Assembly: GCA_013298895.1 (NCBI GenBank)
Contig: JAAFJM010000004.1
Location: 62,001-126,000, forward strand
DNA from: Bacteroidota bacterium
Lineage (GTDB): Bacteria > Bacteroidota > Bacteroidia > UKL13-3
DNA: 64,000 nucleotides
Reading direction: 5' to 3'
Shown here: piece by piece, positions 1 through 64,000 of the stretch
Layout of the letters: each line of letters begins with the position of its first letter
Position numbering within the stretch: position 1 is the stretch's first letter
The notes under the pieces: model-generated
Database searches by the model: none
What the model was told of the DNA's origin: nothing
The model's input: the letters and a program-made list of their open reading frames with translations, nothing else
Position numbers and translations under genes: made by a program

Positions 1-186
1 CTCAGCATATATACCTGAGCGAGGATAAAGTTCTTCGGTAGTTTGTAAACTGTCTTTTTTTATAGTTGCAGCTTTCTTTTCCCAAAGGTCTTTCCAACGT
101 TCAGGCAATTGGTCAAAAGCAGCAAATTGCGGAACAGTTTCAATATCTAAAACAAGTATTTTGGTTAAATCGGTTTGTTCAAGCAT
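1..186 (-). CDS. Predicted 3'-5' exonuclease (PolB-exonuclease-like), N-terminal part only
   Basis: This gene starts at the ATG at 184-186 and runs off the left edge, so only 62 codons are visible. The start region reads ILVLDIETVP, which matches the ExoI motif (DxE) of DEDD-type 3'-5' exonucleases. Bacteroidota carry a family of stand-alone proteins related to the exonuclease domain of family B DNA polymerases that begins this way. The remaining motifs (ExoII, ExoIII) lie outside the window, so activity cannot be judged. Another DEDD nuclease family is possible. Confidence 0.6.
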   Translation of the reverse strand, partial: MLEQTDLTKILVLDIETVPQFAAFDQLPERWKDLWEKKAATIKKDSLQTTEELYPRSGIYAE

Positions 187-237
187 GGTAATTATTTTAA
201 GTAAAACGAAAATATAAAAACCCTGCAATAAAATCAG

Positions 238-999
238 TTAAATTTTGAGTTTCTTAAAATCGGCTCTTATTTTTTTCAATTGTTCTTTGTCGTGAATGCT
301 AATTTTTTCGGTAGCTGAGGCAAATGCTACACTGCTTATTTGAGGAGCATTTTTATATAAAAATTGCAATAATTCGTTTGGAAAACGCAAGCCAAATTCG
401 CGCAATAACCAACCAATTGCTTTTTGCACAAAATACTCTTTATCGTTTATAAGCGGGTTAATTAATTGAATAAAATCGATTTCATTCAAGGTATATTTTT
501 TGTTTTTTAAATGGTAAACAAGCGGCACTAACGATGTGCGTCTTTTCCAAAGGTTTTTGCTTTTATTCAGTATTTTTAAGTCGTTATAAATAGCAGTTTC
601 ATCATACATCATATTTCGGCCAATGATGCTCGAAAGGAAATCACTATGTGCCCAATTATCTATTTTTGGTAAAAAGTTTTTAGCGGTTTCATGTGCTATC
701 AGACCTTTATTCTTTTTACTAAAAACGGTTAAGTACATTAAACTAAGGTACATTATTTCGTAACAGTTACTTTGGTTCCAAAGCAGCGTGTAAAGTTCCA
801 TTTGATCACCCATTGGTTCATTGCTAAAGGTAAACCCTTTTTTAAAAATGGCTTGAACTGTTGGATTTTTTAAGGCATAAAAATGATATTGTGTACCAAT
901 ATAGTTTTGTAAATTAGCAATGCCTGATGGTTTTTCATTTAAGCTATGTTGCCCAAAAATAGTTTGAATTTCAGCTATGGCGTTTTCGTAATTTATCAT
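238..999 (-). CDS. AlkD-like DNA alkylation repair protein (HEAT-repeat fold)
   Basis: A 253-residue, all-helical protein with no signal peptide or membrane segment. Segments such as NLWKRRTSLVPLVYH and FVQKAIGWLLREFG match the conserved helices of AlkD/AlkC-type glycosylases, which remove N3- and N7-alkylated purines without base flipping. Length is close to the usual 220-250 residues for the family. It is transcribed away from the exonuclease start, about 50 bp upstream of it. Substrate range cannot be read from sequence. Some family members are not glycosylases, so 'AlkD-like' is as far as I go. Confidence 0.75.
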   Translation of the reverse strand: MINYENAIAEIQTIFGQHSLNEKPSGIANLQNYIGTQYHFYALKNPTVQAIFKKGFTFSNEPMGDQMELYTLLWNQSNCYEIMYLSLMYLTVFSKKNKGLIAHETAKNFLPKIDNWAHSDFLSSIIGRNMMYDETAIYNDLKILNKSKNLWKRRTSLVPLVYHLKNKKYTLNEIDFIQLINPLINDKEYFVQKAIGWLLREFGLRFPNELLQFLYKNAPQISSVAFASATEKISIHDKEQLKKIRADFKKLKI

Positions 1000-1083
1000 T
1001 GGTTTTGTATTGATAAATATTAAAATACTCTATAAAATCATTATCAATTCGCAGGTGAAACTAAAAGTATAAATAAAATTAAT

Positions 1084-1584
1084 TTACCAAGCCTTTGAAT
1101 CTTGGCTCCAAAACTCTACCCTTACTCCTGCACTTACTACATTGGCTAACACTTCATCTCGCATGTTTTGCTCTAAACTAAAGGTATAAATTCCTTTTTG
1201 TTTAAATTTAATTCGTGGTTTGTATTGCAATTGGTATTCGTAAATATCACCTAACCCCTTTCCAAACCATTTTCCTCGCTCATCTTGTAAAGTAAATTCC
1301 ATTCTTTCTTTCTGAGTAGTTTTATCGGGCAAGGTTTCAGTAACCCACATAAATAAATTGCTGTATTTGTAATCACCTGTAATACGTAAGTTTATGTACA
1401 TATTGCAATACTTAGTGGTATCAGCAATATTTACATCAAACACCACCGGATTTTTATAATCCCAATTATGTTCGGTTATGTCTTTGTTTTCTTCAAAAAT
1501 GGGTGGCTCCGCACACGATTGAAAACAAAAAACTACATACAACAATGCAATTATTGAAAAAACAGATTTACTCTTTCTTATCAT
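1084..1584 (-). CDS. gldH: Gliding motility lipoprotein GldH
   Basis: A 166-residue lipoprotein. The start at 1584 is chosen because it gives a clean signal peptide (MIRKSKSVFSIIALL...) ending in a Cys (FQSCAEPP). A longer reading frame exists upstream but lies inside ricT. GldH is one of the gliding/T9SS-associated lipoproteins first described in Flavobacterium. The segment around NWDYKNPVVFDVNI and the sheet-rich remainder are typical of the family. The start overlaps the end of ricT by 17 bp, and the order holB-ricT-gldH is conserved in Bacteroidota, which supports the call. GldH also occurs in non-gliding members, so motility should not be assumed. Confidence 0.85.
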   Translation of the reverse strand: MIRKSKSVFSIIALLYVVFCFQSCAEPPIFEENKDITEHNWDYKNPVVFDVNIADTTKYCNMYINLRITGDYKYSNLFMWVTETLPDKTTQKERMEFTLQDERGKWFGKGLGDIYEYQLQYKPRIKFKQKGIYTFSLEQNMRDEVLANVVSAGVRVEFWSQDSKAW

Positions 1585-3004
1585 TGGGTTTTGGTGTATT
1601 TGGTCGGTTATTGTTATTACGGTTTTTATTAAACCTTGGCTTATTATTTTGTGGTTTTTCGCCACCTTCGGCTACTAGTTTATTATTATTTGGTACCCTT
1701 TCCTCAGCAGGTTTGTTGGCATTATTGTTTGGTCTGTTGGGTTGCTGAGGTTTTGGGTTATTATTAACCGGTTTTGCATTATTGTTATTATTAACTGGCC
1801 TTGGTTGTTGAGGTCGGTTATTATTTACATTTTGCGGCTTACCTTCTGCATTGGCATTTCGGTTAGCATTATTTCGGTTATTATTTTTATTTCGGTTATT
1901 GTTATTACGCTTTCTATCTTTATCATCTAAACGGGTAAGGCTATCCATTCCCATATCGTTTTTAAAGTCAAGCTCAACTACTTTTTTAGGTTCGGCTTTT
2001 GGTTTTATAACCAATTCTGGTTTAACACCATCTTTATTTAACGCCAAATATTCGTTTACTTTATCTACCCCAAGTTCAATCCACTCTCCAGCTATTTCGC
2101 CCATTGGCGCAAAAAATAATACACGTTTTAAAATATCGCTCTTAACTTGTCGGTAACGTACATCACCCGCAAATTCTAATATGTTATTTTCTTTATCAGG
2201 AAAATCTTTTAACGATTCTTGGTACACATCTAACTCAAAATTTAAGCAACATTTTAATTTACCACATTGTCCCGAAAGTTTTAGTTGATTGATAGATAAA
2301 TTTTGGTAACGCGCTGCATTGATATGAACCATTTTAAAATCGGTAAGCCAAGTACTGCAACACAACTCGCGGCCACAACTACCAATAGCACCAAGCCTGC
2401 CCGCTTCTTGGCGGTAACCAATTTGTTTCATTTCAATCCTTACTTTGAACTCATCGGCCAATTTTTTGATTAATTCTCTAAAATCTACACGATCTTCGGC
2501 TGTATAATAAAAAGTAGCTTTACGTCTATCGCCTTGGTATTCCACATCGCTTAGTTTCATGTTTAACCCCAACTGCAATGCATGTGTTCTGGCCTTAAAC
2601 ATGGTAGGAATTTCTAACTCTTTATTTTCTTTTTGCCTAGCAATGTCGGCCTCATTAGCTCTGCGTAACACACGTTTAATATGCTCGCTTTCGGGCGAAA
2701 GTCCTGCTTTTTTAAGCTGAAGTTTAACTAACTCGCCTTTTAAATTTACTTTACCAATATCGTAGCCATTTTCCAATTCAACCACTACTAAATCGCCATT
2801 GGTTATATCTAAATTATTGGTATTGCGATAATATTCTTTTCGTGTACCTTTAAAACTAACTTCTACCACATTAAATAATTGAGTATTAGGCGGCATTACT
2901 AGCTCGCTTAACCAATCGTATGTATTTAATTTATTGCACCCTCCGGTGCTACACCCTCCGCTTGAGCAACCACCAGTGCTGCATCCTCCGCTTGAACATC
3001 CCAT
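1568..3004 (-). CDS. ricT: RicT/YaaT family PSP1-domain protein with Cys-repeat N-terminus and Asn-rich tail
   Basis: 478 residues. Residues 1-24 contain a GCS[ST]G pentapeptide repeated four times with Cys at 3, 8, 13, 18 and 23. A PSP1 core follows (about 40-320), with two Cys clusters at 210/215/216 (GSCGRELCC) and 247/252/253 (GQCGKLKCC). In Bacillus, RicT binds Fe-S clusters in a complex with RicA and RicF that supports RNase Y processing; the role in Bacteroidota is not established. Residues from about 361 to the end form a low-complexity tail rich in Asn, Pro, Lys and Arg, probably disordered. It lies directly upstream of gldH and downstream of holB. Confidence 0.85.
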   Translation of the reverse strand: MGCSSGGCSTGGCSSGGCSTGGCNKLNTYDWLSELVMPPNTQLFNVVEVSFKGTRKEYYRNTNNLDITNGDLVVVELENGYDIGKVNLKGELVKLQLKKAGLSPESEHIKRVLRRANEADIARQKENKELEIPTMFKARTHALQLGLNMKLSDVEYQGDRRKATFYYTAEDRVDFRELIKKLADEFKVRIEMKQIGYRQEAGRLGAIGSCGRELCCSTWLTDFKMVHINAARYQNLSINQLKLSGQCGKLKCCLNFELDVYQESLKDFPDKENNILEFAGDVRYRQVKSDILKRVLFFAPMGEIAGEWIELGVDKVNEYLALNKDGVKPELVIKPKAEPKKVVELDFKNDMGMDSLTRLDDKDRKRNNNNRNKNNNRNNANRNANAEGKPQNVNNNRPQQPRPVNNNNNAKPVNNNPKPQQPNRPNNNANKPAEERVPNNNKLVAEGGEKPQNNKPRFNKNRNNNNRPNTPKPNDKKE

Positions 3005-3102
3005 TTTATATTTATTTCTTTAAAAAATAATTTAACATTTAAAAAATTTATTTATTGGCTTAAAACAAAAATGCTTTAACCCAAAATGGCACTTCAAAAA
3101 GT

Positions 3103-4245
3103 CTATTTTTTGATAGTAGCCATTTGTAATTGTTTGCCAATATACATAGAAAGATTTAAATACATAATCTTTACACTTGCATTGCGCTCTACATGAAAAA
3201 TTGCCTCGTCAATAGCGGTAGTAATTAAGCTCAAATTATTGGGCGTAAATACTGCACTGAATTGATTTAAAAAAGCCAACTCGGCTTCGGTATTTTTACG
3301 CAAAGATGGATGGCCATATTTGTAAATAAAAGCCGACCTAATCATTTGACTGCTGTAAGTTAAAAAGCTTTTTACTTGCTCGCGGCCCACCATAGAAAGC
3401 CTATCAATTAGAGCAGTTAAATCATCTGGCTGACCTACTTGCATAGATTTGTTATAAGCAAACGATTTACGCATCCATTCAATAAAAGTATTTAAATAAT
3501 CACCATGTTCAATATCAATTAAACTCAAAGCCAAATTGTAATTTCCGCTAACTAACCGGGCTATGGCTTGCGCTTTTTCAGCCTCTATTTGATGGTTTTG
3601 AACCAAACTTTGCTCAATATCTTCATCTAAAACCTTTGGAACTTTTATTAACTGGGTACGCGATAAAATGGTAGCCAATACTTTTTCACTATCGTTGGCC
3701 ACTAAAATAATTAAGGTATTCTCAGGTGGTTCTTCCAACAATTTTAAAATAATATTGCCTTCGGCTTTCATGTACTCAGGCATCCAAATAATAAGCGTTT
3801 TGTATTTGGCTTCGTAAGCTTTTAAGCCTAACTTCCTAATTATATCGCGGCATTCTTCAGCAGTAATATTTCCTTGTTTATTTCCAGCACTATCTAAGTT
3901 ACAAAGCCAATCAAAATCGTTCATATAAGGATTGGCAATGATGGCTTCTCTAAAATCGGCCAACACATCAATACTTAGCTTAGTTGGCGAAATAGTTGGG
4001 TAAGTAAAATGCAAATCAGGATGAATGTATTTTTGGTATTTAACGCAGCTTGCGCAAACACCACAACTATCGTTATCGGTTGGAGTTAAACAATTTACAT
4101 ATTGTGCATAGGCAATGGCTAAAGCTAAATTCCCGCTTCCTTCGGCTCCCAAAAATAACTGTGCATGGCTAATTCGACCATCTTTGGTGGTTTGTATTAG
4201 CTTGCTTATGAGGGCTTTTTGTCCTACAATAGATTTAAATTGCAT
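3103..4245 (-). CDS. holB: DNA polymerase III subunit delta' (clamp loader)
   Basis: 380 residues with a AAA+ clamp-loader fold. The nucleotide loop reads GAEGSGN, without the usual GKT, as expected for delta', which does not hydrolyse ATP. Four cysteines (from CLTPTDNDSCGVCASC) form the zinc module. LLEEPPENT and the degenerate SRT sensor (LSRTQLI) follow. Delta' works with tau and delta to load the beta clamp at replication forks. The gene sits about 100 bp upstream of ricT on the same strand, an arrangement shared across Bacteroidota. Confidence 0.88.
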   Translation of the reverse strand: MQFKSIVGQKALISKLIQTTKDGRISHAQLFLGAEGSGNLALAIAYAQYVNCLTPTDNDSCGVCASCVKYQKYIHPDLHFTYPTISPTKLSIDVLADFREAIIANPYMNDFDWLCNLDSAGNKQGNITAEECRDIIRKLGLKAYEAKYKTLIIWMPEYMKAEGNIILKLLEEPPENTLIILVANDSEKVLATILSRTQLIKVPKVLDEDIEQSLVQNHQIEAEKAQAIARLVSGNYNLALSLIDIEHGDYLNTFIEWMRKSFAYNKSMQVGQPDDLTALIDRLSMVGREQVKSFLTYSSQMIRSAFIYKYGHPSLRKNTEAELAFLNQFSAVFTPNNLSLITTAIDEAIFHVERNASVKIMYLNLSMYIGKQLQMATIKK

Positions 4246-4329
4246 AATGGCAAATAAGCAAAAAATAACTATAATGGCAAAGGCAAAATTTGGGAAATTA
4301 ACTTAAAAGTAAAATGGCTTGAAAATAAA

Positions 4330-4360
4330 AAAAACCGCGTGTGGCTAGCAAGCGGTTTTT
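4330..4360 (-). terminator. Terminator downstream of prfB
   Basis: Inverted repeat AAAAACCGC (4330-4338) and GCGGTTTTT (4352-4360) with a 13-nt loop. It lies between the end of prfB and the start of holB and would act on minus-strand transcripts. T-runs on both sides could make it work in both directions. Confidence 0.75.
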
Positions 4361-4528
4361 AATTGAACAAAATTTAAGCCTATGAAAAACTATTTAATTA
4401 GTTAGTAGCCGTTACAAATGTAAAAACTCGCAGCATATTTACAACCACTCACATAAAAAAACTTGCTCTTAACATGCGGCATTTGTGTAAAAACATAATA
4501 ATCAATCATATAAAATTTTAAATTCAAA

Positions 4529-5615
4529 TTAATTTCCAGAGTTTTCCATTAAAAATGCCTTTATAAATAAATCCAAATCGCCATCCATAACTGCCTGAAC
4601 ATTACTTGTTTCGGTATCTGTTCTTAAATCCTTTACTAATTTGTATGGATGCATTACATAATTTCTTATTTGGCTGCCCCACTCTATTTTACGTTTACCA
4701 GCCTCTACTTTATCTTTTTCTTCATTACGCTTGCGCAATTCAATTTCGTAAAGTTGCGATTTTAACATTTTCATAGCACGTTCTTTGTTAGCACTTTGCG
4801 AACGTTCTACTTGACAAACAATTACTATTCCAGAGGGCTTATGGGTTAACTGAACTTTGGTTTCAACCTTATTTACGTTTTGACCACCTGCTCCACCCGA
4901 ACGAGATGTTTGAATTTCTATATCAGCATCCTTTATTTCTATTTCAATGGTATCATCAATAATTGGATAACAATAAACCGATGCAAAACTGGTATGTCTG
5001 CGTGCATTGCTATCAAATGGAGAAATACGAACCAATCTATGAACGCCATTTTCGCCTTTTAAAAATCCGTAAGCAAAACCTCCAGTAACTTCTATGCTGC
5101 ACGATTTAATACCTGCACCATCGCCCGCTTGTTCATCTACCACCGATGCTTTAAAGCCTTTTTTATCGGCATACATAATGTACATACGCATCAACATTTC
5201 GGCCCAATCTTGGCTTTCGGTTCCGCCAGCACCTGAGTTAATATTAATTACGCAATTAAACTGATCTTCTTCGGCACTCAGCATATTTTTAAACTCTAGT
5301 TCTTCTACTGTCTTGGTAGTTTGTTCAAAGTTTAAATCTAATTCATCTTCACTTACTTCATTAGCTTGATAAAATTCGTATAGAACAGCTAAGTCATCTA
5401 CTTTGGCTCTTGCTTCGGCAAAACCATCTGTCCATATTTTTTTTTGCTTAATTCCTTTTAGAACCGATTCTGCTCTCTTAGGATTGTCCCAAAAACTAGG
5501 TTCATGGGTTAGGTTTTCTTCCTCGTCTATTTGGTGTAATTTGGTAGCAACGTCAAAGATACCTCCTCAGTGCTTCCACTCTTTCATCCAAATTTTTTAA
5601 TTGATCGCTTGTCAT
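4529..5615 (-). CDS. prfB: Peptide chain release factor 2, made by programmed +1 frameshift
   Basis: RF2 terminates translation at UGA and UAA. The gene is read in two frames. Codons 1-20 run from ATG 5615 to CTT 5556-5558, followed by an in-frame TGA (5553-5555). Slipping +1 gives GAC (5552-5554) and a further 341 residues to the stop at 4529, about 361 in all, the normal RF2 length. The [16 protein letters not shown] (ISPFDSN) and GGQNVNK motifs identify RF2; SPF marks UGA recognition and GGQ is the hydrolysis loop. The slip site has an internal AGGAGG (5562-5567) one codon before CTT TGA C, the classical autoregulatory arrangement. Annotation from a single frame would truncate the protein at 5284. 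Confidence 0.93.
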
Positions 5616-6039
5616 AGTTGGCAAAAGTAAGTTTTTAGCCACAGATTACACAAAAGCCGCAGATTTATTAAAAATGTTATGGCCACGCGCTCGATTGCAT
5701 CCGGTTTTTATTAAGTTAAGGAATTGACTCTAACGGAGTCACATGTTTATAGAAAATATTTGCCACAGAACATAAGACCACTACTAATAGATTGGCAGGG
5801 TCGCACTCGTCAATTAATTTTTGATTGCTATAAATATTTGACCTTTACAAGGTCATAAATTCATTGACTTAATGACGTTATTTGCACACTTAAGAGATGC
5901 TAGCGAGTTTGGACAAAATACTTTTTATGCGCAATAATCCTTTGCTAACTTTTTAATCTTATAATTTTTCAAAATCTTGTAATTTTCAAAATCATAAGCA
6001 CTTATCAACATTTTTTAACCAAAAAAACTAAATTTAACC
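5616..6039. other. Intergenic region with small palindromes, no gene seen
   Basis: About 420 bp with stop codons in all frames. It contains two short palindromes: GACTC-TAACG-GAGTC (5726-5740) and TGACCTT-TAC-AAGGTCA (5839-5855), each followed by AT-rich sequence. These resemble small dispersed palindromic repeats of Bacteroidota and look like remnants of repeat elements. Confidence 0.5.
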
Positions 6040-6047
6040 TACCTTTG
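6040..6047 (+). promoter_or_regulatory. -7 promoter element of der
   Basis: TACCTTTG matches the Bacteroidota -7 consensus TAnnTTTG exactly and lies 9 bp before the der ATG, so the transcript would be almost leaderless. No clear TTG -33 element is visible. Confidence 0.6.
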
Positions 6048-6055
6048 CGCCTTTA

Positions 6056-7369
6056 ATGGGAAATATAGTAGCAATAGTAGGAAGACCAAATGTTGGAAAA
6101 TCAACACTTTTTAATCGTTTAACAGGCAATAAGCACGCCATTGTTGACGATTTTAGTGGCGTAACGCGCGATAGACATTATGGCAAAGCCGAGTGGCTTG
6201 ATAAAGAGTATAATGTAATTGATACAGGTGGGTATGTGCCAAATAGTGCCGATATTTTTGAATCGGCTATACGTAATCAGGTAAAAATAGCCATTCAAGA
6301 AGCCGATGTGCTTTTATTTATGGTGGATGTGGCAGTTGGTATAACTGACTTAGATACTGAACTATCAATTATGTTGCGTAAAAGCAAAAAACCAGTTTTA
6401 TTGGTAGTTAATAAGGTAGATAATAGCAACCGTCAGTTAGATGCACATGAGTTTTGGGCTTTAGGTTTTGATAATATTTATAATATTTCATCGGCAAGTG
6501 GTTCAGGAACCGGTGATTTGCTTGATGAGGCCATGAAACATTTAACTTTTGAAGATCAGGATACCGATGTAGATGAAGTTGATTTACCTAAAATTGCCAT
6601 TATTGGCAGGCCAAATGTTGGAAAATCAAGTTTGGTAAATGCATTATTGGGTCAAGAAAGAAATATAGTAACCGATGTAGCTGGAACCACCCGCGATGCC
6701 ATCAATTCGCATTATAAATTGTTTGATAAAGAATTTGTATTGGTTGATACAGCTGGTATTAGAAGAAAAAATCGTGTTTCAGAAGATTTAGAGTTTTATT
6801 CTGTAATGCGAAGTATCAAAGCTTTGGAGGATTGTGATGTAACTGTTTTGGTTATTGATGCTACTGTTGGCTTAGATAACCAAGATATGAACTTGGTTTC
6901 ATTGGCAATAAAGAATAATAAAGGCCTTGTTATTTTAGTTAACAAATGGGATTTGATAGAAAAAGACACTAAAACATCACTCGAGTTTGAAAAAGTAATT
7001 CGTGAAAAACTGAAACCATTTGATGATGTGCCTATTGTTTTTACTTCGGCAGTTACCAAACAACGTATTTTTAAAGCCATAGAAGAAGCCTTACATGTAG
7101 CAGAAAACAGAAAACGTAAAATTACTACAAGTAAATTCAATGATTATATTTTAGATAAAATAGAACATTACCCACCACCAAGTGTAAAAGGTAAGTTTGT
7201 AAAAATAAAATATGCTACTCAATTACCTGGACGTAGCCCACGTTTTGCATTTTTCTGTAACCACCCGCAATATGTAACTGATTCATACAAGCGTTATATT
7301 GAGAACAAAATTAGAGAAGAGTATGACTTTAAGGGAGTTCCAATAATTATTTATATGAGAGAAAAATAA
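6056..7369 (+). CDS. der: Ribosome-assembly GTPase Der (EngA)
   Basis: 437 residues with two tandem G domains. GRPNVGKST near residue 9 is the first P-loop and GRPNVGKSS near 185 the second. Each is followed by DTGG/DTAG and NKVD/NKWD motifs. A KH-like C-terminal domain carries the GRSPRFAFFCNHP segment. Der binds the 50S subunit and is essential for its maturation. Length and domain order are complete. A strong -7 element lies just upstream. Confidence 0.95.
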   Translation: MGNIVAIVGRPNVGKSTLFNRLTGNKHAIVDDFSGVTRDRHYGKAEWLDKEYNVIDTGGYVPNSADIFESAIRNQVKIAIQEADVLLFMVDVAVGITDLDTELSIMLRKSKKPVLLVVNKVDNSNRQLDAHEFWALGFDNIYNISSASGSGTGDLLDEAMKHLTFEDQDTDVDEVDLPKIAIIGRPNVGKSSLVNALLGQERNIVTDVAGTTRDAINSHYKLFDKEFVLVDTAGIRRKNRVSEDLEFYSVMRSIKALEDCDVTVLVIDATVGLDNQDMNLVSLAIKNNKGLVILVNKWDLIEKDTKTSLEFEKVIREKLKPFDDVPIVFTSAVTKQRIFKAIEEALHVAENRKRKITTSKFNDYILDKIEHYPPPSVKGKFVKIKYATQLPGRSPRFAFFCNHPQYVTDSYKRYIENKIREEYDFKGVPIIIYMREK

Positions 7370-7387
7370 AAAAAATTATGTTTAAAT

Positions 7388-7417
7388 TTTGTTATTAACA
7401 AACTATTCATATATTTG
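7388..7417 (+). promoter_or_regulatory. Promoter of the small Ala-rich lipoprotein gene
   Basis: TTTG at 7388-7391, an 18-nt spacer and TATATTTG at 7410-7417 fit the Bacteroidota -33/-7 consensus well. The predicted leader is about 35 nt. Confidence 0.7.
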
Positions 7418-7457
7418 CACCCGAATTAGAAAATCAAACAATTTAAAATCAAACAAA

Positions 7458-7685
7458 ATGAAAAAAGTATTATCAATCGTTGCCGCTTCTGCTATGTTAG
7501 CTATCGTAGCTTGTGGTCCTTCTGCTGAAGAAAAAGCTAAATTAGAAGCTCAAAAACAAGCTGATTCAATCGCTGCTGCTACTCGCGCTGCTGATTCATT
7601 AGCTGCTTTAGAAAACACTATGGTTGACACAACTGCTGTATCTGCTGATACAACTGCTGCTGCTACAACTGAAGCTGCTCACTAA
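7458..7685 (+). CDS. Small Ala-rich lipoprotein
   Basis: 75 residues. The start at 7458 gives a good lipoprotein signal peptide (MKKVLSIVAASAMLAIVAC) with the lipidated Cys at 19. A longer upstream frame would place a hydrophilic stretch before it. The mature part is short, charged, then rich in Ala, Asp and Thr (EEKAKLEAQKQADSIAAATR), probably one helix or coiled coil followed by a disordered tail. A near-consensus promoter and a strong terminator make it a monocistronic unit that may be highly expressed. Function unknown. The role of an abundant outer-membrane lipoprotein is inference only. Confidence 0.75.
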   Translation: MKKVLSIVAASAMLAIVACGPSAEEKAKLEAQKQADSIAAATRAADSLAALENTMVDTTAVSADTTAAATTEAAH

Positions 7686-7716
7686 TTTTTTTCTTTCAAA
7701 CAGAAACAAATTATTC

Positions 7717-7755
7717 AAAAATGCCATACTTTTTTAAGTGTGGCATTTTTATTTT
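7717..7755 (+). terminator. Terminator of the small lipoprotein gene
   Basis: A long hairpin pairs AAAAATGCCATACTT with AAGTGTGGCATTTTT around a very short loop, followed by more T-rich sequence. Confidence 0.8.
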
Positions 7756-7808
7756 ATACCCGTTTGATTATCAACTAATAAAAAAGTGAATTATTTGCGA
7801 ATAACTTT

Positions 7809-7837
7809 TTTGTTTTTATAAAAAAAAAGTACATTCG
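7809..7837 (+). promoter_or_regulatory. Probable promoter of rpmH
   Basis: TTTG ending at 7812, a 17-nt spacer and TACATTCG at 7830-7837, one mismatch from TAnnTTTG, 22 bp before the rpmH start. Confidence 0.5.
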
Positions 7838-7858
7838 CAGTCCTAAAAAATTAAGCTA

Positions 7859-8020
7859 ATGGCACAACGTACATACCAACCATCGGTAAGAAAAAGAAGA
7901 AACAAACACGGTTTCCGTAAAAGAATGGAATCTGCTGCGGGCAGAAAGGTTATTGCTGCACGTAGAGCACGTGGTAGAAAAAGATTAACTGTATCTGACG
8001 AAAAACGTCACAAAAAATAG
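7859..8020 (+). CDS. rpmH: 50S ribosomal protein L34
   Basis: 53 residues, extremely basic, with the L34 pattern from [19 protein letters not shown] through [17 protein letters not shown]. Full length for the bacterial family. It heads the conserved rpmH-rnpA-yidD group. The intergenic gap before rnpA is about 150 bp. Confidence 0.95.
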
Positions 8021-8167
8021 AAAACCTAATCCCGAGTTTTACACCTTAGGTTTAAAATTCGGGATTTGTTTTTTATTTGTTTTAAGTACACATGGTAAAT
8101 AGCATGTGTTTTTTTTGTTTATACACAAATCATTTCCAATTAAATAATTTACAGCATTTGTTTTAAG

Positions 8168-8581
8168 ATGAAATATCGTTTTCCTAAAAAAGAAAAAGTG
8201 GTATCGCTTAAAATTATCAATGCTCTCTTTGAAAAAGGTGCACATGGTGTTTTTGTGTTTCCCTTCAAAATCTCACTAGTAATCGTTCCTAATCAAGAAG
8301 TTTCGTGTCAGGTATTGATTATTGTGCCTAAACGCAATTTTAAAAAAGCGGTAGACAGAAACAGGATAAAACGGCAGATTAGAGAAATTTATCGCCTGAA
8401 TAATAGTTTGTTTTTACAGGGTTTAAAATCTTCACAAGTTCAAGTGGCTTTATCTATAGCATTTGTTGGTAAAACAGAGCTTGAATACTCCAAGGCCAAT
8501 CAAGCATTTATTAAAGTACTAAAACAATTAGCCGAATACATTGAAAAAAATAGTACAAGCGCCATTCATACTGCTAATTAA
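8168..8581 (+). CDS. rnpA: Ribonuclease P protein component
   Basis: 137 residues, basic. The RnpA signature [13 protein letters not shown] lies near residues 69-81, preceded by [11 protein letters not shown]. This protein binds the catalytic RNase P RNA and helps pre-tRNA 5' processing. The family's N-terminal segment ([20 protein letters not shown]) is present. Its 3' end overlaps yidD by 41 bp, which suggests coupled translation. Confidence 0.92.
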
Positions 8582-8762
8582 AATTTATCAGCATGTGGTT
8601 TCACCATATTTGCCCAATGCATGCAGGTATAATCCTACTTGTAGTCAATATGCTATTGAAGCATTAAATAAACATGGTGTTTTTAAAGGTTTATTTTTGG
8701 CTATTAAACGCATAAGTTCATGCCATCCTTGGGGCGGCAGCGGCTACGATCCAGTTCCTTAA
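8541..8762 (+). CDS. yidD: Membrane protein insertion efficiency factor YidD
   Basis: 73 residues. The [19 protein letters not shown] and [13 protein letters not shown] segments are diagnostic for YidD, a small membrane-associated protein that assists YidC. The start is a TTG at 8541 inside rnpA; it reads (M)[24 protein letters not shown], matching the family N-terminus. No ATG in frame would preserve this segment. Unlike many genomes, yidC does not follow; ppa does. Confidence 0.9.
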
Positions 8763-8808
8763 TTTTACATAATTTTAATCAAATCATCCAAAAAACACAT
8801 ATTAAGTA

Positions 8809-8816
8809 TATGTTTG
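8809..8816 (+). promoter_or_regulatory. -7 promoter element of ppa
   Basis: TATGTTTG matches TAnnTTTG, 19 bp before the ppa ATG. No clear -33 TTG is visible. Confidence 0.45.
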
Positions 8817-8834
8817 TAATAAATAAATATAAAT

Positions 8835-9380
8835 ATGTCAAATTTTAACCCATGGCACGATGTAAGTTTTGGTGATGATGCTCCCAATAACGTAACTGCA
8901 ATTATTGAAATACCTAAAGGAAGTAAAGGTAAGTTTGAGCTTGATAAAGATAGTGGAATGTTAAAATTGGATAGGGTTTTATTTTCTGCCGTTCATTATC
9001 CAGCCAATTATGGCTTCATTCCTCAAACTTATTGTGGCGACAAAGATCCTTTGGATATTTTGGTTATTACCTCTATTGAGTTACCTCAGCTCTGTCTAAT
9101 TGATGCCAAGGTAATTGGTGTAATGCGAATGGTAGACCAAGGCGAAGCTGATGATAAAATTATTGCTGTTGCTCAAAACGATATGTCGGTTAATTATATG
9201 AATGATATAAAAGAACTTCCGCCACACACCTTAACAGAAATGCGAAGATTTTTTGAGGACTATAAAAAATTGGAAAATAAGGAAGTAAAAGTGGAAGATT
9301 TTTTAGGAAGAGAGGAAGCTTTGAGGATTATAGAGGAAAGTATTGTTTTATATCGTGAAACTTTTTTACCACATAAATAG
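8835..9380 (+). CDS. ppa: Inorganic pyrophosphatase (family I, soluble)
   Basis: 181 residues. It hydrolyses PPi to 2 Pi and so drives biosynthetic reactions. Motifs visible in order: [17 protein letters not shown], the [25 protein letters not shown] region holding the Asp cluster that binds Mg2+, and [11 protein letters not shown]. Length fits the bacterial family I enzyme. It stands alone with its own -7 element; the ECF sigma gene begins about 40 bp downstream. Confidence 0.95.
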
Positions 9381-9423
9381 AAATTAGTAAATTTATTATC
9401 ATTGCAAACCAAAATATAAAAAC

Positions 9424-9981
9424 CTGAAATTAATACACAAATACAGAACAGAGGAAACATTAGTAGCTGCTTTAAAAGCTAAAAGTAGAGATGCGTTCGA
9501 TTATTTGTATGATAATTATAGCGAGGCTCTTTTTGGTGTTATCAATCGCATTGTTCAATCTGATGAAATTGCAAACGACATTTTACAGGAATCGTTTGTT
9601 AAAATTTGGAAAAACCTTGACTCTTATTCTAGTGAAAAAGGAAGTATTTACACTTGGATGTTAAATGTTTGTCGGAATTTAGCAATCGATACAGTGAGAT
9701 CTAAGGCTTACAAAAATGAAACACAAAACCAAAGTGTAGAGGATTCCGTAAATGATATTGATAAGTCAACACAGGTTTTTGGCAAAGAAGATTTTATTGG
9801 CTTAAAAAAGGTAATTGATAAATTAAGACCAGAATACCTCGAATTAATTAATAAAATTTATTTTGAAGGCTATACACACGATGAGGTTTCTAAGGAATTT
9901 CAAATTCCTTTGGGTACAGTAAAAACAAGAATTAGAGCGGCCATTTTACAATTAAGGGAGGCTTTGAAAGAAAATGAATAA
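9424..9981 (+). CDS. ECF RNA polymerase sigma factor (non-canonical start)
   Basis: Region 2 (AFDYLYDNYSEALFG through TWMLNVCRNLAIDTVRSKAY) and region 4 (LRPEYLELINKIYFEGYTHD, then GTVKTRIRAAILQLREAL) are both clear. The frame is open from 9391 but contains no ATG before region 2. A TTG at 9505 would cut off the first helix. The best-fitting start is CTG at 9424, giving 185 residues beginning LKLIHKYRTEETLVAAL, a typical N-terminus and length. A near-consensus -7 element (TATCATTG, 9397-9404) lies 20 bp before it. The 3' end overlaps the anti-sigma gene by 8 bp, so the two are co-translated. Confidence 0.8.
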   Translation: MKLIHKYRTEETLVAALKAKSRDAFDYLYDNYSEALFGVINRIVQSDEIANDILQESFVKIWKNLDSYSSEKGSIYTWMLNVCRNLAIDTVRSKAYKNETQNQSVEDSVNDIDKSTQVFGKEDFIGLKKVIDKLRPEYLELINKIYFEGYTHDEVSKEFQIPLGTVKTRIRAAILQLREALKENE

Positions 9982-10780
9982 GCAGGATTACATAGAAAGT
10001 GGAATTTTAGAAAGCTATGCATTGGGCATTTGTAGTGATGCTGAAAAAGCAGAGGTAGAGAAAATTTGTGCCGAAAATGCTGATATTAAAGCAGAGCTTT
10101 TAGCTGTTCAATCTGCAGTGTTCTCTTATGGTCAATTACATAAAGTCAAGCCTAAAGCTAATATAAAAGCTAATTTGTTGAATCAATTAGATTTTGAAGA
10201 ACTAATTGAACCAATTAAGCAAGCAGATAAAATAATTCCAATTCAAACCAAAAAATATCCTTTTGCAGTAGCTGCATCGCTTACGTTATTTGGTTTAAGT
10301 TTGATTGGAAACTATGTTACATATTCTAAATATCAAGAGGCGAATGAAAAAATTACAGTTTTAAATGCTGAAAAAACATCATTGGTGAATAATTTTAAAA
10401 AAAACCAAGTAAGGTTAGAAACATTACAAGCAGATTTATTGATTACGAGCAATCCAAATGTTCAAAAAGTAATATTAAAAGGTGTCGAAAAATCGCCTGA
10501 AAGCTTGGTAATGGTTTATTGGAATAAAGAATCGAAAGAAGTTTTTATGGAAGTAAAAAACCTTCCAATTGCTAGTGCTGGAAAACAATATCAGCTTTGG
10601 GCTATAGTGGATGGAAAGCCAGTTAATGCTGGAATGATAATTGAAAACAACGCGGATTCTAGTTTTATAAAAATGAATAGTTTTGAAACGGCACAGGCTT
10701 TTGCCATTACTTTAGAAAATGAAGGTGGAAGTGAAAATCCTACACTTACAGAAATGTATGTATTGGGTGCAACCCTTTAA
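9974..10780 (+). CDS. Anti-sigma factor, RskA-like, membrane-anchored
   Basis: 268 residues. The N-terminus (about 1-90) is a cytoplasmic anti-sigma domain without an obvious zinc HxxxCxxC motif. One membrane segment lies at about 93-113 (FAVAASLTLFGLSLIG), then a coiled stretch, then a periplasmic RskA-type domain including VMVYWNKESKEVFMEVKNLP and YQLWAIVDGKPVNAG. It overlaps the sigma gene and most likely holds that sigma factor at the membrane until a signal arrives. The signal is not evident. A terminator follows. Confidence 0.85.
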   Translation: MNKQDYIESGILESYALGICSDAEKAEVEKICAENADIKAELLAVQSAVFSYGQLHKVKPKANIKANLLNQLDFEELIEPIKQADKIIPIQTKKYPFAVAASLTLFGLSLIGNYVTYSKYQEANEKITVLNAEKTSLVNNFKKNQVRLETLQADLLITSNPNVQKVILKGVEKSPESLVMVYWNKESKEVFMEVKNLPIASAGKQYQLWAIVDGKPVNAGMIIENNADSSFIKMNSFETAQAFAITLENEGGSENPTLTEMYVLGATL

Positions 10781-10828
10781 AAAACTACTTTCGTTTCAAT
10801 TAACTCAACGACCTAAATTATATAATAA

Positions 10829-10866
10829 AAAAGCCGATACAATTTTACTTGTAACGGCTTTATTCA
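10829..10866. terminator. Convergent terminator between anti-sigma and haemoglobin genes
   Basis: Imperfect hairpin: AAAGCCGATAC pairs with GTAACGGCTTT around AATTTTACTT, with A/T runs on both sides. It sits between converging genes and could serve both. Confidence 0.65.
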
Positions 10867-10883
10867 TTTATAAAAAGCAATAT

Positions 10884-11462
10884 TTATTTTTGAACAATAT
10901 CGCTTTGAGTGGTATAAAGTAATGCTACTAAATCGTCAACCAAAGCTTTGTTATTAGCTGAAGTAACACCATTTTGAGCCAATCCCTTTCCAATATCACC
11001 AACAAATTTATCAAAATCAGCCTTATCAATTTTTTGAGCAATTCTACTATGTTGAGCAGGATCATGAGCAGCTTTCATACTTTTGCCTGTGTAGGCATAA
11101 CCACTGTTTTTTGAACCCGTTGCGGTACACATAAAATCGGTAAAGTTTTTACTTAAAGCAGTCAACCCAGATGTATTGGACATGCCTAATTCAGCAAATA
11201 GAACGGGAAAATACTTTGCCATTTGCGGATCAGCAGCTATTACAAAAATAGAACTGTCAACTACTGCCCTAAGCGTTAGCCTGCCCGCCTCGATCATTTT
11301 TCCTGAATTGGCAGGGTCGTTAACCATGGTTGTGCCGCCCACTCTCTCGTAAAGCGAAGGTGTAGGAGTAACTGTTTTTGTTGTTTCCTCTTTTGAGCAA
11401 GATGAATACATAAATGAAGCAGTAATTAAACCTGCTGTAAGAAATAATACACGTTTTTTCAT
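10884..11462 (-). CDS. Lipid-anchored truncated haemoglobin (group 1-like)
   Basis: 192 residues. A lipoprotein signal peptide (MKKRVLFLTAGLITASFMYSSC) puts the acylated Cys at 22. The rest matches truncated haemoglobins: SLYERVGG at the start of the globin, then YAYTGKSMKAAH with the likely proximal His at 133, then DKADFDKFVGDIGKGLAQNGV and a C-terminal helix. Group 1 truncated globins are normally cytoplasmic and bind O2 or NO, so a lipid-anchored, envelope-located form is unusual. It lies 24 bp downstream of a small membrane protein gene and is probably co-transcribed with it. Haem binding is inferred from motif only. Confidence 0.75.
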   Translation of the reverse strand: MKKRVLFLTAGLITASFMYSSCSKEETTKTVTPTPSLYERVGGTTMVNDPANSGKMIEAGRLTLRAVVDSSIFVIAADPQMAKYFPVLFAELGMSNTSGLTALSKNFTDFMCTATGSKNSGYAYTGKSMKAAHDPAQHSRIAQKIDKADFDKFVGDIGKGLAQNGVTSANNKALVDDLVALLYTTQSDIVQK

Positions 11463-11486
11463 AATTTTTAGTTGTTATTTAAGTTA

Positions 11487-11921
11487 TTAAAATTTTGATA
11501 TGTAAGCGGCTATTTTATAGGTTAAAGATGTTTTATCGGTTCCAATTGGGCAACCTGATTTGGCATCAGTTTCATTAACCACGTATCTCACTGCCTTGTA
11601 ATTGCCAAAGGCAATCAATTTATTATACACGTTAAATGAGTTTTGCTTTCCAACCAAATAAGAATACACCAAAATATCATTATCTAAGTTAAAGTATGAG
11701 TTTTCTACACCAGATAATCCATTTACAAAAGCCCTGATTTTATCGGCCTCTTGGGCATCAATATTCTGTTTAAAATCAATTCTACTTAATTGTCTTACTC
11801 TTTCATCTTGGTTTTTAGTTATACGTGTAACCAAATAAATATGAGTAACCAAAACAGCTATTAACACCAAAAATGTAGAGCCAGACCAAATTAATAATTT
11901 AAAAAATTTACCTTTTTTCAT
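11487..11921 (-). CDS. Single-pass membrane protein paired with the truncated haemoglobin
   Basis: 144 residues. One N-terminal membrane segment (about 8-30, LLIWSGSTFLVLIAVLV), then a periplasmic domain of about 110 residues. The region FVNGLSGVENSYFNLDNDILVYSYL recalls a ferredoxin-like heavy-metal-associated fold, but the metal-binding CxxC is absent and only one Cys (in KSGCPIG) is seen. It is the first gene of a two-gene unit with the haemoglobin lipoprotein. I do not recognise a named family. A redox or haem-related partner role is inference from position. Confidence 0.6.
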   Translation of the reverse strand: MKKGKFFKLLIWSGSTFLVLIAVLVTHIYLVTRITKNQDERVRQLSRIDFKQNIDAQEADKIRAFVNGLSGVENSYFNLDNDILVYSYLVGKQNSFNVYNKLIAFGNYKAVRYVVNETDAKSGCPIGTDKTSLTYKIAAYISKF

Positions 11922-12064
11922 AATTTTATTTTTTTGTTTAACTCACTTACGTAAATAAAATTTTGTTGGATTTAGGTAAAAAAATAAATTAACACAAAAA
12001 CAGGTTTTAGTTATTCAAAAAATTGTTTTTCAATAAAATATAATTTGTTTAAAGGGTTTAAAAT

Positions 12065-12094
12065 AAAAAAACCGCTGTTATTAGCGGTTTTTTT
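12065..12094 (-). terminator. Terminator downstream of the lipoprotein pseudogene
   Basis: AAAAAACCGCT and AGCGGTTTTTT pair around a GTTATT loop. It lies 40 bp after the pseudogene stop and still looks intact. Confidence 0.8.
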
Positions 12095-12135
12095 ATTTTG
12101 AGTAAATACGGTAAATACCTAATTTAGAAAAATAC

Positions 12136-12534
12136 TTATTCTAAAGTTGCTTTAGAAGTAGAAGTTTCAGCCAACTTACTTACTCCTTTGTAATAATGAA
12201 ATGCAATTTGACCTGTTTTTATAAATATTTTAGTTTCAATGCTAAAAGTATCTCCGGGGTTTTTAGCCATTACTATTGCAGAAACTTCAATAGGTCTGGG
12301 TTTAGGTGCTTTATTTACAATGATTATTTCTCAACCACTTGGTTTATCGGTTACATTAACCTTTTGATTGTTTTCATCTAAATAATAACCACTCCAGTTT
12401 TGGGCATTGGTAGTGTTCACAACATAGAGAATGCTATCTATTGTGTTATTATTATTGTTATTAGTTGTTGAACGTTGTTTACTACAAGCCTAAAAGCTAC
12501 TTGTAATAATCAATAGTGCAATAATTTTTTTCAT
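12136..12534 (-). pseudogene. Lipoprotein pseudogene with two in-frame stops
   Basis: A 133-codon frame runs from ATG 12534 to TAA 12136. It starts MKKIIALLIITSSF, then TAG (12490-12492), then ACSKQRSTTN, so a stop sits just before the lipobox Cys. A second stop, TGA (12331-12333), interrupts TDKPSG / EIIIVNKAPKPRP. The remaining 65 residues read as normal sheet-rich protein (PIEVSAIVMAKNPGDTFSIE). No frameshift is seen. Both stops are one G-to-A change from TGG (Trp), although Trp before the lipobox is a guess. The intact reading frame and terminator suggest recent inactivation, or a sequencing/assembly problem. Confidence 0.75.
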
Positions 12535-12646
12535 ATATTTTGTTTTGCCTAGCAATATTAATAAACCTTCGTAAAAATACTTTTAAAACAAATTCACAAA
12601 ACGGTTCGTTTCGATATTGAATAACAACAAATTAATACACCAAAAG

Positions 12647-13354
12647 ATGAGTTTTTTAACAGCCGAATGGAACGATTTACTAATGATTAATTATAAAATT
12701 GATAGTAAAATATTAGAAAAATATGTTCCCACAGGAACCGAGTTAGATTTATGGAACAATAACTGTTATGTAAGTTTAATAGGTTTTATGTTCGAAAATG
12801 TAAAAATGTTAGGAGTAAAAGTTCCGTTTCATGTAAATTTTGAAGAAGTAAATTTAAGGTTTTATGTAAAAAAACTAGAGGATGGAAAATGGAAAAGGGG
12901 TGTGGTTTTTATAAAAGAAATTGTACCCAAATTTGCCATTTCGTGGGTAGCTAATTTATTGTATAACGAGCACTATGAAACAAGGCCAATGAGCCATAAA
13001 AATGAAAAGTCGCAGTTAAGTAACTCCTTTTCATACAAATGGAAAAAAGGAAATAAGTGGCACGAAATTGCTGCGCAAACGGCTATTGAAATATTGCCAA
13101 TAGAAACAGGTTCGGAAGCAGAATTTATAACCGAACATTATTTTGGTTATACCAAATACAATGAGGTAAAAACCATTGAATACGAAGTAACTCATCCAAA
13201 GTGGAATCAATATAAACTGATACATTATAAAGTGGATGTTGATTTTGTTTCGGTTTATGGAAATGATTTTGCATTTTTACAAAACCAAGAACCCGATTCG
13301 GCTTTTGTGGCAATTGGTTCGCCCATTACCATTGAACCTAAAAAAACTTTTTGA
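12647..13354 (+). CDS. DUF2071 (YqjF-like) protein
   Basis: 235 residues. The start at 12647 gives MSFLTAEWNDLLMINYKID, the usual N-terminus of DUF2071; a TTG ten codons earlier is less likely. The family consensus is followed through LWNNNCYVSLIGFMFENVKMLG, VNLRFYVKK and HYFGYTKY. The fold is related to acetoacetate decarboxylase, but no catalytic role is established for DUF2071. The next gene starts 4 bp after the stop, so the two are likely translated together. Confidence 0.8.
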   Translation: MSFLTAEWNDLLMINYKIDSKILEKYVPTGTELDLWNNNCYVSLIGFMFENVKMLGVKVPFHVNFEEVNLRFYVKKLEDGKWKRGVVFIKEIVPKFAISWVANLLYNEHYETRPMSHKNEKSQLSNSFSYKWKKGNKWHEIAAQTAIEILPIETGSEAEFITEHYFGYTKYNEVKTIEYEVTHPKWNQYKLIHYKVDVDFVSVYGNDFAFLQNQEPDSAFVAIGSPITIEPKKTF

Positions 13355-13358
13355 TGAA

Positions 13359-14069
13359 ATGAATTTAAGACTTTTCCTTTTTTTAGCTGTTGGCTTTATG
13401 TTTTTTACCGTGTTTGGAACATTGTCGCACGAGTTTGGGCACTTTGCTGTTGCAAGGCTTTTTGGCTATCCTGCTAAAATAAGTTATGGTAGTACTTATA
13501 ATTCTGATGCCAACCTGCGTGCTCAATATGATACCATCATGAAAAAATATGAAAAGGAATATAAAGCAGATTTAGCTTTTCCAGGTAAGGAGAAGTTTGA
13601 ATTAGAAGTTTCAAAATATAAAGCAAATCATATATTTATCATTCTTGGAGGCCCGGTTCAAACATTGCTTACAAGCATTATAGCTTTCATACTAATTTTG
13701 ATAAACATTGAAGCATTTAGGAACCAAAATAATTTGAGTTTTAGTAAATGGCTTTTGGTTTTTTTTGCTTTATTTAGTTTAAGGCAACCTGCAAATTTGT
13801 TTACAGGAATAATAGGGTATTTAATTACGGGTAAGTTTTCAAATGCTAACGATGAAGCCAAAATTGATTTTCTTTTAGCATTACCACCATTTACCAGTTC
13901 TATCATAACTAGCCTTTTAGGTTTAAGTATTTTTGCTTTTATCTTTTTTAAAGTTATTCCAAAACCTGTTAGAATTACCTTTGCTGCTGCTGGTTTGGTG
14001 GGTGGTGTATTCGGTTTTTATTTGTGGTTTTATGTTTTAGGCTCAATTTTATTACCAATTAATTACTAA
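13359..14069 (+). CDS. Multi-pass membrane protein with HExxH motif (M50-like)
   Basis: 236 residues. The start ATG at 13359 follows the DUF2071 stop by 4 bp. HEFGH at residues 24-28 lies in the first hydrophobic region, and GGPVQTLLTSIIAFI follows further on. Both features recall site-2-type membrane metalloproteases (M50), where HExxH chelates zinc and a later motif supplies a third ligand. No clear NPDG motif is seen and the soluble insert (about 45-110) is unusual. About five further membrane segments are visible. Protease function is plausible but unproven. Confidence 0.6.
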   Translation: MNLRLFLFLAVGFMFFTVFGTLSHEFGHFAVARLFGYPAKISYGSTYNSDANLRAQYDTIMKKYEKEYKADLAFPGKEKFELEVSKYKANHIFIILGGPVQTLLTSIIAFILILINIEAFRNQNNLSFSKWLLVFFALFSLRQPANLFTGIIGYLITGKFSNANDEAKIDFLLALPPFTSSIITSLLGLSIFAFIFFKVIPKPVRITFAAAGLVGGVFGFYLWFYVLGSILLPINY

Positions 14070-14124
14070 CTGTTACTGATAATTATCAATCATCAGCAAT
14101 AAACTATTCAATTAATATTGCAAT

Positions 14125-14207
14125 GTCTTTAGGGGTGGCCGTGTAATAACGGCCTGAGATTACACCCTCTGAACCTGATCGAGGTAATGCTCGCGAAGGG
14201 AATAGAC
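14125..14207 (+). ncRNA. TPP (THI-box) riboswitch
   Basis: The conserved core is unmistakable: AGGGGTGGCC, a closed GGCCGT/ACGGCC arm, CTGAGATTACACCC, GAACCTGATC, then GAGGTAATGCTC and GCGAAGGGA. Short outer arms GTCT (14125-14128) and AGAC (14204-14207) pair as P1. It lies 134 bp upstream of a TonB-dependent receptor gene. Thiamine pyrophosphate binding should shut that gene down. The expression platform is unclear; AATGCATTTT and AAAAGTGCATT after P1 may form a hairpin. Confidence 0.95.
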
Positions 14208-14340
14208 CACCAATGCATTTTTTATTATTTAGCTAGCCACAAAAGTGCATTTTGGGTTTTTCATTCAGAGTTAGATAAACAATTTATAGCCACTAACAGC
14301 CCCTGTTTTTGGTTTTGTTTAATCTTTCAATTTAACAAAA

Positions 14341-16521
14341 ATGTTAAAAAAATCTATTGCCGTAGGAACATTTATGGCTGTAAGCCAAATGATTGCTGCA
14401 CAAACGGACAGTTTAAAAACTAAAACTGATCTTCAAGAAGTAGTAGTTATGGGCACAAAAGCCCAAACCAACAATCCAATTACATTTCAAAATTTAAACA
14501 AAAAGGAAATTGACAAACAAAATTTTGGTCAAGATTTACCTTTTTTATTGAACTTAACGCCTTCAACTGTAATTAGTTCTGATGCTGGAGGAGGCGTGGG
14601 TTACACGGGTATTAGAATCAGGGGAACCGATCCAACAAGAACCAATGTAACTATCAATGGAGTTCCAATTAATGATGCTGAAAGCCACGGAATGTATTGG
14701 GTTAATATGCCCGATATGGCATCGTCATCGCAAAATATTCAGGTTCAGCGTGGGGTAGGAACATCGAGTAACGGAGCAGGTGCCTTTGGTGCTAGTATCA
14801 ACGTACAAACTGATGGTTTAAACCCAAATGCTTATGCCGAAATATCGAGTGGTTATGGTTCATTTAATACTTGGAAAAATACAATAAAAGCTGGTTCGGG
14901 ATTATTAACAAACAATTGGGCATTTGATGCACGACTTTCAAAAATAACAAGCGATGGTTTCATAGACCGTGCCAGTTCTGATTTAAAATCGTTTTTTGTT
15001 TCGGCTGCGCATTACGGTAAAAAAAGTATTTTTAAAGTAAACGTGTTTTCTGGCAAGGAAAAAACATATCAAGCTTGGAATGGTGTTTCTGAAGATTTGT
15101 TAAAAGCTGGAAACCGAACCCACAACGATTTTACTTATCCTAATCAAACCGATAATTACCAACAAGATTATTATCAAATGTTTTATACATATCAATTCAA
15201 TAAGCATATAAAGGCAAATGTGGGATTGCATTATACTTATGGCCGTGGTTATTACGAAGAGTATAGAGAAGGAGATAAATTTAGTGCTTATAAGTTAAAA
15301 GATACTTTGTTTGTGTTAACCAATAATGTTATTGATACAGTAACAATGGGTAATTTTGTGCGCAGACGTTGGTTAGATAACGATTTTTATGGAACAGTAT
15401 TTTCGTTTGTTTACGAAAAAAACAAGTTAAATGTAACTGTTGGTGGTGGTGTTAATCAATATGATGGCCGCCATTATGGTGAATTAATTTGGAGCCAATA
15501 CGCTATGGGAGGAAATATTAACCAACATTTTTACGATGGAAAATCGAACAAAACCGATTACAATATTTATGTAAAAACTACATATAAAATTACCGAAAAG
15601 CTAGATGGATTTGTAGATTTACAAGAGCGTGTAATTAATTATAAAACAAGTGGAGAGGATTTTAGTGGAGGTAATTACACTCCTTACAATATCAATTTAA
15701 ACTTTAACTTTTTTAACCCCAAAGCAGGTTTAACATACGCAGTTCAAAAAAATGCAAATGTTTATGCCTATGTGGGCGTTGCAAACAAGGAGCCCGTTCG
15801 TAGCGACATCATTCAAGCAAGTGCCAAAAGTTTACCCAAATCGGAGCAGTTAATTAATTATGAATTTGGTTTTAGAAAAAATTGGAAAAAATCGGCCTTT
15901 ACTGCAAATTTTTATTACATGGATTACAAAGACCAATTGATTACTACAGGTCAAATAAACGATGTAGGTGCATATAACCGAGTAAATGTGCCTAATAGCT
16001 ATCGTGCTGGTGTTGAACTTACTGCAGGTTTGCAATTAATCAAAAATTTAAAGTGGCAAACTACATTTACCTACAGTCAAAATAAAATAAAAGAGTTTAC
16101 AGAATTTGTAGATGATTGGGATAACGGAGGTCAAATTCAAACCCAACATAAAGATGTTAGCATTGCATTTTCCCCTAACATAATTGGCTCATCTATATTT
16201 ACTTATTCGCCATTTGCAAAATGTGACATTGATTTAATTTCGAAATATCTAGGTAAACAATACTTAGATAATACTGAAAATGAAAACCGTAAAATTAATG
16301 CATTTTTTGTGAACGATATTAGATTAACTTATGGTTTAACAGTAAAAGGAATGTTTAAATACATTGGACTAGGCTTACAAGTAAATAATATTTTTAACGA
16401 AAAATATGCGCCTAATGGTTATACTTTCAGTGGTTATAGTGGAGGCGTGCGAGGTGATTACAACTATTATTATCCTCAAGCGGGAACCAATTTTTTAACC
16501 AATTTGGTTTTAAAATTTTAG
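14341..16521 (+). CDS. TonB-dependent outer-membrane receptor, TPP-riboswitch controlled (probable thiamine uptake)
   Basis: 726 residues. A signal peptide (about 1-20, ending IAAQ) precedes a TonB-box-like stretch (LQEVVVMGTKAQ), the plug domain (NLTPSTVISSDAGGG, IRIRGTDPTRTNVTINGVP, NIQVQRGVGTSSNGAGAFG) and a 22-strand-type barrel ending in LVLKF with the terminal aromatic. The TPP riboswitch in its leader points to thiamine or a thiamine precursor as substrate. Riboswitch-controlled receptors of this type are known from Bacteroidota comparative genomics. No inner-membrane transporter or kinase gene follows, so those partners must be encoded elsewhere. A strong hairpin terminator closes the unit. 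Confidence 0.88.
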   Translation: MLKKSIAVGTFMAVSQMIAAQTDSLKTKTDLQEVVVMGTKAQTNNPITFQNLNKKEIDKQNFGQDLPFLLNLTPSTVISSDAGGGVGYTGIRIRGTDPTRTNVTINGVPINDAESHGMYWVNMPDMASSSQNIQVQRGVGTSSNGAGAFGASINVQTDGLNPNAYAEISSGYGSFNTWKNTIKAGSGLLTNNWAFDARLSKITSDGFIDRASSDLKSFFVSAAHYGKKSIFKVNVFSGKEKTYQAWNGVSEDLLKAGNRTHNDFTYPNQTDNYQQDYYQMFYTYQFNKHIKANVGLHYTYGRGYYEEYREGDKFSAYKLKDTLFVLTNNVIDTVTMGNFVRRRWLDNDFYGTVFSFVYEKNKLNVTVGGGVNQYDGRHYGELIWSQYAMGGNINQHFYDGKSNKTDYNIYVKTTYKITEKLDGFVDLQERVINYKTSGEDFSGGNYTPYNINLNFNFFNPKAGLTYAVQKNANVYAYVGVANKEPVRSDIIQASAKSLPKSEQLINYEFGFRKNWKKSAFTANFYYMDYKDQLITTGQINDVGAYNRVNVPNSYRAGVELTAGLQLIKNLKWQTTFTYSQNKIKEFTEFVDDWDNGGQIQTQHKDVSIAFSPNIIGSSIFTYSPFAKCDIDLISKYLGKQYLDNTENENRKINAFFVNDIRLTYGLTVKGMFKYIGLGLQVNNIFNEKYAPNGYTFSGYSGGVRGDYNYYYPQAGTNFLTNLVLKF

Positions 16522-16537
16522 TTTAGCATTAAATAAT

Positions 16538-16581
16538 AACACAAAAGGTCATTAGGAAAATTTCTAATGACCTTTTGTGTT
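16538..16581 (+). terminator. Terminator of the TonB receptor gene
   Basis: A perfect 18-bp hairpin: AACACAAAAGGTCATTAG and its complement around an 8-nt loop. Confidence 0.85.
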
Positions 16582-16688
16582 AAGCTATCGAAACTATATT
16601 TTTTTTTATGCGAATAATTAGGAATTTGATCACTTATTATTAGTTAAAATTTTCATTAATTGCTTTGAAAATAACGCAATTAAAATAA

Positions 16689-17729
16689 ATGATTGATTTA
16701 CGTAGTGATACTGTTACAAAGCCGTCATCTGAAATGTTGGAATTCATGATGAAGGCTAGGGTAGGTGATGATGTATTTGGAGAAGATTCTGCAGTGAATG
16801 AATTACAGGATTTTGCTGCTGAAATGTTTGGAATGGAAGCTTCTTTGTTTTGTGCAAGTGGAACAATGACAAATCAAATTGCAATTAAATTACATACACA
16901 ACCAGGTGATGAAGTTATTTGTGATAAACTTTCGCATATTTACCTTTATGAAGGTGGAGGAATAGCGTCAAATTCTGGAGCATCTGTTCGGTTACTTGAA
17001 GGTAATTTAGGAAGATTTACAGCAGAACAAGTTGTAGAAAATATTAATGATAGAAACAATATTCATTTTCCAATAAGCAGTTTGGTAAGCATCGAAAACA
17101 CAGTGAACAAAGGCGGTGGAGCTTGTTGGGAAATTGACGAAATAATAAGAATTAAAGAGGTTTGCCAGAACAACAATATGGCACTTCATTTAGATGGTGC
17201 ACGTTTATTCAATGCATTGATAGAAAAGAAACATTCTCCCAAAGTTTTTGGTCAATTATTTGATACCATTTCAATTTGTTTAAGTAAGGGACTTGGCGGG
17301 CCTGTTGGCTCTCTTTTACTTGGTAGTAAAGAACATATTATCAAGGCCACAAGAATTAGAAAAGTAATGGGTGGTGGTATGCGTCAAGCTGGTTTTTTGG
17401 CTGCAGCCGGCCTTTTTGCCTTGCAAAATAATATTGAAAGAATTACTGTTGATCATTTAAACGCAAAAAAATTAGAAGCATGTTTAAGGACTTGTCTTTT
17501 TGTTGAATTCATTTACTCCGTTGAAACCAATATTATTATTTTTAAACTAAACCCTGAAATTATAAGTGCTATTCAGCTAATAGAATTTTTAAAACTGAAT
17601 AGAATCCTTGCTGTAACCATGGGAAATAATTTAGTACGATTTGTTTTACATTTAGACATTTCGGAATCAGAACTTAATTTTGTAATAAACATTTTAAACG
17701 AATTGAATTTTAAACAAACTATTCTTTGA
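16689..17729 (+). CDS. ltaE: Low-specificity L-threonine aldolase
   Basis: 346 residues, a PLP enzyme that cleaves L-threonine or L-allo-threonine to glycine and acetaldehyde. The start IDLRSDTVTKPS is the family hallmark. DVFGEDSAVNELQ, LHLDGARLFNA (Asp contacting the PLP nitrogen) and CLSKGLGGPVGS (Schiff-base Lys) follow in the expected order, then MGGGMRQAGFLAAAG. Full length and isolated, with no obvious operon partner. Confidence 0.92.
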   Translation: MIDLRSDTVTKPSSEMLEFMMKARVGDDVFGEDSAVNELQDFAAEMFGMEASLFCASGTMTNQIAIKLHTQPGDEVICDKLSHIYLYEGGGIASNSGASVRLLEGNLGRFTAEQVVENINDRNNIHFPISSLVSIENTVNKGGGACWEIDEIIRIKEVCQNNNMALHLDGARLFNALIEKKHSPKVFGQLFDTISICLSKGLGGPVGSLLLGSKEHIIKATRIRKVMGGGMRQAGFLAAAGLFALQNNIERITVDHLNAKKLEACLRTCLFVEFIYSVETNIIIFKLNPEIISAIQLIEFLKLNRILAVTMGNNLVRFVLHLDISESELNFVINILNELNFKQTIL

Positions 17730-17764
17730 AAATTTAAAACTAATTAGCATATTCGCCCTCCTTT

Positions 17765-18178
17765 ATGAAAAAAATACTTCTTCTCCTAATAATATTTTGC
17801 TTTGTCAATAATAATAGCAATGCACAAAGCAAGAAAAAAGCTGTAGCGAAAGGCTATGATGCTATATACCCGTTTATAAAAGGTAAAGCAAAGGTTTCGA
17901 AAAATGGAAAATATGGCTACATTAATATGGAAGGTGAAGAATTTATACCGTGTAAATATGAAGAAATTTATCCATTTGAAAGAGGAATTGCCAAGGTACA
18001 AAGGACTGGAAAATATGGCTTTATAAATGAACAAGGTGAAGAGATAATAGAATGCAAGTTTGATTATATTGGACCTTTTAAAAATGGAAGAGCCATAGTT
18101 AAACTAGGAGGTAAGCTTGAAATTATAGATACAGAAGGTACGGTAATTACAGAAGGAAATCATGGTTCGACTGAATAA
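17765..18178 (+). CDS. Secreted WG-repeat protein
   Basis: 137 residues. A signal peptide (MKKILLLLIIFCFVNNNSNAQ) is followed by three WG/KWG-type repeats: YPFIKGKAKVSKNGKYGYIN, YPFERGIAKVQRTGKYGFIN and GPFKNGRAIVKLGGKLEIID. Each ends with a short E/D-x-G-E turn. WG repeats are common in Bacteroidota surface proteins, with no defined biochemical role. It starts 35 bp after ltaE on the same strand; a functional link is not implied. Confidence 0.85.
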   Translation: MKKILLLLIIFCFVNNNSNAQSKKKAVAKGYDAIYPFIKGKAKVSKNGKYGYINMEGEEFIPCKYEEIYPFERGIAKVQRTGKYGFINEQGEEIIECKFDYIGPFKNGRAIVKLGGKLEIIDTEGTVITEGNHGSTE

Positions 18179-18302
18179 ATCATGATTATCATCAAAAAAG
18201 GTAATATTTTTGTATATTTTTTGCGCTAACAAAAACAAATAGTAATTTCGAACGGTTAATATAATTAGTGAACTGAAAAGCTATCATACCACATAAATAA
18301 AA

Positions 18303-19619
18303 ATGAGTAATTTAAAGAAAAAATTTGCTGATAAAGCACTTCCACTAGCAGTAGAAATTAGAAACTTTGTAAAAGAAAATGGCGATATAGTTCTTGGTAA
18401 TTTTACAGTAGAAGATGTATATGCCGGACAAAAAGGAATAATAGGCTTATTAACAGAAACTTCTTTATTAGATTCGAACGAAGGGATTCGTTTCCGCGGT
18501 TATACCATTCCAGAATTAAGACAATTATTACCTAAAGTACCAGGAGGAACTGAACCACTTCCAGAAGGCTTGTTTTACTTAATGTTATTAGGCGAATTAC
18601 CAACTTATGATGATGTATTAGATATTCAAGCTAATTGGGCTACACGTGCCGAAGTTCCTGCGCACGTTTACGCAGCCTTAGATGCAATGCCTATTACTAC
18701 TCACCCTATGACTCAGTTTTCAATTGCTATCAATGCATTACAAACTGATTCGGTATTTGCAAAAGCATACAAAGACGGAATTAACAAAAAAGATTATTGG
18801 GATTACACTTACGAAGATGTTTGCACATTATTAGCTCGTTTACCAAAAGTAGCAGCATATATCTACCGTAGAACTTATAAAAACAATGAGCATATTGCTG
18901 CTGACCCTAAATTAGATTGGGCTGCAAATTTTGCGCACATGTTAGGTTACGACCAAAATGAATTTTATAAATTAATGCGTTTATATTTGGTTATTCACGC
19001 AGATCACGAAGGTGGAAACGTTTCAGCACATACTACTCACTTGGTTGGTTCTGCTTTATCTGATCCATACTTAAGCTTAGCAGCGGCTATGAATGGTTTA
19101 GCAGGTCCATTACATGGATTAGCAAATCAAGAGGTTATACGTTGGATAAAAGACATGCAAGAAGAAATTGGTGAAGATCCAACCGAGGAACAAATTGCAA
19201 GCTATATACAAAAAACTTTAACTGAAGGAAAAGTGGTACCAGGATACGGACACGCTGTATTGCGTAAAACGGATCCACGTTTTACTGCTCAACAAGAATT
19301 TGCTAAAACTTATATGCCTGATGACAAATTGGTAAATATAGTTTGGAAAATATACAAAGTGGCTCCTCCTATTTTAGAAAATACAGGAAAAATTAAAAAT
19401 CCTTGGCCAAATGTTGATGCACATTCAGGAGCATTATTATTACATTACGGTTTTGCTGAATACGAGTTTTATACCGTATTATTTGGAGTTAGCCGTGCGT
19501 TAGGTGTAATGGCATCGCTTCTTTGGGATAGAGCTTTAGGATTGCCTTTAGAAAGACCAAAATCAGTAACTTACGAATGGTTAAAAAATACAGTTGCTGC
19601 TAAAAAAGCAACTTCATAA
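18303..19619 (+). CDS. gltA: Citrate synthase (long, eukaryote-like type)
   Basis: 438 residues. It condenses oxaloacetate and acetyl-CoA, the entry step of the TCA cycle. It matches the longer citrate synthase lineage also found in mitochondria rather than the usual hexameric bacterial one: [52 protein letters not shown] with the substrate His, [13 protein letters not shown] and NVDAHSG with the catalytic Asp. The gene is monocistronic with a clear terminator. About 120 bp of leader separates it from the WG-repeat gene. Confidence 0.93.
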
Positions 19620-19642
19620 TTTTTTATTATTGATATTTTAAG

Positions 19643-19673
19643 AGCCTCTAAGTAAAACTTAGAGGCTTTTTTG
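19643..19673 (+). terminator. Terminator of gltA
   Basis: AGCCTCTAAGT and ACTTAGAGGCT form a perfect 11-bp stem with a 3-nt loop, followed by a T-run. Confidence 0.88.
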
Positions 19674-19721
19674 TGTAACAAAACCAATAAATCATACGTT
19701 TAAACTAAAAATTATTACAAA

Positions 19722-20354
19722 ATGTCCCATTTTAACAAACATGCTCTTTTATTTTCAATTGTTACTTTATTCTTATTCAATCAAATATTTGCACAAAGTA
19801 GCTGCCTAAAATTCGAATTTGAAAACCCAATAATTGTTGATAGTGCTTCTACTATTGTAATCCCAATTAGCTATAATTCTAACTATTTTTCAAATAATAA
19901 AATTGCCAATTGGGAAGATTTATATGCAAATTTAATTTTCTACAACTTTGTTACTGATAGTAGTAAAAGGTTATTTGACCATAACACTTATATTTTAATT
20001 ATTTATAACCGATACGAAACTTTTTATAACAAAAAGCCCAATAAGAATTTTACAAAACAACACTTTTTTTGTAGAGTAAAAAATGTTGATTATAACGACA
20101 ATGGCAAAATTGACGAATATGATCCAGCAGTGCTTTATGTATGCGATATTTATGGAAATAATTTACGTGCGTTATCTTCACCTAGTGAAAATGTAGAATC
20201 TTTCGAAATTTTTGAAAAGCTGAATTTTGCTATGATAAAAATACAAAGAGATGCCAACGATGACCGCAATTTTAGGAATTCGGAAAACGACTATTATTAC
20301 GTAAAACTTGACTTAAAAACCTTAACTTTTGGGAAAAAAATTGAAATAAAATAA
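19722..20354 (+). CDS. Secreted protein of unknown function
   Basis: 210 residues. A signal peptide (about 1-25, LLFSIVTLFLFNQIFAQ) precedes a mixed alpha/beta region. A loop reading DYNDNGKIDEYD resembles a calcium-binding EF-hand-like loop, and a second acidic segment (RDANDDRNFRNSENDYYY) follows. The pattern 'I..R.DSN.D..F...D' recurs in unannotated Bacteroidota exported proteins. I do not recognise a named family. It converges on the NAD kinase remnant with 3 bp between the stops. Confidence 0.6.
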   Translation: MSHFNKHALLFSIVTLFLFNQIFAQSSCLKFEFENPIIVDSASTIVIPISYNSNYFSNNKIANWEDLYANLIFYNFVTDSSKRLFDHNTYILIIYNRYETFYNKKPNKNFTKQHFFCRVKNVDYNDNGKIDEYDPAVLYVCDIYGNNLRALSSPSENVESFEIFEKLNFAMIKIQRDANDDRNFRNSENDYYYVKLDLKTLTFGKKIEIK

Positions 20355-20357
20355 CAA

Positions 20358-20815
20358 TTAGATATTTTTAAAATTTCTATTATCAATTCCCCACATCAAT
20401 TTTTCACGAAGTGTTTGTAGGTAATTTTCGTTATTTAAATGTAATAAATTCATTTTAAAACCTGCTTTACTAACTGCTAACTCGGTATTTGCTTCAATGC
20501 TCTCTGAACGCGAATCTAATGTTGCTAAAAACGAAGTGCTTCTTCCCTCAACTTGAAATGAAATGACGTTAATATCAGAAATAATAATTGGCCTTACATT
20601 TAAATTATGTGGTGCAATTGGGGTAATAACCAAACTAGCCGAAGATGGATACAAAATAGGTCCACCACAACTTAAGTTATAACCTGTTGATCCTGTTGGG
20701 GTTGAAATAATTAAACCATCGCTCCAATAAGAGTTCAAAAATTCACCATTTATAAAAGTATGAATGGTAATCATACTAGAACTGTCTTTTTATGAATTGC
20801 AAAATCGTTTAAGGT
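20358..20815 (-). pseudogene. NAD kinase C-terminal remnant
   Basis: The readable frame from ATG 20774 encodes 138 residues matching the C-terminal half of NAD kinase (DGLIISTPTGSTGYNLSCGG, then PHNLNVRPIII). Immediately upstream the family's LNDFAIHKK is found in another frame (to about 20815), so an A-run at 20788-20794 is one A short of the expected HKKDSSSM reading. Before that, NAD kinase similarity stops: the N-terminal half with the catalytic GGDGT motif is missing and is replaced by AT-rich sequence with stops. NAD kinase is essential, so an intact copy must exist elsewhere. This looks like a duplicated or relocated copy cut in half. Confidence 0.8.
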
Positions 20816-20978
20816 ATTTTATAAAGTTAAACATATTTGATTTATTTTTATCAAGTTTAGCACAGTTGTTAAATCAATCGTAGATTAGACTTTAACAATT
20901 TTTCTTAATTTTTGCAAATGAATTTGCTTATGTTTCGTGATAACTAAACTAATATCATAAAAACAAAAAAAATAAGTA

Positions 20979-21008
20979 TTGCATTTTAAGTCACATTTTC
21001 TACATTTG
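20979..21008 (+). promoter_or_regulatory. Promoter of tRNA-Leu
   Basis: TTG at 20979-20981, a 19-nt spacer and TACATTTG at 21001-21008 match the Bacteroidota consensus exactly. Transcription would begin just before the tRNA. Confidence 0.8.
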
Positions 21009-21019
21009 CAGTCCTTTTA

Positions 21020-21101
21020 GCGGATGTGGCGTAATTGGTAGCCGCGCCAGACTTAGGATCTGGTGTTGAGAGACGTGGGGGTTCGAGTCCCTTCATCCGC
21101 A
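21020..21101 (+). tRNA. tRNA-Leu (anticodon UAG)
   Basis: GCGGATG pairs with CATCCGC as the acceptor stem. The anticodon stem CCAGA/TCTGG holds the loop CTTAGGA, giving anticodon TAG. A long variable arm typical of class II tRNAs and a GGTTCGAGTCC T-arm are present. The 3' CCA is not encoded. Confidence 0.95.
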
Positions 21102-21190
21102 CTAAAAAGTGAAAACAGAAATAAGACTGGAAATAATATTTCAGTCTTATTTTTTTTAAAAAAGATTATAATTTAGAAAAATAGATAAAA

Positions 21191-22573
21191 ATGAACGTTA
21201 CATTTGATAAAAAGGACGCTTTAAATGGTACCATATCAGTACAAATTGAAAGTACTGACTACATGCCAAGCTACGACAAAAAGTTAAAAGACTACAGAAA
21301 AAAAGCAAACATACCAGGTTTTAGACCAGGCACTGCGCCAATGGGTATGATTGAAAAACAAGTAGGAAACAGCATTTTATTAGATGAAATTAATACTGCT
21401 GCTTCTAAAGGTTTATACGATTATATTAATGGTGAAAAAATTAGCTTATTAGGTGAGCCAGTTTTAAATCAAGAAACTTTAATTGACAAATTAGAAAAAG
21501 GCTTAAACTATACTTTCAAATTTGATATTGGAATGGCTCCAGAATTTGATTTGAATATTGGCAAAGGCGATGTGTTTACTAAATATGCTGTTAGTGTTAA
21601 CGAAGCTGAAGTAAACGAAGAAATTGAGCGTATGCGCAAACGTTTTGGTAAATTAGAAGAAGTAAGTATTGCTGAGCAAGAAAACGACATGGTTTACTTA
21701 AACTTAGTAGAATTAACTGACGATAAAACTGCTTTAGAAGGTGGGGTTAAAGCTGATAATGTACCCATGTTATTATCGGCTGTGAAAAATGCTGAAGCAA
21801 AAGCATTGTTAACAGGCATTAGTAAAGGTGCTACCTCTACTGTAAATATTTTCACTTTATTCGATAACGATGAGCAAGAAATGAGCCACGCGTTAGGTGT
21901 AGCTAAAGTTGGAATTGCCGATTTAAACCAAAACTTTAGCTTTGAAGTAGTGGATATTAAACGCAATGTAGAAGGCGATATTAACCAAGATTTATTTGAT
22001 GCAGCATATGGCCCAGGAAATATAACTAGTCTTGAAGCATTAAAAGAAAAAGTAGCAGAAGATATTAAAGGATTTTACACTGCACAAGCTGACCATTTGT
22101 TAGAACATAACATGATGGATACTTTGGTAGCTAAACACAATGTAACTTTACCTGACGAGTTTTTAAAACGTTGGTTAATGGATAGATATGCTGATAAATT
22201 CAATGCTGAAAACATTGATGAAGCATACAAGCCTGAAGCTAATTATTTAAAAAACCACTTAGTGGAAGAAAAAATAATGAAAGCTGCTGATATTAAAATA
22301 GAAGAAGCTGATATTAGAGCTGCTGCTGTTGAATATACCAAGCAAATGTTTGGCGGTTATGCCATGACAGGTTTAAACGAGGATTTAATTAACCAATTAA
22401 TTGAACCAAGTTTGAAAAAAGAAGACTACCGTAGCCGTATGATTAACTCAGCAGTTAAAATTAAAGTAAATGCTGCTGTTAAAGATATGATTTCTGTAGA
22501 AGAAAAATTAGTTAGCAAAGACGAGTTTATGAAAATTGTAGAAGAGCATAACGCTGCTCACCACAATCACTAA
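21191..22573 (+). CDS. tig: Trigger factor
   Basis: 460 residues. The N-terminal ribosome-binding domain carries a GFRPGTAPMGMI signature (consensus GFRxGxxP) at about residues 44-55. A divergent FKBP-like domain (about 150-250) and a helical C-terminal chaperone domain follow, ending in a His-rich tail (EEHNAAHHNH). Trigger factor binds nascent chains at the exit tunnel. The clpP/clpX genes that often follow are absent here; a terminator follows instead. Confidence 0.92.
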   Translation: MNVTFDKKDALNGTISVQIESTDYMPSYDKKLKDYRKKANIPGFRPGTAPMGMIEKQVGNSILLDEINTAASKGLYDYINGEKISLLGEPVLNQETLIDKLEKGLNYTFKFDIGMAPEFDLNIGKGDVFTKYAVSVNEAEVNEEIERMRKRFGKLEEVSIAEQENDMVYLNLVELTDDKTALEGGVKADNVPMLLSAVKNAEAKALLTGISKGATSTVNIFTLFDNDEQEMSHALGVAKVGIADLNQNFSFEVVDIKRNVEGDINQDLFDAAYGPGNITSLEALKEKVAEDIKGFYTAQADHLLEHNMMDTLVAKHNVTLPDEFLKRWLMDRYADKFNAENIDEAYKPEANYLKNHLVEEKIMKAADIKIEEADIRAAAVEYTKQMFGGYAMTGLNEDLINQLIEPSLKKEDYRSRMINSAVKIKVNAAVKDMISVEEKLVSKDEFMKIVEEHNAAHHNH

Positions 22574-22593
22574 ACTTTAATAGTATTGACCAT

Positions 22594-22625
22594 AAAAAAA
22601 GCCGCTTTTAGCGGCTTTTTTTATG
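22594..22625 (+). terminator. Terminator of tig
   Basis: AAAAAAGCCGCT and AGCGGCTTTTTT pair with a 2-3 nt loop and a T-run. Confidence 0.88.
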
Positions 22626-22715
22626 GGTTTTTGAACTTCTCTCCACTAATATAAAATAACCAACAAAAATCCTTTCTCTATCTTCAAATCATTGTTATCT
22701 TCGCTGCGCATAATT

Positions 22716-24245
22716 ATGACAGAAAGAAAAGTTAGAGTTAGATTTGCTCCTAGTCCTACAGGCGCATTACACATTGGTGGTGTTCGCACTGCTTTATACA
22801 ATTACTTGTTTGCCAAAAAACATGGTGGGGATTTTATCCTTCGTATTGAAGATACCGACCAAGGTCGTTTTGTACCGGGTGCCGAAGAATATATTATTGA
22901 AAGTTTAAAATGGGTGGGCATTGAGCCTAACGAGGGTATTGGTTTTGGTGATGGTCCATTTGCACCTTATCGCCAAAGCGATAGAAAGCCAATGTATAAA
23001 AAATATGTTGACCAACTAATTAATGATGGTTATGCTTATTATGCTTTTGATACAGCAGAAGAGCTAGATGCCATGCGCGATAGGTTAAAAGCCTCTAACG
23101 TTGATTCGAAGTACGATGCCATTACTCGCACTACTATGATTAACAGTTTAACATTGCCAGAAGACGAAACAAAAAGACGTTTGGAAAACGGTGATGCTTA
23201 TGTAGTTAGAATAAAATTACCTCGCAAAGAGGAAGTTAAATTTCATGATGAAATTAGAGGTTGGGTTACGGTAAATACCTCAACTATGGATGATAAAGTT
23301 TTGTTTAAGTCGGATGGTATGCCAACTTACCACATGGCTAATATTGTAGATGATTATAGCATGCAAATTACCCATGTAATTCGTGGTGAAGAGTGGTTGC
23401 CATCAGCGCCATTACACGTGTTATTGTACCGTTATTTAGGTTGGGAAAATGTAATGCCAAAATTTGCTCATTTACCATTATTGTTAAAACCCGATGGTAA
23501 CGGAAAATTAAGCAAACGCGATGGTGATAAATTAGGTTTCCCTGTATTTCCTTTAGAATGGAAAGATCCAAATAGTGGTGAAATTTCAAGCGGATACAAA
23601 CAAAGTGGTTATTTACCAGAGGCAGTAGTAAACTTATTGGCATTTTTAGGTTGGAATCCGGGTACGCACCAAGAATTGTTTACCAAAGAAGAATTAGCTG
23701 AAGCATTTACTTTAGAAAGAGTAAGTAAGCATGGTGCTAAGTTTGATCAAAATAAAGCTAAATGGTATAACCAACAGTATATCCGTAAAGTTGATAATTC
23801 AGTTTTGGCTTTAGAACTTGAAAAGCAATTGGCTAACTATAATATCAAAGCTGAAAAACAATACTTAGAACAAGTTTGCGCTTTGGTTAAAGAAAAAATT
23901 AGTTTTATAAAAGAACTTTGGGATTACAGCAATTACTTTTTTGTGGAGCCAACTGTTTATGACGAAACAGTAATTAAAAAACGTTGGAACGAAAAATCGC
24001 CTTTGGTAATAAATGATTTAATTGAATTACTTCGCAATATTTCAAATTTTGAACCTGCCAATATTGAAGCTGCATACAACCAAGCGCTTGAGAGAAATGA
24101 AGTAGCAAATAAAGATTTTTTACAAATGTTCAGGGTTTGCTTAAGTGGAGTTGCAGGTGGGCCGCCTATTTTTGAAATGGCCGCTTTATTTGGAAAAGAA
24201 TCAACCATTACAAGGTTAGAAAACGCCTTGAATCGTATTAAATAA
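22716..24245 (+). CDS. gltX: Glutamyl-tRNA synthetase
   Basis: 509 residues. The start at 22716 (MTERKVRVRFAPSPTG) is preferred over an upstream TTG because a -7-like TATCTTCG (22696-22703) lies between them. FAPSPTGALHIGG is the class I HIGH region and KLSKRDGDK the KMSKS equivalent. The C-terminal helical anticodon-binding domain is present. No sign of a missing domain. Two genes follow in tight succession and are probably co-transcribed. Confidence 0.93.
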   Translation: MTERKVRVRFAPSPTGALHIGGVRTALYNYLFAKKHGGDFILRIEDTDQGRFVPGAEEYIIESLKWVGIEPNEGIGFGDGPFAPYRQSDRKPMYKKYVDQLINDGYAYYAFDTAEELDAMRDRLKASNVDSKYDAITRTTMINSLTLPEDETKRRLENGDAYVVRIKLPRKEEVKFHDEIRGWVTVNTSTMDDKVLFKSDGMPTYHMANIVDDYSMQITHVIRGEEWLPSAPLHVLLYRYLGWENVMPKFAHLPLLLKPDGNGKLSKRDGDKLGFPVFPLEWKDPNSGEISSGYKQSGYLPEAVVNLLAFLGWNPGTHQELFTKEELAEAFTLERVSKHGAKFDQNKAKWYNQQYIRKVDNSVLALELEKQLANYNIKAEKQYLEQVCALVKEKISFIKELWDYSNYFFVEPTVYDETVIKKRWNEKSPLVINDLIELLRNISNFEPANIEAAYNQALERNEVANKDFLQMFRVCLSGVAGGPPIFEMAALFGKESTITRLENALNRIK

Positions 24246-24252
24246 TACCATT

Positions 24253-24885
24253 ATGAAAAAACTAATTATTCCTTTTGTGGCTTTAATAATTATCATTTCC
24301 TCTTGCGGAAGCAATAATTATTTCGATAGATGGCCAGGCCAACGTTTAAGCAGTTTTCCAGCCGAAATGCAAGGTGATTATAAACTGAATATTAGTTTTT
24401 TTGCGGGTTTACTTACTGGTTCAAAAAAAGACAGCATTTTGTTGTTAACCATTGATAAAAACAGCATTCACGAAATAGATAAAAATGGTAATTTTGAAAA
24501 TACTTTAAGCGACAGTTTAGTACTTTCAAAGTTGGGTAGTTATTATGTAATTAGTTCGTTAAAAGCCGATAATAAAGGCTATTGGACAATTGGTTATTTT
24601 AAATTGCAAAAAAATGGTTTGCATTACATGCCTTACATGGGTGCTGAAAATGTAAAAACCGATAATTTGGCAAAATATTTAAATTTTGTATCGGTATATA
24701 AAACGGGAAGAACCACCGTTAACTCATTGCCAATTAAGGAGCGCGAAGTATTTTATACTTACCATAGCGATACTATTAATTATTATGAAATGGATGATAA
24801 TCAATTTTTAGCATTTATGGAAAGCGAAAAACCACAAATGCTCATAAAGTTTAATAAAATTACCCCTAAAAAATTAAAAAAATAA
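24253..24885 (+). CDS. Lipoprotein of unknown function
   Basis: 210 residues with a lipoprotein signal ([18 protein letters not shown], lipidated Cys at 18). The mature part begins [24 protein letters not shown] and looks mostly beta-stranded, with no cysteine or recognisable catalytic motif. It sits 8 bp after gltX and its stop overlaps the start of the B12-binding gene, so it belongs to that operon. The phrase 'FPAEMQGDY' suggests a stress- or cell-surface lipoprotein family seen in Bacteroidota, but I cannot name it. Confidence 0.65.
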
Positions 24886-25292
24886 TGCAACGTCCGGTTA
24901 GAGTTTTAGTAGCAAAAGTAGGTTTAGATGGCCACGATAGAGGCGCAAAAGTAATAGCAACAGCCTTACGCGATTCTGGAATGGAAGTAATTTATACAGG
25001 CTTACGCCAAACACCCGAAATGGTAGTACAAGCTGCTTTGCAAGAAGATGTGGATGCCATTGGTGTTAGCATACTTTCAGGTGCTCATAATACTGTTTTC
25101 CCTAAATTGTTGCAATTAATGAAACAAGAAGGCATGAACGATGTGTTGTTGACTGGTGGTGGAATTATTCCAACTGAAGATATTGAAGAATTAACAAAAA
25201 TTGGGGTAGGCAAACTTTTTACACCTGGCACAAATACGCAAGATATAGCCGATTACATAAAAGAATGGGTTAAAAACAATAGAAGTTTTTAG
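24885..25292 (+). CDS. Stand-alone cobalamin-binding subunit (methylmalonyl-CoA mutase C-terminal domain)
   Basis: 135 residues. [19 protein letters not shown] holds the DxHxxG motif (Asp15, His17, Gly20) that supplies the lower axial ligand to B12. [11 protein letters not shown] and LLTGGGIIP complete the conserved nucleotide-loop contacts. The whole protein corresponds to the C-terminal domain of methylmalonyl-CoA mutase. Split enzymes pair such a subunit with a separate catalytic chain; none is encoded nearby, so the partner lies elsewhere. Translationally overlapped with the preceding lipoprotein gene. Confidence 0.9.
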
Positions 25293-25399
25293 GTCCATTC
25301 TAAAACTAAAGTAACTTATTTATAATTTATTTAAGCGTTATTTTACTTTCATTTCGTTTCATTTCTGTGCGTATTATATAAATTGATTATGGGTATTGT

Positions 25400-25855
25400 T
25401 TACTTTAGAACAAGAACAATTTGGTCTAATACCTTTAAAAAATCTTCTGGACCAAGGTATCCTGCAACTAATTGTATCTGTTTTTTATTTGGTTGAATAA
25501 AGTAAGTAGTAGGAAAACCAGTTGACTTACCTTGAGTTAATTGAGAATAGAGGTCACGACCAGAAATCTTTACTCCATCTAAATCATACTGAACATCTGC
25601 AATTTCTGGATTGAATTTTATAATAATAAAATCCTTATTCAAAGCACTTATTATTTTGGTGTCGGTATAAGTATCTCTATCCATTTTTTTACACCAGCCA
25701 CACCAATCGGTATAGGCGTCTAACAAAATAATTTTATTAGTTTTTTTAGCCAATGGATATCCAGTGTTCCAATCTAACCATTTTAGCTCTTTATCAGCAT
25801 TTGTAAAGGAGGAATGAAGCAGTAATGCAAAAATGGCAAAAAAAATATTCTTCAT
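25400..25855 (-). CDS. Exported thioredoxin-like protein
   Basis: 151 residues. A signal peptide (MKNIFFAIFALLLHSSFTNA) precedes a thioredoxin fold with the redox pair CGWC at 52-55 (AYTDWCGWCKKMDRDTY) and the cis-Pro segment GFPTTYF. The CGWCK form is typical of DsbD-gamma/SoxW-like periplasmic thioredoxins that reduce or isomerise disulphides. It follows the hydrolase gene by 12 bp on the same strand. Substrate unknown. Confidence 0.82.
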   Translation of the reverse strand: MKNIFFAIFALLLHSSFTNADKELKWLDWNTGYPLAKKTNKIILLDAYTDWCGWCKKMDRDTYTDTKIISALNKDFIIIKFNPEIADVQYDLDGVKISGRDLYSQLTQGKSTGFPTTYFIQPNKKQIQLVAGYLGPEDFLKVLDQIVLVLK

Positions 25856-25867
25856 GTATATATTCTT

Positions 25868-26557
25868 TTAATTATCAAAAAATCCTGTTATGAATTGCTT
25901 AAGTATATCAATATTTAATTGGTTAAATTCATGAGGTGAATTAGGTAATACTAATAATTGCGAATTCGACACCTTGGAATAAATGTCTATTGTATCATTT
26001 AAACTAGCTGTTTTATCCCTGTCACCAATTGCAAAAAGAACAGGGCATTTTATTTTCAAAAAATCTTCATCCGTTATTAGTTTTCCTTTGGCTAAATCCA
26101 TCATCATATTGCTTGTACTTTTCAATAAATTTTTCCAAACATTGATACCATGGATCATCATTAAATTATTTGCAAATCCAGGAACCTTGTCCATCATTTT
26201 GTCAGGGTTTAAGAATTCTAATTCTTTGGTTGCAGACTCTAGATCCCATTTTAATTTTACACTACAGCTAAAGATTTTGTTAACCCGTTCAGGATATTTT
26301 ATTGCAAACATTAGAGCAGCATAACCGCCCATACTATAGCCAAATAAATTTATCTTTTCTATATTGTTATTATTTAAATAGCTAAGAATATCATTTACAA
26401 AAACTTCAAATGTTAAACCATTTAATGGTATAAAATTTCCACCATGCCCACTAAAATTGAGAGTATGTACGTTATAATTTGTACCAAGCTTTTCTTTGAT
26501 ATTATTAAATTGAGCAGAAGAGCCAAGTGCGCCATGTAAAAATAAAATATTCAACAT
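25868..26557 (-). CDS. Alpha/beta hydrolase
   Basis: 229 residues. LFLHGALGSS gives the oxyanion region, GYSMGG at 73-78 the nucleophile elbow (Ser75), IGDRDKTAS the acid, and SPHEF the catalytic His. The short cap fits small esterases and MenH-type enzymes. Isochorismate synthase and a DHNA-CoA-thioesterase-like gene lie 1-2 kb away on the other strand, so a MenH role is conceivable, but nothing in the sequence proves it. First gene of a two-gene unit with the thioredoxin-like gene. Confidence 0.78.
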   Translation of the reverse strand: MLNILFLHGALGSSAQFNNIKEKLGTNYNVHTLNFSGHGGNFIPLNGLTFEVFVNDILSYLNNNNIEKINLFGYSMGGYAALMFAIKYPERVNKIFSCSVKLKWDLESATKELEFLNPDKMMDKVPGFANNLMMIHGINVWKNLLKSTSNMMMDLAKGKLITDEDFLKIKCPVLFAIGDRDKTASLNDTIDIYSKVSNSQLLVLPNSPHEFNQLNIDILKQFITGFFDN

Positions 26558-26667
26558 AAAGGATGTTTTTTATATTGCAATGTAAAAAAAAACGTTAAAA
26601 AATGGACTAAAAATAACAATATCAACATATACCAAAAAAATAGTACATTTTTTTCAAAGCTTTTTTA

Positions 26668-26675
26668 TACTTTTG
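26668..26675 (+). promoter_or_regulatory. -7 promoter element
   Basis: TACTTTTG fits TAnnTTTG, 31 bp before the TTG start of the DUF4468-like gene. Confidence 0.5.
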
Positions 26676-26706
26676 ATGTCTAATTTATTAATTAACTGTA
26701 ACTAAA

Positions 26707-27390
26707 TTGAAAACAATAAAAATTACAATCACCATTTTTCTATTAGGATTTACTCAATTAATCTATGCACAAGGTCAAGATCAAACTTCACCAACTTATG
26801 ATTATAGTTACACTGATAGCACTAGCAATACAGGAGGGGGTGAAACCACTTCAGATTCGACTAATGCAAATTCAGAAAATGCTGTTGAGGTTTACAAACG
26901 CATAGTTTTAAACCTTGATTCAAACACGAATTTAATTACCTATACTGGTATTATGGAGCAAGAAGAAAGTGGAAGTGATTCCTTATATGCAAGAGCTAAA
27001 AAGTTCGGAGAAAGACTTTTTGGAAAAGATAAGAACATATTTGAGGTTCAAAAGTATGGGCAAAAGTTGGTTATGAATGGTTCAATTACAGCTTATTCAT
27101 ACGCAAATAAATATAATAAAAAAAGTATTGGAAAATATGAGTTCAAAATGACTGTTTCGATAAAAGAAGGTCGTTATAAATATACCATCACAAATTTAGT
27201 ACACCAAGGGCCAGTTCCTGCAAATGGAAAGCCGTATAGAAATTACTTTGAATACTATTATAATTCACCAACAAACGTAAGAGGAAACGATACAATATTG
27301 CGATACGCTGATAAGGAAATAAAAGACACAATAGCAAGGTTTCAAAATTCAATGAAAGAACCTAAAATTATTGATGAAGATGAATGGTAG
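26707..27390 (+). CDS. Exported protein with DUF4468-like domain
   Basis: 227 residues from a TTG start at 26707, giving a signal peptide (about 1-21, TIFLLGFTQLIYAQ). A low-complexity Ser/Thr/Gly linker (about 28-55) follows. The C-terminal part, SLYARAKKFGERLFG through YKYTITNLVHQGP, has the pattern of DUF4468 (TBP-like fold): an alpha helix, a 'knyGqklvmnGsi' strand and a 'yeFkmtvsikegRYkytit' strand pair. That family is exported and uncharacterised. The gene is flanked by its own promoter and terminator. Confidence 0.65.
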   Translation: MKTIKITITIFLLGFTQLIYAQGQDQTSPTYDYSYTDSTSNTGGGETTSDSTNANSENAVEVYKRIVLNLDSNTNLITYTGIMEQEESGSDSLYARAKKFGERLFGKDKNIFEVQKYGQKLVMNGSITAYSYANKYNKKSIGKYEFKMTVSIKEGRYKYTITNLVHQGPVPANGKPYRNYFEYYYNSPTNVRGNDTILRYADKEIKDTIARFQNSMKEPKIIDEDEW

Positions 27391-27402
27391 TATAATTTAA
27401 AT

Positions 27403-27437
27403 AAAAGGCCATCAACAATCATGTTGGTGGCCTTTTT
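27403..27437 (+). terminator. Terminator of the DUF4468-like gene
   Basis: A 15-bp stem (AAAAGGCCATCAACA with TGTTGGTGGCCTTTT, one G-T pair), 4-nt loop and a T-run. Confidence 0.88.
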
Positions 27438-27469
27438 ATTTTTCAAATATTTAAAAGTACTTTCGCAAT

Positions 27470-27901
27470 ATGTCATTAATTATAACATCAGAAGTAACTC
27501 TAGAGGCGCTGCAATCAAGAAACATGAACACGATGAGCGAATGGTTAGGTATTGAGTTTATAGAACTTTCACCCGACTATTTAATAGCAAAAATGCCTGT
27601 AGATCATAGAACTGTTCAACCACTTGGAGTGGTAAACGGTGGCGCCTTTTGTGCATTGGCCGAAACGGTGGGCAGTATGGCAGCAAATTTATGCATAGAT
27701 AGAAATAAGTTTGTAGCACTTGGGCTAGATATTAATGCAAATCATGTGCGTTCAGCAGGTAAGGGTTGGGTTTATGGTAAAGCCTTACCACTACATTTAG
27801 GCAAATCTACTCAGGTTTGGGAAATTAGAATTACTGATGATGAAAATAAACTTTGTTGCATTAGCAGGCTAACAATGAGTGTAATTGAAATAAGGAAATA
27901 G
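27470..27901 (+). CDS. Hotdog-fold acyl-CoA thioesterase (MenI/PaaI-like)
   Basis: 143 residues. The core PLGVVNGGAFCALAETVGSMAAN contains the Gly-Gly and catalytic-helix Glu pattern of DHNA-CoA and PaaI-type thioesterases; the HGG of most relatives is NGG here. NANHVRSAGKGWVYGKA follows as in the family. Isochorismate synthase begins 6 bp downstream on the same strand, so hydrolysis of 1,4-dihydroxy-2-naphthoyl-CoA in menaquinone synthesis is the likeliest role. That is inferred from context. Confidence 0.82.
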   Translation: MSLIITSEVTLEALQSRNMNTMSEWLGIEFIELSPDYLIAKMPVDHRTVQPLGVVNGGAFCALAETVGSMAANLCIDRNKFVALGLDINANHVRSAGKGWVYGKALPLHLGKSTQVWEIRITDDENKLCCISRLTMSVIEIRK

Positions 27902-27907
27902 CAAATT

Positions 27908-28903
27908 TTGAATAAAGCAACTGTATTTTACAAACTTCCTGGCAAAACAGAAATAGTTAAAAAAACAGGAATAATAGACCCTGTATTAAAGCCAATCCCA
28001 TTTGATGATATTACAGATGAATTATTTCTTTTTTCACCATACAATAGTGGAAATTTAACATATGTTATCCGGTTAAATGATGAAATTTTAAAGTTTGAAA
28101 CAATTGGATATTCGCAAAATAATGTTAACCATTACGATACCGAATTTGATTTCGTCCAAAAAACAAATAATGCTATTAGCAACATGAAGGACTCAAATGA
28201 AATGAGTAAAGTGGTTATGGCTCGATGTTCTAAAAAGAATATTGATTATGAATTAGATATCAATACTTTTTTTTTAAACTTATGTTTAAACTATCCTAAC
28301 TCATTTGTTTATGCTGTATCAAGTGCAGTAACAGGAACATGGATGGCTGCAACCCCAGAAATCTTATTAAAAACAAACTATTCAACTATTGAAACCATAG
28401 CTTTAGCAGGAACTATGTTAAGTAATTCGAAAGGTACATGGGGAGAGAAGGAAACAGATGAACACCACCAAGTAGAAGTATTTATTGAAGAAATTGCTAA
28501 TAAGCACCATTTTAAACTAAAAGAAATCAAAGGGCCAACGGAATTGATAACAGGCCATTTAAAACACTTATACTCTCATTATACATTTGAATATGATGCT
28601 AAAGCTTTAAATAAATTTATTGAAGAGTTGAACCCAACACCTGCTGTAGGTGGAGTACCTAAAAATAAAGCATTAGATTTTATTAAAAAAAATGAAAACT
28701 TAAACAGACAGTTTTATACTGGTTTTGTTGGAGTAATGAATAAAAAGGAAACAAATGTATTTGTTAACTTGAGATGCATGGAGCTTTTTAAAAAGCACAT
28801 AGATTTATATGCTGGTTGTGGTATCACAAAAAATTCAGATGCAAAGGCTGAGTGGATAGAAACTGAAAATAAACTGAAAACATTAGGTAATTTTTTACCG
28901 TAA
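27908..28903 (+). CDS. menF: Isochorismate synthase
   Basis: 331 residues from a TTG start. It converts chorismate to isochorismate, the first step of menaquinone (or siderophore) synthesis. The chorismate-binding core is intact: IETIALAGTM, WGEKETDEHHQV, NPTPAVGGVP and FVNLRCMEL, then YAGCGITKNSDAKAEWIET. The menaquinone role is favoured because a MenI-like thioesterase precedes it. It converges on tadA with a 9-bp overlap. A catechol siderophore role cannot be excluded, but no siderophore genes are present. Confidence 0.87.
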   Translation: MNKATVFYKLPGKTEIVKKTGIIDPVLKPIPFDDITDELFLFSPYNSGNLTYVIRLNDEILKFETIGYSQNNVNHYDTEFDFVQKTNNAISNMKDSNEMSKVVMARCSKKNIDYELDINTFFLNLCLNYPNSFVYAVSSAVTGTWMAATPEILLKTNYSTIETIALAGTMLSNSKGTWGEKETDEHHQVEVFIEEIANKHHFKLKEIKGPTELITGHLKHLYSHYTFEYDAKALNKFIEELNPTPAVGGVPKNKALDFIKKNENLNRQFYTGFVGVMNKKETNVFVNLRCMELFKKHIDLYAGCGITKNSDAKAEWIETENKLKTLGNFLP

Positions 28904-29338
28904 ATTTTTAAAAAACTGTTTCATCAAGTCAGCAGCTTCATTTGCTAAAATGCCATTTTCTATTTTTGTTTTAGGATGTAAATTTACCAAGGCCTTTTGA
29001 AAACCCCTTTTATCATCTGATGCCGCATAAACAACCCTATTGAACTGCGCCCAAAATATAGCTCCAGCACACATGATGCAAGGTTCTAAAGTAATATAAA
29101 TAGTACAGTCATTCAGATATTTTGCTCCTAAAAAATTAGCAGCAGCAGTAATTGCTTGCATTTCGGCATGAGCCGTTACATCATTTAAACGCTCTGTTAG
29201 ATTATGTCCTTTCCCAATAATTTGATTATTGGATACAACAACGCATCCAACTGGGATTTCTCCAATTGAAAATGCTTTTTGAGCTTCAAGTAAAGCTTGT
29301 TTCATAAAGTATTCATCTGTAAACAAAATTGATTCCAT
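28895..29338 (-). CDS. tadA: tRNA-specific adenosine deaminase
   Basis: 147 residues. HAEMQAI provides the zinc His and the proton-shuttling Glu, and PCIMCAGAI the two zinc Cys. It deaminates A34 to inosine in tRNA-Arg(ACG). Length is standard for TadA. It overlaps the end of menF on the opposite strand. Related cytosine/guanine deaminases share the motifs, but length and the 'VGCVVVSNN' N-terminal part favour TadA. Confidence 0.88.
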   Translation of the reverse strand: MESILFTDEYFMKQALLEAQKAFSIGEIPVGCVVVSNNQIIGKGHNLTERLNDVTAHAEMQAITAAANFLGAKYLNDCTIYITLEPCIMCAGAIFWAQFNRVVYAASDDKRGFQKALVNLHPKTKIENGILANEAADLMKQFFKNLR

Positions 29339-29422
29339 AAAATTCTATTTAATTTAAAGCAATGTTAATTTATGCAATTTGACTTTTAATATTTAATTTG
29401 CAAGGCTTGTAGCGCTAAAATA

Positions 29423-29827
29423 ATGAACAAAATAAGTACAATTTGTATAATTAACGATGATGATATTTTTACGTTTATTCTTAAAAAAAGTATAACTAAA
29501 CTAAATATTTGTGATGAAGTTATTTCTTTTATTAATGGTGATGAAGCAATAAAAGAATTTGAAAAACCTAATTCGTGTATCCCAAACATCATATTATTAG
29601 ATATCAATATGCCCGTACTTAACGGATGGGATTTTTTAACCGAGTTTATTAAAATAAATATCCCCCCAACTAAGGTAGATATTTATTTGATAAGTGCCCA
29701 TATTTCTAACGAAGATTTGATTAAGGCTAAAAATCAAAAAGAAATAACAGGAATATTAACTGATCCGACTGATAGTAAAATTTTAACCGAAATTGTTAAA
29801 GCCTATCTTAATTATGCTGCTCAATAA
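29423..29827 (+). CDS. Stand-alone receiver (CheY-like) protein
   Basis: 134 residues with one receiver domain and no output domain. Acidic pocket residues lie at 12-14 (INDDD) and the phosphoacceptor is Asp60 (LLDINMPVLNGWDF). Ser91 stands at the Thr/Ser position (LISAHIS). The usually invariant Lys of strand 5 is replaced: the segment reads ILTDPTD with Asp114 where K-P is expected. No cognate kinase is adjacent. The loss may alter phosphorylation or signalling. Confidence 0.85.
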   Translation: MNKISTICIINDDDIFTFILKKSITKLNICDEVISFINGDEAIKEFEKPNSCIPNIILLDINMPVLNGWDFLTEFIKINIPPTKVDIYLISAHISNEDLIKAKNQKEITGILTDPTDSKILTEIVKAYLNYAAQ

Positions 29828-29830
29828 AAA

Positions 29831-29867
29831 AATAGCCTCCAAATTAATTTTTCAGAGGCTATTATTT
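29831..29867. terminator. Bidirectional terminator between receiver gene and accC
   Basis: AATAGCCTC (29831-29839) pairs with GAGGCTATT (29855-29863), with A- and T-rich flanks, between convergent genes. Confidence 0.75.
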
Positions 29868-29871
29868 TAAA

Positions 29872-31218
29872 TTATTTATTTATATCAAAAGTATTCATAA
29901 ATGCAGTAGTAAAATTACCTGCTTTAAAATCTTCGTTTTGCATTAATTTCATTTGCAAAGGAATAGTAGTTTTTAAACCTGGTCCTTCAATAATAAACTC
30001 ACCTAAAGCACGTTCCATTTTAATAATTGCTTCTTCGCGCGTTTGCGCACTTACAATCATTTTTGCAATCATACTATCGTAGTTTGAAGGAATGGTATAA
30101 CCTGCATAAACATGCGTATCTACCCTTACTCCGTGTCCACCTGGCTTGTGTAAATAGTCAATTCTTCCTGGAGTTGGTCTAAAGTTATTGTATGGATCTT
30201 CTGCATTGATACGAACCTCAATACAATGTTTGGTTGGATAATGATCTTTTCCGCTTATAGGTTGACCAGCAGCAATTAATATTTGCTCTTTTACCAAATC
30301 ATAATTAATTACTTCTTCAGTAACAGGATGCTCCACTTGAATACGTGTATTCATTTCCATAAAATAGAAATTGCGGTGTTTATCAACCAAAAACTCAATA
30401 GTACCTAATCCTTCGTATCCAATAGCTGATGCACCTTTTTTAGCAGCCTCACCCATTTTTTCTCTTAACTCTGGAGTCATAAATGGCGATGGAGACTCTT
30501 CAATTAGTTTTTGATGTCTACGTTGAATAGAACAATCGCGTTCGCTTAAATGGCAAACTTTACCATATTGATCGCCCGCTAACTGAATTTCGATATGACG
30601 AGGTTCCTCTACATATTTTTCCATGTAAATTCCATCGTTTCCAAAAGCCGCCTTCGATTCTTGTTTGGCACTATCCCAATTTTTTTCAAAATCTTCCGAC
30701 TTCCAAATAATACGCATACCTCTTCCACCACCACCAGCAGTAGCTTTAATAATTACAGGGTAACCAATTTCTTCGGCTAACTTAATCCCTTCTTCAAAAC
30801 TGCCTAATAAACCATCAGAACCAGGAATCACAGGAACTCCAGCTTTTTTCATGGTGTCTTTAGCGTTTGACTTATCGCCCATGGCATTAATCATTTCTGG
30901 ACTTGCACCAATAAATTTAATACCATGGTCTTTACAAATTTGGCTGAACTTTGCGTTTTCGCTTAAAAAACCATAGCCTGGATGAATCGCATCGGCATTG
31001 GTAATTTCGGCTGCAGCTATAATATTAGCCATATTCAAATACGATTGTTGCGATGGTGGAGGCCCAATACAAACTGCTTCGTCAGCAAAACGTACATGTA
31101 AACTTTCTTTATCGGCAGTACTGTAAACAGCTACTGTTTTAATGCCCATTTCGCGTGCAGTTCTTATTACACGTAAGGCTATCTCGCCTCTATTGGCAAT
31201 TAGAATTTTTTTAAACAT
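29872..31218 (-). CDS. accC: Biotin carboxylase (acetyl-CoA carboxylase subunit)
   Basis: 448 residues. It carboxylates the biotin of AccB with ATP and bicarbonate. [29 protein letters not shown]-type segment, the Gly-rich ATP-grasp loop [16 protein letters not shown] and [14 protein letters not shown] follow in order. Full length, ending just before a bidirectional terminator. Last gene of the yceD-rpmF-plsX-fabH-accB-accC run. Confidence 0.95.
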
Positions 31219-31309
31219 AAAGTTTTAGTTTAATATTATTTATTAATACAATTAGCCCATAATCAATTGATTAAAGGCTAATGATAAAAGTTTTTTCTAT
31301 GCAATTGAA

Positions 31310-31789
31310 TTACATAGGCTCTACTAAAAACAATGGTTGATCATACTCTACCGGAGAAGCATTTTCAACTAATATTTTTACTATTTTACCTGAAACTTCT
31401 GATTCAATTTCGTTAAATAATTTCATTGCTTCAACTATACATAAAACTTGACCAACTTTAATTTCATCGCCTATATTAACAAACGCAGGTTTGTCAGGGC
31501 TTGGTGTTTTGTAATAAGTTCCAATCATTGGCGATTTGATAGTAATTAAATTACTAGCAACAGGAGCGGAAGTAACGGCAGGTGTATGCAAAGTATTTAC
31601 AGGTGCTGTTGCCACTGGCGCAGCAGGAGCAATTGCTTGAACCACAGGAGCTGCTGCTTGTTGAATAATGGTAGTTTTTTCTTCTACTTTTTTAATAGAT
31701 ACTTTAAAATCACCACGCTCTACCTCAACCTCCGATACACCACTTTCTGAAACTAATTTGATTAGTTCTTTTATTTCTTTTAATTCCAT
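31310..31789 (-). CDS. accB: Biotin carboxyl carrier protein
   Basis: 159 residues. An N-terminal helical part is followed by an Ala/Pro/Val-rich linker (about 38-75) and the biotinyl domain with EAMKLFNEIE, whose Lys is biotinylated. It carries the carboxyl group from AccC to the transferase. It lies about 90 bp from accC and 105 bp from fabH on the same strand. Confidence 0.95.
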   Translation of the reverse strand: MELKEIKELIKLVSESGVSEVEVERGDFKVSIKKVEEKTTIIQQAAAPVVQAIAPAAPVATAPVNTLHTPAVTSAPVASNLITIKSPMIGTYYKTPSPDKPAFVNIGDEIKVGQVLCIVEAMKLFNEIESEVSGKIVKILVENASPVEYDQPLFLVEPM

Positions 31790-31893
31790 GTTCTTCTTTT
31801 TATTTCTAATTGTAAAACTATTTTTTAAAATGTAAATATCAATATTTTTTACAAAATACCTATATAATTATTTAATAATGAGCTTGCTTTAAA

Positions 31894-32880
31894 TTAATAA
31901 GCCCACTTTAAATAAATAGCCCCCCAAGTAAAACCACCACCAAAAGCAGCTAGTACCAAATTATCGCCTTTTTTCAATTTATTTTCCCATTCCCAAAGTA
32001 ATAAAGGCAATGTTCCATTGGTAGTATTACCAAAATGATCAATATTTATCATTACTTTTTCTTTATCAAGGCCCATTCTGTTTGCGGTAGCATCAATAAT
32101 ACGCAAGTTTGCTTGATGAGGAACTAACCAAGCCACATCATCTGCAGTTAGATTATTGCGTTCCATAATTTCAGCACTCACATCAGCCATTCCTCTTACC
32201 GCAAATTTGAACACGGTTTGACCTTCTTGATATACAAAATGTTCGCGAGCATCAACTGTTTCGTGGCTAGCAGGTTTGATACTTCCACCTGCTTTTTGGT
32301 GTAAAAAATGACGACCTGAGCCATCTACTTTTAAAACAGAGTCTATTAATCCTAAACCTTCTTCATTTGGCTCTAATAGAATACATCCGCATCCATCACC
32401 AAAAATTACACATGTATTTCTTTCTGTGTAATCAATAATGGAAGACATTTTATCACCACCAACTACCAAAACTTTTTTATAGGCGCCACTTTGTATGAAA
32501 CGACTTCCCGTTTCTAAACCAAACAGAAAGCCAGAACAAGCAGCTCCTAAATCATACCCGAAAGCATTTGTTGCTCCTATTTTATCTGCTAAAATACAAG
32601 CCGATGATGGAAAAACCATATCAGGAGTAACTGTACAAAAAATAATTAAATCAATATCCGTTGCACTAATACCCCTTTTTTTAAGTAAACCATTAACAGC
32701 CTCTACCGCCATATCAGAAGTTCCTAAGCCTTCGCCTAAAATTCTTCTTTCTTTAATTCCTGTTCTGCTTACAATCCATTCATCATTAGTATCAACCATT
32801 TTTTCCAAATCCTTATTGGTTAGAACTTTAGGTGGCACATACCCATTAACTGCTGTAATTGCTGCTGTAATTTTTGTCAT
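31894..32880 (-). CDS. fabH: Beta-ketoacyl-ACP synthase III
   Basis: 328 residues. It condenses acetyl-CoA (or branched acyl-CoA) with malonyl-ACP to start fatty-acid synthesis. The start at 32880 gives [20 protein letters not shown], the family N-terminus; an upstream start would add 12 non-conserved residues. The active Cys lies in [16 protein letters not shown], the His in [10 protein letters not shown] and the Asn in [11 protein letters not shown]. Full length, complete triad. Confidence 0.94.
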
Positions 32881-32984
32881 TAGTAAATTTTTTGCTAAAA
32901 TAATCTTTGTATTCAATTTTTATGAATAAAGTTTAGTTTAGCTTTAATGAAAAACGCCTCCTTTTATAGAGGTAATCTTAAATT

Positions 32985-33941
32985 TTATTGAATTGGAACT
33001 AAATTTTTAAACTGTTCGCGAATGATATTGCACAAATCGGATTTTACAACATCACGCGCAGTAAAAATCATATTTTTAAATGCTTTTGCATTCGAAATTC
33101 CATGACCAATTATAACTGGTGCATTAACCCCCAAAATTGGAGTTCCACCATAATTTTCATAGTCAAATCTATCTAAAAAAGCATCTTGAACGCCTCGTTT
33201 TTTCATTACATAATAAAAAGCTTCATAAGCTTTTAAGGTAACATTTCCAGTAAATCCTTCGCAAACTATTACATCCGACTTGTCTGACAATAAATCTCTA
33301 CCCTCTACATTTCCAACAAAGTGAAAAGCATTGGATTCGTCCATTAATTGATGGGCTGAGATAGTTACTAAGTTACCTTTTTCTTTTTCTTCGCCAATGC
33401 TCAATAATCCTATTCTTGGGTCAGCATAACCATGAACATGTTTCATCATTAAACTACCCAATACTGCAAATTGATATAATACATCAGGTTTACAATCAGC
33501 ATTTGCTCCTACATCTAACAATAACCCAAACTTACCATTAGGCTTTGGAATTGTAGCTGTTATAGTTGGGCGTATAACACCTTCAATTGGTTTTACTGTA
33601 AACATAGAACCAACTAACATTGCACCAGTATTACCAGCACTAACAAAAGCATCTACTTGCTTACTAGCAAGTAATTTAAAACCAATAGAAATACTTGAAT
33701 CCTTCTTTTGAGAAATTGCCTTAGTTGGGTGTTCACCCATTCCAATAACTTCAGTAGTATGCACAAATTCGAACCTTGAATCGCTCACACCTTGAGATTG
33801 TAATAACTTTTCGGCCTGTTCTTTATCGCCAATTAGCACAATGGTATCATCAGCACCAAGTTCCGCTAAAGCTAAAACAGCACCTAAAATAGCTTCTTTG
33901 GGCGCAAAATCGCCACCCATAATGTCAAAACCAATTTTCAT
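32985..33941 (-). CDS. plsX: Phosphate acyltransferase
   Basis: 318 residues. It makes acyl-phosphate from acyl-ACP for phospholipid synthesis. IGFDIMGGDFAPKEAILGAV, SAGNTGAMLVGSMF and VCEGFTGNVTLKAYE are the family signatures. It lies between rpmF and fabH, the classic order. A hairpin lies in the gap upstream of it. Confidence 0.94.
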   Translation of the reverse strand: MKIGFDIMGGDFAPKEAILGAVLALAELGADDTIVLIGDKEQAEKLLQSQGVSDSRFEFVHTTEVIGMGEHPTKAISQKKDSSISIGFKLLASKQVDAFVSAGNTGAMLVGSMFTVKPIEGVIRPTITATIPKPNGKFGLLLDVGANADCKPDVLYQFAVLGSLMMKHVHGYADPRIGLLSIGEEKEKGNLVTISAHQLMDESNAFHFVGNVEGRDLLSDKSDVIVCEGFTGNVTLKAYEAFYYVMKKRGVQDAFLDRFDYENYGGTPILGVNAPVIIGHGISNAKAFKNMIFTARDVVKSDLCNIIREQFKNLVPIQ

Positions 33942-33969
33942 TTGCTAGTTGTTTGGGGTTAATTTAAAA

Positions 33970-34010
33970 AACGAAAAACGAAAACGCTTTAAAAAAGCAC
34001 TTTCGTTTTT
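33970..34010 (-). terminator. Hairpin between rpmF and plsX (possible partial terminator)
   Basis: AAAAACGAAAACGCTTT and AAGCACTTTCGTTTTT pair imperfectly. Read on the minus strand this gives a stem followed by T-rich sequence, between rpmF and plsX within the operon. It may reduce read-through or set the ratio of ribosomal to lipid gene expression. Confidence 0.55.
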
Positions 34011-34034
34011 AGTATTTGATTTTAAGCTAAATGC

Positions 34035-34220
34035 TTAAACATCTGATTTCATATCAGGGAAAACATGTTTTCCACGGTAGAAACCATCTGCTGTAACGCG
34101 GTGGCGCATGTGAACTTCACCCGATGTTGAATCGATTGACAATGTTGGAACAGCACCTTTATAATGTGTTCTGCGCTTATCGCGTCTTGCTTTTGAGATT
34201 TTTCGTTTAGGATTTGGCAT
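34035..34220 (-). CDS. rpmF: 50S ribosomal protein L32
   Basis: 61 residues, basic, with MPNPKRKISKARRDKRRTH, then DSTSGEVHMRHRVTADGFYRGKHVF. This is the Cys-free form of L32 (no zinc ribbon cysteines). It lies 21 bp downstream of the DUF177 gene, as in most bacteria. Confidence 0.95.
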   Translation of the reverse strand: MPNPKRKISKARRDKRRTHYKGAVPTLSIDSTSGEVHMRHRVTADGFYRGKHVFPDMKSDV

Positions 34221-34241
34221 TTTACTTCTCTCCTCGTGTTA

Positions 34242-34772
34242 TCAGTTTTTGTTGTAAAAATTTTTTAATGCATCCCAGCGTGGGTCAGATTCAGGATTTT
34301 CATCTTCTTCATCATCGCCTTCATAGGTTTTTATTTTATCAATGAATGCTTGGTTATGTTCTTTATCAGCATCCTCACAACTAATTTTAGTTGGAATGGC
34401 TAATAAAAAATAATCATAAATAAATTGCTTAAAATCAAATTCATGCAACCCTTTTGGCAAATAAATGATTTCATCATCATTTAAATTTTCGGGACCATCA
34501 ATTAATTTTATCAATAAATAATATGTCTTATCTAAAGGCAAATCAAAATCATCTAAGCAAGTATCGCAAGTGGTAAATACGCTGCCGGTAATTTTAAACT
34601 GCATTTCGTACATACTCTCCTTTTTATCGAGCTTAACCTCACATTGAACATTCGCGCTTTCAAATGGCTTATCTGCAACTTCTTCGTACAAATCGGTACC
34701 AATTGGAAACGTAAATTCGTTTTTTCCAAAACGGAGTTTATTGAACTCAACTATGTATGTTTTTGTTTTCAA
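34242..34772 (-). CDS. yceD: DUF177/YceD family protein
   Basis: 176 residues. The hallmark TTCDTCLDDFDLPLD gives the Cys pair, followed by an acidic region (DDEIIYLPKGLHEFDFKQFIYDYF) and a highly acidic tail. YceD is linked to 23S rRNA/large-subunit accumulation and is nearly always upstream of rpmF, as here. A -7 element lies 18 bp before the start, so this gene heads the rpmF-fab-acc cluster. Confidence 0.9.
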   Translation of the reverse strand: MKTKTYIVEFNKLRFGKNEFTFPIGTDLYEEVADKPFESANVQCEVKLDKKESMYEMQFKITGSVFTTCDTCLDDFDLPLDKTYYLLIKLIDGPENLNDDEIIYLPKGLHEFDFKQFIYDYFLLAIPTKISCEDADKEHNQAFIDKIKTYEGDDEEDENPESDPRWDALKNFYNKN

Positions 34773-34789
34773 CCTTAAAATAAAGCCTA

Positions 34790-34797
34790 CAAATGTA
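34790..34797 (-). promoter_or_regulatory. -7 promoter element of the yceD-rpmF-plsX-fabH-accBC cluster
   Basis: On the minus strand TACATTTG matches TAnnTTTG exactly, just upstream of the yceD start. No good -33 TTG is visible. The remaining intergenic sequence to 35069 is AT-rich without other evident features. Confidence 0.55.
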
Positions 34798-35069
34798 ATT
34801 TTTTGTGAATAAAATATTAGCTTTTTTTTTAAAAAATGTAAAAAAACTTCTTTATAAGTTTGTTTTTATTTTTAACGAACTATATTTAAGCAAGTTAGCT
34901 TATTGAAAAAAATAAAGTTTCTATTGTATCAAAATTTTGTTTTTGTAGACTAAAGTCAAACATATGATAGTAAAAGTTCTATTTAATTGAACGTATGTAT
35001 ATTTAAAATAAGATAGTGCGTCATAAAGTGATAATTATGAATGTATGATTTATAGGTTTTAATTTTTAA

Positions 35070-36341
35070 CTAATCAAAGTTTTTTAATTCGTTTACTCTG
35101 TTTGCATCAAGTCTAATAAATATAAATAGCAATATGGTAAAGCTTAATAAAGCTGAACCTCCATAGCTAAAAAACGGCAGAGGAATACCTATTACTGGCA
35201 TTAAACCTAAAGTCATTCCTATATTGATTAAAAAATGGAAAAACAAGATTGAAACCAAACTGTAACCATAAATACGGTTAAACTTGTTCCTTTGTCTTTC
35301 CGCCATAACCATTAGTCGCCATAAAAAAAGCATGTAAATCGAAATAAACAGAAACGAGCCCAAAAAACCAAATTCTTCACCTATAGTGCAAAAAATAAAA
35401 TCGGTACTTTGTTCAGGTACAAACCTAAATTTATTTTGAGTTCCTTCTAAAAATCCTTTTCCTAAAGGTCCGCCAGATCCTATAGCTATTAATGATTGTT
35501 GCACATTGTATCCAGCACCTTTCAAATCTACCTCTTTGCCTAAAAGTACATTTATCCTAGTGCGTTGATGGGCTTGCATTACATTCTCAAAAACATAATC
35601 AATACTGCTAACATAAGCACTTGCAAAAATTACCATTCCAATTGTTAGAAAAACAAGTAATTGTGTACGCCTTACCATGGCTAAAAAAGCAATGGCAATG
35701 ACTGCTAATCCAATAATAATATACAATGGCTTTATTAGCAAAGCCATTACTCCTAGAACAGCCAATAAAACACCTACAACTAACAACCAACCTGGTAAAC
35801 CTTCGCGATACAAAACCAATGAAAATGAAGCGAAAACCAATGCTGAACCAGTTTCGTTTTGTAATAAAATAATGGCCATGGGTAAAGCAATAATGGCCAT
35901 TGAAATGGCTTTTACTTTCCAATTTTTAAAATCAATATTATAACCACTTAAGTATTTAGCTAAAGCCAATGCAGTTCCAAATTTGGCAAACTCTGCCGGC
36001 TGAATTTGAAAACTTCCAATTCGAATCCAACTGCTACTTCCTTTAATTTCCGCACCTATGGCAAAAGTAGCCAAAAGCATGAGGATGGTAATGCCATAGA
36101 ATCCGTAAGCAAACGCATAAAAAAGTTTTTCATCAACCAATAAAATAAGTAGCCCTAAAAATGCCGATACCACAATCCATAACAATTGCTTGCCATAGTT
36201 TTTGTCCATATCGTAAATATCAGGATTGGTTTCAGAGTACACCGATGCGTATATGCAAAGCAAACCAGCTATTACAAAAACGCAATAAAGCGTTAGTACA
36301 AGCCAATCAATGCTTGCTGGTTTTGGTTGCTGTTGAGTCAT
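35070..36341 (-). CDS. rodA: Rod shape-determining SEDS glycosyltransferase RodA
   Basis: 423 residues with about ten membrane segments. SEDS-family marks: GSSSWIRIGSFQIQPAEFAK, NETGSALVFASF (the catalytic-loop region), QQSLIAIGSGGPLGKGF, VPEQSTDFIF and LPFFSYGGS. SEDS proteins polymerise lipid II and act with a class B PBP. Its partner mrdA (PBP2) lies immediately upstream with a 35-bp overlap, which assigns this to elongation (RodA) rather than division (FtsW). Confidence 0.93.
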   Translation of the reverse strand: MTQQQPKPASIDWLVLTLYCVFVIAGLLCIYASVYSETNPDIYDMDKNYGKQLLWIVVSAFLGLLILLVDEKLFYAFAYGFYGITILMLLATFAIGAEIKGSSSWIRIGSFQIQPAEFAKFGTALALAKYLSGYNIDFKNWKVKAISMAIIALPMAIILLQNETGSALVFASFSLVLYREGLPGWLLVVGVLLAVLGVMALLIKPLYIIIGLAVIAIAFLAMVRRTQLLVFLTIGMVIFASAYVSSIDYVFENVMQAHQRTRINVLLGKEVDLKGAGYNVQQSLIAIGSGGPLGKGFLEGTQNKFRFVPEQSTDFIFCTIGEEFGFLGSFLFISIYMLFLWRLMVMAERQRNKFNRIYGYSLVSILFFHFLINIGMTLGLMPVIGIPLPFFSYGGSALLSFTILLFIFIRLDANRVNELKNFD

Positions 36342-38172
36342 TTAAAATTGGTTTGTGTGTTAAATTTCCTTTCATCATACGTTCAACTAAGTAAGGGCGC
36401 GTATCATGTTTTTTGGTTAAATATTGTTCTATCATTAAACTGGCTATTGGCGCAGCCCAAGTGGCTCCAAAACCTGCATTTTCTACTACCACTGCTATGG
36501 CAATTTTAGGATTATCCTTTGGTGCAAAGGCAAAGAAAATACTATGGTCTTTGCCATGCGGATTTTGAGCTGTTCCGGTTTTACCACAAATGGCTATTCC
36601 CGGAATTTTAGCTATATAAGCTGTTCCGTGATTTACCACATCTTCCATTCCATTGATTACTACCGGAAAATAACTGGTATCAACTGTACTCCAATGTTTT
36701 ACATTGTATTCAGGATTTGGATTTTTTTTGCCCTCAATACTTTTTACAATATGAGGAGTAATATAATAGCCACGGTTAGCTACCAATGCAGTAGCATTTG
36801 CCATTTGTAAAGGTGTTATCCCTAATTCACCTTGCCCAATTCCCAAAGAGATAGTTGTTAAAGCCTGCCAATGATTTCGGCCATAAATTTTATCGTAATA
36901 GGTAGCTTTTGGCACAAATCCTGTTCCCTCACCATATAAATCTACTCCTAATTTTCGGCCCATTCCAAAACTTGCCAAATGGTCGTAAAGTTTATTATAA
37001 GCATCTTCTACTTTGCGGTATTTGGGGTTGTTAACCACAGTTCTGTAAACATGGCAAAAATAGGCATTACAACTAACAGCTATGGCTCCTTGGAGTGGTA
37101 ATGGCGAACCATGCGCATGACAGCCCACATGTAATCCTCCTGAATTAAATCCACCATAGCAGCCATACGCGGTACTAGGATAAAGCACTTGTTCTTGCTG
37201 GCCTATTAGGCTCATAATTACTTTAAAAATAGAACCTGGAGGATATGGTGCAGCTATTGGTCTGTTAAACAGAGGTTTACTTGGGTCGCGTAAAAGCTCC
37301 ATGTAATGATTTCCTCTGTCACGGCCTACAAATAAGTTTGGATCGTAAGTGGGGCTACTTATCATAGATAGTATTTCGCCACTGCTGGGTTCAATAGCTA
37401 CCACACTACCAATTTTGTTTTGCATCAATTGCTCGCCTAACTCTTGCAGTTTTTGGTCAATGGTTAAATTAATTTTTTTACCAGCTACAGCTACAGTATC
37501 AAATTCACCATCTTTATAACGGCCTTGGGCGCGGCTTTTGCTATCAACCAAAACATATCTTACACCTTTTACACCACCTAATTCTTTTTCATAAGTACGT
37601 TCTACGCCACTAATTCCAATAAAATCGCCCATGCGGTAATAACCGTTTGAGTTTTCAATCATTTTTTCGGTAACCTCGCCAATATAACCCATTATATGAG
37701 CTGCATTTTTGTATTTGTATTTTCTATCGGTTCTAACAACCACATCAAAACCCTGAAAATCGAAAAGCATTTCTTGAAAACGAGCGTAAGTGGCCATGGT
37801 CAATTGTTTTTCGAAAACCGAAGGCCTATAAATGGCATAACCTTTTTGGCGTTTTATTTTTTCAAATCTATCAATAAACTCTTGTTTGGTAATGCCTATT
37901 ACCTCGCAAAAAGCATTGGTATCAAGGTTTTTAACTTGTTCTGGAGTAACAAATAAATCGTAAATATTATCGTTATAAACCAACAAATCGTTATTTCTAT
38001 CCATAAGCAAACCGCGGGCAGGATAAATGGTTTGCTCTTGCAATACATTGTTTTGAGCTGAACGTATGTAACTTTCGTCAAATATTTGAAGAGTAAGCAA
38101 TCTGATAACATAAACAAATGCTATAAAAATAAATACCCCTAATAAAATTTTTTGCTTAATTTGACTTTCCAT
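36307..38172 (-). CDS. mrdA: Penicillin-binding protein 2 (class B transpeptidase)
   Basis: 621 residues. One N-terminal membrane anchor (about 8-25), a dimerisation domain, and a transpeptidase domain with the SxxK active site in PPGSIFKVIM, SCN in VSCNAYFCH and KTG in CGKTGTAQNPHG. It crosslinks peptidoglycan during elongation with RodA. Overlaps rodA; mreC/mreD, often upstream, are not in the neighbourhood, where a small membrane gene of unknown role lies instead. Confidence 0.93.
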   Translation of the reverse strand: MESQIKQKILLGVFIFIAFVYVIRLLTLQIFDESYIRSAQNNVLQEQTIYPARGLLMDRNNDLLVYNDNIYDLFVTPEQVKNLDTNAFCEVIGITKQEFIDRFEKIKRQKGYAIYRPSVFEKQLTMATYARFQEMLFDFQGFDVVVRTDRKYKYKNAAHIMGYIGEVTEKMIENSNGYYRMGDFIGISGVERTYEKELGGVKGVRYVLVDSKSRAQGRYKDGEFDTVAVAGKKINLTIDQKLQELGEQLMQNKIGSVVAIEPSSGEILSMISSPTYDPNLFVGRDRGNHYMELLRDPSKPLFNRPIAAPYPPGSIFKVIMSLIGQQEQVLYPSTAYGCYGGFNSGGLHVGCHAHGSPLPLQGAIAVSCNAYFCHVYRTVVNNPKYRKVEDAYNKLYDHLASFGMGRKLGVDLYGEGTGFVPKATYYDKIYGRNHWQALTTISLGIGQGELGITPLQMANATALVANRGYYITPHIVKSIEGKKNPNPEYNVKHWSTVDTSYFPVVINGMEDVVNHGTAYIAKIPGIAICGKTGTAQNPHGKDHSIFFAFAPKDNPKIAIAVVVENAGFGATWAAPIASLMIEQYLTKKHDTRPYLVERMMKGNLTHKPILNDSTATKTSKH

Positions 38173-38278
38173 TTAGCTTGTTCAACTCAACGCAAATGTA
38201 ATATCTAAAAAATTGCTTATTGCATATTGGCTAAAAATATTTTTTATAAATTAGTTAACATTTGCCTCAAGAAGTCAA

Positions 38279-38527
38279 TTATTCCATAATTAGGTATAAA
38301 CCCCAAACAACCATAGCTGCACCAATACTGGTTATACCATAAAGTATAAAATGATAATACTCGTTAGAGATGGGCATGGTTAAATTGGTTATACATCCTA
38401 AAAATAAAATAACAGCACCAATGGCCAATAATTTAAACCCTTTTTGAGTTCTAGCTTCTCTGGCTGTTTTATTTTCTAAATCCATTTCTAAGTTGTTTTC
38501 TAACATGTCTGTGTCTAAGTTTTCCAT
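38279..38527 (-). CDS. Small two-pass membrane protein, unknown function
   Basis: 82 residues. An acidic N-terminus (MENLDTDMLENNLEMDLENK) leads into two membrane segments, about 29-48 (FKLLAIGAVILFLGCITN) and 58-78 (YHFILYGITSIGAAMVVWGLY). I do not recognise the family. It lies 106 bp upstream of mrdA on the same strand but with no overlap, so co-transcription is uncertain. Confidence 0.6.
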   Translation of the reverse strand: MENLDTDMLENNLEMDLENKTAREARTQKGFKLLAIGAVILFLGCITNLTMPISNEYYHFILYGITSIGAAMVVWGLYLIME

Positions 38528-38710
38528 AGGTTTTCGGTTTAAAAGAGTTGATGGTTAATAATATGACTTTTAACAAACATACATTTAGTGTGCTGAATTA
38601 CAAACGGTTTAAAAATATTTAATTTAAAAAAGTGTCATTTTTTTAAAAATAAATTCACGTAATAAAAAACCAAATGTTTGGTAGGTGGAAGTTTAAATGC
38701 AAAATCAGTT

Positions 38711-39142
38711 GGTGCGGGAAATTGTAAAGAAGTAACATGTTACGTCTTTAGCTAAAAACACGTTGCATGCAACGTCTCTAAATGGTCGTTGGGAAACACA
38801 ATGGTTTTCTTGTGGCAAGGTAGAAACGTTTAATTAAACGTCTTTACAGCCAATGTTGTCCTCCTCATCCAAAATCAATATATTTGAATTACGCTAATAA
38901 TTGCACGCGAGGTAAGGCTGCAATGGCGAAAGGATAGTAGTATAATTCGGTGCTGGAAATTATAGAGACGTAACATGTTACGTCTTTAGCTAAAAAGACT
39001 TTGCGTGCAACGTCTCTAAATGGTTGTTGGGAAATTCAATGGTTTTCTTTGGGCAAGGTAGAGACGTTTAATTAAACGTCTTTACAGCCGATGTTGTCCT
39101 CCTCGCCAAAATCAATAAATTTGAATAATGCTAATAATTTTT
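38711..39142. repeat. Tandem repeat, period about 238 bp, two diverged copies
   Basis: Copy A (38711-38940) and copy B (38949-39142) align over most of their length, e.g. GGTGCGGGAAATTG / GGTGCTGGAAATTA and AAATGGTCGTTGGGAAACACAATGGTTTTCTT. Each holds three palindromes; in copy B AGACGTAACATGTTACGTCT (38966-38985) and AGACGTTTAATTAAACGTCT (39062-39081) are perfect. Each copy ends in the shorter promoter-bearing repeat described separately. No gene is seen in 38528-39144. Confidence 0.85.
38847..38932 (+). repeat. Promoter-bearing repeat, copy R1
   Basis: Begins CAGCCAATGTTGTCC. TTG (38856-38858), 20-nt spacer and TATATTTG (38879-38886) form a Bacteroidota promoter. GCTAATAATTGCA follows. TTGCA (38901-38905) and TGCAA (38919-38923) form a hairpin whose last A starts ATG GCG AAA (38923), but the frame stops after four codons. 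Confidence 0.75.
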
Positions 39143-39147
39143 AAATG
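39085..39147 (+). repeat. Promoter-bearing repeat, copy R2
   Basis: CAGCCGATGTTGTCC, TTG (39094-39096), 19-nt spacer, TAAATTTG (39116-39123), then GCTAATAATT running straight into AAATGG, the start of the next gene (39145). The hairpin found in other copies is missing. Confidence 0.75.
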
Positions 39148-39540
39148 GAAAAAATTAAAAAAAAAGAAGCCATACATGGTTTAATCCTTTTTATTGGAGG
39201 GATTTTGATATTTATAATAAGCAATTTTTTTGTAAATAAATTTGATTTCAAAAAAAACGGAAAACATAGTATTGCTGAAATTTATGACTTTCATGTTTTA
39301 GCAAAATCTGGACATTCTATCTGTTTTAAATTTTCAATTAATAATCAACAATTTAAAAGTTGTCAATTTGAAACTTTTTCGAACAGTACTCTAAGGTCGA
39401 TGCTTTTGGGCAAAAAATTCCCTATAATTTATAATCCCGAAAAGCCAGAAGAATGTGATATATTAATTACAGAGTATGATTTTAAAGAATATGATTTAGT
39501 ATACCCAGACAGTCTTTACTGGGTTGAAGAAAATAGATAA
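39145..39540 (+). CDS. Cassette gene 1: membrane-anchored protein, DUF3592-like
   Basis: 131 residues. One membrane segment (about 13-31, LILFIGGILIFIISNFF) follows a Lys-rich start. The soluble part reads KHSIAEIYDFHVL, HSICFKFSINNQQFKS, then FPIIYNPEKPEECDIL, the layout of DUF3592-type domains (beta-rich, ending in a 'v.YnP.nP' motif). Its start codon lies at the end of repeat R2, whose promoter should drive it. Function unknown. The low GC and repeat setting mark it as accessory. Confidence 0.65.
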   Translation: MEKIKKKEAIHGLILFIGGILIFIISNFFVNKFDFKKNGKHSIAEIYDFHVLAKSGHSICFKFSINNQQFKSCQFETFSNSTLRSMLLGKKFPIIYNPEKPEECDILITEYDFKEYDLVYPDSLYWVEENR

Positions 39541-39552
39541 CAAATATGAATT

Positions 39553-39612
39553 AGTCGATGTTGTCGTCCTCACCAAAATCAATATATTTGAATAAAGCTA
39601 ATAATTGAATAG
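39553..39612 (+). repeat. Promoter-bearing repeat, copy R3
   Basis: GTCGATGTTGTCGTCC, TTG (39561-39563), 19-nt spacer, TATATTTG (39583-39590), then AATAAAGCTAATAATTGAA. It starts 12 bp after cassette gene 1 and lies about 100 bp upstream of cassette gene 2. The 3' hairpin is decayed. Confidence 0.75.
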
Positions 39613-39716
39613 CATAGTAAAAAGCGGTTTGCAAATACTTGGAGTAAATTGTTTGGAGGGTAAATTTAAATAATTAGGGTTTCTTGGATATTGGACACCA
39701 AAATAATAATATAATT

Positions 39717-40208
39717 TTGAACACACGTGTATTTATAATTATTGTACTTCTTGCGGGTAGTTGTGCTAATAGGCGCAATATTGTTGAAAGTAATGAACCT
39801 CCACCGGGCGGTACTGAAGGAATCTTTCATTACAATTGTGATACTTTTAACGAGAATAATGAGATTGAAATTTCGGAACACACGGTTTCAAAACCTATTA
39901 ATTTTGAAAACGAAGTTGTTTTCTTTGATAAAGTAATAGCAAAATCAATTTGCGATAGTTTTGTAAAAAAGCATTTAGCAAGTGTGAATATAGTTTACAG
40001 AATCACATACTTAACCGACACTCAAGGATTCGTAAACCAGTTAATAGTGGAAGATTTGAAAAATAAAAAAGAATCAAAATTATTATCAAAGTTAACATCG
40101 AAAACACACACTATTGGTTATTCAGAACAAAATAAGGTTGAGAACGTGAAAGAATTCTATATTAAATTCAAAAGTCTAAATGATTGTAAGTACTATTTTC
40201 GCAATTAG
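39717..40208 (+). CDS. Cassette gene 2: lipoprotein of unknown function
   Basis: 163 residues from a TTG at 39717 (another TTG lies at 39684). The start NTRVFIIIVLLAGSC is a lipoprotein signal with Cys at 15. The mature region has a Pro/Gly turn (NEPPPGGTEG), then VNIVYRITYLTDTQGFVNQL, which resembles TonB C-terminal-like or mechanosensor-like beta/alpha modules; I cannot assign a family. A 19-bp motif TTTGGAGGGTAAATTTAAA (39652-39670) lies upstream and recurs before cassette gene 3. Confidence 0.6.
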   Translation: MNTRVFIIIVLLAGSCANRRNIVESNEPPPGGTEGIFHYNCDTFNENNEIEISEHTVSKPINFENEVVFFDKVIAKSICDSFVKKHLASVNIVYRITYLTDTQGFVNQLIVEDLKNKKESKLLSKLTSKTHTIGYSEQNKVENVKEFYIKFKSLNDCKYYFRN

Positions 40209-40310
40209 TTTTAGAACTTTAAACCAAAAGTTTTCAATAAGCAATTTACAATATACAAGTATAAATGATTTGGATGGTAAATTTAAAGTAGCATAAAACA
40301 TTGAAAAATT

Positions 40311-40775
40311 ATGAAACTAATATATTTATTTTTAACACTAATGGTTCCTTTTTCTAAAAGTGCTTCTGTTGAAAATTTACTTGAAGATAGAATAAAAATA
40401 CTTGAGAAAACATATACTCTTGAGTTAAATCGTATTTACTATTACAAAGGCGAAAAGGTGTTGAACAGTAAACATTTATCAACTTTTATTAGTTGTGGAA
40501 TTAACATTAAAGATATTAAAAGAATTGTAACTCAAAGATATTTGAAAAAGGATTATAATTATATTCCAATAACAATAGAAATGTGGTCATTTGAAAACGA
40601 CCAAAGGGCTATGTCTTTTCAGAAAGAAATTGCCGCCAAATTACCATTAGTAAAGTGTGCAATGTTAAAAATAGAATGTACTTATTTTGTAAAAAATAAC
40701 ATTGTTATTTCAATAACAGGAAATCCAAAACAACAATCTCTTTTGGATAAAATATATAGGAATTTAGATATATAA
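40311..40775 (+). CDS. Cassette gene 3: secreted protein of unknown function
   Basis: 154 residues. A signal peptide (MKLIYLFLTLMVPFSKSAS) precedes a mixed alpha/beta domain with three Cys (STFISCGINIKD, LPLVKCAMLKIECTY), which could form a disulphide. The TTTGGATGGTAAATTTAAA motif (40269-40287) lies 23 bp upstream and matches the one before cassette gene 2 in 18 of 19 positions. I do not recognise the family. Confidence 0.6.
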   Translation: MKLIYLFLTLMVPFSKSASVENLLEDRIKILEKTYTLELNRIYYYKGEKVLNSKHLSTFISCGINIKDIKRIVTQRYLKKDYNYIPITIEMWSFENDQRAMSFQKEIAAKLPLVKCAMLKIECTYFVKNNIVISITGNPKQQSLLDKIYRNLDI

Positions 40776-40783
40776 AGACATTC

Positions 40784-40866
40784 CAGCCGATGTTGTCGTC
40801 CTCGCCAAAATAAATATATTTGAATAAGCTAATAATTGCAAGCGAGGAGGTATGCAATGGCGAAAG
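40784..40866 (+). repeat. Promoter-bearing repeat, copy R4 (best preserved)
   Basis: CAGCCGATGTTGTCGTCC, TTG (40793-40795), 19-nt spacer, TATATTTG (40815-40822), GCTAATAATT, then TTGCA (40836-40840) / TGCAA (40853-40857) hairpin enclosing AGCGAGGAGGTA. ATG (40857) uses the last A of the stem and starts cassette gene 4. CCTCGC and GCGAGG within the repeat can also pair. Confidence 0.8.
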
Positions 40867-41303
40867 TTTTACTAATGAAAAACGATCAAATACATTCCAA
40901 TTTAATAGTTTTTGCTACACTGTTTTTTAGTGTTGCTATTGTTACACTTTTCTTTATTATTAATTGGAAGGACGATAATTCCTTACCTTACAACATAAAG
41001 TTTATTATTAATTTTTGGCTAACAATTGCTTCTTTGGTAAATATTATCACTCTCTTAAACTGGAAGTTCGTTTACTATGATATTGACCATATTTATTATC
41101 GTCCCATGTATTCAAAAAAGATGGTAGTAGTGAAGAAAACAGACATCATTACATTAACCAACCTGTTTACATTTAATGATTATTTGAATTACAGAATACA
41201 GTATAAAAATATTTCAGGAGAAATTCAATCAATAGTTTTCCTAAGTTTGAAATCAAAAAAAGAAATTCGATACATTATAGACCAAATAAAGTATGAGGAT
41301 TAA
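40857..41303 (+). CDS. Cassette gene 4: two-pass membrane protein with PH-like tail
   Basis: 148 residues. The start ATG GCG AAA lies inside repeat R4. Two membrane segments (about 14-36, LIVFATLFFSVAIVTLFFII, and 48-68, FIINFWLTIASLVNIITLL) precede a beta-rich cytosolic part: FVYYDIDHIYYRPMYSKKMV, then SLKSKKEIRYIIDQIK, the layout of bacterial PH-like membrane proteins. Cassette gene 5 starts 6 bp downstream, so the two form one unit. Confidence 0.65.
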   Translation: MAKVLLMKNDQIHSNLIVFATLFFSVAIVTLFFIINWKDDNSLPYNIKFIINFWLTIASLVNIITLLNWKFVYYDIDHIYYRPMYSKKMVVVKKTDIITLTNLFTFNDYLNYRIQYKNISGEIQSIVFLSLKSKKEIRYIIDQIKYED

Positions 41304-41308
41304 ATTAT

Positions 41309-41701
41309 ATGATGAAGTTATCTTTTAAAACAATTGCCTTAATTATATTATTTGCGGGCTTATTGATGTTTTTATATTTTAAAAATCGTAAAAAAGTAAT
41401 TCGGGATGAATTTAAATTATATTATTACGATAATTACGACTATTGCAATGTTTATCTTGGAGGAATGGCTTTATTGCCATCTGGCTGCGATTCGGCCAAA
41501 TGGAACGATTTAATCATTGTAACAAAAAGCGATAAATGGAGATGTTCAATAGATAAAGAATGTTACTTTATTATTGATATGAATAAATACATGGCAGACC
41601 CAAGGCAAGAGTTAAGTTCAGGAGTTAAAGGCCCTTACAGTTTGGAGGAGTTTTCTCTAATTGACCCTTTAAAAGAAGTTTCGTTTGAAGGAGCTTATTG
41701 A
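41309..41701 (+). CDS. Cassette gene 5: membrane-anchored protein, unknown function
   Basis: 130 residues. A single N-terminal membrane segment (about 6-24, KTIALIILFAGLLMFLYFK) is followed by a small exposed domain with five Cys, including DYCNVYLGG, SGCDSAKW, WRCSIDKECYFII. Acidic and Tyr-rich. Co-transcribed with cassette gene 4 by spacing. No family recognised. The order 'membrane PH-like + Cys-rich anchored domain' could be a partner pair, but that is guesswork. Confidence 0.6.
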   Translation: MMKLSFKTIALIILFAGLLMFLYFKNRKKVIRDEFKLYYYDNYDYCNVYLGGMALLPSGCDSAKWNDLIIVTKSDKWRCSIDKECYFIIDMNKYMADPRQELSSGVKGPYSLEEFSLIDPLKEVSFEGAY

Positions 41702-41708
41702 GTTTATT

Positions 41709-41792
41709 CCAGCCGATGTTATAGTCCTCATCAAAATCAATATATTTGAATAAAGCTAATAAACGCAAGCGAAGATGTTTACAATGGCAGAA
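41709..41792 (+). repeat. Promoter-bearing repeat, copy R5
   Basis: CCAGCCGATGTTATAGTCC; TTA (41719-41721) in place of TTG, 19-nt spacer, TATATTTG (41741-41748), AATAAAGCTAATAA, a weakened hairpin and ATG GCA GAA (41784). That frame stops after ten codons, about 10 bp before cassette gene 6. Confidence 0.7.
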
Positions 41793-41828
41793 CACCTAAC
41801 ACAAATAAAGAAATGAAATAGAATAACA

Positions 41829-42134
41829 ATGAAAGATATAATATTAGCAATAATAGTATGCAATGAGAATTTTAAAGGAGAGTATGCCTTGAAATACCTT
41901 CTTGGAAAAACTACTCAATATGATTCATTTAAAAAATTAATTAATGAACTTCAAACTTCAAATTTTATTGCTGTAGAAACCATAGGAGGCTTAAGTACAT
42001 ATTCACCGACAGATAATGGAATTAATTATATTAACGGTAAAGATTTGAATACCATTATCGAGAATGTGAAAATATATTTTACTAAAGATGAATATTTCGA
42101 GGATTTAAAATCTTATTTCAATAAATTGCTATAA
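41829..42134 (+). CDS. Cassette gene 6: small soluble protein, winged-helix-like
   Basis: 101 residues, no signal peptide or membrane segment. The layout GEYALKYLLGKTTQYDSF, then LINELQTSNFIAVETIGG and TYSPTDNGINYI resembles a small winged-helix domain (helix, helix, beta hairpin), which would suggest nucleic-acid binding, but the match is by eye only. It follows repeat R5, whose truncated reading frame ends just upstream. Confidence 0.55.
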   Translation: MKDIILAIIVCNENFKGEYALKYLLGKTTQYDSFKKLINELQTSNFIAVETIGGLSTYSPTDNGINYINGKDLNTIIENVKIYFTKDEYFEDLKSYFNKLL

Positions 42135-42184
42135 TTTAATAACGCTAATAATTACAAACGAGGACGCCTGTAATGGCTAAAAAT
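42133..42184 (+). repeat. Promoter-bearing repeat, copy R6 (3' half only)
   Basis: AACGCTAATAATT, then TTACA (42152-42156) / TGTAA (42169-42173) hairpin enclosing AACGAGGACGCC, and ATG GCT AAA (42173). The promoter half is absent. The stem differs from R1/R4 at one pair (G-C to A-T) but still closes. Confidence 0.65.
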
Positions 42185-42200
42185 AAAAGTTATTTACATA

Positions 42201-42232
42201 AAAAAAGCTGCCCTTGTGAGGCAGCTTTTTTA
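42201..42232 (-). terminator. Terminator downstream of the DUF2723 gene
   Basis: AAAAAAGCTGCC and GGCAGCTTTTTT pair around CTTGTGA, 18 bp beyond the stop of the minus-strand DUF2723 gene. Confidence 0.85.
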
Positions 42233-42249
42233 TTGGGTTTGCTTATCAA

Positions 42250-45200
42250 TTATAAGCCCGAACTAATAGCATTTAGTTTATCAGTAAACTCTTTGGCTAC
42301 TGCTTCTTGTTGGTTCATTTGAGCCACTTGCATACAGTAAGTCATTATCTGAATATTTTCTTCTAACTCAGGTTTTACCAATTTGTATTTGCTTGAACTA
42401 CGGAAAGTTTTGTAGTATTTAGCTTTGGTTTCGCAGGTATTTAAAATTTCGCGTAATAAAGCATTTGCTTTATTTGCTGAACCTGCTAAGAAATAACCTT
42501 CGGCCAAACGTACCGAAAATACATCATGCGCAATGGTTTTTGATGGCAATACTTTTTGGCAATAGTCTAATGCTTTTATTGCACTGTCTTTTTTACCTTC
42601 TCTAACCAATTGTTCAGCCAAACGATAGAATATGTTACGGAAATTTTTAGTTTGACGTAAAATAGTTTCATCTAAGTATACACCAGGTTGATCCATATTA
42701 CCCCACTTAAATTTGGTCATTAAGTTGGTCCATAAAATTTTGCTATTAATACGTCCCGGACTTGGGTCATTAGGGTCTTGTTGGTTAAATATAGGTACCA
42801 AACGGTAAGTTAAACCTTCCATTTGGAAATGGCTTTGCATATTTAAATATACATCGCTACCAGTAGTAATAGCCCAATAAATTGGTCTTTTGTTAATGTT
42901 AGTTGCTACAATATCTAAAGTTAATAAATCAGGTTTTAGCATATTGCTGCTATTGCTAATTTCAAACTTAATACTATCCACCATTAAAGCTGCATCTTCT
43001 GGTTGAACTACACCATTTTTCAAACAAGCTTCTTTGTCTATTTTTACACTAAAACGTTTGGTAGGGTAGTAGTTAATATATTCGCCACCTTGCAATTGCA
43101 CTTGGCTTTCTTTGTTATCATCACCCATAAACTGTAATAATTTTCCTAAATCGTAGTAGTCGGTTTTGTTTAAACCCAAAGCAGGATTTTCGTAATAAAC
43201 TACATAATTTCTTTTATCAGCTGCATAAGTTTCAGGACTCCAACTAAATTCTACTGGTTTTCCATCGTAAGCAGGGCGTCTTAAGCCATCTGCATACCAA
43301 TCGGTTCCTAATAAACTTAAATTAATAATTCTGATATCACTTCTAATATTTTCTACGTTTTGAGCATACCAAAGTGGGTAAGTATCGTTATCGCCATTGG
43401 TAAATAAGATGGCATCTTTAGCACAACTATTTAAATAATCTTCAGCAAAATGTAAAGCTGTAAAACGATTAGAACGGTTATGGTCATCCCAGTTTTGTTC
43501 TGCCATTAAAATAGGCGCACCTAATAAACAAGCTATGGTAGTAATAGCAGTTGCTGCCATGGCATTCATTTTTTTCGATAACCAATCAATAATTGCTAAT
43601 ACGCCTAATCCTATCCAAATAATAAAAGTTTGGTATGAACCTACATAAGCATAATCGCGTTCACGCGGCTGATGCGCAGGGAAATTCAAATATAAAATAA
43701 TGAAGAAACCTGTAAATAAAAACAAAGTAGTAACCACAGTTGCATCTTCCTTTTGTTTTTTGAAATGGAAAATCAAACCTAAAATACCCAATATTAATGG
43801 AATACCAAAATATACATTTCTAGCTTTATTGTCCTTAATAATTGCAGGCATATCTTTTTGTGGTCCTAATCTCCATTCGTCAATAAAACTAATGCCACTA
43901 ATCCAATTTCCTCGGGTTGCATCGCCATAACCTTGGTCATCATTTTGTCTTCCAACAAAGTTCCAGAAGAAATAACGCCAATACATAAATCCTAATTGAT
44001 ACGACAATAAGAAATCAATGTTTTTGCCAAAAGTAGCTTTTTTACCTTCAGGAATATTTTCCCAACTGCGGTACGCTTGAATATAATCGCCTCTATCAGC
44101 CCACATACGTGGCAATATTGTACAATCTTTAGGGTCGTAAACTCTTTCTAATTTTTCACCTGCTTCTACATAACTTTCTTTGCCATTAGCATCAGTTAAT
44201 CTGCGGTAGTTCATACCTTTCGATTTGGTATCGATAGGGCGAGCGTAAAAATATTGACCATACAATAAAGGATTATCGCCATACTGTTCACGGTTAATGT
44301 ACGATAACAAAGCAAAAGGTTGGTCAGGGTCGTTCATGTCAATTGGCGGATTTCCTAACGAACGAATGATAATCATTGCGTAGCTCGAAAAACCGATTAC
44401 AATAAACGAAAATGCTAAAACCATGATGTTTTTTACCGCATTGCTAATCTTAGCATAAAAGAATATTATATAGATTAAACCTGTTAAAAAAGCCCAACCT
44501 ACTAAAGTTCCAATTCCTGAATTGATATTAAATGAAACCAATACCAACGATGTATAACATGCAATGGCAATGTATAAACTAGTTTTCTTGTTGGTTTGTG
44601 TGTAATGTAAACCAGAAGCCATTAAAGCCAACATGATTACAATTAATAACAATGCACCTGAGTTAGTGCCCATTCCTAATGAGTTTACAGTAAAGTAGTC
44701 TAATTTGGTTGCTAAATTTGGTAAACCTGGAATAACACCAAATTGTACAAAACCAATAGCTAAAATGGCTACAGCACTGGCTTTTAAGAAGCCCGGTAAA
44801 GTGTATTTGTTCTTTTTAAAATAGTATACATACACAATAGCTGGAATAACCAATAAGTTCAATAAATGGACACCAATAGCCAAACCAATTAAGTAAGCAA
44901 TTAATACAATCCAACGGTCAGCACCTTTTTCATCGGCATTGTCTTCCCATTTTAAAATACACCAAAAAGTTAAGGTAGTAAAAAAACTTGACGAAGCGTA
45001 AACCTCAGCTTCAACAGCCGAAAACCAGAATGTATCGCTAAAAGTTAATACCAAAGCTCCTACTAAACCTGCAGCCATAACTGCAAAAGTTTGTTGGCCA
45101 CTAATTTCATTAACTGTTTTGTTAATTATTTTACGGCCTAAGTGTGTAATGGTCCAAAAGGTAAACATAACACATAAAGCACTGGTAGTAGCCGAAACCA

Positions 45201-45438
45201 TGTTAACCATAAATGCTACTTTGCTAGGATCGGCAGCAAAAAGTGAAAACACACGACCAATCATTAAAAACAAAGGTGCTCCTGGCGGATGGCAAATTTG
45301 TAAACGATACGATGCTGAAATAAACTCACCACAATCCCAAAAACTAACAGTAGGTTCTAGCGTAAGTGTGTAAGTAATAATTGAAATAATAAATGTAACC
45401 CAACCGAGTACATTGTTGCTTAATTTGTATTGATTCAT
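42250..45438 (-). CDS. DUF2723 membrane protein (glycosyltransferase family GT117)
   Basis: 1062 residues. The N-terminal half (about 1-620) has about 12-14 membrane segments. The start TLTLEPTVSFWDCGEFI and HPPGAPLFLMIGRVFSLF are hallmarks of DUF2723, now placed in CAZy family GT117 with similarity to protein O-mannosyltransferases (the Asp-Glu of WDCGEF corresponds to their catalytic acidic loop). The C-terminal third is soluble and probably periplasmic. It may add sugars to envelope proteins or lipids; the substrate is unknown. It ends next to the cassette region. Confidence 0.88.
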   Translation of the reverse strand: MNQYKLSNNVLGWVTFIISIITYTLTLEPTVSFWDCGEFISASYRLQICHPPGAPLFLMIGRVFSLFAADPSKVAFMVNMVSATTSALCVMFTFWTITHLGRKIINKTVNEISGQQTFAVMAAGLVGALVLTFSDTFWFSAVEAEVYASSSFFTTLTFWCILKWEDNADEKGADRWIVLIAYLIGLAIGVHLLNLLVIPAIVYVYYFKKNKYTLPGFLKASAVAILAIGFVQFGVIPGLPNLATKLDYFTVNSLGMGTNSGALLLIVIMLALMASGLHYTQTNKKTSLYIAIACYTSLVLVSFNINSGIGTLVGWAFLTGLIYIIFFYAKISNAVKNIMVLAFSFIVIGFSSYAMIIIRSLGNPPIDMNDPDQPFALLSYINREQYGDNPLLYGQYFYARPIDTKSKGMNYRRLTDANGKESYVEAGEKLERVYDPKDCTILPRMWADRGDYIQAYRSWENIPEGKKATFGKNIDFLLSYQLGFMYWRYFFWNFVGRQNDDQGYGDATRGNWISGISFIDEWRLGPQKDMPAIIKDNKARNVYFGIPLILGILGLIFHFKKQKEDATVVTTLFLFTGFFIILYLNFPAHQPRERDYAYVGSYQTFIIWIGLGVLAIIDWLSKKMNAMAATAITTIACLLGAPILMAEQNWDDHNRSNRFTALHFAEDYLNSCAKDAILFTNGDNDTYPLWYAQNVENIRSDIRIINLSLLGTDWYADGLRRPAYDGKPVEFSWSPETYAADKRNYVVYYENPALGLNKTDYYDLGKLLQFMGDDNKESQVQLQGGEYINYYPTKRFSVKIDKEACLKNGVVQPEDAALMVDSIKFEISNSSNMLKPDLLTLDIVATNINKRPIYWAITTGSDVYLNMQSHFQMEGLTYRLVPIFNQQDPNDPSPGRINSKILWTNLMTKFKWGNMDQPGVYLDETILRQTKNFRNIFYRLAEQLVREGKKDSAIKALDYCQKVLPSKTIAHDVFSVRLAEGYFLAGSANKANALLREILNTCETKAKYYKTFRSSSKYKLVKPELEENIQIMTYCMQVAQMNQQEAVAKEFTDKLNAISSGL

Positions 45439-45725
45439 TCTTGCTATATAGTTTCTAGTTATAAATTTTTACTGGTTTTAGCTTAAAAGGCAAACATAAG
45501 CGAAAATGCCTTATAGCGCAATAGTAAATATTTTGCTTTTTTAAATTGTATATGCTGATTAAGTCAATGATTTTTTAGTTGCAGAGCCATTTCTAAATTC
45601 CTTATTTTAAGTTTTTTATAAGTTTTTACTCTTGATTTTTTTGTACAATTTCAGGTTTTTGTCGTTTACCCGACAATTGCCTATTACCTTAAATATTTCC
45701 TTTGTGGCATACAATTGAAATAAAT

Positions 45726-46193
45726 ATGAAACAATTTTTTTTGGCAGCAGTATTTGGTTTGTTAACCTTTTCGGTTTTTGCTCAAACCGATTTTAACATA
45801 CGCAAAAAACATTTTAACTTAGATAAAAGCAGTTTGGCTATTCAAGGTTACGATCCTATTTCTTACTTCGAAGGAAAACCGCAAAAAGGTGTAGCTCAAT
45901 TCTTGGTTTTTTACAAAGGCGTTCAATATTATTTTGTTTCAAACGCACACAAAGAACAATTTTTAAAAACTCCCGAAAAATTTGAACCTGCTTATGGCGG
46001 TTGGTGTGCATACGCAATGGGGGAATATGGTGATAAAGTGGAAATTGACCCAACATCGTACAAAATTACAAACGGAAAACTTTATTTATTTTATTACAGC
46101 TTTATCAATAAAACATTGAATAAATGGAATTTAGATGAGGCTAATTTAAAGGCCAAAGCCGATAAAAATTGGGAACTATTAATAAAAAAATAA
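45726..46193 (+). CDS. Exported YHS-domain protein
   Basis: 155 residues. The start at 45726 gives a signal peptide (MKQFFLAAVFGLLTFSVFAQ); an earlier start would spoil it. The YHS core reads LAIQGYDPISYFEGKPQKG, then VSNAHKEQFLKTPEKF and YGGWCAYAMG. YHS domains often sit near metal or redox systems. First gene of a five-gene unit; the next gene starts 2 bp after its stop. The 286 bp upstream (45439-45725) hold its promoter region and show nothing else. Confidence 0.82.
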   Translation: MKQFFLAAVFGLLTFSVFAQTDFNIRKKHFNLDKSSLAIQGYDPISYFEGKPQKGVAQFLVFYKGVQYYFVSNAHKEQFLKTPEKFEPAYGGWCAYAMGEYGDKVEIDPTSYKITNGKLYLFYYSFINKTLNKWNLDEANLKAKADKNWELLIKK

Positions 46194-46194
46194 C

Positions 46195-47184
46195 ATGAAA
46201 ACAGCAAAATTGTATTTGTTAGGTTTGGTAATGCTCGCCTTTAATATATCAAATGCCCAAAACCAAAGTGTATTAGTGGAGCATTTTACCAATACGCTGT
46301 GCTCTATTTGTGCTTCGCGCAATCCGGGTTTTTACCAAAATTTGCAAAGTCAGCAAGATGTATTGCACATAGCTTACCATCCCAGTTCGCCTTATGCTGC
46401 TTGTGTTTTAAATAAACATAACAAAGCCGAAAATGACGATCGAACCAATTATTATGGCATTTATGGTGGAACTCCGCGCTTGGTAATTAATGGTGTGGTG
46501 CAATTAAGTTCTACCAACTATGCAAGTGCAGCTATTTTTAACCCATTTAAAAATATTACTGCCAATGTATTGATAAAAGCCAATCAAGTGATAGTTGGCG
46601 ATAGCATTAAAAGTTTTGTTACTATCAAAAGATTGACCAATCAAGTGTTATCAAATTTAAAATTACAAGTTTTGTATGTGGAAGATACCTTGTTTTACAA
46701 TGCTCCAAATGGCGAAAGCAAGCATTTTGATGTATTTAGAAAATCAGCAAGTGGTTGGCAAGGTTTAACAGTAAATATTCCTGCACAAATTAACGATTCA
46801 ATTGTAATACAAACCGCGACAACAATTAATATAGCATGGAATAAAGATAGAATTTACACCTTAGCATTTTTGCAAAATACTGATAAAACGATTTTAAATG
46901 TAGCTAAGTCAACAGGTAATAAAACATCAAATACAGGCATCAAATCAATTCATGATTTAGGAATAAAAGTTTATCCTATTCCAGTAAATAATTACTTAAC
47001 TATTGAACAATCAAGTAATGTAAATACTCTAATATCTCTAATAAATATTTTGGGAGAAGTGGTACTAAATAAACAAATAAATTACTCAGAAAACATAGAT
47101 TTATCAGGACTTTCAAAAGGAATTTATTTTTTAAGTCTTGAAAACTCAAACGGAAAAGCCATTCAAAAAATTATCATTCAATAA
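46195..47184 (+). CDS. Secreted Omp28/thioredoxin-like protein with T9SS sorting domain
   Basis: 329 residues. A signal peptide (about 1-21) precedes VLVEHFTNTLCSICASRNPGFY with a CxxC pair (Cys36, Cys39) as in thioredoxin-like Omp28-related proteins. GIYGGTPRLVINGV supplies the cis-Pro region. A beta-sandwich follows. The last 75 residues form a type A T9SS sorting domain (KVYPIPVNNYLTIEQ, LSGLSKGIYFLSLEN, IQKIIIQ). It should be exported through the outer membrane or attached to the surface. The CxxC pair suggests thiol-disulphide chemistry. Confidence 0.85.
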   Translation: MKTAKLYLLGLVMLAFNISNAQNQSVLVEHFTNTLCSICASRNPGFYQNLQSQQDVLHIAYHPSSPYAACVLNKHNKAENDDRTNYYGIYGGTPRLVINGVVQLSSTNYASAAIFNPFKNITANVLIKANQVIVGDSIKSFVTIKRLTNQVLSNLKLQVLYVEDTLFYNAPNGESKHFDVFRKSASGWQGLTVNIPAQINDSIVIQTATTINIAWNKDRIYTLAFLQNTDKTILNVAKSTGNKTSNTGIKSIHDLGIKVYPIPVNNYLTIEQSSNVNTLISLINILGEVVLNKQINYSENIDLSGLSKGIYFLSLENSNGKAIQKIIIQ

Positions 47185-47194
47185 AAATCTACCT

Positions 47195-47608
47195 ATGAAA
47201 AAAATTATCATCAACATTGCCAGATTTGGCGCAGCAGCTATTTTACTGCAAACTTTGTTTTTTAAATTTACAGCCGCACCTGAGTCGGTTTATATATTTA
47301 GTACCTTAGGCATAGAACCTTACGGAAGAATTGGAAGTGGCATTGCCGAGTTAATAGCTGCCATATTGTTATTATGGCCAAGTAAATCGCTTATTGGTGC
47401 CTTGCTTTCTATGGGTGTTATGAGTGGAGCTATATTATCGCACGTATTTATTTTAGGTTTTCAAATTATGGATGATGGCGGGTTACTTTTTGCTTTAGCT
47501 TTAATTGTATTTTTATTAAATGCAGTAATAGTACTGTTTAACTTTAAAAAAGTAATTGGCATAAACCTATTTAAGCCTTCACAAATTATTAATCAATTGA
47601 GTTTATAA
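47195..47608 (+). CDS. DoxX-family membrane protein
   Basis: 137 residues with four membrane segments. The start at 47195 fits the family (MKKIIINIARFGAAAILLQTLFFKF). GSGIAELIAAILLLWP and LGFQIMDDGGLLFALALIVFLLNA complete the fold. DoxX relatives act in thiosulphate:quinone and redox-stress systems. It lies 10 bp after the T9SS protein gene and 2 bp before the next gene. Confidence 0.8.
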   Translation: MKKIIINIARFGAAAILLQTLFFKFTAAPESVYIFSTLGIEPYGRIGSGIAELIAAILLLWPSKSLIGALLSMGVMSGAILSHVFILGFQIMDDGGLLFALALIVFLLNAVIVLFNFKKVIGINLFKPSQIINQLSL

Positions 47609-47610
47609 TT

Positions 47611-48354
47611 ATGAAAAAAATAATATTACTCTTTAGCATATTAATTATTGCCATTAGTTGGTGTTTTGGTCAGAATAGTAGTGTGTCGTATTTAAAAAAT
47701 GGTTTAAATAATTTAGATTTAAATGTTTCGGGTAATGGCACTTCATCTGTTTTTGCCTTTGGTGCTAATCATTTACATACAATAACCAAAAATAAAAAAT
47801 TTAGAATTGGCTACGGAATTAGGTTTAATTCAAGTAACGGAAGTGGTAATTTTATTACAGCCCCGGCTAAGTTAACCAGCGGAGTGGAAAGCCCTTTGGT
47901 GATTTTTAGTGAAGATAAATTAGAGAATTTTGATACTATTGGTATCAGTAGTTTTAATGTAAATAGTTTAAATGCTTCCATTCATTTAAATTATGCTTTT
48001 ACTAAAAAATGGGAAGTTGAATTTAATATAGATGCCATTGGTTTTAGTTTTGGCAACGCTGTAAATGCGCAATACCAAAGCAGTAAAAGAACAATTGAAA
48101 ATGTTAATCAAACAGCGAATCCTACATCATTTAACTTATTGCTAATTAGTGATAACGATTTAGGAAATTTAAACTCGGAAATTAAAATTATATACTATTT
48201 TCGTAATAATTGGGCAATTAACTTTGGTGGTAATTTTATTTTTAATGAGTTTACTACTAACAATAAATTGTTTAAAGATAATGATAGGTTCAGGCAAAAA
48301 TCGTTTGTGCCAATGATAGGAGTTTCATATTCACCTTTTAAAAATACTCAGTAA
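47611..48354 (+). CDS. Outer-membrane beta-barrel protein, unknown function
   Basis: 247 residues. A signal peptide (about 1-21, ISWCFGQ) is followed by alternating beta strands with aromatic girdles (FRIGYGIRFNSSNGSGNF, WEVEFNIDAIGFSFGN, WAINFGGNFIFNEF, FVPMIGVSYSPF). This fits a small outer-membrane barrel of 8-10 strands. No family name recognised. The stop overlaps the start of the YceI gene by one base. Confidence 0.7.
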   Translation: MKKIILLFSILIIAISWCFGQNSSVSYLKNGLNNLDLNVSGNGTSSVFAFGANHLHTITKNKKFRIGYGIRFNSSNGSGNFITAPAKLTSGVESPLVIFSEDKLENFDTIGISSFNVNSLNASIHLNYAFTKKWEVEFNIDAIGFSFGNAVNAQYQSSKRTIENVNQTANPTSFNLLLISDNDLGNLNSEIKIIYYFRNNWAINFGGNFIFNEFTTNNKLFKDNDRFRQKSFVPMIGVSYSPFKNTQ

Positions 48355-48878
48355 TGAAAATAAAATCAATTTTACAAGTAGCAGTTTTGTTATTGTTAGC
48401 TCATTTCAGTTTTGCTCAAACGCCTTTAAAAGTAGTGTCAAGCGCAATTACATTTACCATTAAAAATGCAGGGTTGAAAGTAAATGGTTCTTTCAGTGGC
48501 TTGGAGGCTGATATAAGATTTAGCCCTACAGAATACAAAGCATCAACCATTAAGACTTCAGTAAATGCCAATTCCATAAAAACAGGAATTGATGCTAGAG
48601 ACAATCACTTAAAAAAGGCTGAATATTTTGATGTGGTTAATTTTCCTAAAATCACCATGGAATCAAGCTTTTTTGGTAAAGAAGGTAATCGATATATTGG
48701 TTATTTTAAACTTACCATAAAAGGAATAACTAAAGATATTATTGTGCCTTTTACCTTTGAAAACAATGTATTGAAAGGAAGTTTTACCATTGATAGACGC
48801 CATTTTAAAGTAGGAGGGAACAGCATGATTTTAGGCGATAATGTAACCGTTGATTTGTTAATCAATACCAAAAACTAA
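48354..48878 (+). CDS. Exported YceI-family lipid-binding protein
   Basis: 174 residues. A signal peptide (about 1-21, LLLAHFSFAQ) and a lipocalin-like YceI barrel: VVSSAITFTIKNAGLKVNGSF, KASTIKTSVNANSIKTG, DARDNHLKKAEYFDVVNFPKI and VPFTFENNVLKGSFTIDRRHF. YceI proteins bind isoprenoids, including quinones. Last gene of the YHS-to-YceI unit. The operon as a whole suggests envelope redox or quinone/metal handling. Confidence 0.87.
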   Translation: MKIKSILQVAVLLLLAHFSFAQTPLKVVSSAITFTIKNAGLKVNGSFSGLEADIRFSPTEYKASTIKTSVNANSIKTGIDARDNHLKKAEYFDVVNFPKITMESSFFGKEGNRYIGYFKLTIKGITKDIIVPFTFENNVLKGSFTIDRRHFKVGGNSMILGDNVTVDLLINTKN

Positions 48879-48918
48879 ATTTAAATTTTATTCGTATTTA
48901 CACCATTAACTTACCCCT

Positions 48919-49431
48919 ATGACTTTAAATGTGTTGAAACAAAGTACCATAAATATGCTGCAACAAGTAGCCAACTTGGTGCAACAAATTGATGATAACC
49001 ATTATTCCGAACAGCTTGATTTATTGAGCAAGAACACCATTGCCAAACACGTGAGGCATATATTGGAGTTGTATGTTCAGTTGATGGCAGGTTTGCCTCA
49101 TAACGAAATAAATTACGATAAAAGAGAACGTAATTTATTACTTGAGCATAACAGAAATTATACCATTGATTTTATTAATGATTTAAAAACAGCGATTCTA
49201 AATTTAGAAACTGATTTAAACGTATTGCAATTACGAACTTTAATTCAAACTGATGAATTAATTGTAAATACCTCGTTGGAACGCGAGTTGGTTTATAATA
49301 TTGAACATGCCATACACCATATGGCTATTATGCAAATAGCCTGCAATCATTGTTTTAAATATATAAACTTAGATAAAAATTTTGGAGTAGCTTATGCTAC
49401 CGTTCAATATAATAATACATGTGCACAGTAA
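48919..49431 (+). CDS. DinB-like four-helix bundle protein
   Basis: 170 residues, all-helical. His residues in IAKHVRHILEL and YNIEHAIHHMAIM lie where DinB/BstA-type bundles bind a metal. LLLEHNRNYT fits a loop. DinB proteins include thiol-dependent enzymes and damage-induced proteins; the role here is unknown. It overlaps the next gene by 13 bp. Confidence 0.75.
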   Translation: MTLNVLKQSTINMLQQVANLVQQIDDNHYSEQLDLLSKNTIAKHVRHILELYVQLMAGLPHNEINYDKRERNLLLEHNRNYTIDFINDLKTAILNLETDLNVLQLRTLIQTDELIVNTSLERELVYNIEHAIHHMAIMQIACNHCFKYINLDKNFGVAYATVQYNNTCAQ

Positions 49432-50153
49432 CTTTTATACCATATAATAACGGAAACGGTTATATTTTAACTTCGAGCAGAGATGAAAAAACATCGCGGC
49501 CAAATGCTTTAGCACCGCAAAAATACAATGTGTTTCAGCAGCAAGTTTTTTTTCCAAAAGATAAACTAGCTGGCGGAACTTGGGTGGCTACTTCGCTCAA
49601 TAATTTTACTTTATGTTTGTTAAATGGTGCCTTTAGTTTTCATTTATCAAAACCGCCATATAAGTTAAGTCGTGGATTAATGTTGCTCGATTTTTTTAAG
49701 TACAATAACATAGATGAATTTGTTCAAAATTACGATTTTTCAGACATTGAAAACTTTACACTCATTATAGTTAATGCCAATAATAAATTGCAATTAACTG
49801 AATTGCGTTGGGATGGAGTAAACTTGTATCAAACGGAGTTAGATGCTAGTTTAAAATATATTTGGAGTTCGTGCACTTTATATCAACCTGAAGCTGTTTT
49901 AAATAGGAAAAATTGGTTTGCTGATTTTTGTAACAATACACCTGAAATAACCAAAGATGATACCATGCTTTTTCATCAAAATGCAGGTGATGGAAGCTTG
50001 GAAAATAGCATTTTAATGAACCGTGAAAACCGCGTAAAAACAGTTAGTATTACCTGTATTGACCATTCGGTTGATGGCTATACCATGCAGTATTTAGATA
50101 TTGAAACCATGCAAAACAATACATTGCGTATTTTTAAATCAGAACGCCAATAG
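49419..50153 (+). CDS. NRDE (TANGO2-like) family protein
   Basis: 244 residues. The start MCTVTFIPYNNGNGYILTSSRDEKTSRP is the NRDE signature, with a possible N-terminal Cys nucleophile once Met is removed. LAGGTWVATSLNNFTLCLLNG follows. Eukaryotic TANGO2 has been linked to haem and lipid handling; bacterial members are uncharacterised. It shares 13 bp with the DinB gene and lies 8 bp before an ATP-grasp gene. Confidence 0.85.
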   Translation: MCTVTFIPYNNGNGYILTSSRDEKTSRPNALAPQKYNVFQQQVFFPKDKLAGGTWVATSLNNFTLCLLNGAFSFHLSKPPYKLSRGLMLLDFFKYNNIDEFVQNYDFSDIENFTLIIVNANNKLQLTELRWDGVNLYQTELDASLKYIWSSCTLYQPEAVLNRKNWFADFCNNTPEITKDDTMLFHQNAGDGSLENSILMNRENRVKTVSITCIDHSVDGYTMQYLDIETMQNNTLRIFKSERQ

Positions 50154-50161
50154 TTAACTCC

Positions 50162-51184
50162 ATGAACAAACTAAAATTTTGGATTATAAAAAACACGCGT
50201 TTTGAGTTTTGGCCTTATTGGTTTGCTTATATTCCAGTGTATTTTTACTTTATTTACTTGAGCTTAAAAGCAAAAAGTTTAACCTTTTTTACAGCAGCCA
50301 ATCCTGGTATTTATCTTGGTGGTTTTGTGGGCGAATCAAAAAAAAATATCCTTAAAAAAATAAATCCAACTTACTTACCATCCACCATTTATTGTAAAAA
50401 CGAATACAATGTTTCCAAAATTTTAGAACTTCTAAAAGCAGAACAAATGCAGTTTCCTTTAATAGCCAAACCCGATGTGGGCGAAAGAGGAAGTAATGTA
50501 GAAAAAATTACCAATGAGCAAGAATTAGAAAAATATGTGCACTCCATTGGCGAAGATTACATCATTCAATCTTTTATTGATTATGAAATAGAGTTGGGTG
50601 TTATGTATTTTCATTACCCAAATGGAAAAAAATCAGGGATAAACAGCATCGTACTGAAAGAGTATTTAAGCATAGTGGGCAATGGGGTTGATACCATTGA
50701 AACACTCATCAAAAATCATTTGAGAGCACAAGGCAGATTGGCTTATTTGTTAAATAAATTTAGTAATCAACTACAAGTGGTATTGCCTTTAAATGAAAAA
50801 TTATTGCTGGAGCCAATTGGCAACCACATTAGAGGAACCAAGTTTTTAAATGGCAATCATTTAATTAATGAACAATTAGTAAAAGTTTTTGATGAAATAG
50901 CCAAACCAATAGCTGGTTTTTACATTGGTCGATTTGATTTAAAAGTAAAATCAATGACTGATTTATACGAAGGTAAAAATATAAAAATAATGGAACTGAA
51001 TGGCGTAACCTCAGAGCCTGCGCATATTTACGACCCAGGCACTTTTATAATAAATGCATACAAAGCATTGTTTCAACATTATAAATTAATTTACATCATA
51101 GCCAAACAAAACGTTGGTTTAGGAGAAAATTATGTGCCTTTTTGGTTGGTTTGGAAACAAATAAAAATGCACTTAAGTAAGTAA
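50162..51184 (+). CDS. ATP-grasp domain protein (D-Ala-D-Ala-ligase-like)
   Basis: 340 residues. One hydrophobic N-terminal segment (about 15-35) is followed by an ATP-grasp core: FPLIAKPDVGERGSNVEKI (ATP-binding Lys), YIIQSFIDYEIELGVMY, GRFDLKVKSMTDLY and IMELNGVTSEPAHIYDPG (metal-binding Glu-Asn). ATP-grasp enzymes join a carboxylate to an amine or thiol; the substrates here are unknown. Putative membrane association and neighbours (NRDE, LysE exporter) do not fix a pathway. Confidence 0.8.
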   Translation: MNKLKFWIIKNTRFEFWPYWFAYIPVYFYFIYLSLKAKSLTFFTAANPGIYLGGFVGESKKNILKKINPTYLPSTIYCKNEYNVSKILELLKAEQMQFPLIAKPDVGERGSNVEKITNEQELEKYVHSIGEDYIIQSFIDYEIELGVMYFHYPNGKKSGINSIVLKEYLSIVGNGVDTIETLIKNHLRAQGRLAYLLNKFSNQLQVVLPLNEKLLLEPIGNHIRGTKFLNGNHLINEQLVKVFDEIAKPIAGFYIGRFDLKVKSMTDLYEGKNIKIMELNGVTSEPAHIYDPGTFIINAYKALFQHYKLIYIIAKQNVGLGENYVPFWLVWKQIKMHLSK

Positions 51185-51187
51185 CAA

Positions 51188-51802
51188 ATGGATTATTTTT
51201 TTGCATTTGCTTCAGCTTTTACCATAAGTTTTTTAGGTTCCATTCAACCAGGCCCAGTTAATTTGGCTGTATTAACTTCAAGTTTTCAGCATAAATACCA
51301 AAATGCTTTTTTAATTGCATTGGGTGGTTCGTGGCCTGAGTTTATGTTTAGTTTTATGGCATTTAAATTAGCTGCTTTTGTGGTGGTTTTACCAATTTTT
51401 ATTACTTATTTTAAAATTGCCATTATAGCTGTTTTTATAATTTTAGCCGTTTACCTTTGGTTTAGTAAAGCCAATAAGAGTGTTAGTGTAAGTAATAAAA
51501 ATGGCTTTGTATTAGGCAGTTTATTAGCCGTTTTAAATCCACAACTTATTTTATTTTGGCTAGCTGCCATTGCCTATTTACAAACCAATCAAATTTTAAA
51601 TTTATTCCACAATAATTATATATTGGTTTTGTTTTGTTTGGGTGCTATGTTTGGTGCATTGACTTTGCATGTTTTATTAATTTATTTAAGTAAAAAATGG
51701 TTCGATAGTAAAGCAACAATTTTTCTTAAATATGCCGATAAAATAGTGGCGAGCATATTTGCATTTTTAGCAATTTTTCAAACTATAAAAATTTTTAATT
51801 AA
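51188..51802 (+). CDS. LysE-type amino-acid exporter
   Basis: 204 residues with about five or six membrane segments. The LysE/RhtB motif SFLGSIQPGPVNLAVL lies near the N-terminus, with LLAVLNPQLILFWLAA in the second half. Such proteins export amino acids. It lies 3 bp after the ATP-grasp gene and its stop abuts the regulator start, so it is part of the same unit. A dipeptide made by the ATP-grasp enzyme is one conceivable cargo. Confidence 0.82.
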   Translation: MDYFFAFASAFTISFLGSIQPGPVNLAVLTSSFQHKYQNAFLIALGGSWPEFMFSFMAFKLAAFVVVLPIFITYFKIAIIAVFIILAVYLWFSKANKSVSVSNKNGFVLGSLLAVLNPQLILFWLAAIAYLQTNQILNLFHNNYILVLFCLGAMFGALTLHVLLIYLSKKWFDSKATIFLKYADKIVASIFAFLAIFQTIKIFN

Positions 51803-52489
51803 ATGGCCGAAGTTGATTTAAAATATTGGTACCTGCGCGATCATAAGTTGTTTTGGAAACTAAGCAATAGCGATTTAAAAGATTTGTGTGTGATTGTAGG
51901 TTTTAAAAAAGCCTTTAAATCGGAAATGATATACTTTGCCGATGAACATATTCCACGTATTTTTTTGCTTAAACGTGGCATGATAAAAATATGTGAAACC
52001 GACAATAATGGTAATGAAATTATAAAAGAAATTATAAAAAAAGGCGATTTGTTTGGGCAAATGAGCTTAGACGAAACTCAAGAAAATAGCAGCCATGAAT
52101 ATGCGCAAGCACTTACCGATGTTAGTATTTGCTCATTTAAAATGGACGATTTTGAGCGCATTTTAGAGCGCAATCCAAGCATTGCTATTGGTTATACCAA
52201 ATTTATGGGTTTAAAAATTAAACGCATTGAAAACAGGTTTAACAATGTGGTTTTTAAAGATGTGCGCTCAAGGTTAGTTCAGTTCTTAAAAGATTGGGCC
52301 GAAAGCGATGGAGAACAAATTGAAAACAAAGTAACACTTAAAAATTACCTTACCCAACACGATTTAGCAAAGTTGGTTTGCAGCACCAGACAAACAGTTA
52401 CCACCGTTTTAAACGAAATGGAAAAAGAAGGCCTTTTGGCTTACGATCGAAAAGAAATTATTATTAATGATATTGGTTTACTAAAGTAA
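51803..52489 (+). CDS. Crp/Fnr-family transcription regulator
   Basis: 228 residues. A cyclic-nucleotide-binding-type beta-roll (about 20-130, with ETDNNGNEIIKEIIKKGDLFGQ) is followed by a dimerisation helix and a winged-helix domain with LTQHDLAKLVCSTRQTVTTV as recognition helix. No Fe-S Cys cluster is seen, so it is not a classical Fnr. Ligand unknown. A histidine kinase gene follows after 36 bp. Confidence 0.9.
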   Translation: MAEVDLKYWYLRDHKLFWKLSNSDLKDLCVIVGFKKAFKSEMIYFADEHIPRIFLLKRGMIKICETDNNGNEIIKEIIKKGDLFGQMSLDETQENSSHEYAQALTDVSICSFKMDDFERILERNPSIAIGYTKFMGLKIKRIENRFNNVVFKDVRSRLVQFLKDWAESDGEQIENKVTLKNYLTQHDLAKLVCSTRQTVTTVLNEMEKEGLLAYDRKEIIINDIGLLK

Positions 52490-52525
52490 TTTGTACAAAA
52501 ATTAACTATTTTCGTTTTTACTTAT

Positions 52526-53680
52526 ATGCGTTTATACGAACAAAAAAAATGGTGGAAGCGAGCCTTGGCTTTAATAGCTGTTTGCATTGGTGTTTTTTCA
52601 ATTTGGTACACCAGTAAATTGGTAAAACAACTGGCTAACGAGGAACAGAAAAAAATTAAGCTTTGGGCTAATGCCACACAATCAATGGCTAAGGCCGAAG
52701 GTAATATTGATTTTTTACTTGATATTGTAACGGGTAATGAAACGATACCAATCATACTGACTGACAATAACGACAAAATAATTAGTTATAGAAATTTAGA
52801 TTCAATTCAAGCTAAGGATACTGCTTTTTTAAATGCGGAATTGATTGAAATGAAGAATCAACACGACCCAATTAAAATTGTGTATGATGCTGAAAATAAT
52901 TTTTATAATTTATTGTATTACAAAAATTCCGTTATTTTAACTCAATTAAAAGCATATCCCGCCATTCAATTAGCACTGATTAGTTTTTTTGCTATTATGA
53001 GTTATTTGGCATTAAGTAGTAGCCGGAGAGCCGAACAAAATCAAGTGTGGGTGGGTATGAGTAAAGAAACGGCCCATCAACTTGGAACACCTATTTCATC
53101 ATTAAATGAGTGGATAAATTTATTGCGTGAAACACCTAAAGAAGAACAAGATTATTTATTAGACGAACTACAAAATGATACTAAACGATTAGAATTAATA
53201 ACAGAACGTTTTAGTAAAATAGGCTCAGAGCCAGTCCTCAAAGAGGAAAACATGGATTTGGTAGTTGAGAACTCCATGCAATATTTAAAAACTCGCGTTT
53301 CAAGTCAAGTGGCAATTCATATAAATATTATACAGCCTGGAAATTGGGCTAAAATAAATATTCCACTATTTGATTGGGTTTTAGAAAATTTGTGTAAAAA
53401 TGCCATTGATGCCATGAATGGCAAAGGGGAATTAAATATCAATATCAGCAGCGATATTAAACATGTGTATATTGATATTAGAGATACTGGAAAGGGAATT
53501 CCTAAATCAAAATTTAATACCGTGTTTAAGCCTGGCTACACTACTAAAAAACGAGGCTGGGGACTTGGTTTATCCCTTGTTAAACGTATTGTGGAAGAAT
53601 ACCACAAAGGAAAAATATTTGTTAGAAACAGCGAGCTTGGAAAAGGTACTACATTTAGAATTATGCTGAATGCTATTTAG
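52526..53680 (+). CDS. Membrane sensor histidine kinase
   Basis: 384 residues. Membrane segments at about 12-29 and 145-163 bracket a periplasmic sensor region of about 110 residues. The H-box is MSKETAHQLGTPISSL with His184 as phosphate acceptor. The N-box NLCKNAIDAM, the G1 box DTGKGIP and GLGLSLVKRIVEEY complete the ATPase domain. No response regulator is adjacent. It overlaps murQ by 8 bp at the 3' end (convergent). Confidence 0.92.
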   Translation: MRLYEQKKWWKRALALIAVCIGVFSIWYTSKLVKQLANEEQKKIKLWANATQSMAKAEGNIDFLLDIVTGNETIPIILTDNNDKIISYRNLDSIQAKDTAFLNAELIEMKNQHDPIKIVYDAENNFYNLLYYKNSVILTQLKAYPAIQLALISFFAIMSYLALSSSRRAEQNQVWVGMSKETAHQLGTPISSLNEWINLLRETPKEEQDYLLDELQNDTKRLELITERFSKIGSEPVLKEENMDLVVENSMQYLKTRVSSQVAIHINIIQPGNWAKINIPLFDWVLENLCKNAIDAMNGKGELNINISSDIKHVYIDIRDTGKGIPKSKFNTVFKPGYTTKKRGWGLGLSLVKRIVEEYHKGKIFVRNSELGKGTTFRIMLNAI

Positions 53681-54491
53681 CGTAATTCGTTATTGCATTT
53701 CTTACGTTTCCATGGGTTTTTAGCAATTGTTTGGCTTTGGTTTCACTAATTTTTAGTTCGTCCATAATCATTTTGGTACCACGGTCAATAAGCTTATTAT
53801 TACTTAATTGCATATCCACCATTTTGTTTCCTTTTATGCGCCCCAGTTTTATCATTAAGCTGGTGCTAATCATATTCAAAACCAGCTTTTGAGCAGTACC
53901 AGCTTTCATGCGTGTGCTTCCTGTTACAAATTCTGGCCCAACTACTACCTCAATAGGAAATTGTGCTTCTTGTGCTATTACACTGCCTTTGTTGCAAACT
54001 ACACATGCAGTTTTGTTTCCATTTTTATTGGCTTTTTGCAATGCGCCTAGCACATAAGGAGTAGAACCACTTGCTGCAATACCAATAATAAAATCGTTTT
54101 TGGTAATATTATATTCTGTTAAATCTTTCCAACCTTGTTTGGTATCATCTTCAGCAAATTCTACCGCTTTTCTGATAGCCTGGTCTCCACCAGCCATAAT
54201 GCCAACCACCAATCCATGAGGAACACCAAATGTTGGAGGACACTCGCTAGCATCCACTATACCAAGTCGGCCGCTAGTGCCTGCACCAAGGTAAAATAAC
54301 CTGCCACCACTTTTCATTTCCTTATATGCCTCGTTTACCACTTTTTTTATTTTGGGTAATACTTTTTTTATGGCCAACGGAACTGTTTGATCTTGTTCGT
54401 TTATACTTTTTAGCAGCTCATCGGTGCTCATTTTTTCTAGGTTATTGTATAACGAACTTTGTTCGGTGGTTCTAGTGGTTTTATTTGTCAT
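53673..54491 (-). CDS. murQ: N-acetylmuramic acid 6-phosphate etherase
   Basis: 272 residues. It cleaves the lactyl ether of MurNAc-6-P during cell-wall recycling. A SIS fold with GRLFYLGAGTSGRLGIVDASE and FVTGSTRMKAGTAQKLVLNM is diagnostic; the Ser-Arg-Glu cluster (SGRLG, SECPP) is intact. Length is slightly short of the usual 295-300 because the C-terminal part is compact. No MurP/PTS gene is near, as usual in this phylum. Confidence 0.92.
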   Translation of the reverse strand: MTNKTTRTTEQSSLYNNLEKMSTDELLKSINEQDQTVPLAIKKVLPKIKKVVNEAYKEMKSGGRLFYLGAGTSGRLGIVDASECPPTFGVPHGLVVGIMAGGDQAIRKAVEFAEDDTKQGWKDLTEYNITKNDFIIGIAASGSTPYVLGALQKANKNGNKTACVVCNKGSVIAQEAQFPIEVVVGPEFVTGSTRMKAGTAQKLVLNMISTSLMIKLGRIKGNKMVDMQLSNNKLIDRGTKMIMDELKISETKAKQLLKTHGNVRNAITNYAK

Positions 54492-54531
54492 TATTTAAAA
54501 AATTAAAACTTTAAAAGGCAAAAATGCTTTC

Positions 54532-54539
54532 TATATTTG
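54532..54539 (+). promoter_or_regulatory. -7 promoter element of the S41 peptidase gene
   Basis: TATATTTG matches the consensus, 26 bp before the ATG, with TTTA rather than TTG near -33. Confidence 0.55.
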
Positions 54540-54565
54540 CGCAGCAAATTAAATAAAATTATTAC

Positions 54566-56158
54566 ATGAATAACAGTTCGCATAAGTGGCAACCCTTTAT
54601 ATATTCAATTTTAATAGTATTAGGTATTGGTATCGGCATTATTTTACGGCCAACTAGCGCTACTAGATTTATAGGTTCGCAAAATAAGTTTAACGAGTTG
54701 ATGGGTATTATCCAAAGCGAGTATGTTGACACTGTTAATATGGAAAATATAGAGTCGCAGGCATTTAATGATTTGTTAAATAAACTTGACCCTCATTCTG
54801 TTTATATTCCTGCTAAAGATTTACAAGCTGCCAACGAACCTTTAGATGGCAATTTTGAAGGAATTGGCGTTGAGTTTAATATTGTGAATGATACTATCAT
54901 GGTAGTCTCGGCTATCAGTGGTGGTCCCTCTGCCGATTTAGGAATACAAAGTGGTGATAGAATTATTAAAGCAGATACGACTAATTTGGCAGGTGTAAAA
55001 ATTACCAACGACCAAGTAGTAAAATCTTTAAGAGGTAAAAAAGGAAGCAAGGTGTTGGTGACTATTTTTAGGCCATCTACCAATCAAAAAATTGAATATA
55101 ATGTGACCAGAAATACCATTCCTATTTACAGTGTAGATGCAAGTTTTATGTTAGATAATAAAACAGGTTATATTAAAATTAGCCGATTTGGAGCTACTAC
55201 TCACGAGGAATTTATTGAAGCCATTGCAAAGCTAAAAAAGCAAAACATGCAAAGTTTGGTGCTTGATTTAAGAGGTAATCCGGGTGGTTATTTAAAAGCT
55301 GCAACTGATATTGTTGATGAACTTCTAGATGATGGTAAAATGATAGTTTATACTGAAGGAAGGGCAAAACCCCGCCAAAGTTATAAAACGGAGAAATCTG
55401 GCATTTTTGAAGAAGGAAAATTGGCTGTATTAATTGATGAGGGTTCGGCAAGTGCTAGCGAAATTGTGAGTGGAGCTATTCAAGATTGGGATAGAGGTTT
55501 GGTTATTGGACGTAGAAGTTTTGGAAAAGGATTAGTACAAGAACCTTTTGAACTGAGTGATGGTAGTGCCATAAGATTAACCATAGCAAGGTATTATACA
55601 CCAAGTGGACGCTGCATACAAAAAAAATACAGTGAAGGTTACGATAAATATGAAGAGGATTTATTAAATCGTTTTGAAAATGGTGAGCTAGAAGATGAAG
55701 AAAAAATAATTATAAACGATACCACCAAATATTTTACCAAAATAAAAAACCGTGTGGTTTATAGTGGTGGTGGTATTTCGCCCGATTTTAAAGTAACCAT
55801 TGATACTTCATTTAACTCTAAATTTTTAACCCATGTAGCAGCGGCAGGTTTATTAAACAAAGCCAGTTATCAATATGTAGATGCAAATAGAACTAAATTA
55901 AAAAGTTATGCTTCATTGGAGCAGTTTATTACCAAATTTGAGGTAGGAAATGATTTTATGGAACAGCTAATAACCTTGGCTGAAGCTGAAAAAATTGCTA
56001 AGCCAACTGCATTAGAATTGGCTCGTTCTGAATCATTTATTAAACAACAGTTGAAAGCATTAATTGCTCGTCAAATATGGCGCGATGGTGGTTATTTTAA
56101 AGTAAATAGTATAAAAGATAAAACCATTCAAAAAGCAATTTTAGAACTTGCCAAGTAA
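54566..56158 (+). CDS. S41 family C-terminal processing peptidase
   Basis: 530 residues. An N-terminal membrane anchor (about 10-27), a tail-specific-protease start (DLLNKLDPHSVYIP), a PDZ domain (about 95-175, GIGVEFNIV, then GIQSGDRII) and the catalytic core with Ser in DEGSASASEIVSG and Lys in GRRSFGKGLVQ. CtpA-type enzymes trim or degrade envelope proteins. Extra C-terminal helices of about 130 residues are typical of the Bacteroidota form. Confidence 0.92.
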   Translation: MNNSSHKWQPFIYSILIVLGIGIGIILRPTSATRFIGSQNKFNELMGIIQSEYVDTVNMENIESQAFNDLLNKLDPHSVYIPAKDLQAANEPLDGNFEGIGVEFNIVNDTIMVVSAISGGPSADLGIQSGDRIIKADTTNLAGVKITNDQVVKSLRGKKGSKVLVTIFRPSTNQKIEYNVTRNTIPIYSVDASFMLDNKTGYIKISRFGATTHEEFIEAIAKLKKQNMQSLVLDLRGNPGGYLKAATDIVDELLDDGKMIVYTEGRAKPRQSYKTEKSGIFEEGKLAVLIDEGSASASEIVSGAIQDWDRGLVIGRRSFGKGLVQEPFELSDGSAIRLTIARYYTPSGRCIQKKYSEGYDKYEEDLLNRFENGELEDEEKIIINDTTKYFTKIKNRVVYSGGGISPDFKVTIDTSFNSKFLTHVAAAGLLNKASYQYVDANRTKLKSYASLEQFITKFEVGNDFMEQLITLAEAEKIAKPTALELARSESFIKQQLKALIARQIWRDGGYFKVNSIKDKTIQKAILELAK

Positions 56159-56495
56159 GTACAACTTAGTCATAGTAATTTGCTCAATTAGTTATCAAAC
56201 AAAAATAATATTTGAGTCTTTGATTAGATGTATTCTTTAAAATACAAATTGTTTAAAAATTTGCTGCTATTCAATTCCTTCGGAGTTGTTGTGTGTTCGT
56301 TATATATCAATCACAGAGTTGCACTCGGTGCTATCCAAATTAAACTCCTTAGGAGTTGTTTTAAAAATCAAATTATTTATTACACGTTATTATTGATGTG
56401 AGATATTATTGAAAAAGGATAATGGCTATAGTATCGATTTCAAAAAAATACAACTCTGAAAGAGTCGAATAACTTCAACAAACCTATAAGCAACT
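56159..56495. repeat. Intergenic region with small palindromic repeats, no gene
   Basis: Four related arms occur: CAATTCCTTCGGAGTTG (56272-56288), CACAGAGTTGCACTCGGTGC (56312-56331), AACTCCTTAGGAGTT (56343-56357) and CAACTCTGAAAGAGTCG (56453-56469). All fit a loose 'AACTCCnnnGGAGTT' palindrome. They look like copies of a small dispersed repeat in several stages of decay. Confidence 0.6.
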
Positions 56496-58250
56496 CTACT
56501 TTTTATTAAACTGTGTTTCGTAAAGGCTGGTATAAAAACCGTCTTTTATTTGCAGTAAACTTTCGTGGGTGCCGCGTTCTTTTATTTCGCCTTTATCTAA
56601 TACCAAAATTTCGTTTGCTTTTTGAATGGTTGAAAGCCTGTGTGCAATAACAATACTGGTGCGGCCTTCCATCATTTTAGCAATGGCATACTGAATAATA
56701 TCTTCTGTTTCTTGGTCAATGCTAGAGGTGGCTTCATCTAAAACCAAAACCGTTGGATTAACCACCATGGCTCTAACAAAAGAGATCAATTGCCTTTGTC
56801 CCATACTTAAAGTTAAACCACGTTCCTGCACCGATTGATTGTAACCATTTGGCAACCTGCTAATAAATTCATGAGCACCTAATAGTTTTGACGTAGCAAT
56901 TACTTGCTCCATGGTTATTTCCTTATTGTAAAGCGTTATATTATCATAAATAGAACCGCTAAATAAAAATACATCTTGCAAAACCACCGCAATATGTTTG
57001 CGTAAAGTATCTGTTTTGTATTGTTTTAACTCAATGCCATCTATTAAAATTTGTCCTTTTTGGTAATCGTAAAACCTGCTTAGTAAATTAATAATTGATG
57101 ATTTTCCAGCTCCTGTTGCTCCAACTAAAGCCATGTTTTTACCTTTAGTTAAGTTAAACGAAATGTTTTTTAAAACATAATCTTCATCAATATAAGCAAA
57201 GCCTATATTTTTAAACTCAATTTCGCTTTTTAGTGTTTCAAATGGAATATTCCCGGTTGGTTCAATATAAGTTTCATCATCAACCAAAGCAAAAATACGT
57301 TTACTGGCCACCATGCCCATTTGCAAAGTATTGAACTTATCTGCTATTTGTCGGATTGGCCTAAAAATCATTGATATGTACATAATAAACGCCACAATAA
57401 CACCCGCAGATGCTTGTCCGTTAATGGTTTCTTTAGCTCCATACCAAACTACCAAACCAATGGCAATACTTGAAATAATTTCTACAATAGGAAAAAAAAC
57501 TGAGTAATAAAAAACACCTCTGATATTGGCATCTCTGTGGTCTTTATTGATGGCTTTAAATTTTTCTAACTCTTCATCTTGCTTGTTAAAAATTTGAACT
57601 ATTTGCATGCCAATTAAATGCTCTTGCACAAATGTATTTAACTCAGAAACTTTGTTTCGAACTTCCTCAAACGATACCCTCACACTTTCTTTAAACCAAT
57701 AAGCAGCAACCAATAAAAAAGGCAAAACCGAAAGACTTACCAAGGTAAGTTTCCAACTTGCAAAAAACATCAAGCCGAGAATAAATATTATTTGGAGCAA
57801 ATCGCCCATGATACTAATAAAGCCTTCGCTAAATACTTCGGTAATGGTTTCAATATCGCTAATGCAGCGTGTAACCAAGGTTCCAACAGGTGTATTATCA
57901 AAAAACTTTAAACGTAGTTTGCTTAAATGAGAAAATACTTTTGCTCTTAAATCTTTAATTATTAATTGCCCCAAAAGGGCACCTAAATAACTTGATAGCA
58001 ACTGAAAAACAGTTGATAAAATAAGCATGCCAAATACAATGGCAGAGAATAAATAAATGTTTTTAAAATCGCCTTTAGGGATAAAATTATCAATGATGTA
58101 TTGAATAATGTATGGCCTTATGGTAGATAATAGCGCAAAAAGAATGGTAAATAAAAAGGTAAACCAAAACAATTTAGCATGAGGACCCGATAACTTAAAA
58201 AGTCGTTTTAAAATATTGCTTTCAAACGCGCTTGGTTTACTTTTTTGCAT
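56496..58250 (-). CDS. ABC exporter, fused membrane and ATPase domains (MsbA-like)
   Basis: 584 residues. Six membrane helices in the first 320 residues, then a nucleotide-binding domain with Walker A GATGAGKSS, signature LSMGQRQLI, Walker B TVLVLDEATSSID and switch His in IVIAHRLST. A homodimer would form the full exporter. Lipid, peptide or drug cargo cannot be told apart by sequence. Its stop-to-start spacing to gpsA (16 bp) suggests the two are co-transcribed. Confidence 0.9.
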   Translation of the reverse strand: MQKSKPSAFESNILKRLFKLSGPHAKLFWFTFLFTILFALLSTIRPYIIQYIIDNFIPKGDFKNIYLFSAIVFGMLILSTVFQLLSSYLGALLGQLIIKDLRAKVFSHLSKLRLKFFDNTPVGTLVTRCISDIETITEVFSEGFISIMGDLLQIIFILGLMFFASWKLTLVSLSVLPFLLVAAYWFKESVRVSFEEVRNKVSELNTFVQEHLIGMQIVQIFNKQDEELEKFKAINKDHRDANIRGVFYYSVFFPIVEIISSIAIGLVVWYGAKETINGQASAGVIVAFIMYISMIFRPIRQIADKFNTLQMGMVASKRIFALVDDETYIEPTGNIPFETLKSEIEFKNIGFAYIDEDYVLKNISFNLTKGKNMALVGATGAGKSSIINLLSRFYDYQKGQILIDGIELKQYKTDTLRKHIAVVLQDVFLFSGSIYDNITLYNKEITMEQVIATSKLLGAHEFISRLPNGYNQSVQERGLTLSMGQRQLISFVRAMVVNPTVLVLDEATSSIDQETEDIIQYAIAKMMEGRTSIVIAHRLSTIQKANEILVLDKGEIKERGTHESLLQIKDGFYTSLYETQFNKK

Positions 58251-58266
58251 TTAGTTTTATAAAATT

Positions 58267-59292
58267 CTATACTAATTTTTCGCTTAGTTTTTCTATTTCA
58301 AATTTTGCCGGCAGGTTGCGGTAAATAATATTATACATGGCATCCATAATTGGCATTTTTATGTTCATGGTTTGGTTCAGTTCATAAACAGTTTTGGTAG
58401 CATAATAGCCTTCGGCAATCATTTTCATTTCTAACTGTGCCGATTTAACTGAATAACCTTTGCCAATCATGTTTCCAAAAGTACGGTTACGGCTGTGTTG
58501 CGAATAGCCTGTTACCAATAAATCGCCAAGGTAAGCTGAGTGATTGATTTTTCTATCAGCATCGGTAATGGTGCGCAAAAAGCGTTTCATTTCTCTAATG
58601 GCATTGCTCATTAATACAGCTTGAAAATTATCTCCATAACCCAAGCCATGACACATTCCTGCGGCAACTGCATAAATATTTTTTAGAACAGCACCATATT
58701 CGGTTCCACGTACATCTTTCGAAATTACGGTTCTAATGTTTTTATTGGCCACCATAGCAGCAAAATGCCTTGCCATAGTTTGGTTTGAGCTAGCAATGGT
58801 TAAGTACGATAGTTTTTCGGAAGCTACTTCCTCTGCATGACAAGGACCTGAAATAACCACTATTTGGTCTTCAGAAATTTGAAAATCATTTATAAAAAAA
58901 TCGCCTACAATTTGTTTGGTATGAGGCACCAAACCTTTTACTGCCGAAACAATGGTTTTACCTTTTAAATCATCAGCAGTAATGCCTTCTAAACTATTTA
59001 ATAAAAATGCCGAAGGAATAGCAATTACCAATAAATCGCTGGTTTTAATTATTTCTTTTAAATTACTACTCACCTCAATTGATTGAGGATGAATTTCAAC
59101 TGTACTCAAATAATCAGGATTGTAGTGCTTTTCTCTAATAAAATTTGCTTTCTCTTCAGAACGAACCCACCATTGCAACTTATTTAAAGTTGGCTCAGGT
59201 AATTCCTTATGCTCAATAAGCATTTTTACGATAGCAGTAGCCCAACTTCCACCGCCAATTACAGCTATATTTTTAGGTAAATTTTGTTCCAT
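58267..59292 (-). CDS. gpsA: Glycerol-3-phosphate dehydrogenase [NAD(P)+]
   Basis: 341 residues. It reduces DHAP to sn-glycerol-3-phosphate for phospholipids. NIAVIGGGSWATAIVKML gives the Rossmann loop, VISGPCHAEEVA and GAVLKNIYAVAAGMCHGLGYGDN hold the catalytic Lys region. Full length. It follows def on the same strand by about 11 bp. Confidence 0.93.
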   Translation of the reverse strand: MEQNLPKNIAVIGGGSWATAIVKMLIEHKELPEPTLNKLQWWVRSEEKANFIREKHYNPDYLSTVEIHPQSIEVSSNLKEIIKTSDLLVIAIPSAFLLNSLEGITADDLKGKTIVSAVKGLVPHTKQIVGDFFINDFQISEDQIVVISGPCHAEEVASEKLSYLTIASSNQTMARHFAAMVANKNIRTVISKDVRGTEYGAVLKNIYAVAAGMCHGLGYGDNFQAVLMSNAIREMKRFLRTITDADRKINHSAYLGDLLVTGYSQHSRNRTFGNMIGKGYSVKSAQLEMKMIAEGYYATKTVYELNQTMNIKMPIMDAMYNIIYRNLPAKFEIEKLSEKLV

Positions 59293-59303
59293 TAATTATC
59301 AAT

Positions 59304-59855
59304 TTATTTTTTAGGAATACGCATTCTGTATTTAGTATTTGCGCCACCTTTGCTAATGTTTACCAATTTATTTTTCAATAAACGTTTTTTCAGTGGACTT
59401 AAATAATCAACAAATAATTTTCCTTTTATGTGGTCGTACTCGTGCTGAATAACGCGTGCTGCAATTCCGTCAAATTCTTCTTCGTGCCATTCAAAATTTT
59501 CGTCTTGGTACTTAATGGCAATATCGCTCCAACGGTACACATCTTCTCTAATATGTGGAATGCTTAAGCAGCCTTCTTCAAAAGCCCACTCTTCGCCCCA
59601 TTCTTCAATAATTTCAGCATTAATAAATACACGTTTTAAATCAGGATAATCTTCATCTTCAAAACCCGATGTATCAACTATAAAAAGGTTGATGGCTTTA
59701 CCTACTTGAGGAGCAGCTAAACCAACGCCTTGCGCACTATACATGGTTTCCCACATATTGGCTACTAAGTCTTTTAATCCTTCATAATCGGCCGAAATAT
59801 TATCGCCTACTTTACGTAATACGGTATCTCCGTAAGCTACTATTGGTAATATCAT
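59304..59855 (-). CDS. def: Peptide deformylase
   Basis: 183 residues. It removes the N-formyl group from new proteins. All three motifs are intact: GVGLAAPQVG, EEGCLSIP (metal Cys) and QHEYDHIKG (metal His pair and catalytic Glu). The 292 bp upstream (59856-60147) contain palindromic repeats and no gene. Confidence 0.95.
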   Translation of the reverse strand: MILPIVAYGDTVLRKVGDNISADYEGLKDLVANMWETMYSAQGVGLAAPQVGKAINLFIVDTSGFEDEDYPDLKRVFINAEIIEEWGEEWAFEEGCLSIPHIREDVYRWSDIAIKYQDENFEWHEEEFDGIAARVIQHEYDHIKGKLFVDYLSPLKKRLLKNKLVNISKGGANTKYRMRIPKK

Positions 59856-59941
59856 TTATTTATAAACTCGAAATGCGAAATGCCAAATTCGAAGTAAAAA
59901 CTTTGAGTTTGATATTTCTATTTGTTACTTTTTTCTTTTCT

Positions 59942-60096
59942 CCGGTGGCTAAAGCCACCGGCAATTGATTCAATGGCAATTATTATTTTTTATTGACTAA
60001 AGCCAATTAATTTTCATTATTACTTTTATCTCCGTTGACTAAAGTCAACGGCAATTAATTCAATGGCACTTGTTATTTTTTATTGGCTAAAGCCAA
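59942..60096. repeat. Tandem palindromic repeat, period about 90 bp
   Basis: Two copies about 90 bp apart. CCGGTGGCTAAAGCCACCGG (59942-59961) and CCGTTGACTAAAGTCAACGG (60032-60051) are perfect palindromes around TAAA-like centres that differ by paired changes in the arms. Each is followed by CAATTGATTCAATGGCA-like sequence and a smaller arm: TTGACTAAAGCCAA (59993-60006) and TTGGCTAAAGCCAA (60083-60096). Confidence 0.85.
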
Positions 60097-60147
60097 TTTG
60101 GCTTCATCAACTTTAAAATTCATAATTTAAAATTCAACATTCATAAT

Positions 60148-60558
60148 TTAAATGGTGGTCATATAAGTTTGCAATATTAAAACTGCGCTTACTTGATCTA
60201 CATTTTCTTTTTTTTCTCTGTCTTTCTTTTTCAAACCCATTTCAGTTAAACTACGCCTAGCTATTACCGAAGTAAAACGTTCATCTGCTCGTTCAATTTT
60301 AATATTTGGAAAAGTTTTACTAAGCAAAGATATAAATTTTTCGATATGTGGCGTAGCATCTGTATCATCGCCATTATGACGAGTAGGCTTGCCAACTACA
60401 AAACTGCCAACATCTTCTTTAGCGGTATAATCTTTTAAATATTGAATTACATCTTTGCTGTGCACTGTACCAAGCGAACTGGCAATAATTTGCAAAGGGT
60501 CGGTTACTGCTAAACCAACTCTTTTTGTTCCATAATCTATTGCTAATAATCTTGGCAT
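60148..60558 (-). CDS. ruvX: RuvX/YqgF family RNase H-fold nuclease
   Basis: 136 residues. The start at 60558 gives MPRLLAIDYGTKRVGLAVTD, the family N-terminus; a longer frame continues into the inverted repeat upstream and is not credible. VGKPTRHNGDDTD and ERFTSVIARRSL follow, and the catalytic acidic residues (IDYG, DERFTS, VDQVSA) are present. Its product is linked to 16S rRNA 5'-end processing or Holliday-junction resolution. Confidence 0.9.
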   Translation of the reverse strand: MPRLLAIDYGTKRVGLAVTDPLQIIASSLGTVHSKDVIQYLKDYTAKEDVGSFVVGKPTRHNGDDTDATPHIEKFISLLSKTFPNIKIERADERFTSVIARRSLTEMGLKKKDREKKENVDQVSAVLILQTYMTTI

Positions 60559-60575
60559 ATTGTTTTGTATTATTT

Positions 60576-60642
60576 CGTCATTGCAAGCGCAGCGTGGTAA
60601 TCTCAAACCTGAAGTGAGATTGCTTCGTTCCTTGCAATGACG
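60576..60642. repeat. Inverted repeat element, 67 bp
   Basis: Outer arms CGTCATTGCAAG (60576-60587) and CTTGCAATGACG (60631-60642) are perfect complements; AATCTCA and TGAGATT pair inside. The sequence belongs to the type 'GTCATTGCGAGG...AAGCAATCTC' widely seen as a dispersed small element in bacterial genomes. It lies 18 bp upstream of ruvX. Confidence 0.8.
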
Positions 60643-60702
60643 TTTTATTTAAGCTTTTTAAATTTTTTAGATAATAAAGATGCTTCAACCCTATCACCCA
60701 AA

Positions 60703-62220
60703 CTAGTGTTTAAAATGACGAATACCAGTAAAGTACATCGCAATTTTATGTTGGTTACAATATTGTACCGATGCATCGTCTTTTACCGAACCACCTGGCT
60801 GAATAACTGTTTTTATTCCTTCGTTTCTAGCTATTTCTACACAATCAGGAAACGGAAAAAATGCATCGCTGCTCATAACCGAATTGTTTAAATCAAATTC
60901 AAAAGCTTTGGCTTTACCAATGGCTTGTTTTAAAGCATCCACTCGTGAAGTTTGTCCGCAACCAATTCCTAATAATTGCTTGTTTTTAGCCAAAACAATG
61001 GTATTTGATTTGGCATGTTTTACTATTTTATCAGCAAACAACAAATCAGCAATCACTCTCGCATCAGCACCTTGCTCGGTAACCAAAGTTAAATTATCTG
61101 CTGTTAAAATAACACTGTCTTTATCTTGCTCCAAATGACCATTTAACACCGTACGCATGGTTTTACCTTTTGGTAAAGTACCTTTTTTCTCTAAAATAAT
61201 TCTATTCTTTTTACTTTTTAAAATTTGCAATGCAGCTTCATCGTAACTTGGAGCAATTAATACCTCCAAGAAAATTTTATCCAAAGCAGTAGCCGTTTCT
61301 ACATCAATATTTCTGTTTGCTACAATAACACCTCCAAAAGCCGAAACAGGATCGCCTGCTAAAGCATCGGCCCAAGCTTGAGCAATGGTTGTTCTGCTTG
61401 CTAATCCGCATGGATTGTTGTGTTTAATTACAGCCACAGTTGGTTCTTCAAAATCTTCAATTAAGTGCGTAGCAGCATCTACATCAAGTAAATTATTATA
61501 CGACAATTCTTTACCGTGCAATTGAGTAAACATACCGTTTAAATCACCATAGAAAACACCTTGCTGATGAGGATTTTCGCCATAACGCAATACTTGTGCA
61601 GGCATGGTACTTAAAGCAGCAAACTGAGTTTGATTGAAATAATTTTGAATAATAGTATCATAAGCAGCAGTGGTGGCAAATGCTTTTGCTGCATACATTC
61701 TGCGTTGTTCAATGCTGGTACTGCCATTTTGAGCTAATAAAGTTTCGGCTAAAACAGCATAATCATTTTTATTACAAATAATGCAGGTATCATTATGGTT
61801 TTTAGCGCCAGCTCTAATTAACGAAACTCCACCAATATCAATTTTCTCAATAATTTTACTTTCGTCATTAGTACTAGCTAACGTTTCTTCAAATGGGTAT
61901 AAATCAACCACTACCAAATCAAAATATGGCATATTAAACTCTGCCATTTCTTTTTGGTCTTGCTCATTGGATCTGCGTGCTAAAATTCCACCAAACACTT
62001 TTGGATGTAAAGTTTTAACCCTTCCACCTAAAATACTTGGGTATTCAGTTAAATCCTCTACTTTATTTACTTTAATACCTAATTGCTCAATATAATCTTG
62101 AGTACCGCCAGTACTGTAAATATTAACACCTAATTGGTTTAAGGCTTTTGCTAAAACATCTAAACCATCTTTGTAAAAAACTGAAATTAAAGCATTTTGC
62201 ATGCTGCGAGGTTGATTCAT
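60703..62220 (-). CDS. purH: Bifunctional AICAR transformylase/IMP cyclohydrolase
   Basis: 505 residues, the last two steps of IMP synthesis. The cyclohydrolase part (about 1-190) reads ALISVFYKDGLDVLAKALN, NIYSTGGTQDYIEQLG, GGRVKTLHPKVFGGIL. The transformylase part includes LRYGENPHQQGVFYG, KHNNPCGLA, and ends SDAFFPFPDCVEIARNEGIK and IQPGGSVKDD. Full length with complete motifs. Confidence 0.95.
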   Translation of the reverse strand: MNQPRSMQNALISVFYKDGLDVLAKALNQLGVNIYSTGGTQDYIEQLGIKVNKVEDLTEYPSILGGRVKTLHPKVFGGILARRSNEQDQKEMAEFNMPYFDLVVVDLYPFEETLASTNDESKIIEKIDIGGVSLIRAGAKNHNDTCIICNKNDYAVLAETLLAQNGSTSIEQRRMYAAKAFATTAAYDTIIQNYFNQTQFAALSTMPAQVLRYGENPHQQGVFYGDLNGMFTQLHGKELSYNNLLDVDAATHLIEDFEEPTVAVIKHNNPCGLASRTTIAQAWADALAGDPVSAFGGVIVANRNIDVETATALDKIFLEVLIAPSYDEAALQILKSKKNRIILEKKGTLPKGKTMRTVLNGHLEQDKDSVILTADNLTLVTEQGADARVIADLLFADKIVKHAKSNTIVLAKNKQLLGIGCGQTSRVDALKQAIGKAKAFEFDLNNSVMSSDAFFPFPDCVEIARNEGIKTVIQPGGSVKDDASVQYCNQHKIAMYFTGIRHFKH

Positions 62221-62739
62221 AAAAAATATTTGCTTTTAAAAACGAGCCGCAAAAGTAATATTATATCCTTAAAAAATGACATGATAAAAGAATGTAATCA
62301 ACAAAAAAGAACTCTAAATAATTAATTTGCTTGAGTTGATTACAGGTTTATTGACTTTATTAAGTCCAATACAAATTAATAGTACTTTTTTCATTATGGC
62401 CATAGCAATAACTCGTTGCCTAAGATAAGAAGCTATAGGAAAGTGATGGCTCAAAATGCCCACTATTTTTTAATAAAAAATGAAACTATTGCTGAACGTA
62501 AACCAACCAGGTAAAGTTTATGGGTAACTAGTAAATATAAAGCCTAAGCCAATTAATAATTTAAATTGTAAAATAATGTATAGTTTATTAGGTTTCAATT
62601 AAGTTGAAATCATTTGGTATCAAATAAATTGCGAAACTATTTATAGAAGTTTTAATTATTGAATTTGCAGCTTTTTTAAAGGTAATTATGGATTGAAGAA
62701 ATATATTATAAAGGGCTTTGTAGTGAGCATAATTTATCT
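62221..62739. other. Intergenic region of 519 bp, nothing convincing
   Basis: Very AT-rich, with stops in all frames. A 49-codon frame on the minus strand (62314-62463, GTG start, containing MKKVLLICIGLNK) is too short and too lightly supported to call. It may be a decayed exported-protein gene. No repeats or RNA structures stand out. Confidence 0.5.
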
Positions 62740-63840
62740 TCAATAAACTATAAATTTTTTACATGAAATATTTCCATTAAAGTTAGCTTTAATAATATAA
62801 ATACCATTTAATAATTGAGGAAGATTAAAGAATATTTCTTGAGGTAATAAAATATTATTATAGAGTAGTTCACCTTTTGAGTTATATATTGAAATTTCTG
62901 TTTCAGAAGACGTAGCATTAAAAACCAATTTTTTCCCTGAATTGTCCCAATATAATAGATTTGAAATTTTACTTGCTTTATCTCGTATCACAAGTGCAGT
63001 TGAGTATTCATAACTACCATTAAAATCTACTTGTTTTAACCTAAAGTACACATTGTTATTTGCTATATGATTGCAGATGAATGAGTAGTTTTTAATTGAG
63101 TTGGAATTATTTGAACCTTTAACTTTTCCAATATTCAACCATTTTTCACCGTCATCACTTTGCTCTATTTCAAAATGGCTATTATTAACTTCTGAAGCAG
63201 TTTTCCAATTCAGGTTAATTTTATCTCCCAATCTTTGTGCTGTAAAATCTAACCATTTAACAGGCATCACTGTAGCAGAAAAAGTTTTAGTATATGGCTG
63301 ATCTCCACTAGTTGAATTGTCGTTATCAGTTGAATTAATTGAAACATAAAATTTAACGGGTGTAGTACTTATTGTTGGCGGTGCTGTCCAGTCAAAAGTC
63401 CAAGTTTTTGTATTTGTAATAGCAGAAGTTCCACTTGAGGTATGCGCAACACATGAGCGACCTGGCAAATATCCATTGTGTTCTTGTACCTCAGTGTTTG
63501 AAGGAGAAACAGAGAAAGTGCCTAATGTTGGACTTGAGGCAGAAGCTGTAGCTGAAACAGCAGTTACTTGAAAGCCATATTTGGTACTACTTGGATCTGA
63601 AAATGTAAGAGTCATTGGATAGGTATTTCCTCCAATAAAACCACTAAACGGAACAGTTGTTGTTAAAGTTATATTATTCCAAACACTGCCACTAGTTATG
63701 GGCGAAGCATGACAATTTCCACAATTAGCTTCACCAGGAGCATCAGTATATCCTCCACCAGGAGAGGATGTATTTGTGAAAATATTTGAACTATAAAACA
63801 ATAAATAAACAAGCATTATTAGAGTAACTGTTTTTTTCAT
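62740..63840 (-). CDS. Choice-of-anchor (Reeler-like) secreted protein with T9SS sorting domain
   Basis: 366 residues. The start at 63840 (MKKTVTLIMLVYLLFYSS) gives a signal peptide. The N-terminal domain begins SSPGGGYTDAPGEANCGNCHAS, with a CGNCH motif, and continues in the style of the choice-of-anchor V/Reeler domain (GFQVTAVSATASASS, VQEHNGYLPGRSC). A fibronectin-like part (NLNWKTASEVNNSHFEIEQS, VYFRLKQVDFNGSYEYS) and a C-terminal sorting domain (LLYWDNSGKKLVFNA... KKFIVY) follow. The product should be secreted via T9SS. Confidence 0.85.
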   Translation of the reverse strand: MKKTVTLIMLVYLLFYSSNIFTNTSSPGGGYTDAPGEANCGNCHASPITSGSVWNNITLTTTVPFSGFIGGNTYPMTLTFSDPSSTKYGFQVTAVSATASASSPTLGTFSVSPSNTEVQEHNGYLPGRSCVAHTSSGTSAITNTKTWTFDWTAPPTISTTPVKFYVSINSTDNDNSTSGDQPYTKTFSATVMPVKWLDFTAQRLGDKINLNWKTASEVNNSHFEIEQSDDGEKWLNIGKVKGSNNSNSIKNYSFICNHIANNNVYFRLKQVDFNGSYEYSTALVIRDKASKISNLLYWDNSGKKLVFNATSSETEISIYNSKGELLYNNILLPQEIFFNLPQLLNGIYIIKANFNGNISCKKFIVY

Positions 63841-63890
63841 AAATAAATTATTAGGCATAACAAATATTGTGGTTTTATATTCAATAAAAC

Positions 63891-63926
63891 AAAAAAGCAG
63901 ACAAATTAATTCGTCTGCTTTTTTTT
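63891..63926 (-). terminator. Terminator at the end of a gene entering from the right edge
   Basis: AAAAAAGCAGAC and GTCTGCTTTTTTTT pair around an AT-rich loop. It lies between the secreted-protein gene and the right-hand gene, and would terminate the latter on the minus strand. Confidence 0.75.
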
Positions 63927-63930
63927 TCGA

Positions 63931-64000
63931 TTATAACTTACTAATAAATGTTTGCATTGTTTCTGTAACCTGAAGTATTTTTATACCAATCAGTATTAGA
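63931..64000 (-). CDS. 3' end of a gene cut by the right edge
   Basis: On the minus strand one frame ends ILQVTETMQTFISKL at a TAA (63931-63933), 5 bp before the terminator. A second frame ends SGYRNNANIY at TAG (63941-63943). The first fits the terminator spacing better, but 23 codons do not allow a call of product or even a certain frame. Confidence 0.35.
   Translation of the reverse strand, partial: LILIGIKILQVTETMQTFISKL

What the first reader, a model, noticed from the sequence alone, without database searches (positions are those of the whole stretch)
38847..42184. Array of small unknown genes, each fed by a copy of a promoter-bearing repeat
Five copies of a repeat (R1-R5) and a half-copy (R6) lie between six short genes. 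R1-R4 contain TTG, a 19-20 nt spacer and TAnATTTG, a near-perfect Bacteroidota promoter; R5 has TTA for TTG. In R2 and R4 the following gene starts directly at the repeat's end; in R3 and R5 it starts about 100 and 40 bp further on. R1 and R6 lead to no gene. The genes themselves are unlike one another (lipoprotein, secreted, membrane, soluble). This looks like an exchange or accumulation site where a repeat supplies the transcription and start signals for foreign or duplicated small genes. An alternative is that the repeats are relics of the 5' end of one duplicated gene.
Basis: partly seen in the sequence, partly recalled or inferred. Interest (0 to 1): 0.75.

Follow-up and report, generated by a model that had tools for sequence, protein, structure and literature searches.

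The report
Shuffled small-gene array spaced by repeats
In a freshwater Bacteroidota lineage, one chromosomal slot holds a changing row of small, possibly protective genes separated by a promoter-like hairpin repeat, and three sister species carry different selections of genes joined at that repeat.

Summary
The repeat is real. R is a ~78-nt element: two hairpins in inverted orientation (GCC-[GATGTTGGC gtcctc GCCAACATC]-core-[ATTGCAGGC gaggac GCCTGCAAT]-GGC) with a core holding TAnnTTTG. R1, R4 and R5 are full copies; R2 and R3 are left halves, R6 a right half. Short solo copies without the promoter core occur across the genus and in a few related genera, where both hairpins are kept by compensatory changes: a REPIN/BIME-like family. 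The long promoter-bearing form was found only in three sister MAGs (own, C8_MAG_00008, RE-27jun17-99). The gene bordering the array on the right is the same in all three, the left one in two; seven congeners lack it, and one has the two flanking genes almost adjacent. Array contents differ, and blocks shared between species tend to end at R (28 of 48 ends, 16% expected). All cassette genes are co-oriented; a sister array has a SUKH-1 immunity gene, and an R-bordered island in a sister species has a SUKH gene plus an unrelated promoter-bearing repeat. No recombinase or RAYT adjoins. Best reading: an orphan-immunity-like cassette array, rAID-like in layout, with a REPIN-derived repeat as recombination seam and probable promoter. 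Exchange-site idea: supported; promoter: plausible, unproven; gene relic: rejected.

The parts
38709..38850 (.). non-coding palindromic unit, first (partial) copy, preceding R1
   Evidence: 90% identical to 38947-39088; copies elsewhere in the genome and in sister species
38847..38929 (+). R1, full copy; TTG 38856, TATATTTG 38879-38886
38930..39088 (.). non-coding palindromic unit forming a gene-less cassette between R1 and R2
   Evidence: R-unit-R block shared with G006 at 87% in different surroundings
39085..39139 (+). R2, left half (hairpin 1 + promoter core); TTG 39094, TAAATTTG 39116-39123
39145..39540 (+). gene A, 131 aa, one N-terminal membrane segment; weak DUF3592 similarity below cut-off
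39552..39609 (+). R3, left half; TTG 39561, TATATTTG 39583-39590
39684..40208 (+). gene B, lipoprotein-like (probable start TTG near 39720)
   Evidence: start inferred from the signal sequence
40311..40775 (+). gene C, 154 aa, secreted; no family
40783..40863 (+). R4, full copy; TTG 40793, TATATTTG 40815-40822
40875..41303 (+). gene D, membrane protein, 142 aa; conserved in arrays of G006 and G003
   Evidence: 96% and 93% identity
41309..41701 (+). gene E, 130 aa; conserved in arrays of G006 and G003
   Evidence: about 95% identity
41709..41789 (+). R5, full but degenerate copy (TTA in place of TTG)
41829..42134 (+). gene F, 101 aa; weak DUF4364 similarity below cut-off
42123..42178 (+). R6, right half; hairpin 2 (from 42151) is the right border of the array
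   Evidence: homology to G006 starts at 42151; the same border half-R in G003

Best explanation
A lineage-specific cassette array, probably an orphan-immunity-like island, at one chromosomal slot. Cassettes are one or two small genes (or a non-coding unit) separated by R. R descends from a REPIN-like two-hairpin element whose spacer acquired a Bacteroidota-type promoter core. Copies of R in tandem give the seams at which cassettes are gained, lost and re-joined, most simply by homologous recombination between R copies or other short repeats, and each R gives the downstream cassette its own promoter, so that a gene can be expressed wherever it lands. Shown: the repeat, its relation to the solo elements, the changing content of one slot, block ends at R, co-orientation. 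Inferred: promoter activity, RecA-type rather than site-specific exchange, an immunity role of the genes in this window.
For: Full-length R copies in the own genome lie only in this array. R is the long form of a two-hairpin element; in solo copies both hairpins show compensatory changes (3 and 5 pairs changed on both sides; covariation score reached by 0 of 500 shuffles in each). Long-R core by exact pattern only in two other genomes of 84,980 species, both same genus. Border shared: left flank 94% with G003, right flank 95% with G006, and the same half-R border in all three; G009 has left-flank ORF and right-flank gene ~160 bp apart, and six further congeners show no R at the right-flank gene. 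Shuffling: window R4-D-E-R5 = G006 6716-7721 at 94% in other surroundings; left-half R + X genes lie between D and E in G003 but after E in G006; all four joints D-E, D-R, X-E, X-R exist around one shared 34-nt tail. 28 of 48 block-end clusters lie at R, 16% expected. Genes between R copies are all in R's orientation in the three arrays. SUKH-1 in the G006 array (E 1e-8) and in a G003 island bordered by R (E 1.8e-12).
Against: No transcription data. The TAnnTTTG pattern is only weakly enriched upstream of other genes here. R arms diverge between orthologous cassettes about as fast as plain intergenic DNA (82-84% against 86%; the core 91%), so selection on R is not strongly shown. None of the six genes in this window has a recognised immunity family. 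All genomes are MAGs; arrays of repeats are prone to misassembly. The block-end statistic treats dependent ends as independent.
Confidence: 0.55

Rival explanations
1. Site-specific cassette exchange: R is the recombination site of a tyrosine recombinase, as in rAID arrays or integrons, and the array is a cluster that has lost or never carried its recombinase locally.
For: Co-oriented short genes, conserved intergenic motif, SUKH genes, half-sites ending at one position (left halves end at AATT, right halves begin at ATTGCA), hairpin-forming repeat.
Against: No recombinase beside any of the arrays. The only tyrosine recombinases shared by all three species are two single-copy ones that look like XerC and XerD. 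R has no attC consensus ends. Array R copies no longer fold well (z -2.1, -0.4, +0.7 against -7.5 for a solo element).
Confidence: 0.18
2. Passive REP insertion: R is a REPIN-like element that repeatedly landed or was duplicated between unrelated small genes of a fast-changing island; neither promoter nor exchange role, the motif being an accident of an A+T-rich spacer.
For: Solo copies are typical REPs, many lying a few bases behind the 3' ends of genes and without the promoter core; arms decay at near-neutral rate; MITE-like palindromic units share the island.
Against: Long form found only in the arrays and their borders; uniform orientation with the genes; block ends at R; left-half copies sit directly before start codons of genes A and X; a second, unrelated repeat with a promoter-like motif precedes genes in another island.
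Confidence: 0.22
3. The repeats are relics of the 5' end of one duplicated gene.
For: R ends in ATGGCGAAA or a variant in most full copies.
Against: Frames after ATGGC differ and most close at once; the ATG lies inside the inverted repeat; R exists as a solo intergenic element.
Confidence: 0.02

Closest known systems
rAID (recombinase-associated acquired interbacterial defence) arrays of Bacteroidales (PMC12247911)
   Same: Array of co-oriented short low-G+C genes, conserved intergenic sequence motifs, SUKH-domain orphan immunity genes, phylum Bacteroidota.
   Different: No tyrosine recombinase at the array; the repeat is a REPIN-like element; found in a freshwater lineage. Whether the rAID motif resembles R could not be compared here.
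REPIN / BIME (paired inverted REPs)
   Same: Two hairpins in inverted orientation with short unpaired ends, solo and clustered intergenic copies, hairpins kept by compensatory change.
   Different: No GTAG tag, no RAYT beside it in 20 loci checked; the long form carries a promoter core and separates gene cassettes.
Promoter-carrying MITEs (Correia elements of Neisseria; BrickBuilt of Porphyromonas; review PMC10969869)
   Same: Short repeated element with promoter sequences that can drive the gene beside it.
   Different: R is confined to one array and its relatives, and separates cassettes rather than being scattered before many genes.
Integron cassette arrays and CALINs (attC arrays)
   Same: Co-oriented small genes separated by a hairpin-forming repeat, content differing between relatives.
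   Different: No RYYYAAC/GTTRRRY ends, no integron integrase found, array copies fold poorly.

Membership tests
rAID array | co-oriented short genes of about 100-300 codons | tested here: met
   genes of 101-174 codons in the window array, all + strand; likewise in sister arrays
rAID array | conserved intergenic sequence motifs | tested here: met
   R between cassettes
rAID array | adjacent tyrosine recombinase | tested here: not met
   none of the PF00589 matches of the three genomes adjoins an array
rAID array | orphan immunity genes | tested here: inconclusive
   SUKH-1 in the G006 array and a G003 island; none in the window's own six genes
REPIN/BIME | two inverted hairpins maintained as structures | tested here: met
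   solo copies: covariation above all shuffles; z -7.5; much weaker in array copies
REPIN/BIME | conserved 5' tag (GTAG or CGTC) at the hairpin foot | tested here: not met
   foot reads GCC...GGC
REPIN/BIME | cognate RAYT transposase flanked by the element | tested here: not met
   20 of the best PF01797 loci in the genus have no R core within about 1.5 kb; remaining loci not examined
integron / CALIN | attC with RYYYAAC and GTTRRRY ends | tested here: not met
   R ends are AGCC... and ...TGCAATGGC
integron / CALIN | integron integrase in the genome | tested here: inconclusive
   tyrosine recombinases listed, not typed against an IntI model; none at the array
Bacteroidota sigma-ABfr promoter | TAnnTTTG at -7 with TTTG/TTG about 19 nt upstream | tested here: met
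   13 of 26 copies with a left arm have TTG-N18-20-TAnnTTTG; consensus from PMC7366714
Bacteroidota sigma-ABfr promoter | transcription starts about 7 nt downstream | not testable with these tools
   needs RNA 5'-end data

The most novel reading that the evidence does not exclude
A domesticated REPIN-type element serves as a combined promoter and recombination seam of a recombinase-free gene-capture array for orphan immunity genes, a third way of building such arrays beside integrons and rAID.
Probability: 0.25. Interest if true: 0.75.

Novelty: new variant of a known kind. Interest (0 to 1): 0.52.

Why it matters
If R both drives and joins cassettes, it shows how an ordinary REP-type repeat can be turned into a platform that collects small, possibly protective genes without a dedicated recombinase. 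The array is compact, has an array-free relative, and three sister species with different contents, so gain, loss and expression can be tested directly in environmental time series.

Tried and rejected
RAYT link: PF01797 genes are common in the genus, but 20 of 20 loci examined lack R. Single long hairpin for R: arms can pair, but covariation on the full-length set did not exceed shuffles; the two-hairpin form is supported only by the solo copies. Long-R core not found in IMG/VR viral contigs (exact pattern) and no PLSDB plasmid match. In 395 genomes across the phylum the R model hit only two others, weakly. Gene relic: rejected. Structure predictions of genes E and C were too poor to use (pLDDT 49 and 36), so no fold search was run. 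NCBIfam and PADLOC gave nothing for the cassette genes. R divergence between orthologous cassettes first looked like swapping of R copies, but plain intergenic DNA diverges nearly as much. An empty-site search for the R at G003:C36:99118 gave a border, not an insertion: homology to the other species ends at R.

Full report
Observation. Six R copies lie at 38847-42178. Profile and BLAST searches recover them all, and in the own genome every long match is in this array; elsewhere there are only fragments of one half. The full unit is ~78 nt: AGCCGATGTTGgCGTCCTCgCCAAAATCAATAwATTTGAATAAnGCTAATAATTGCArGCGAGGACGCCTGCAATGGC. R1, R4 and R5 are full; R2 and R3 stop after GCTAATAATT; R6 keeps the right end. 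TTG-N19/20-TAnnTTTG is exact in R1-R4.

What R is. Short relatives occur singly in all nine congeners searched and in a few members of related genera of the family. They lack the TAnnTTTG core, often lie a few bases behind the 3' end of a gene, and consist of two hairpins in inverted orientation with loops GTCCTC and GAGGAC that are complementary to each other. In the solo set 94% of cells pair in each hairpin, with 3 and 5 pairs changed on both sides, and the covariation score was reached by none of 500 shuffles. A solo copy folds at z -7.5; R1, R4 and R5 fold at z -0.4, -2.1 and +0.7. So R in the array is a long, partly decayed derivative of a REPIN-like element whose spacer gained a promoter-like core. 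Its foot is GCC/GGC, not the GTAG or CGTC of the REP superfamilies (PMC3733652).

The slot. The array lies between the rodA-mrdA block with ORF 38279-38527 and the convergent 1062-aa gene 42250-45438. In G006 the right border is the same gene, with homology starting exactly at the right hairpin of R6 (window 42151); in G003 the array adjoins the same left block, now inverted and ~31 kb from the right-flank gene, which keeps a half-R. In G009 the left-flank ORF and the right-flank gene are ~160 bp apart, an array-free arrangement, and no R was seen at the right-flank gene in the other congeners (two of those ends are only partly covered). An exact pattern for the long core found only two genomes in 84,980 species, both freshwater MAGs of this genus.

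Content and shuffling. Genes D and E with both flanking R copies recur in G006 at 94% in other surroundings. The unit left-half R + X genes lies between D and E in G003 and after E in G006. All four joints (D-E, D-R, X-E, X-R) exist, meeting at a shared 34-nt tail TATGAGGATTAAATTATATGATGAAGTTATCTTT. The non-coding palindromic unit with R on both sides is also shared in new surroundings. Of 48 clustered ends of shared blocks, 28 lie at R, which covers 16% of the arrays; the ends are not independent, so the nominal P of 6e-11 overstates the case. Genes between R copies are all co-oriented with R in the three arrays.

Function of the genes. The window's six genes have no family above cut-off. The G006 array has a SUKH-1 gene (E 1e-8), and a G003 island bordered by R has another (E 1.8e-12). 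In that island four copies of an unrelated ~190-bp repeat precede genes and contain TTG-N19-TACTTTTG or close variants. An orphan-immunity role is therefore likely for the array class and inferred for this window.

Mechanism. Shown: repeat, its solo relatives, shared slot, different content, seams at R. Inferred: promoter activity, homologous exchange, immunity. A dedicated recombinase is not supported: none adjoins, and the only two shared by all three species look like XerC and XerD. Between orthologous cassettes the R core is 91% identical and the arms 74-85%, against 86% for plain intergenic DNA and 95-97% for the genes, so the arms are nearly free to drift while the core may be constrained; the numbers are small.

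Known relatives. In layout this resembles rAID arrays (PMC12247911) but lacks their recombinase; in origin it resembles REPINs; in the promoter it resembles Correia-type MITEs (PMC10969869). It is not an integron by its repeat ends. I file it as a new variant of a known kind.

Limits. All genomes are MAGs; two G003 contigs end inside R repeats. No RNA data. Rfam was not searched.

Noticed in passing
window 38709-38850 and 38930-39088; own contigs C67, C23, C35; L036, L037: A ~150-nt non-coding unit with several palindromes (GAGACGTAACATGTTACGTCTT, GAGACGTTTAATTAAACGTC) is dispersed in this genome and its sisters, with and without R beside it: a separate MITE-like family.
   Followed up: partly
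L036 (G003 C36), between genes at 6708-10223: Four ~190-bp intergenic repeats unrelated to R precede small genes including a SUKH gene and carry TTG-N19-TACTTTTG or close variants; weak relatives occur in five other congeners.
   Followed up: partly
window 39617-39671 and 40262-40287; L036 rev 4200-6240; L035 near 6040-6100: A further repeat (GGTAAAAAGCGGTTTGCAAATACTTGGAGTGAATGGTTTGGAGGG) follows R3, with a fragment before gene C, and recurs in sister islands.
   Followed up: no
own contigs C72, C70, C63; G003 C61: Pairs of tandem tyrosine-recombinase genes (about 308 and 286 aa), nearly identical copies in several contigs: looks like a mobile element.
   Followed up: no
G003:C39:131379-131841 (L038): A fragment of the histidine-kinase gene of window 53217-53679 lies directly beside an R copy.
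   Followed up: no
G003:C36 and C32 contig ends (L036, L039): 298-bp tandem units each containing an R variant (TTTAGATTTAGCTAATA core) end both contigs, probably an assembly break in a repeat array.
   Followed up: no
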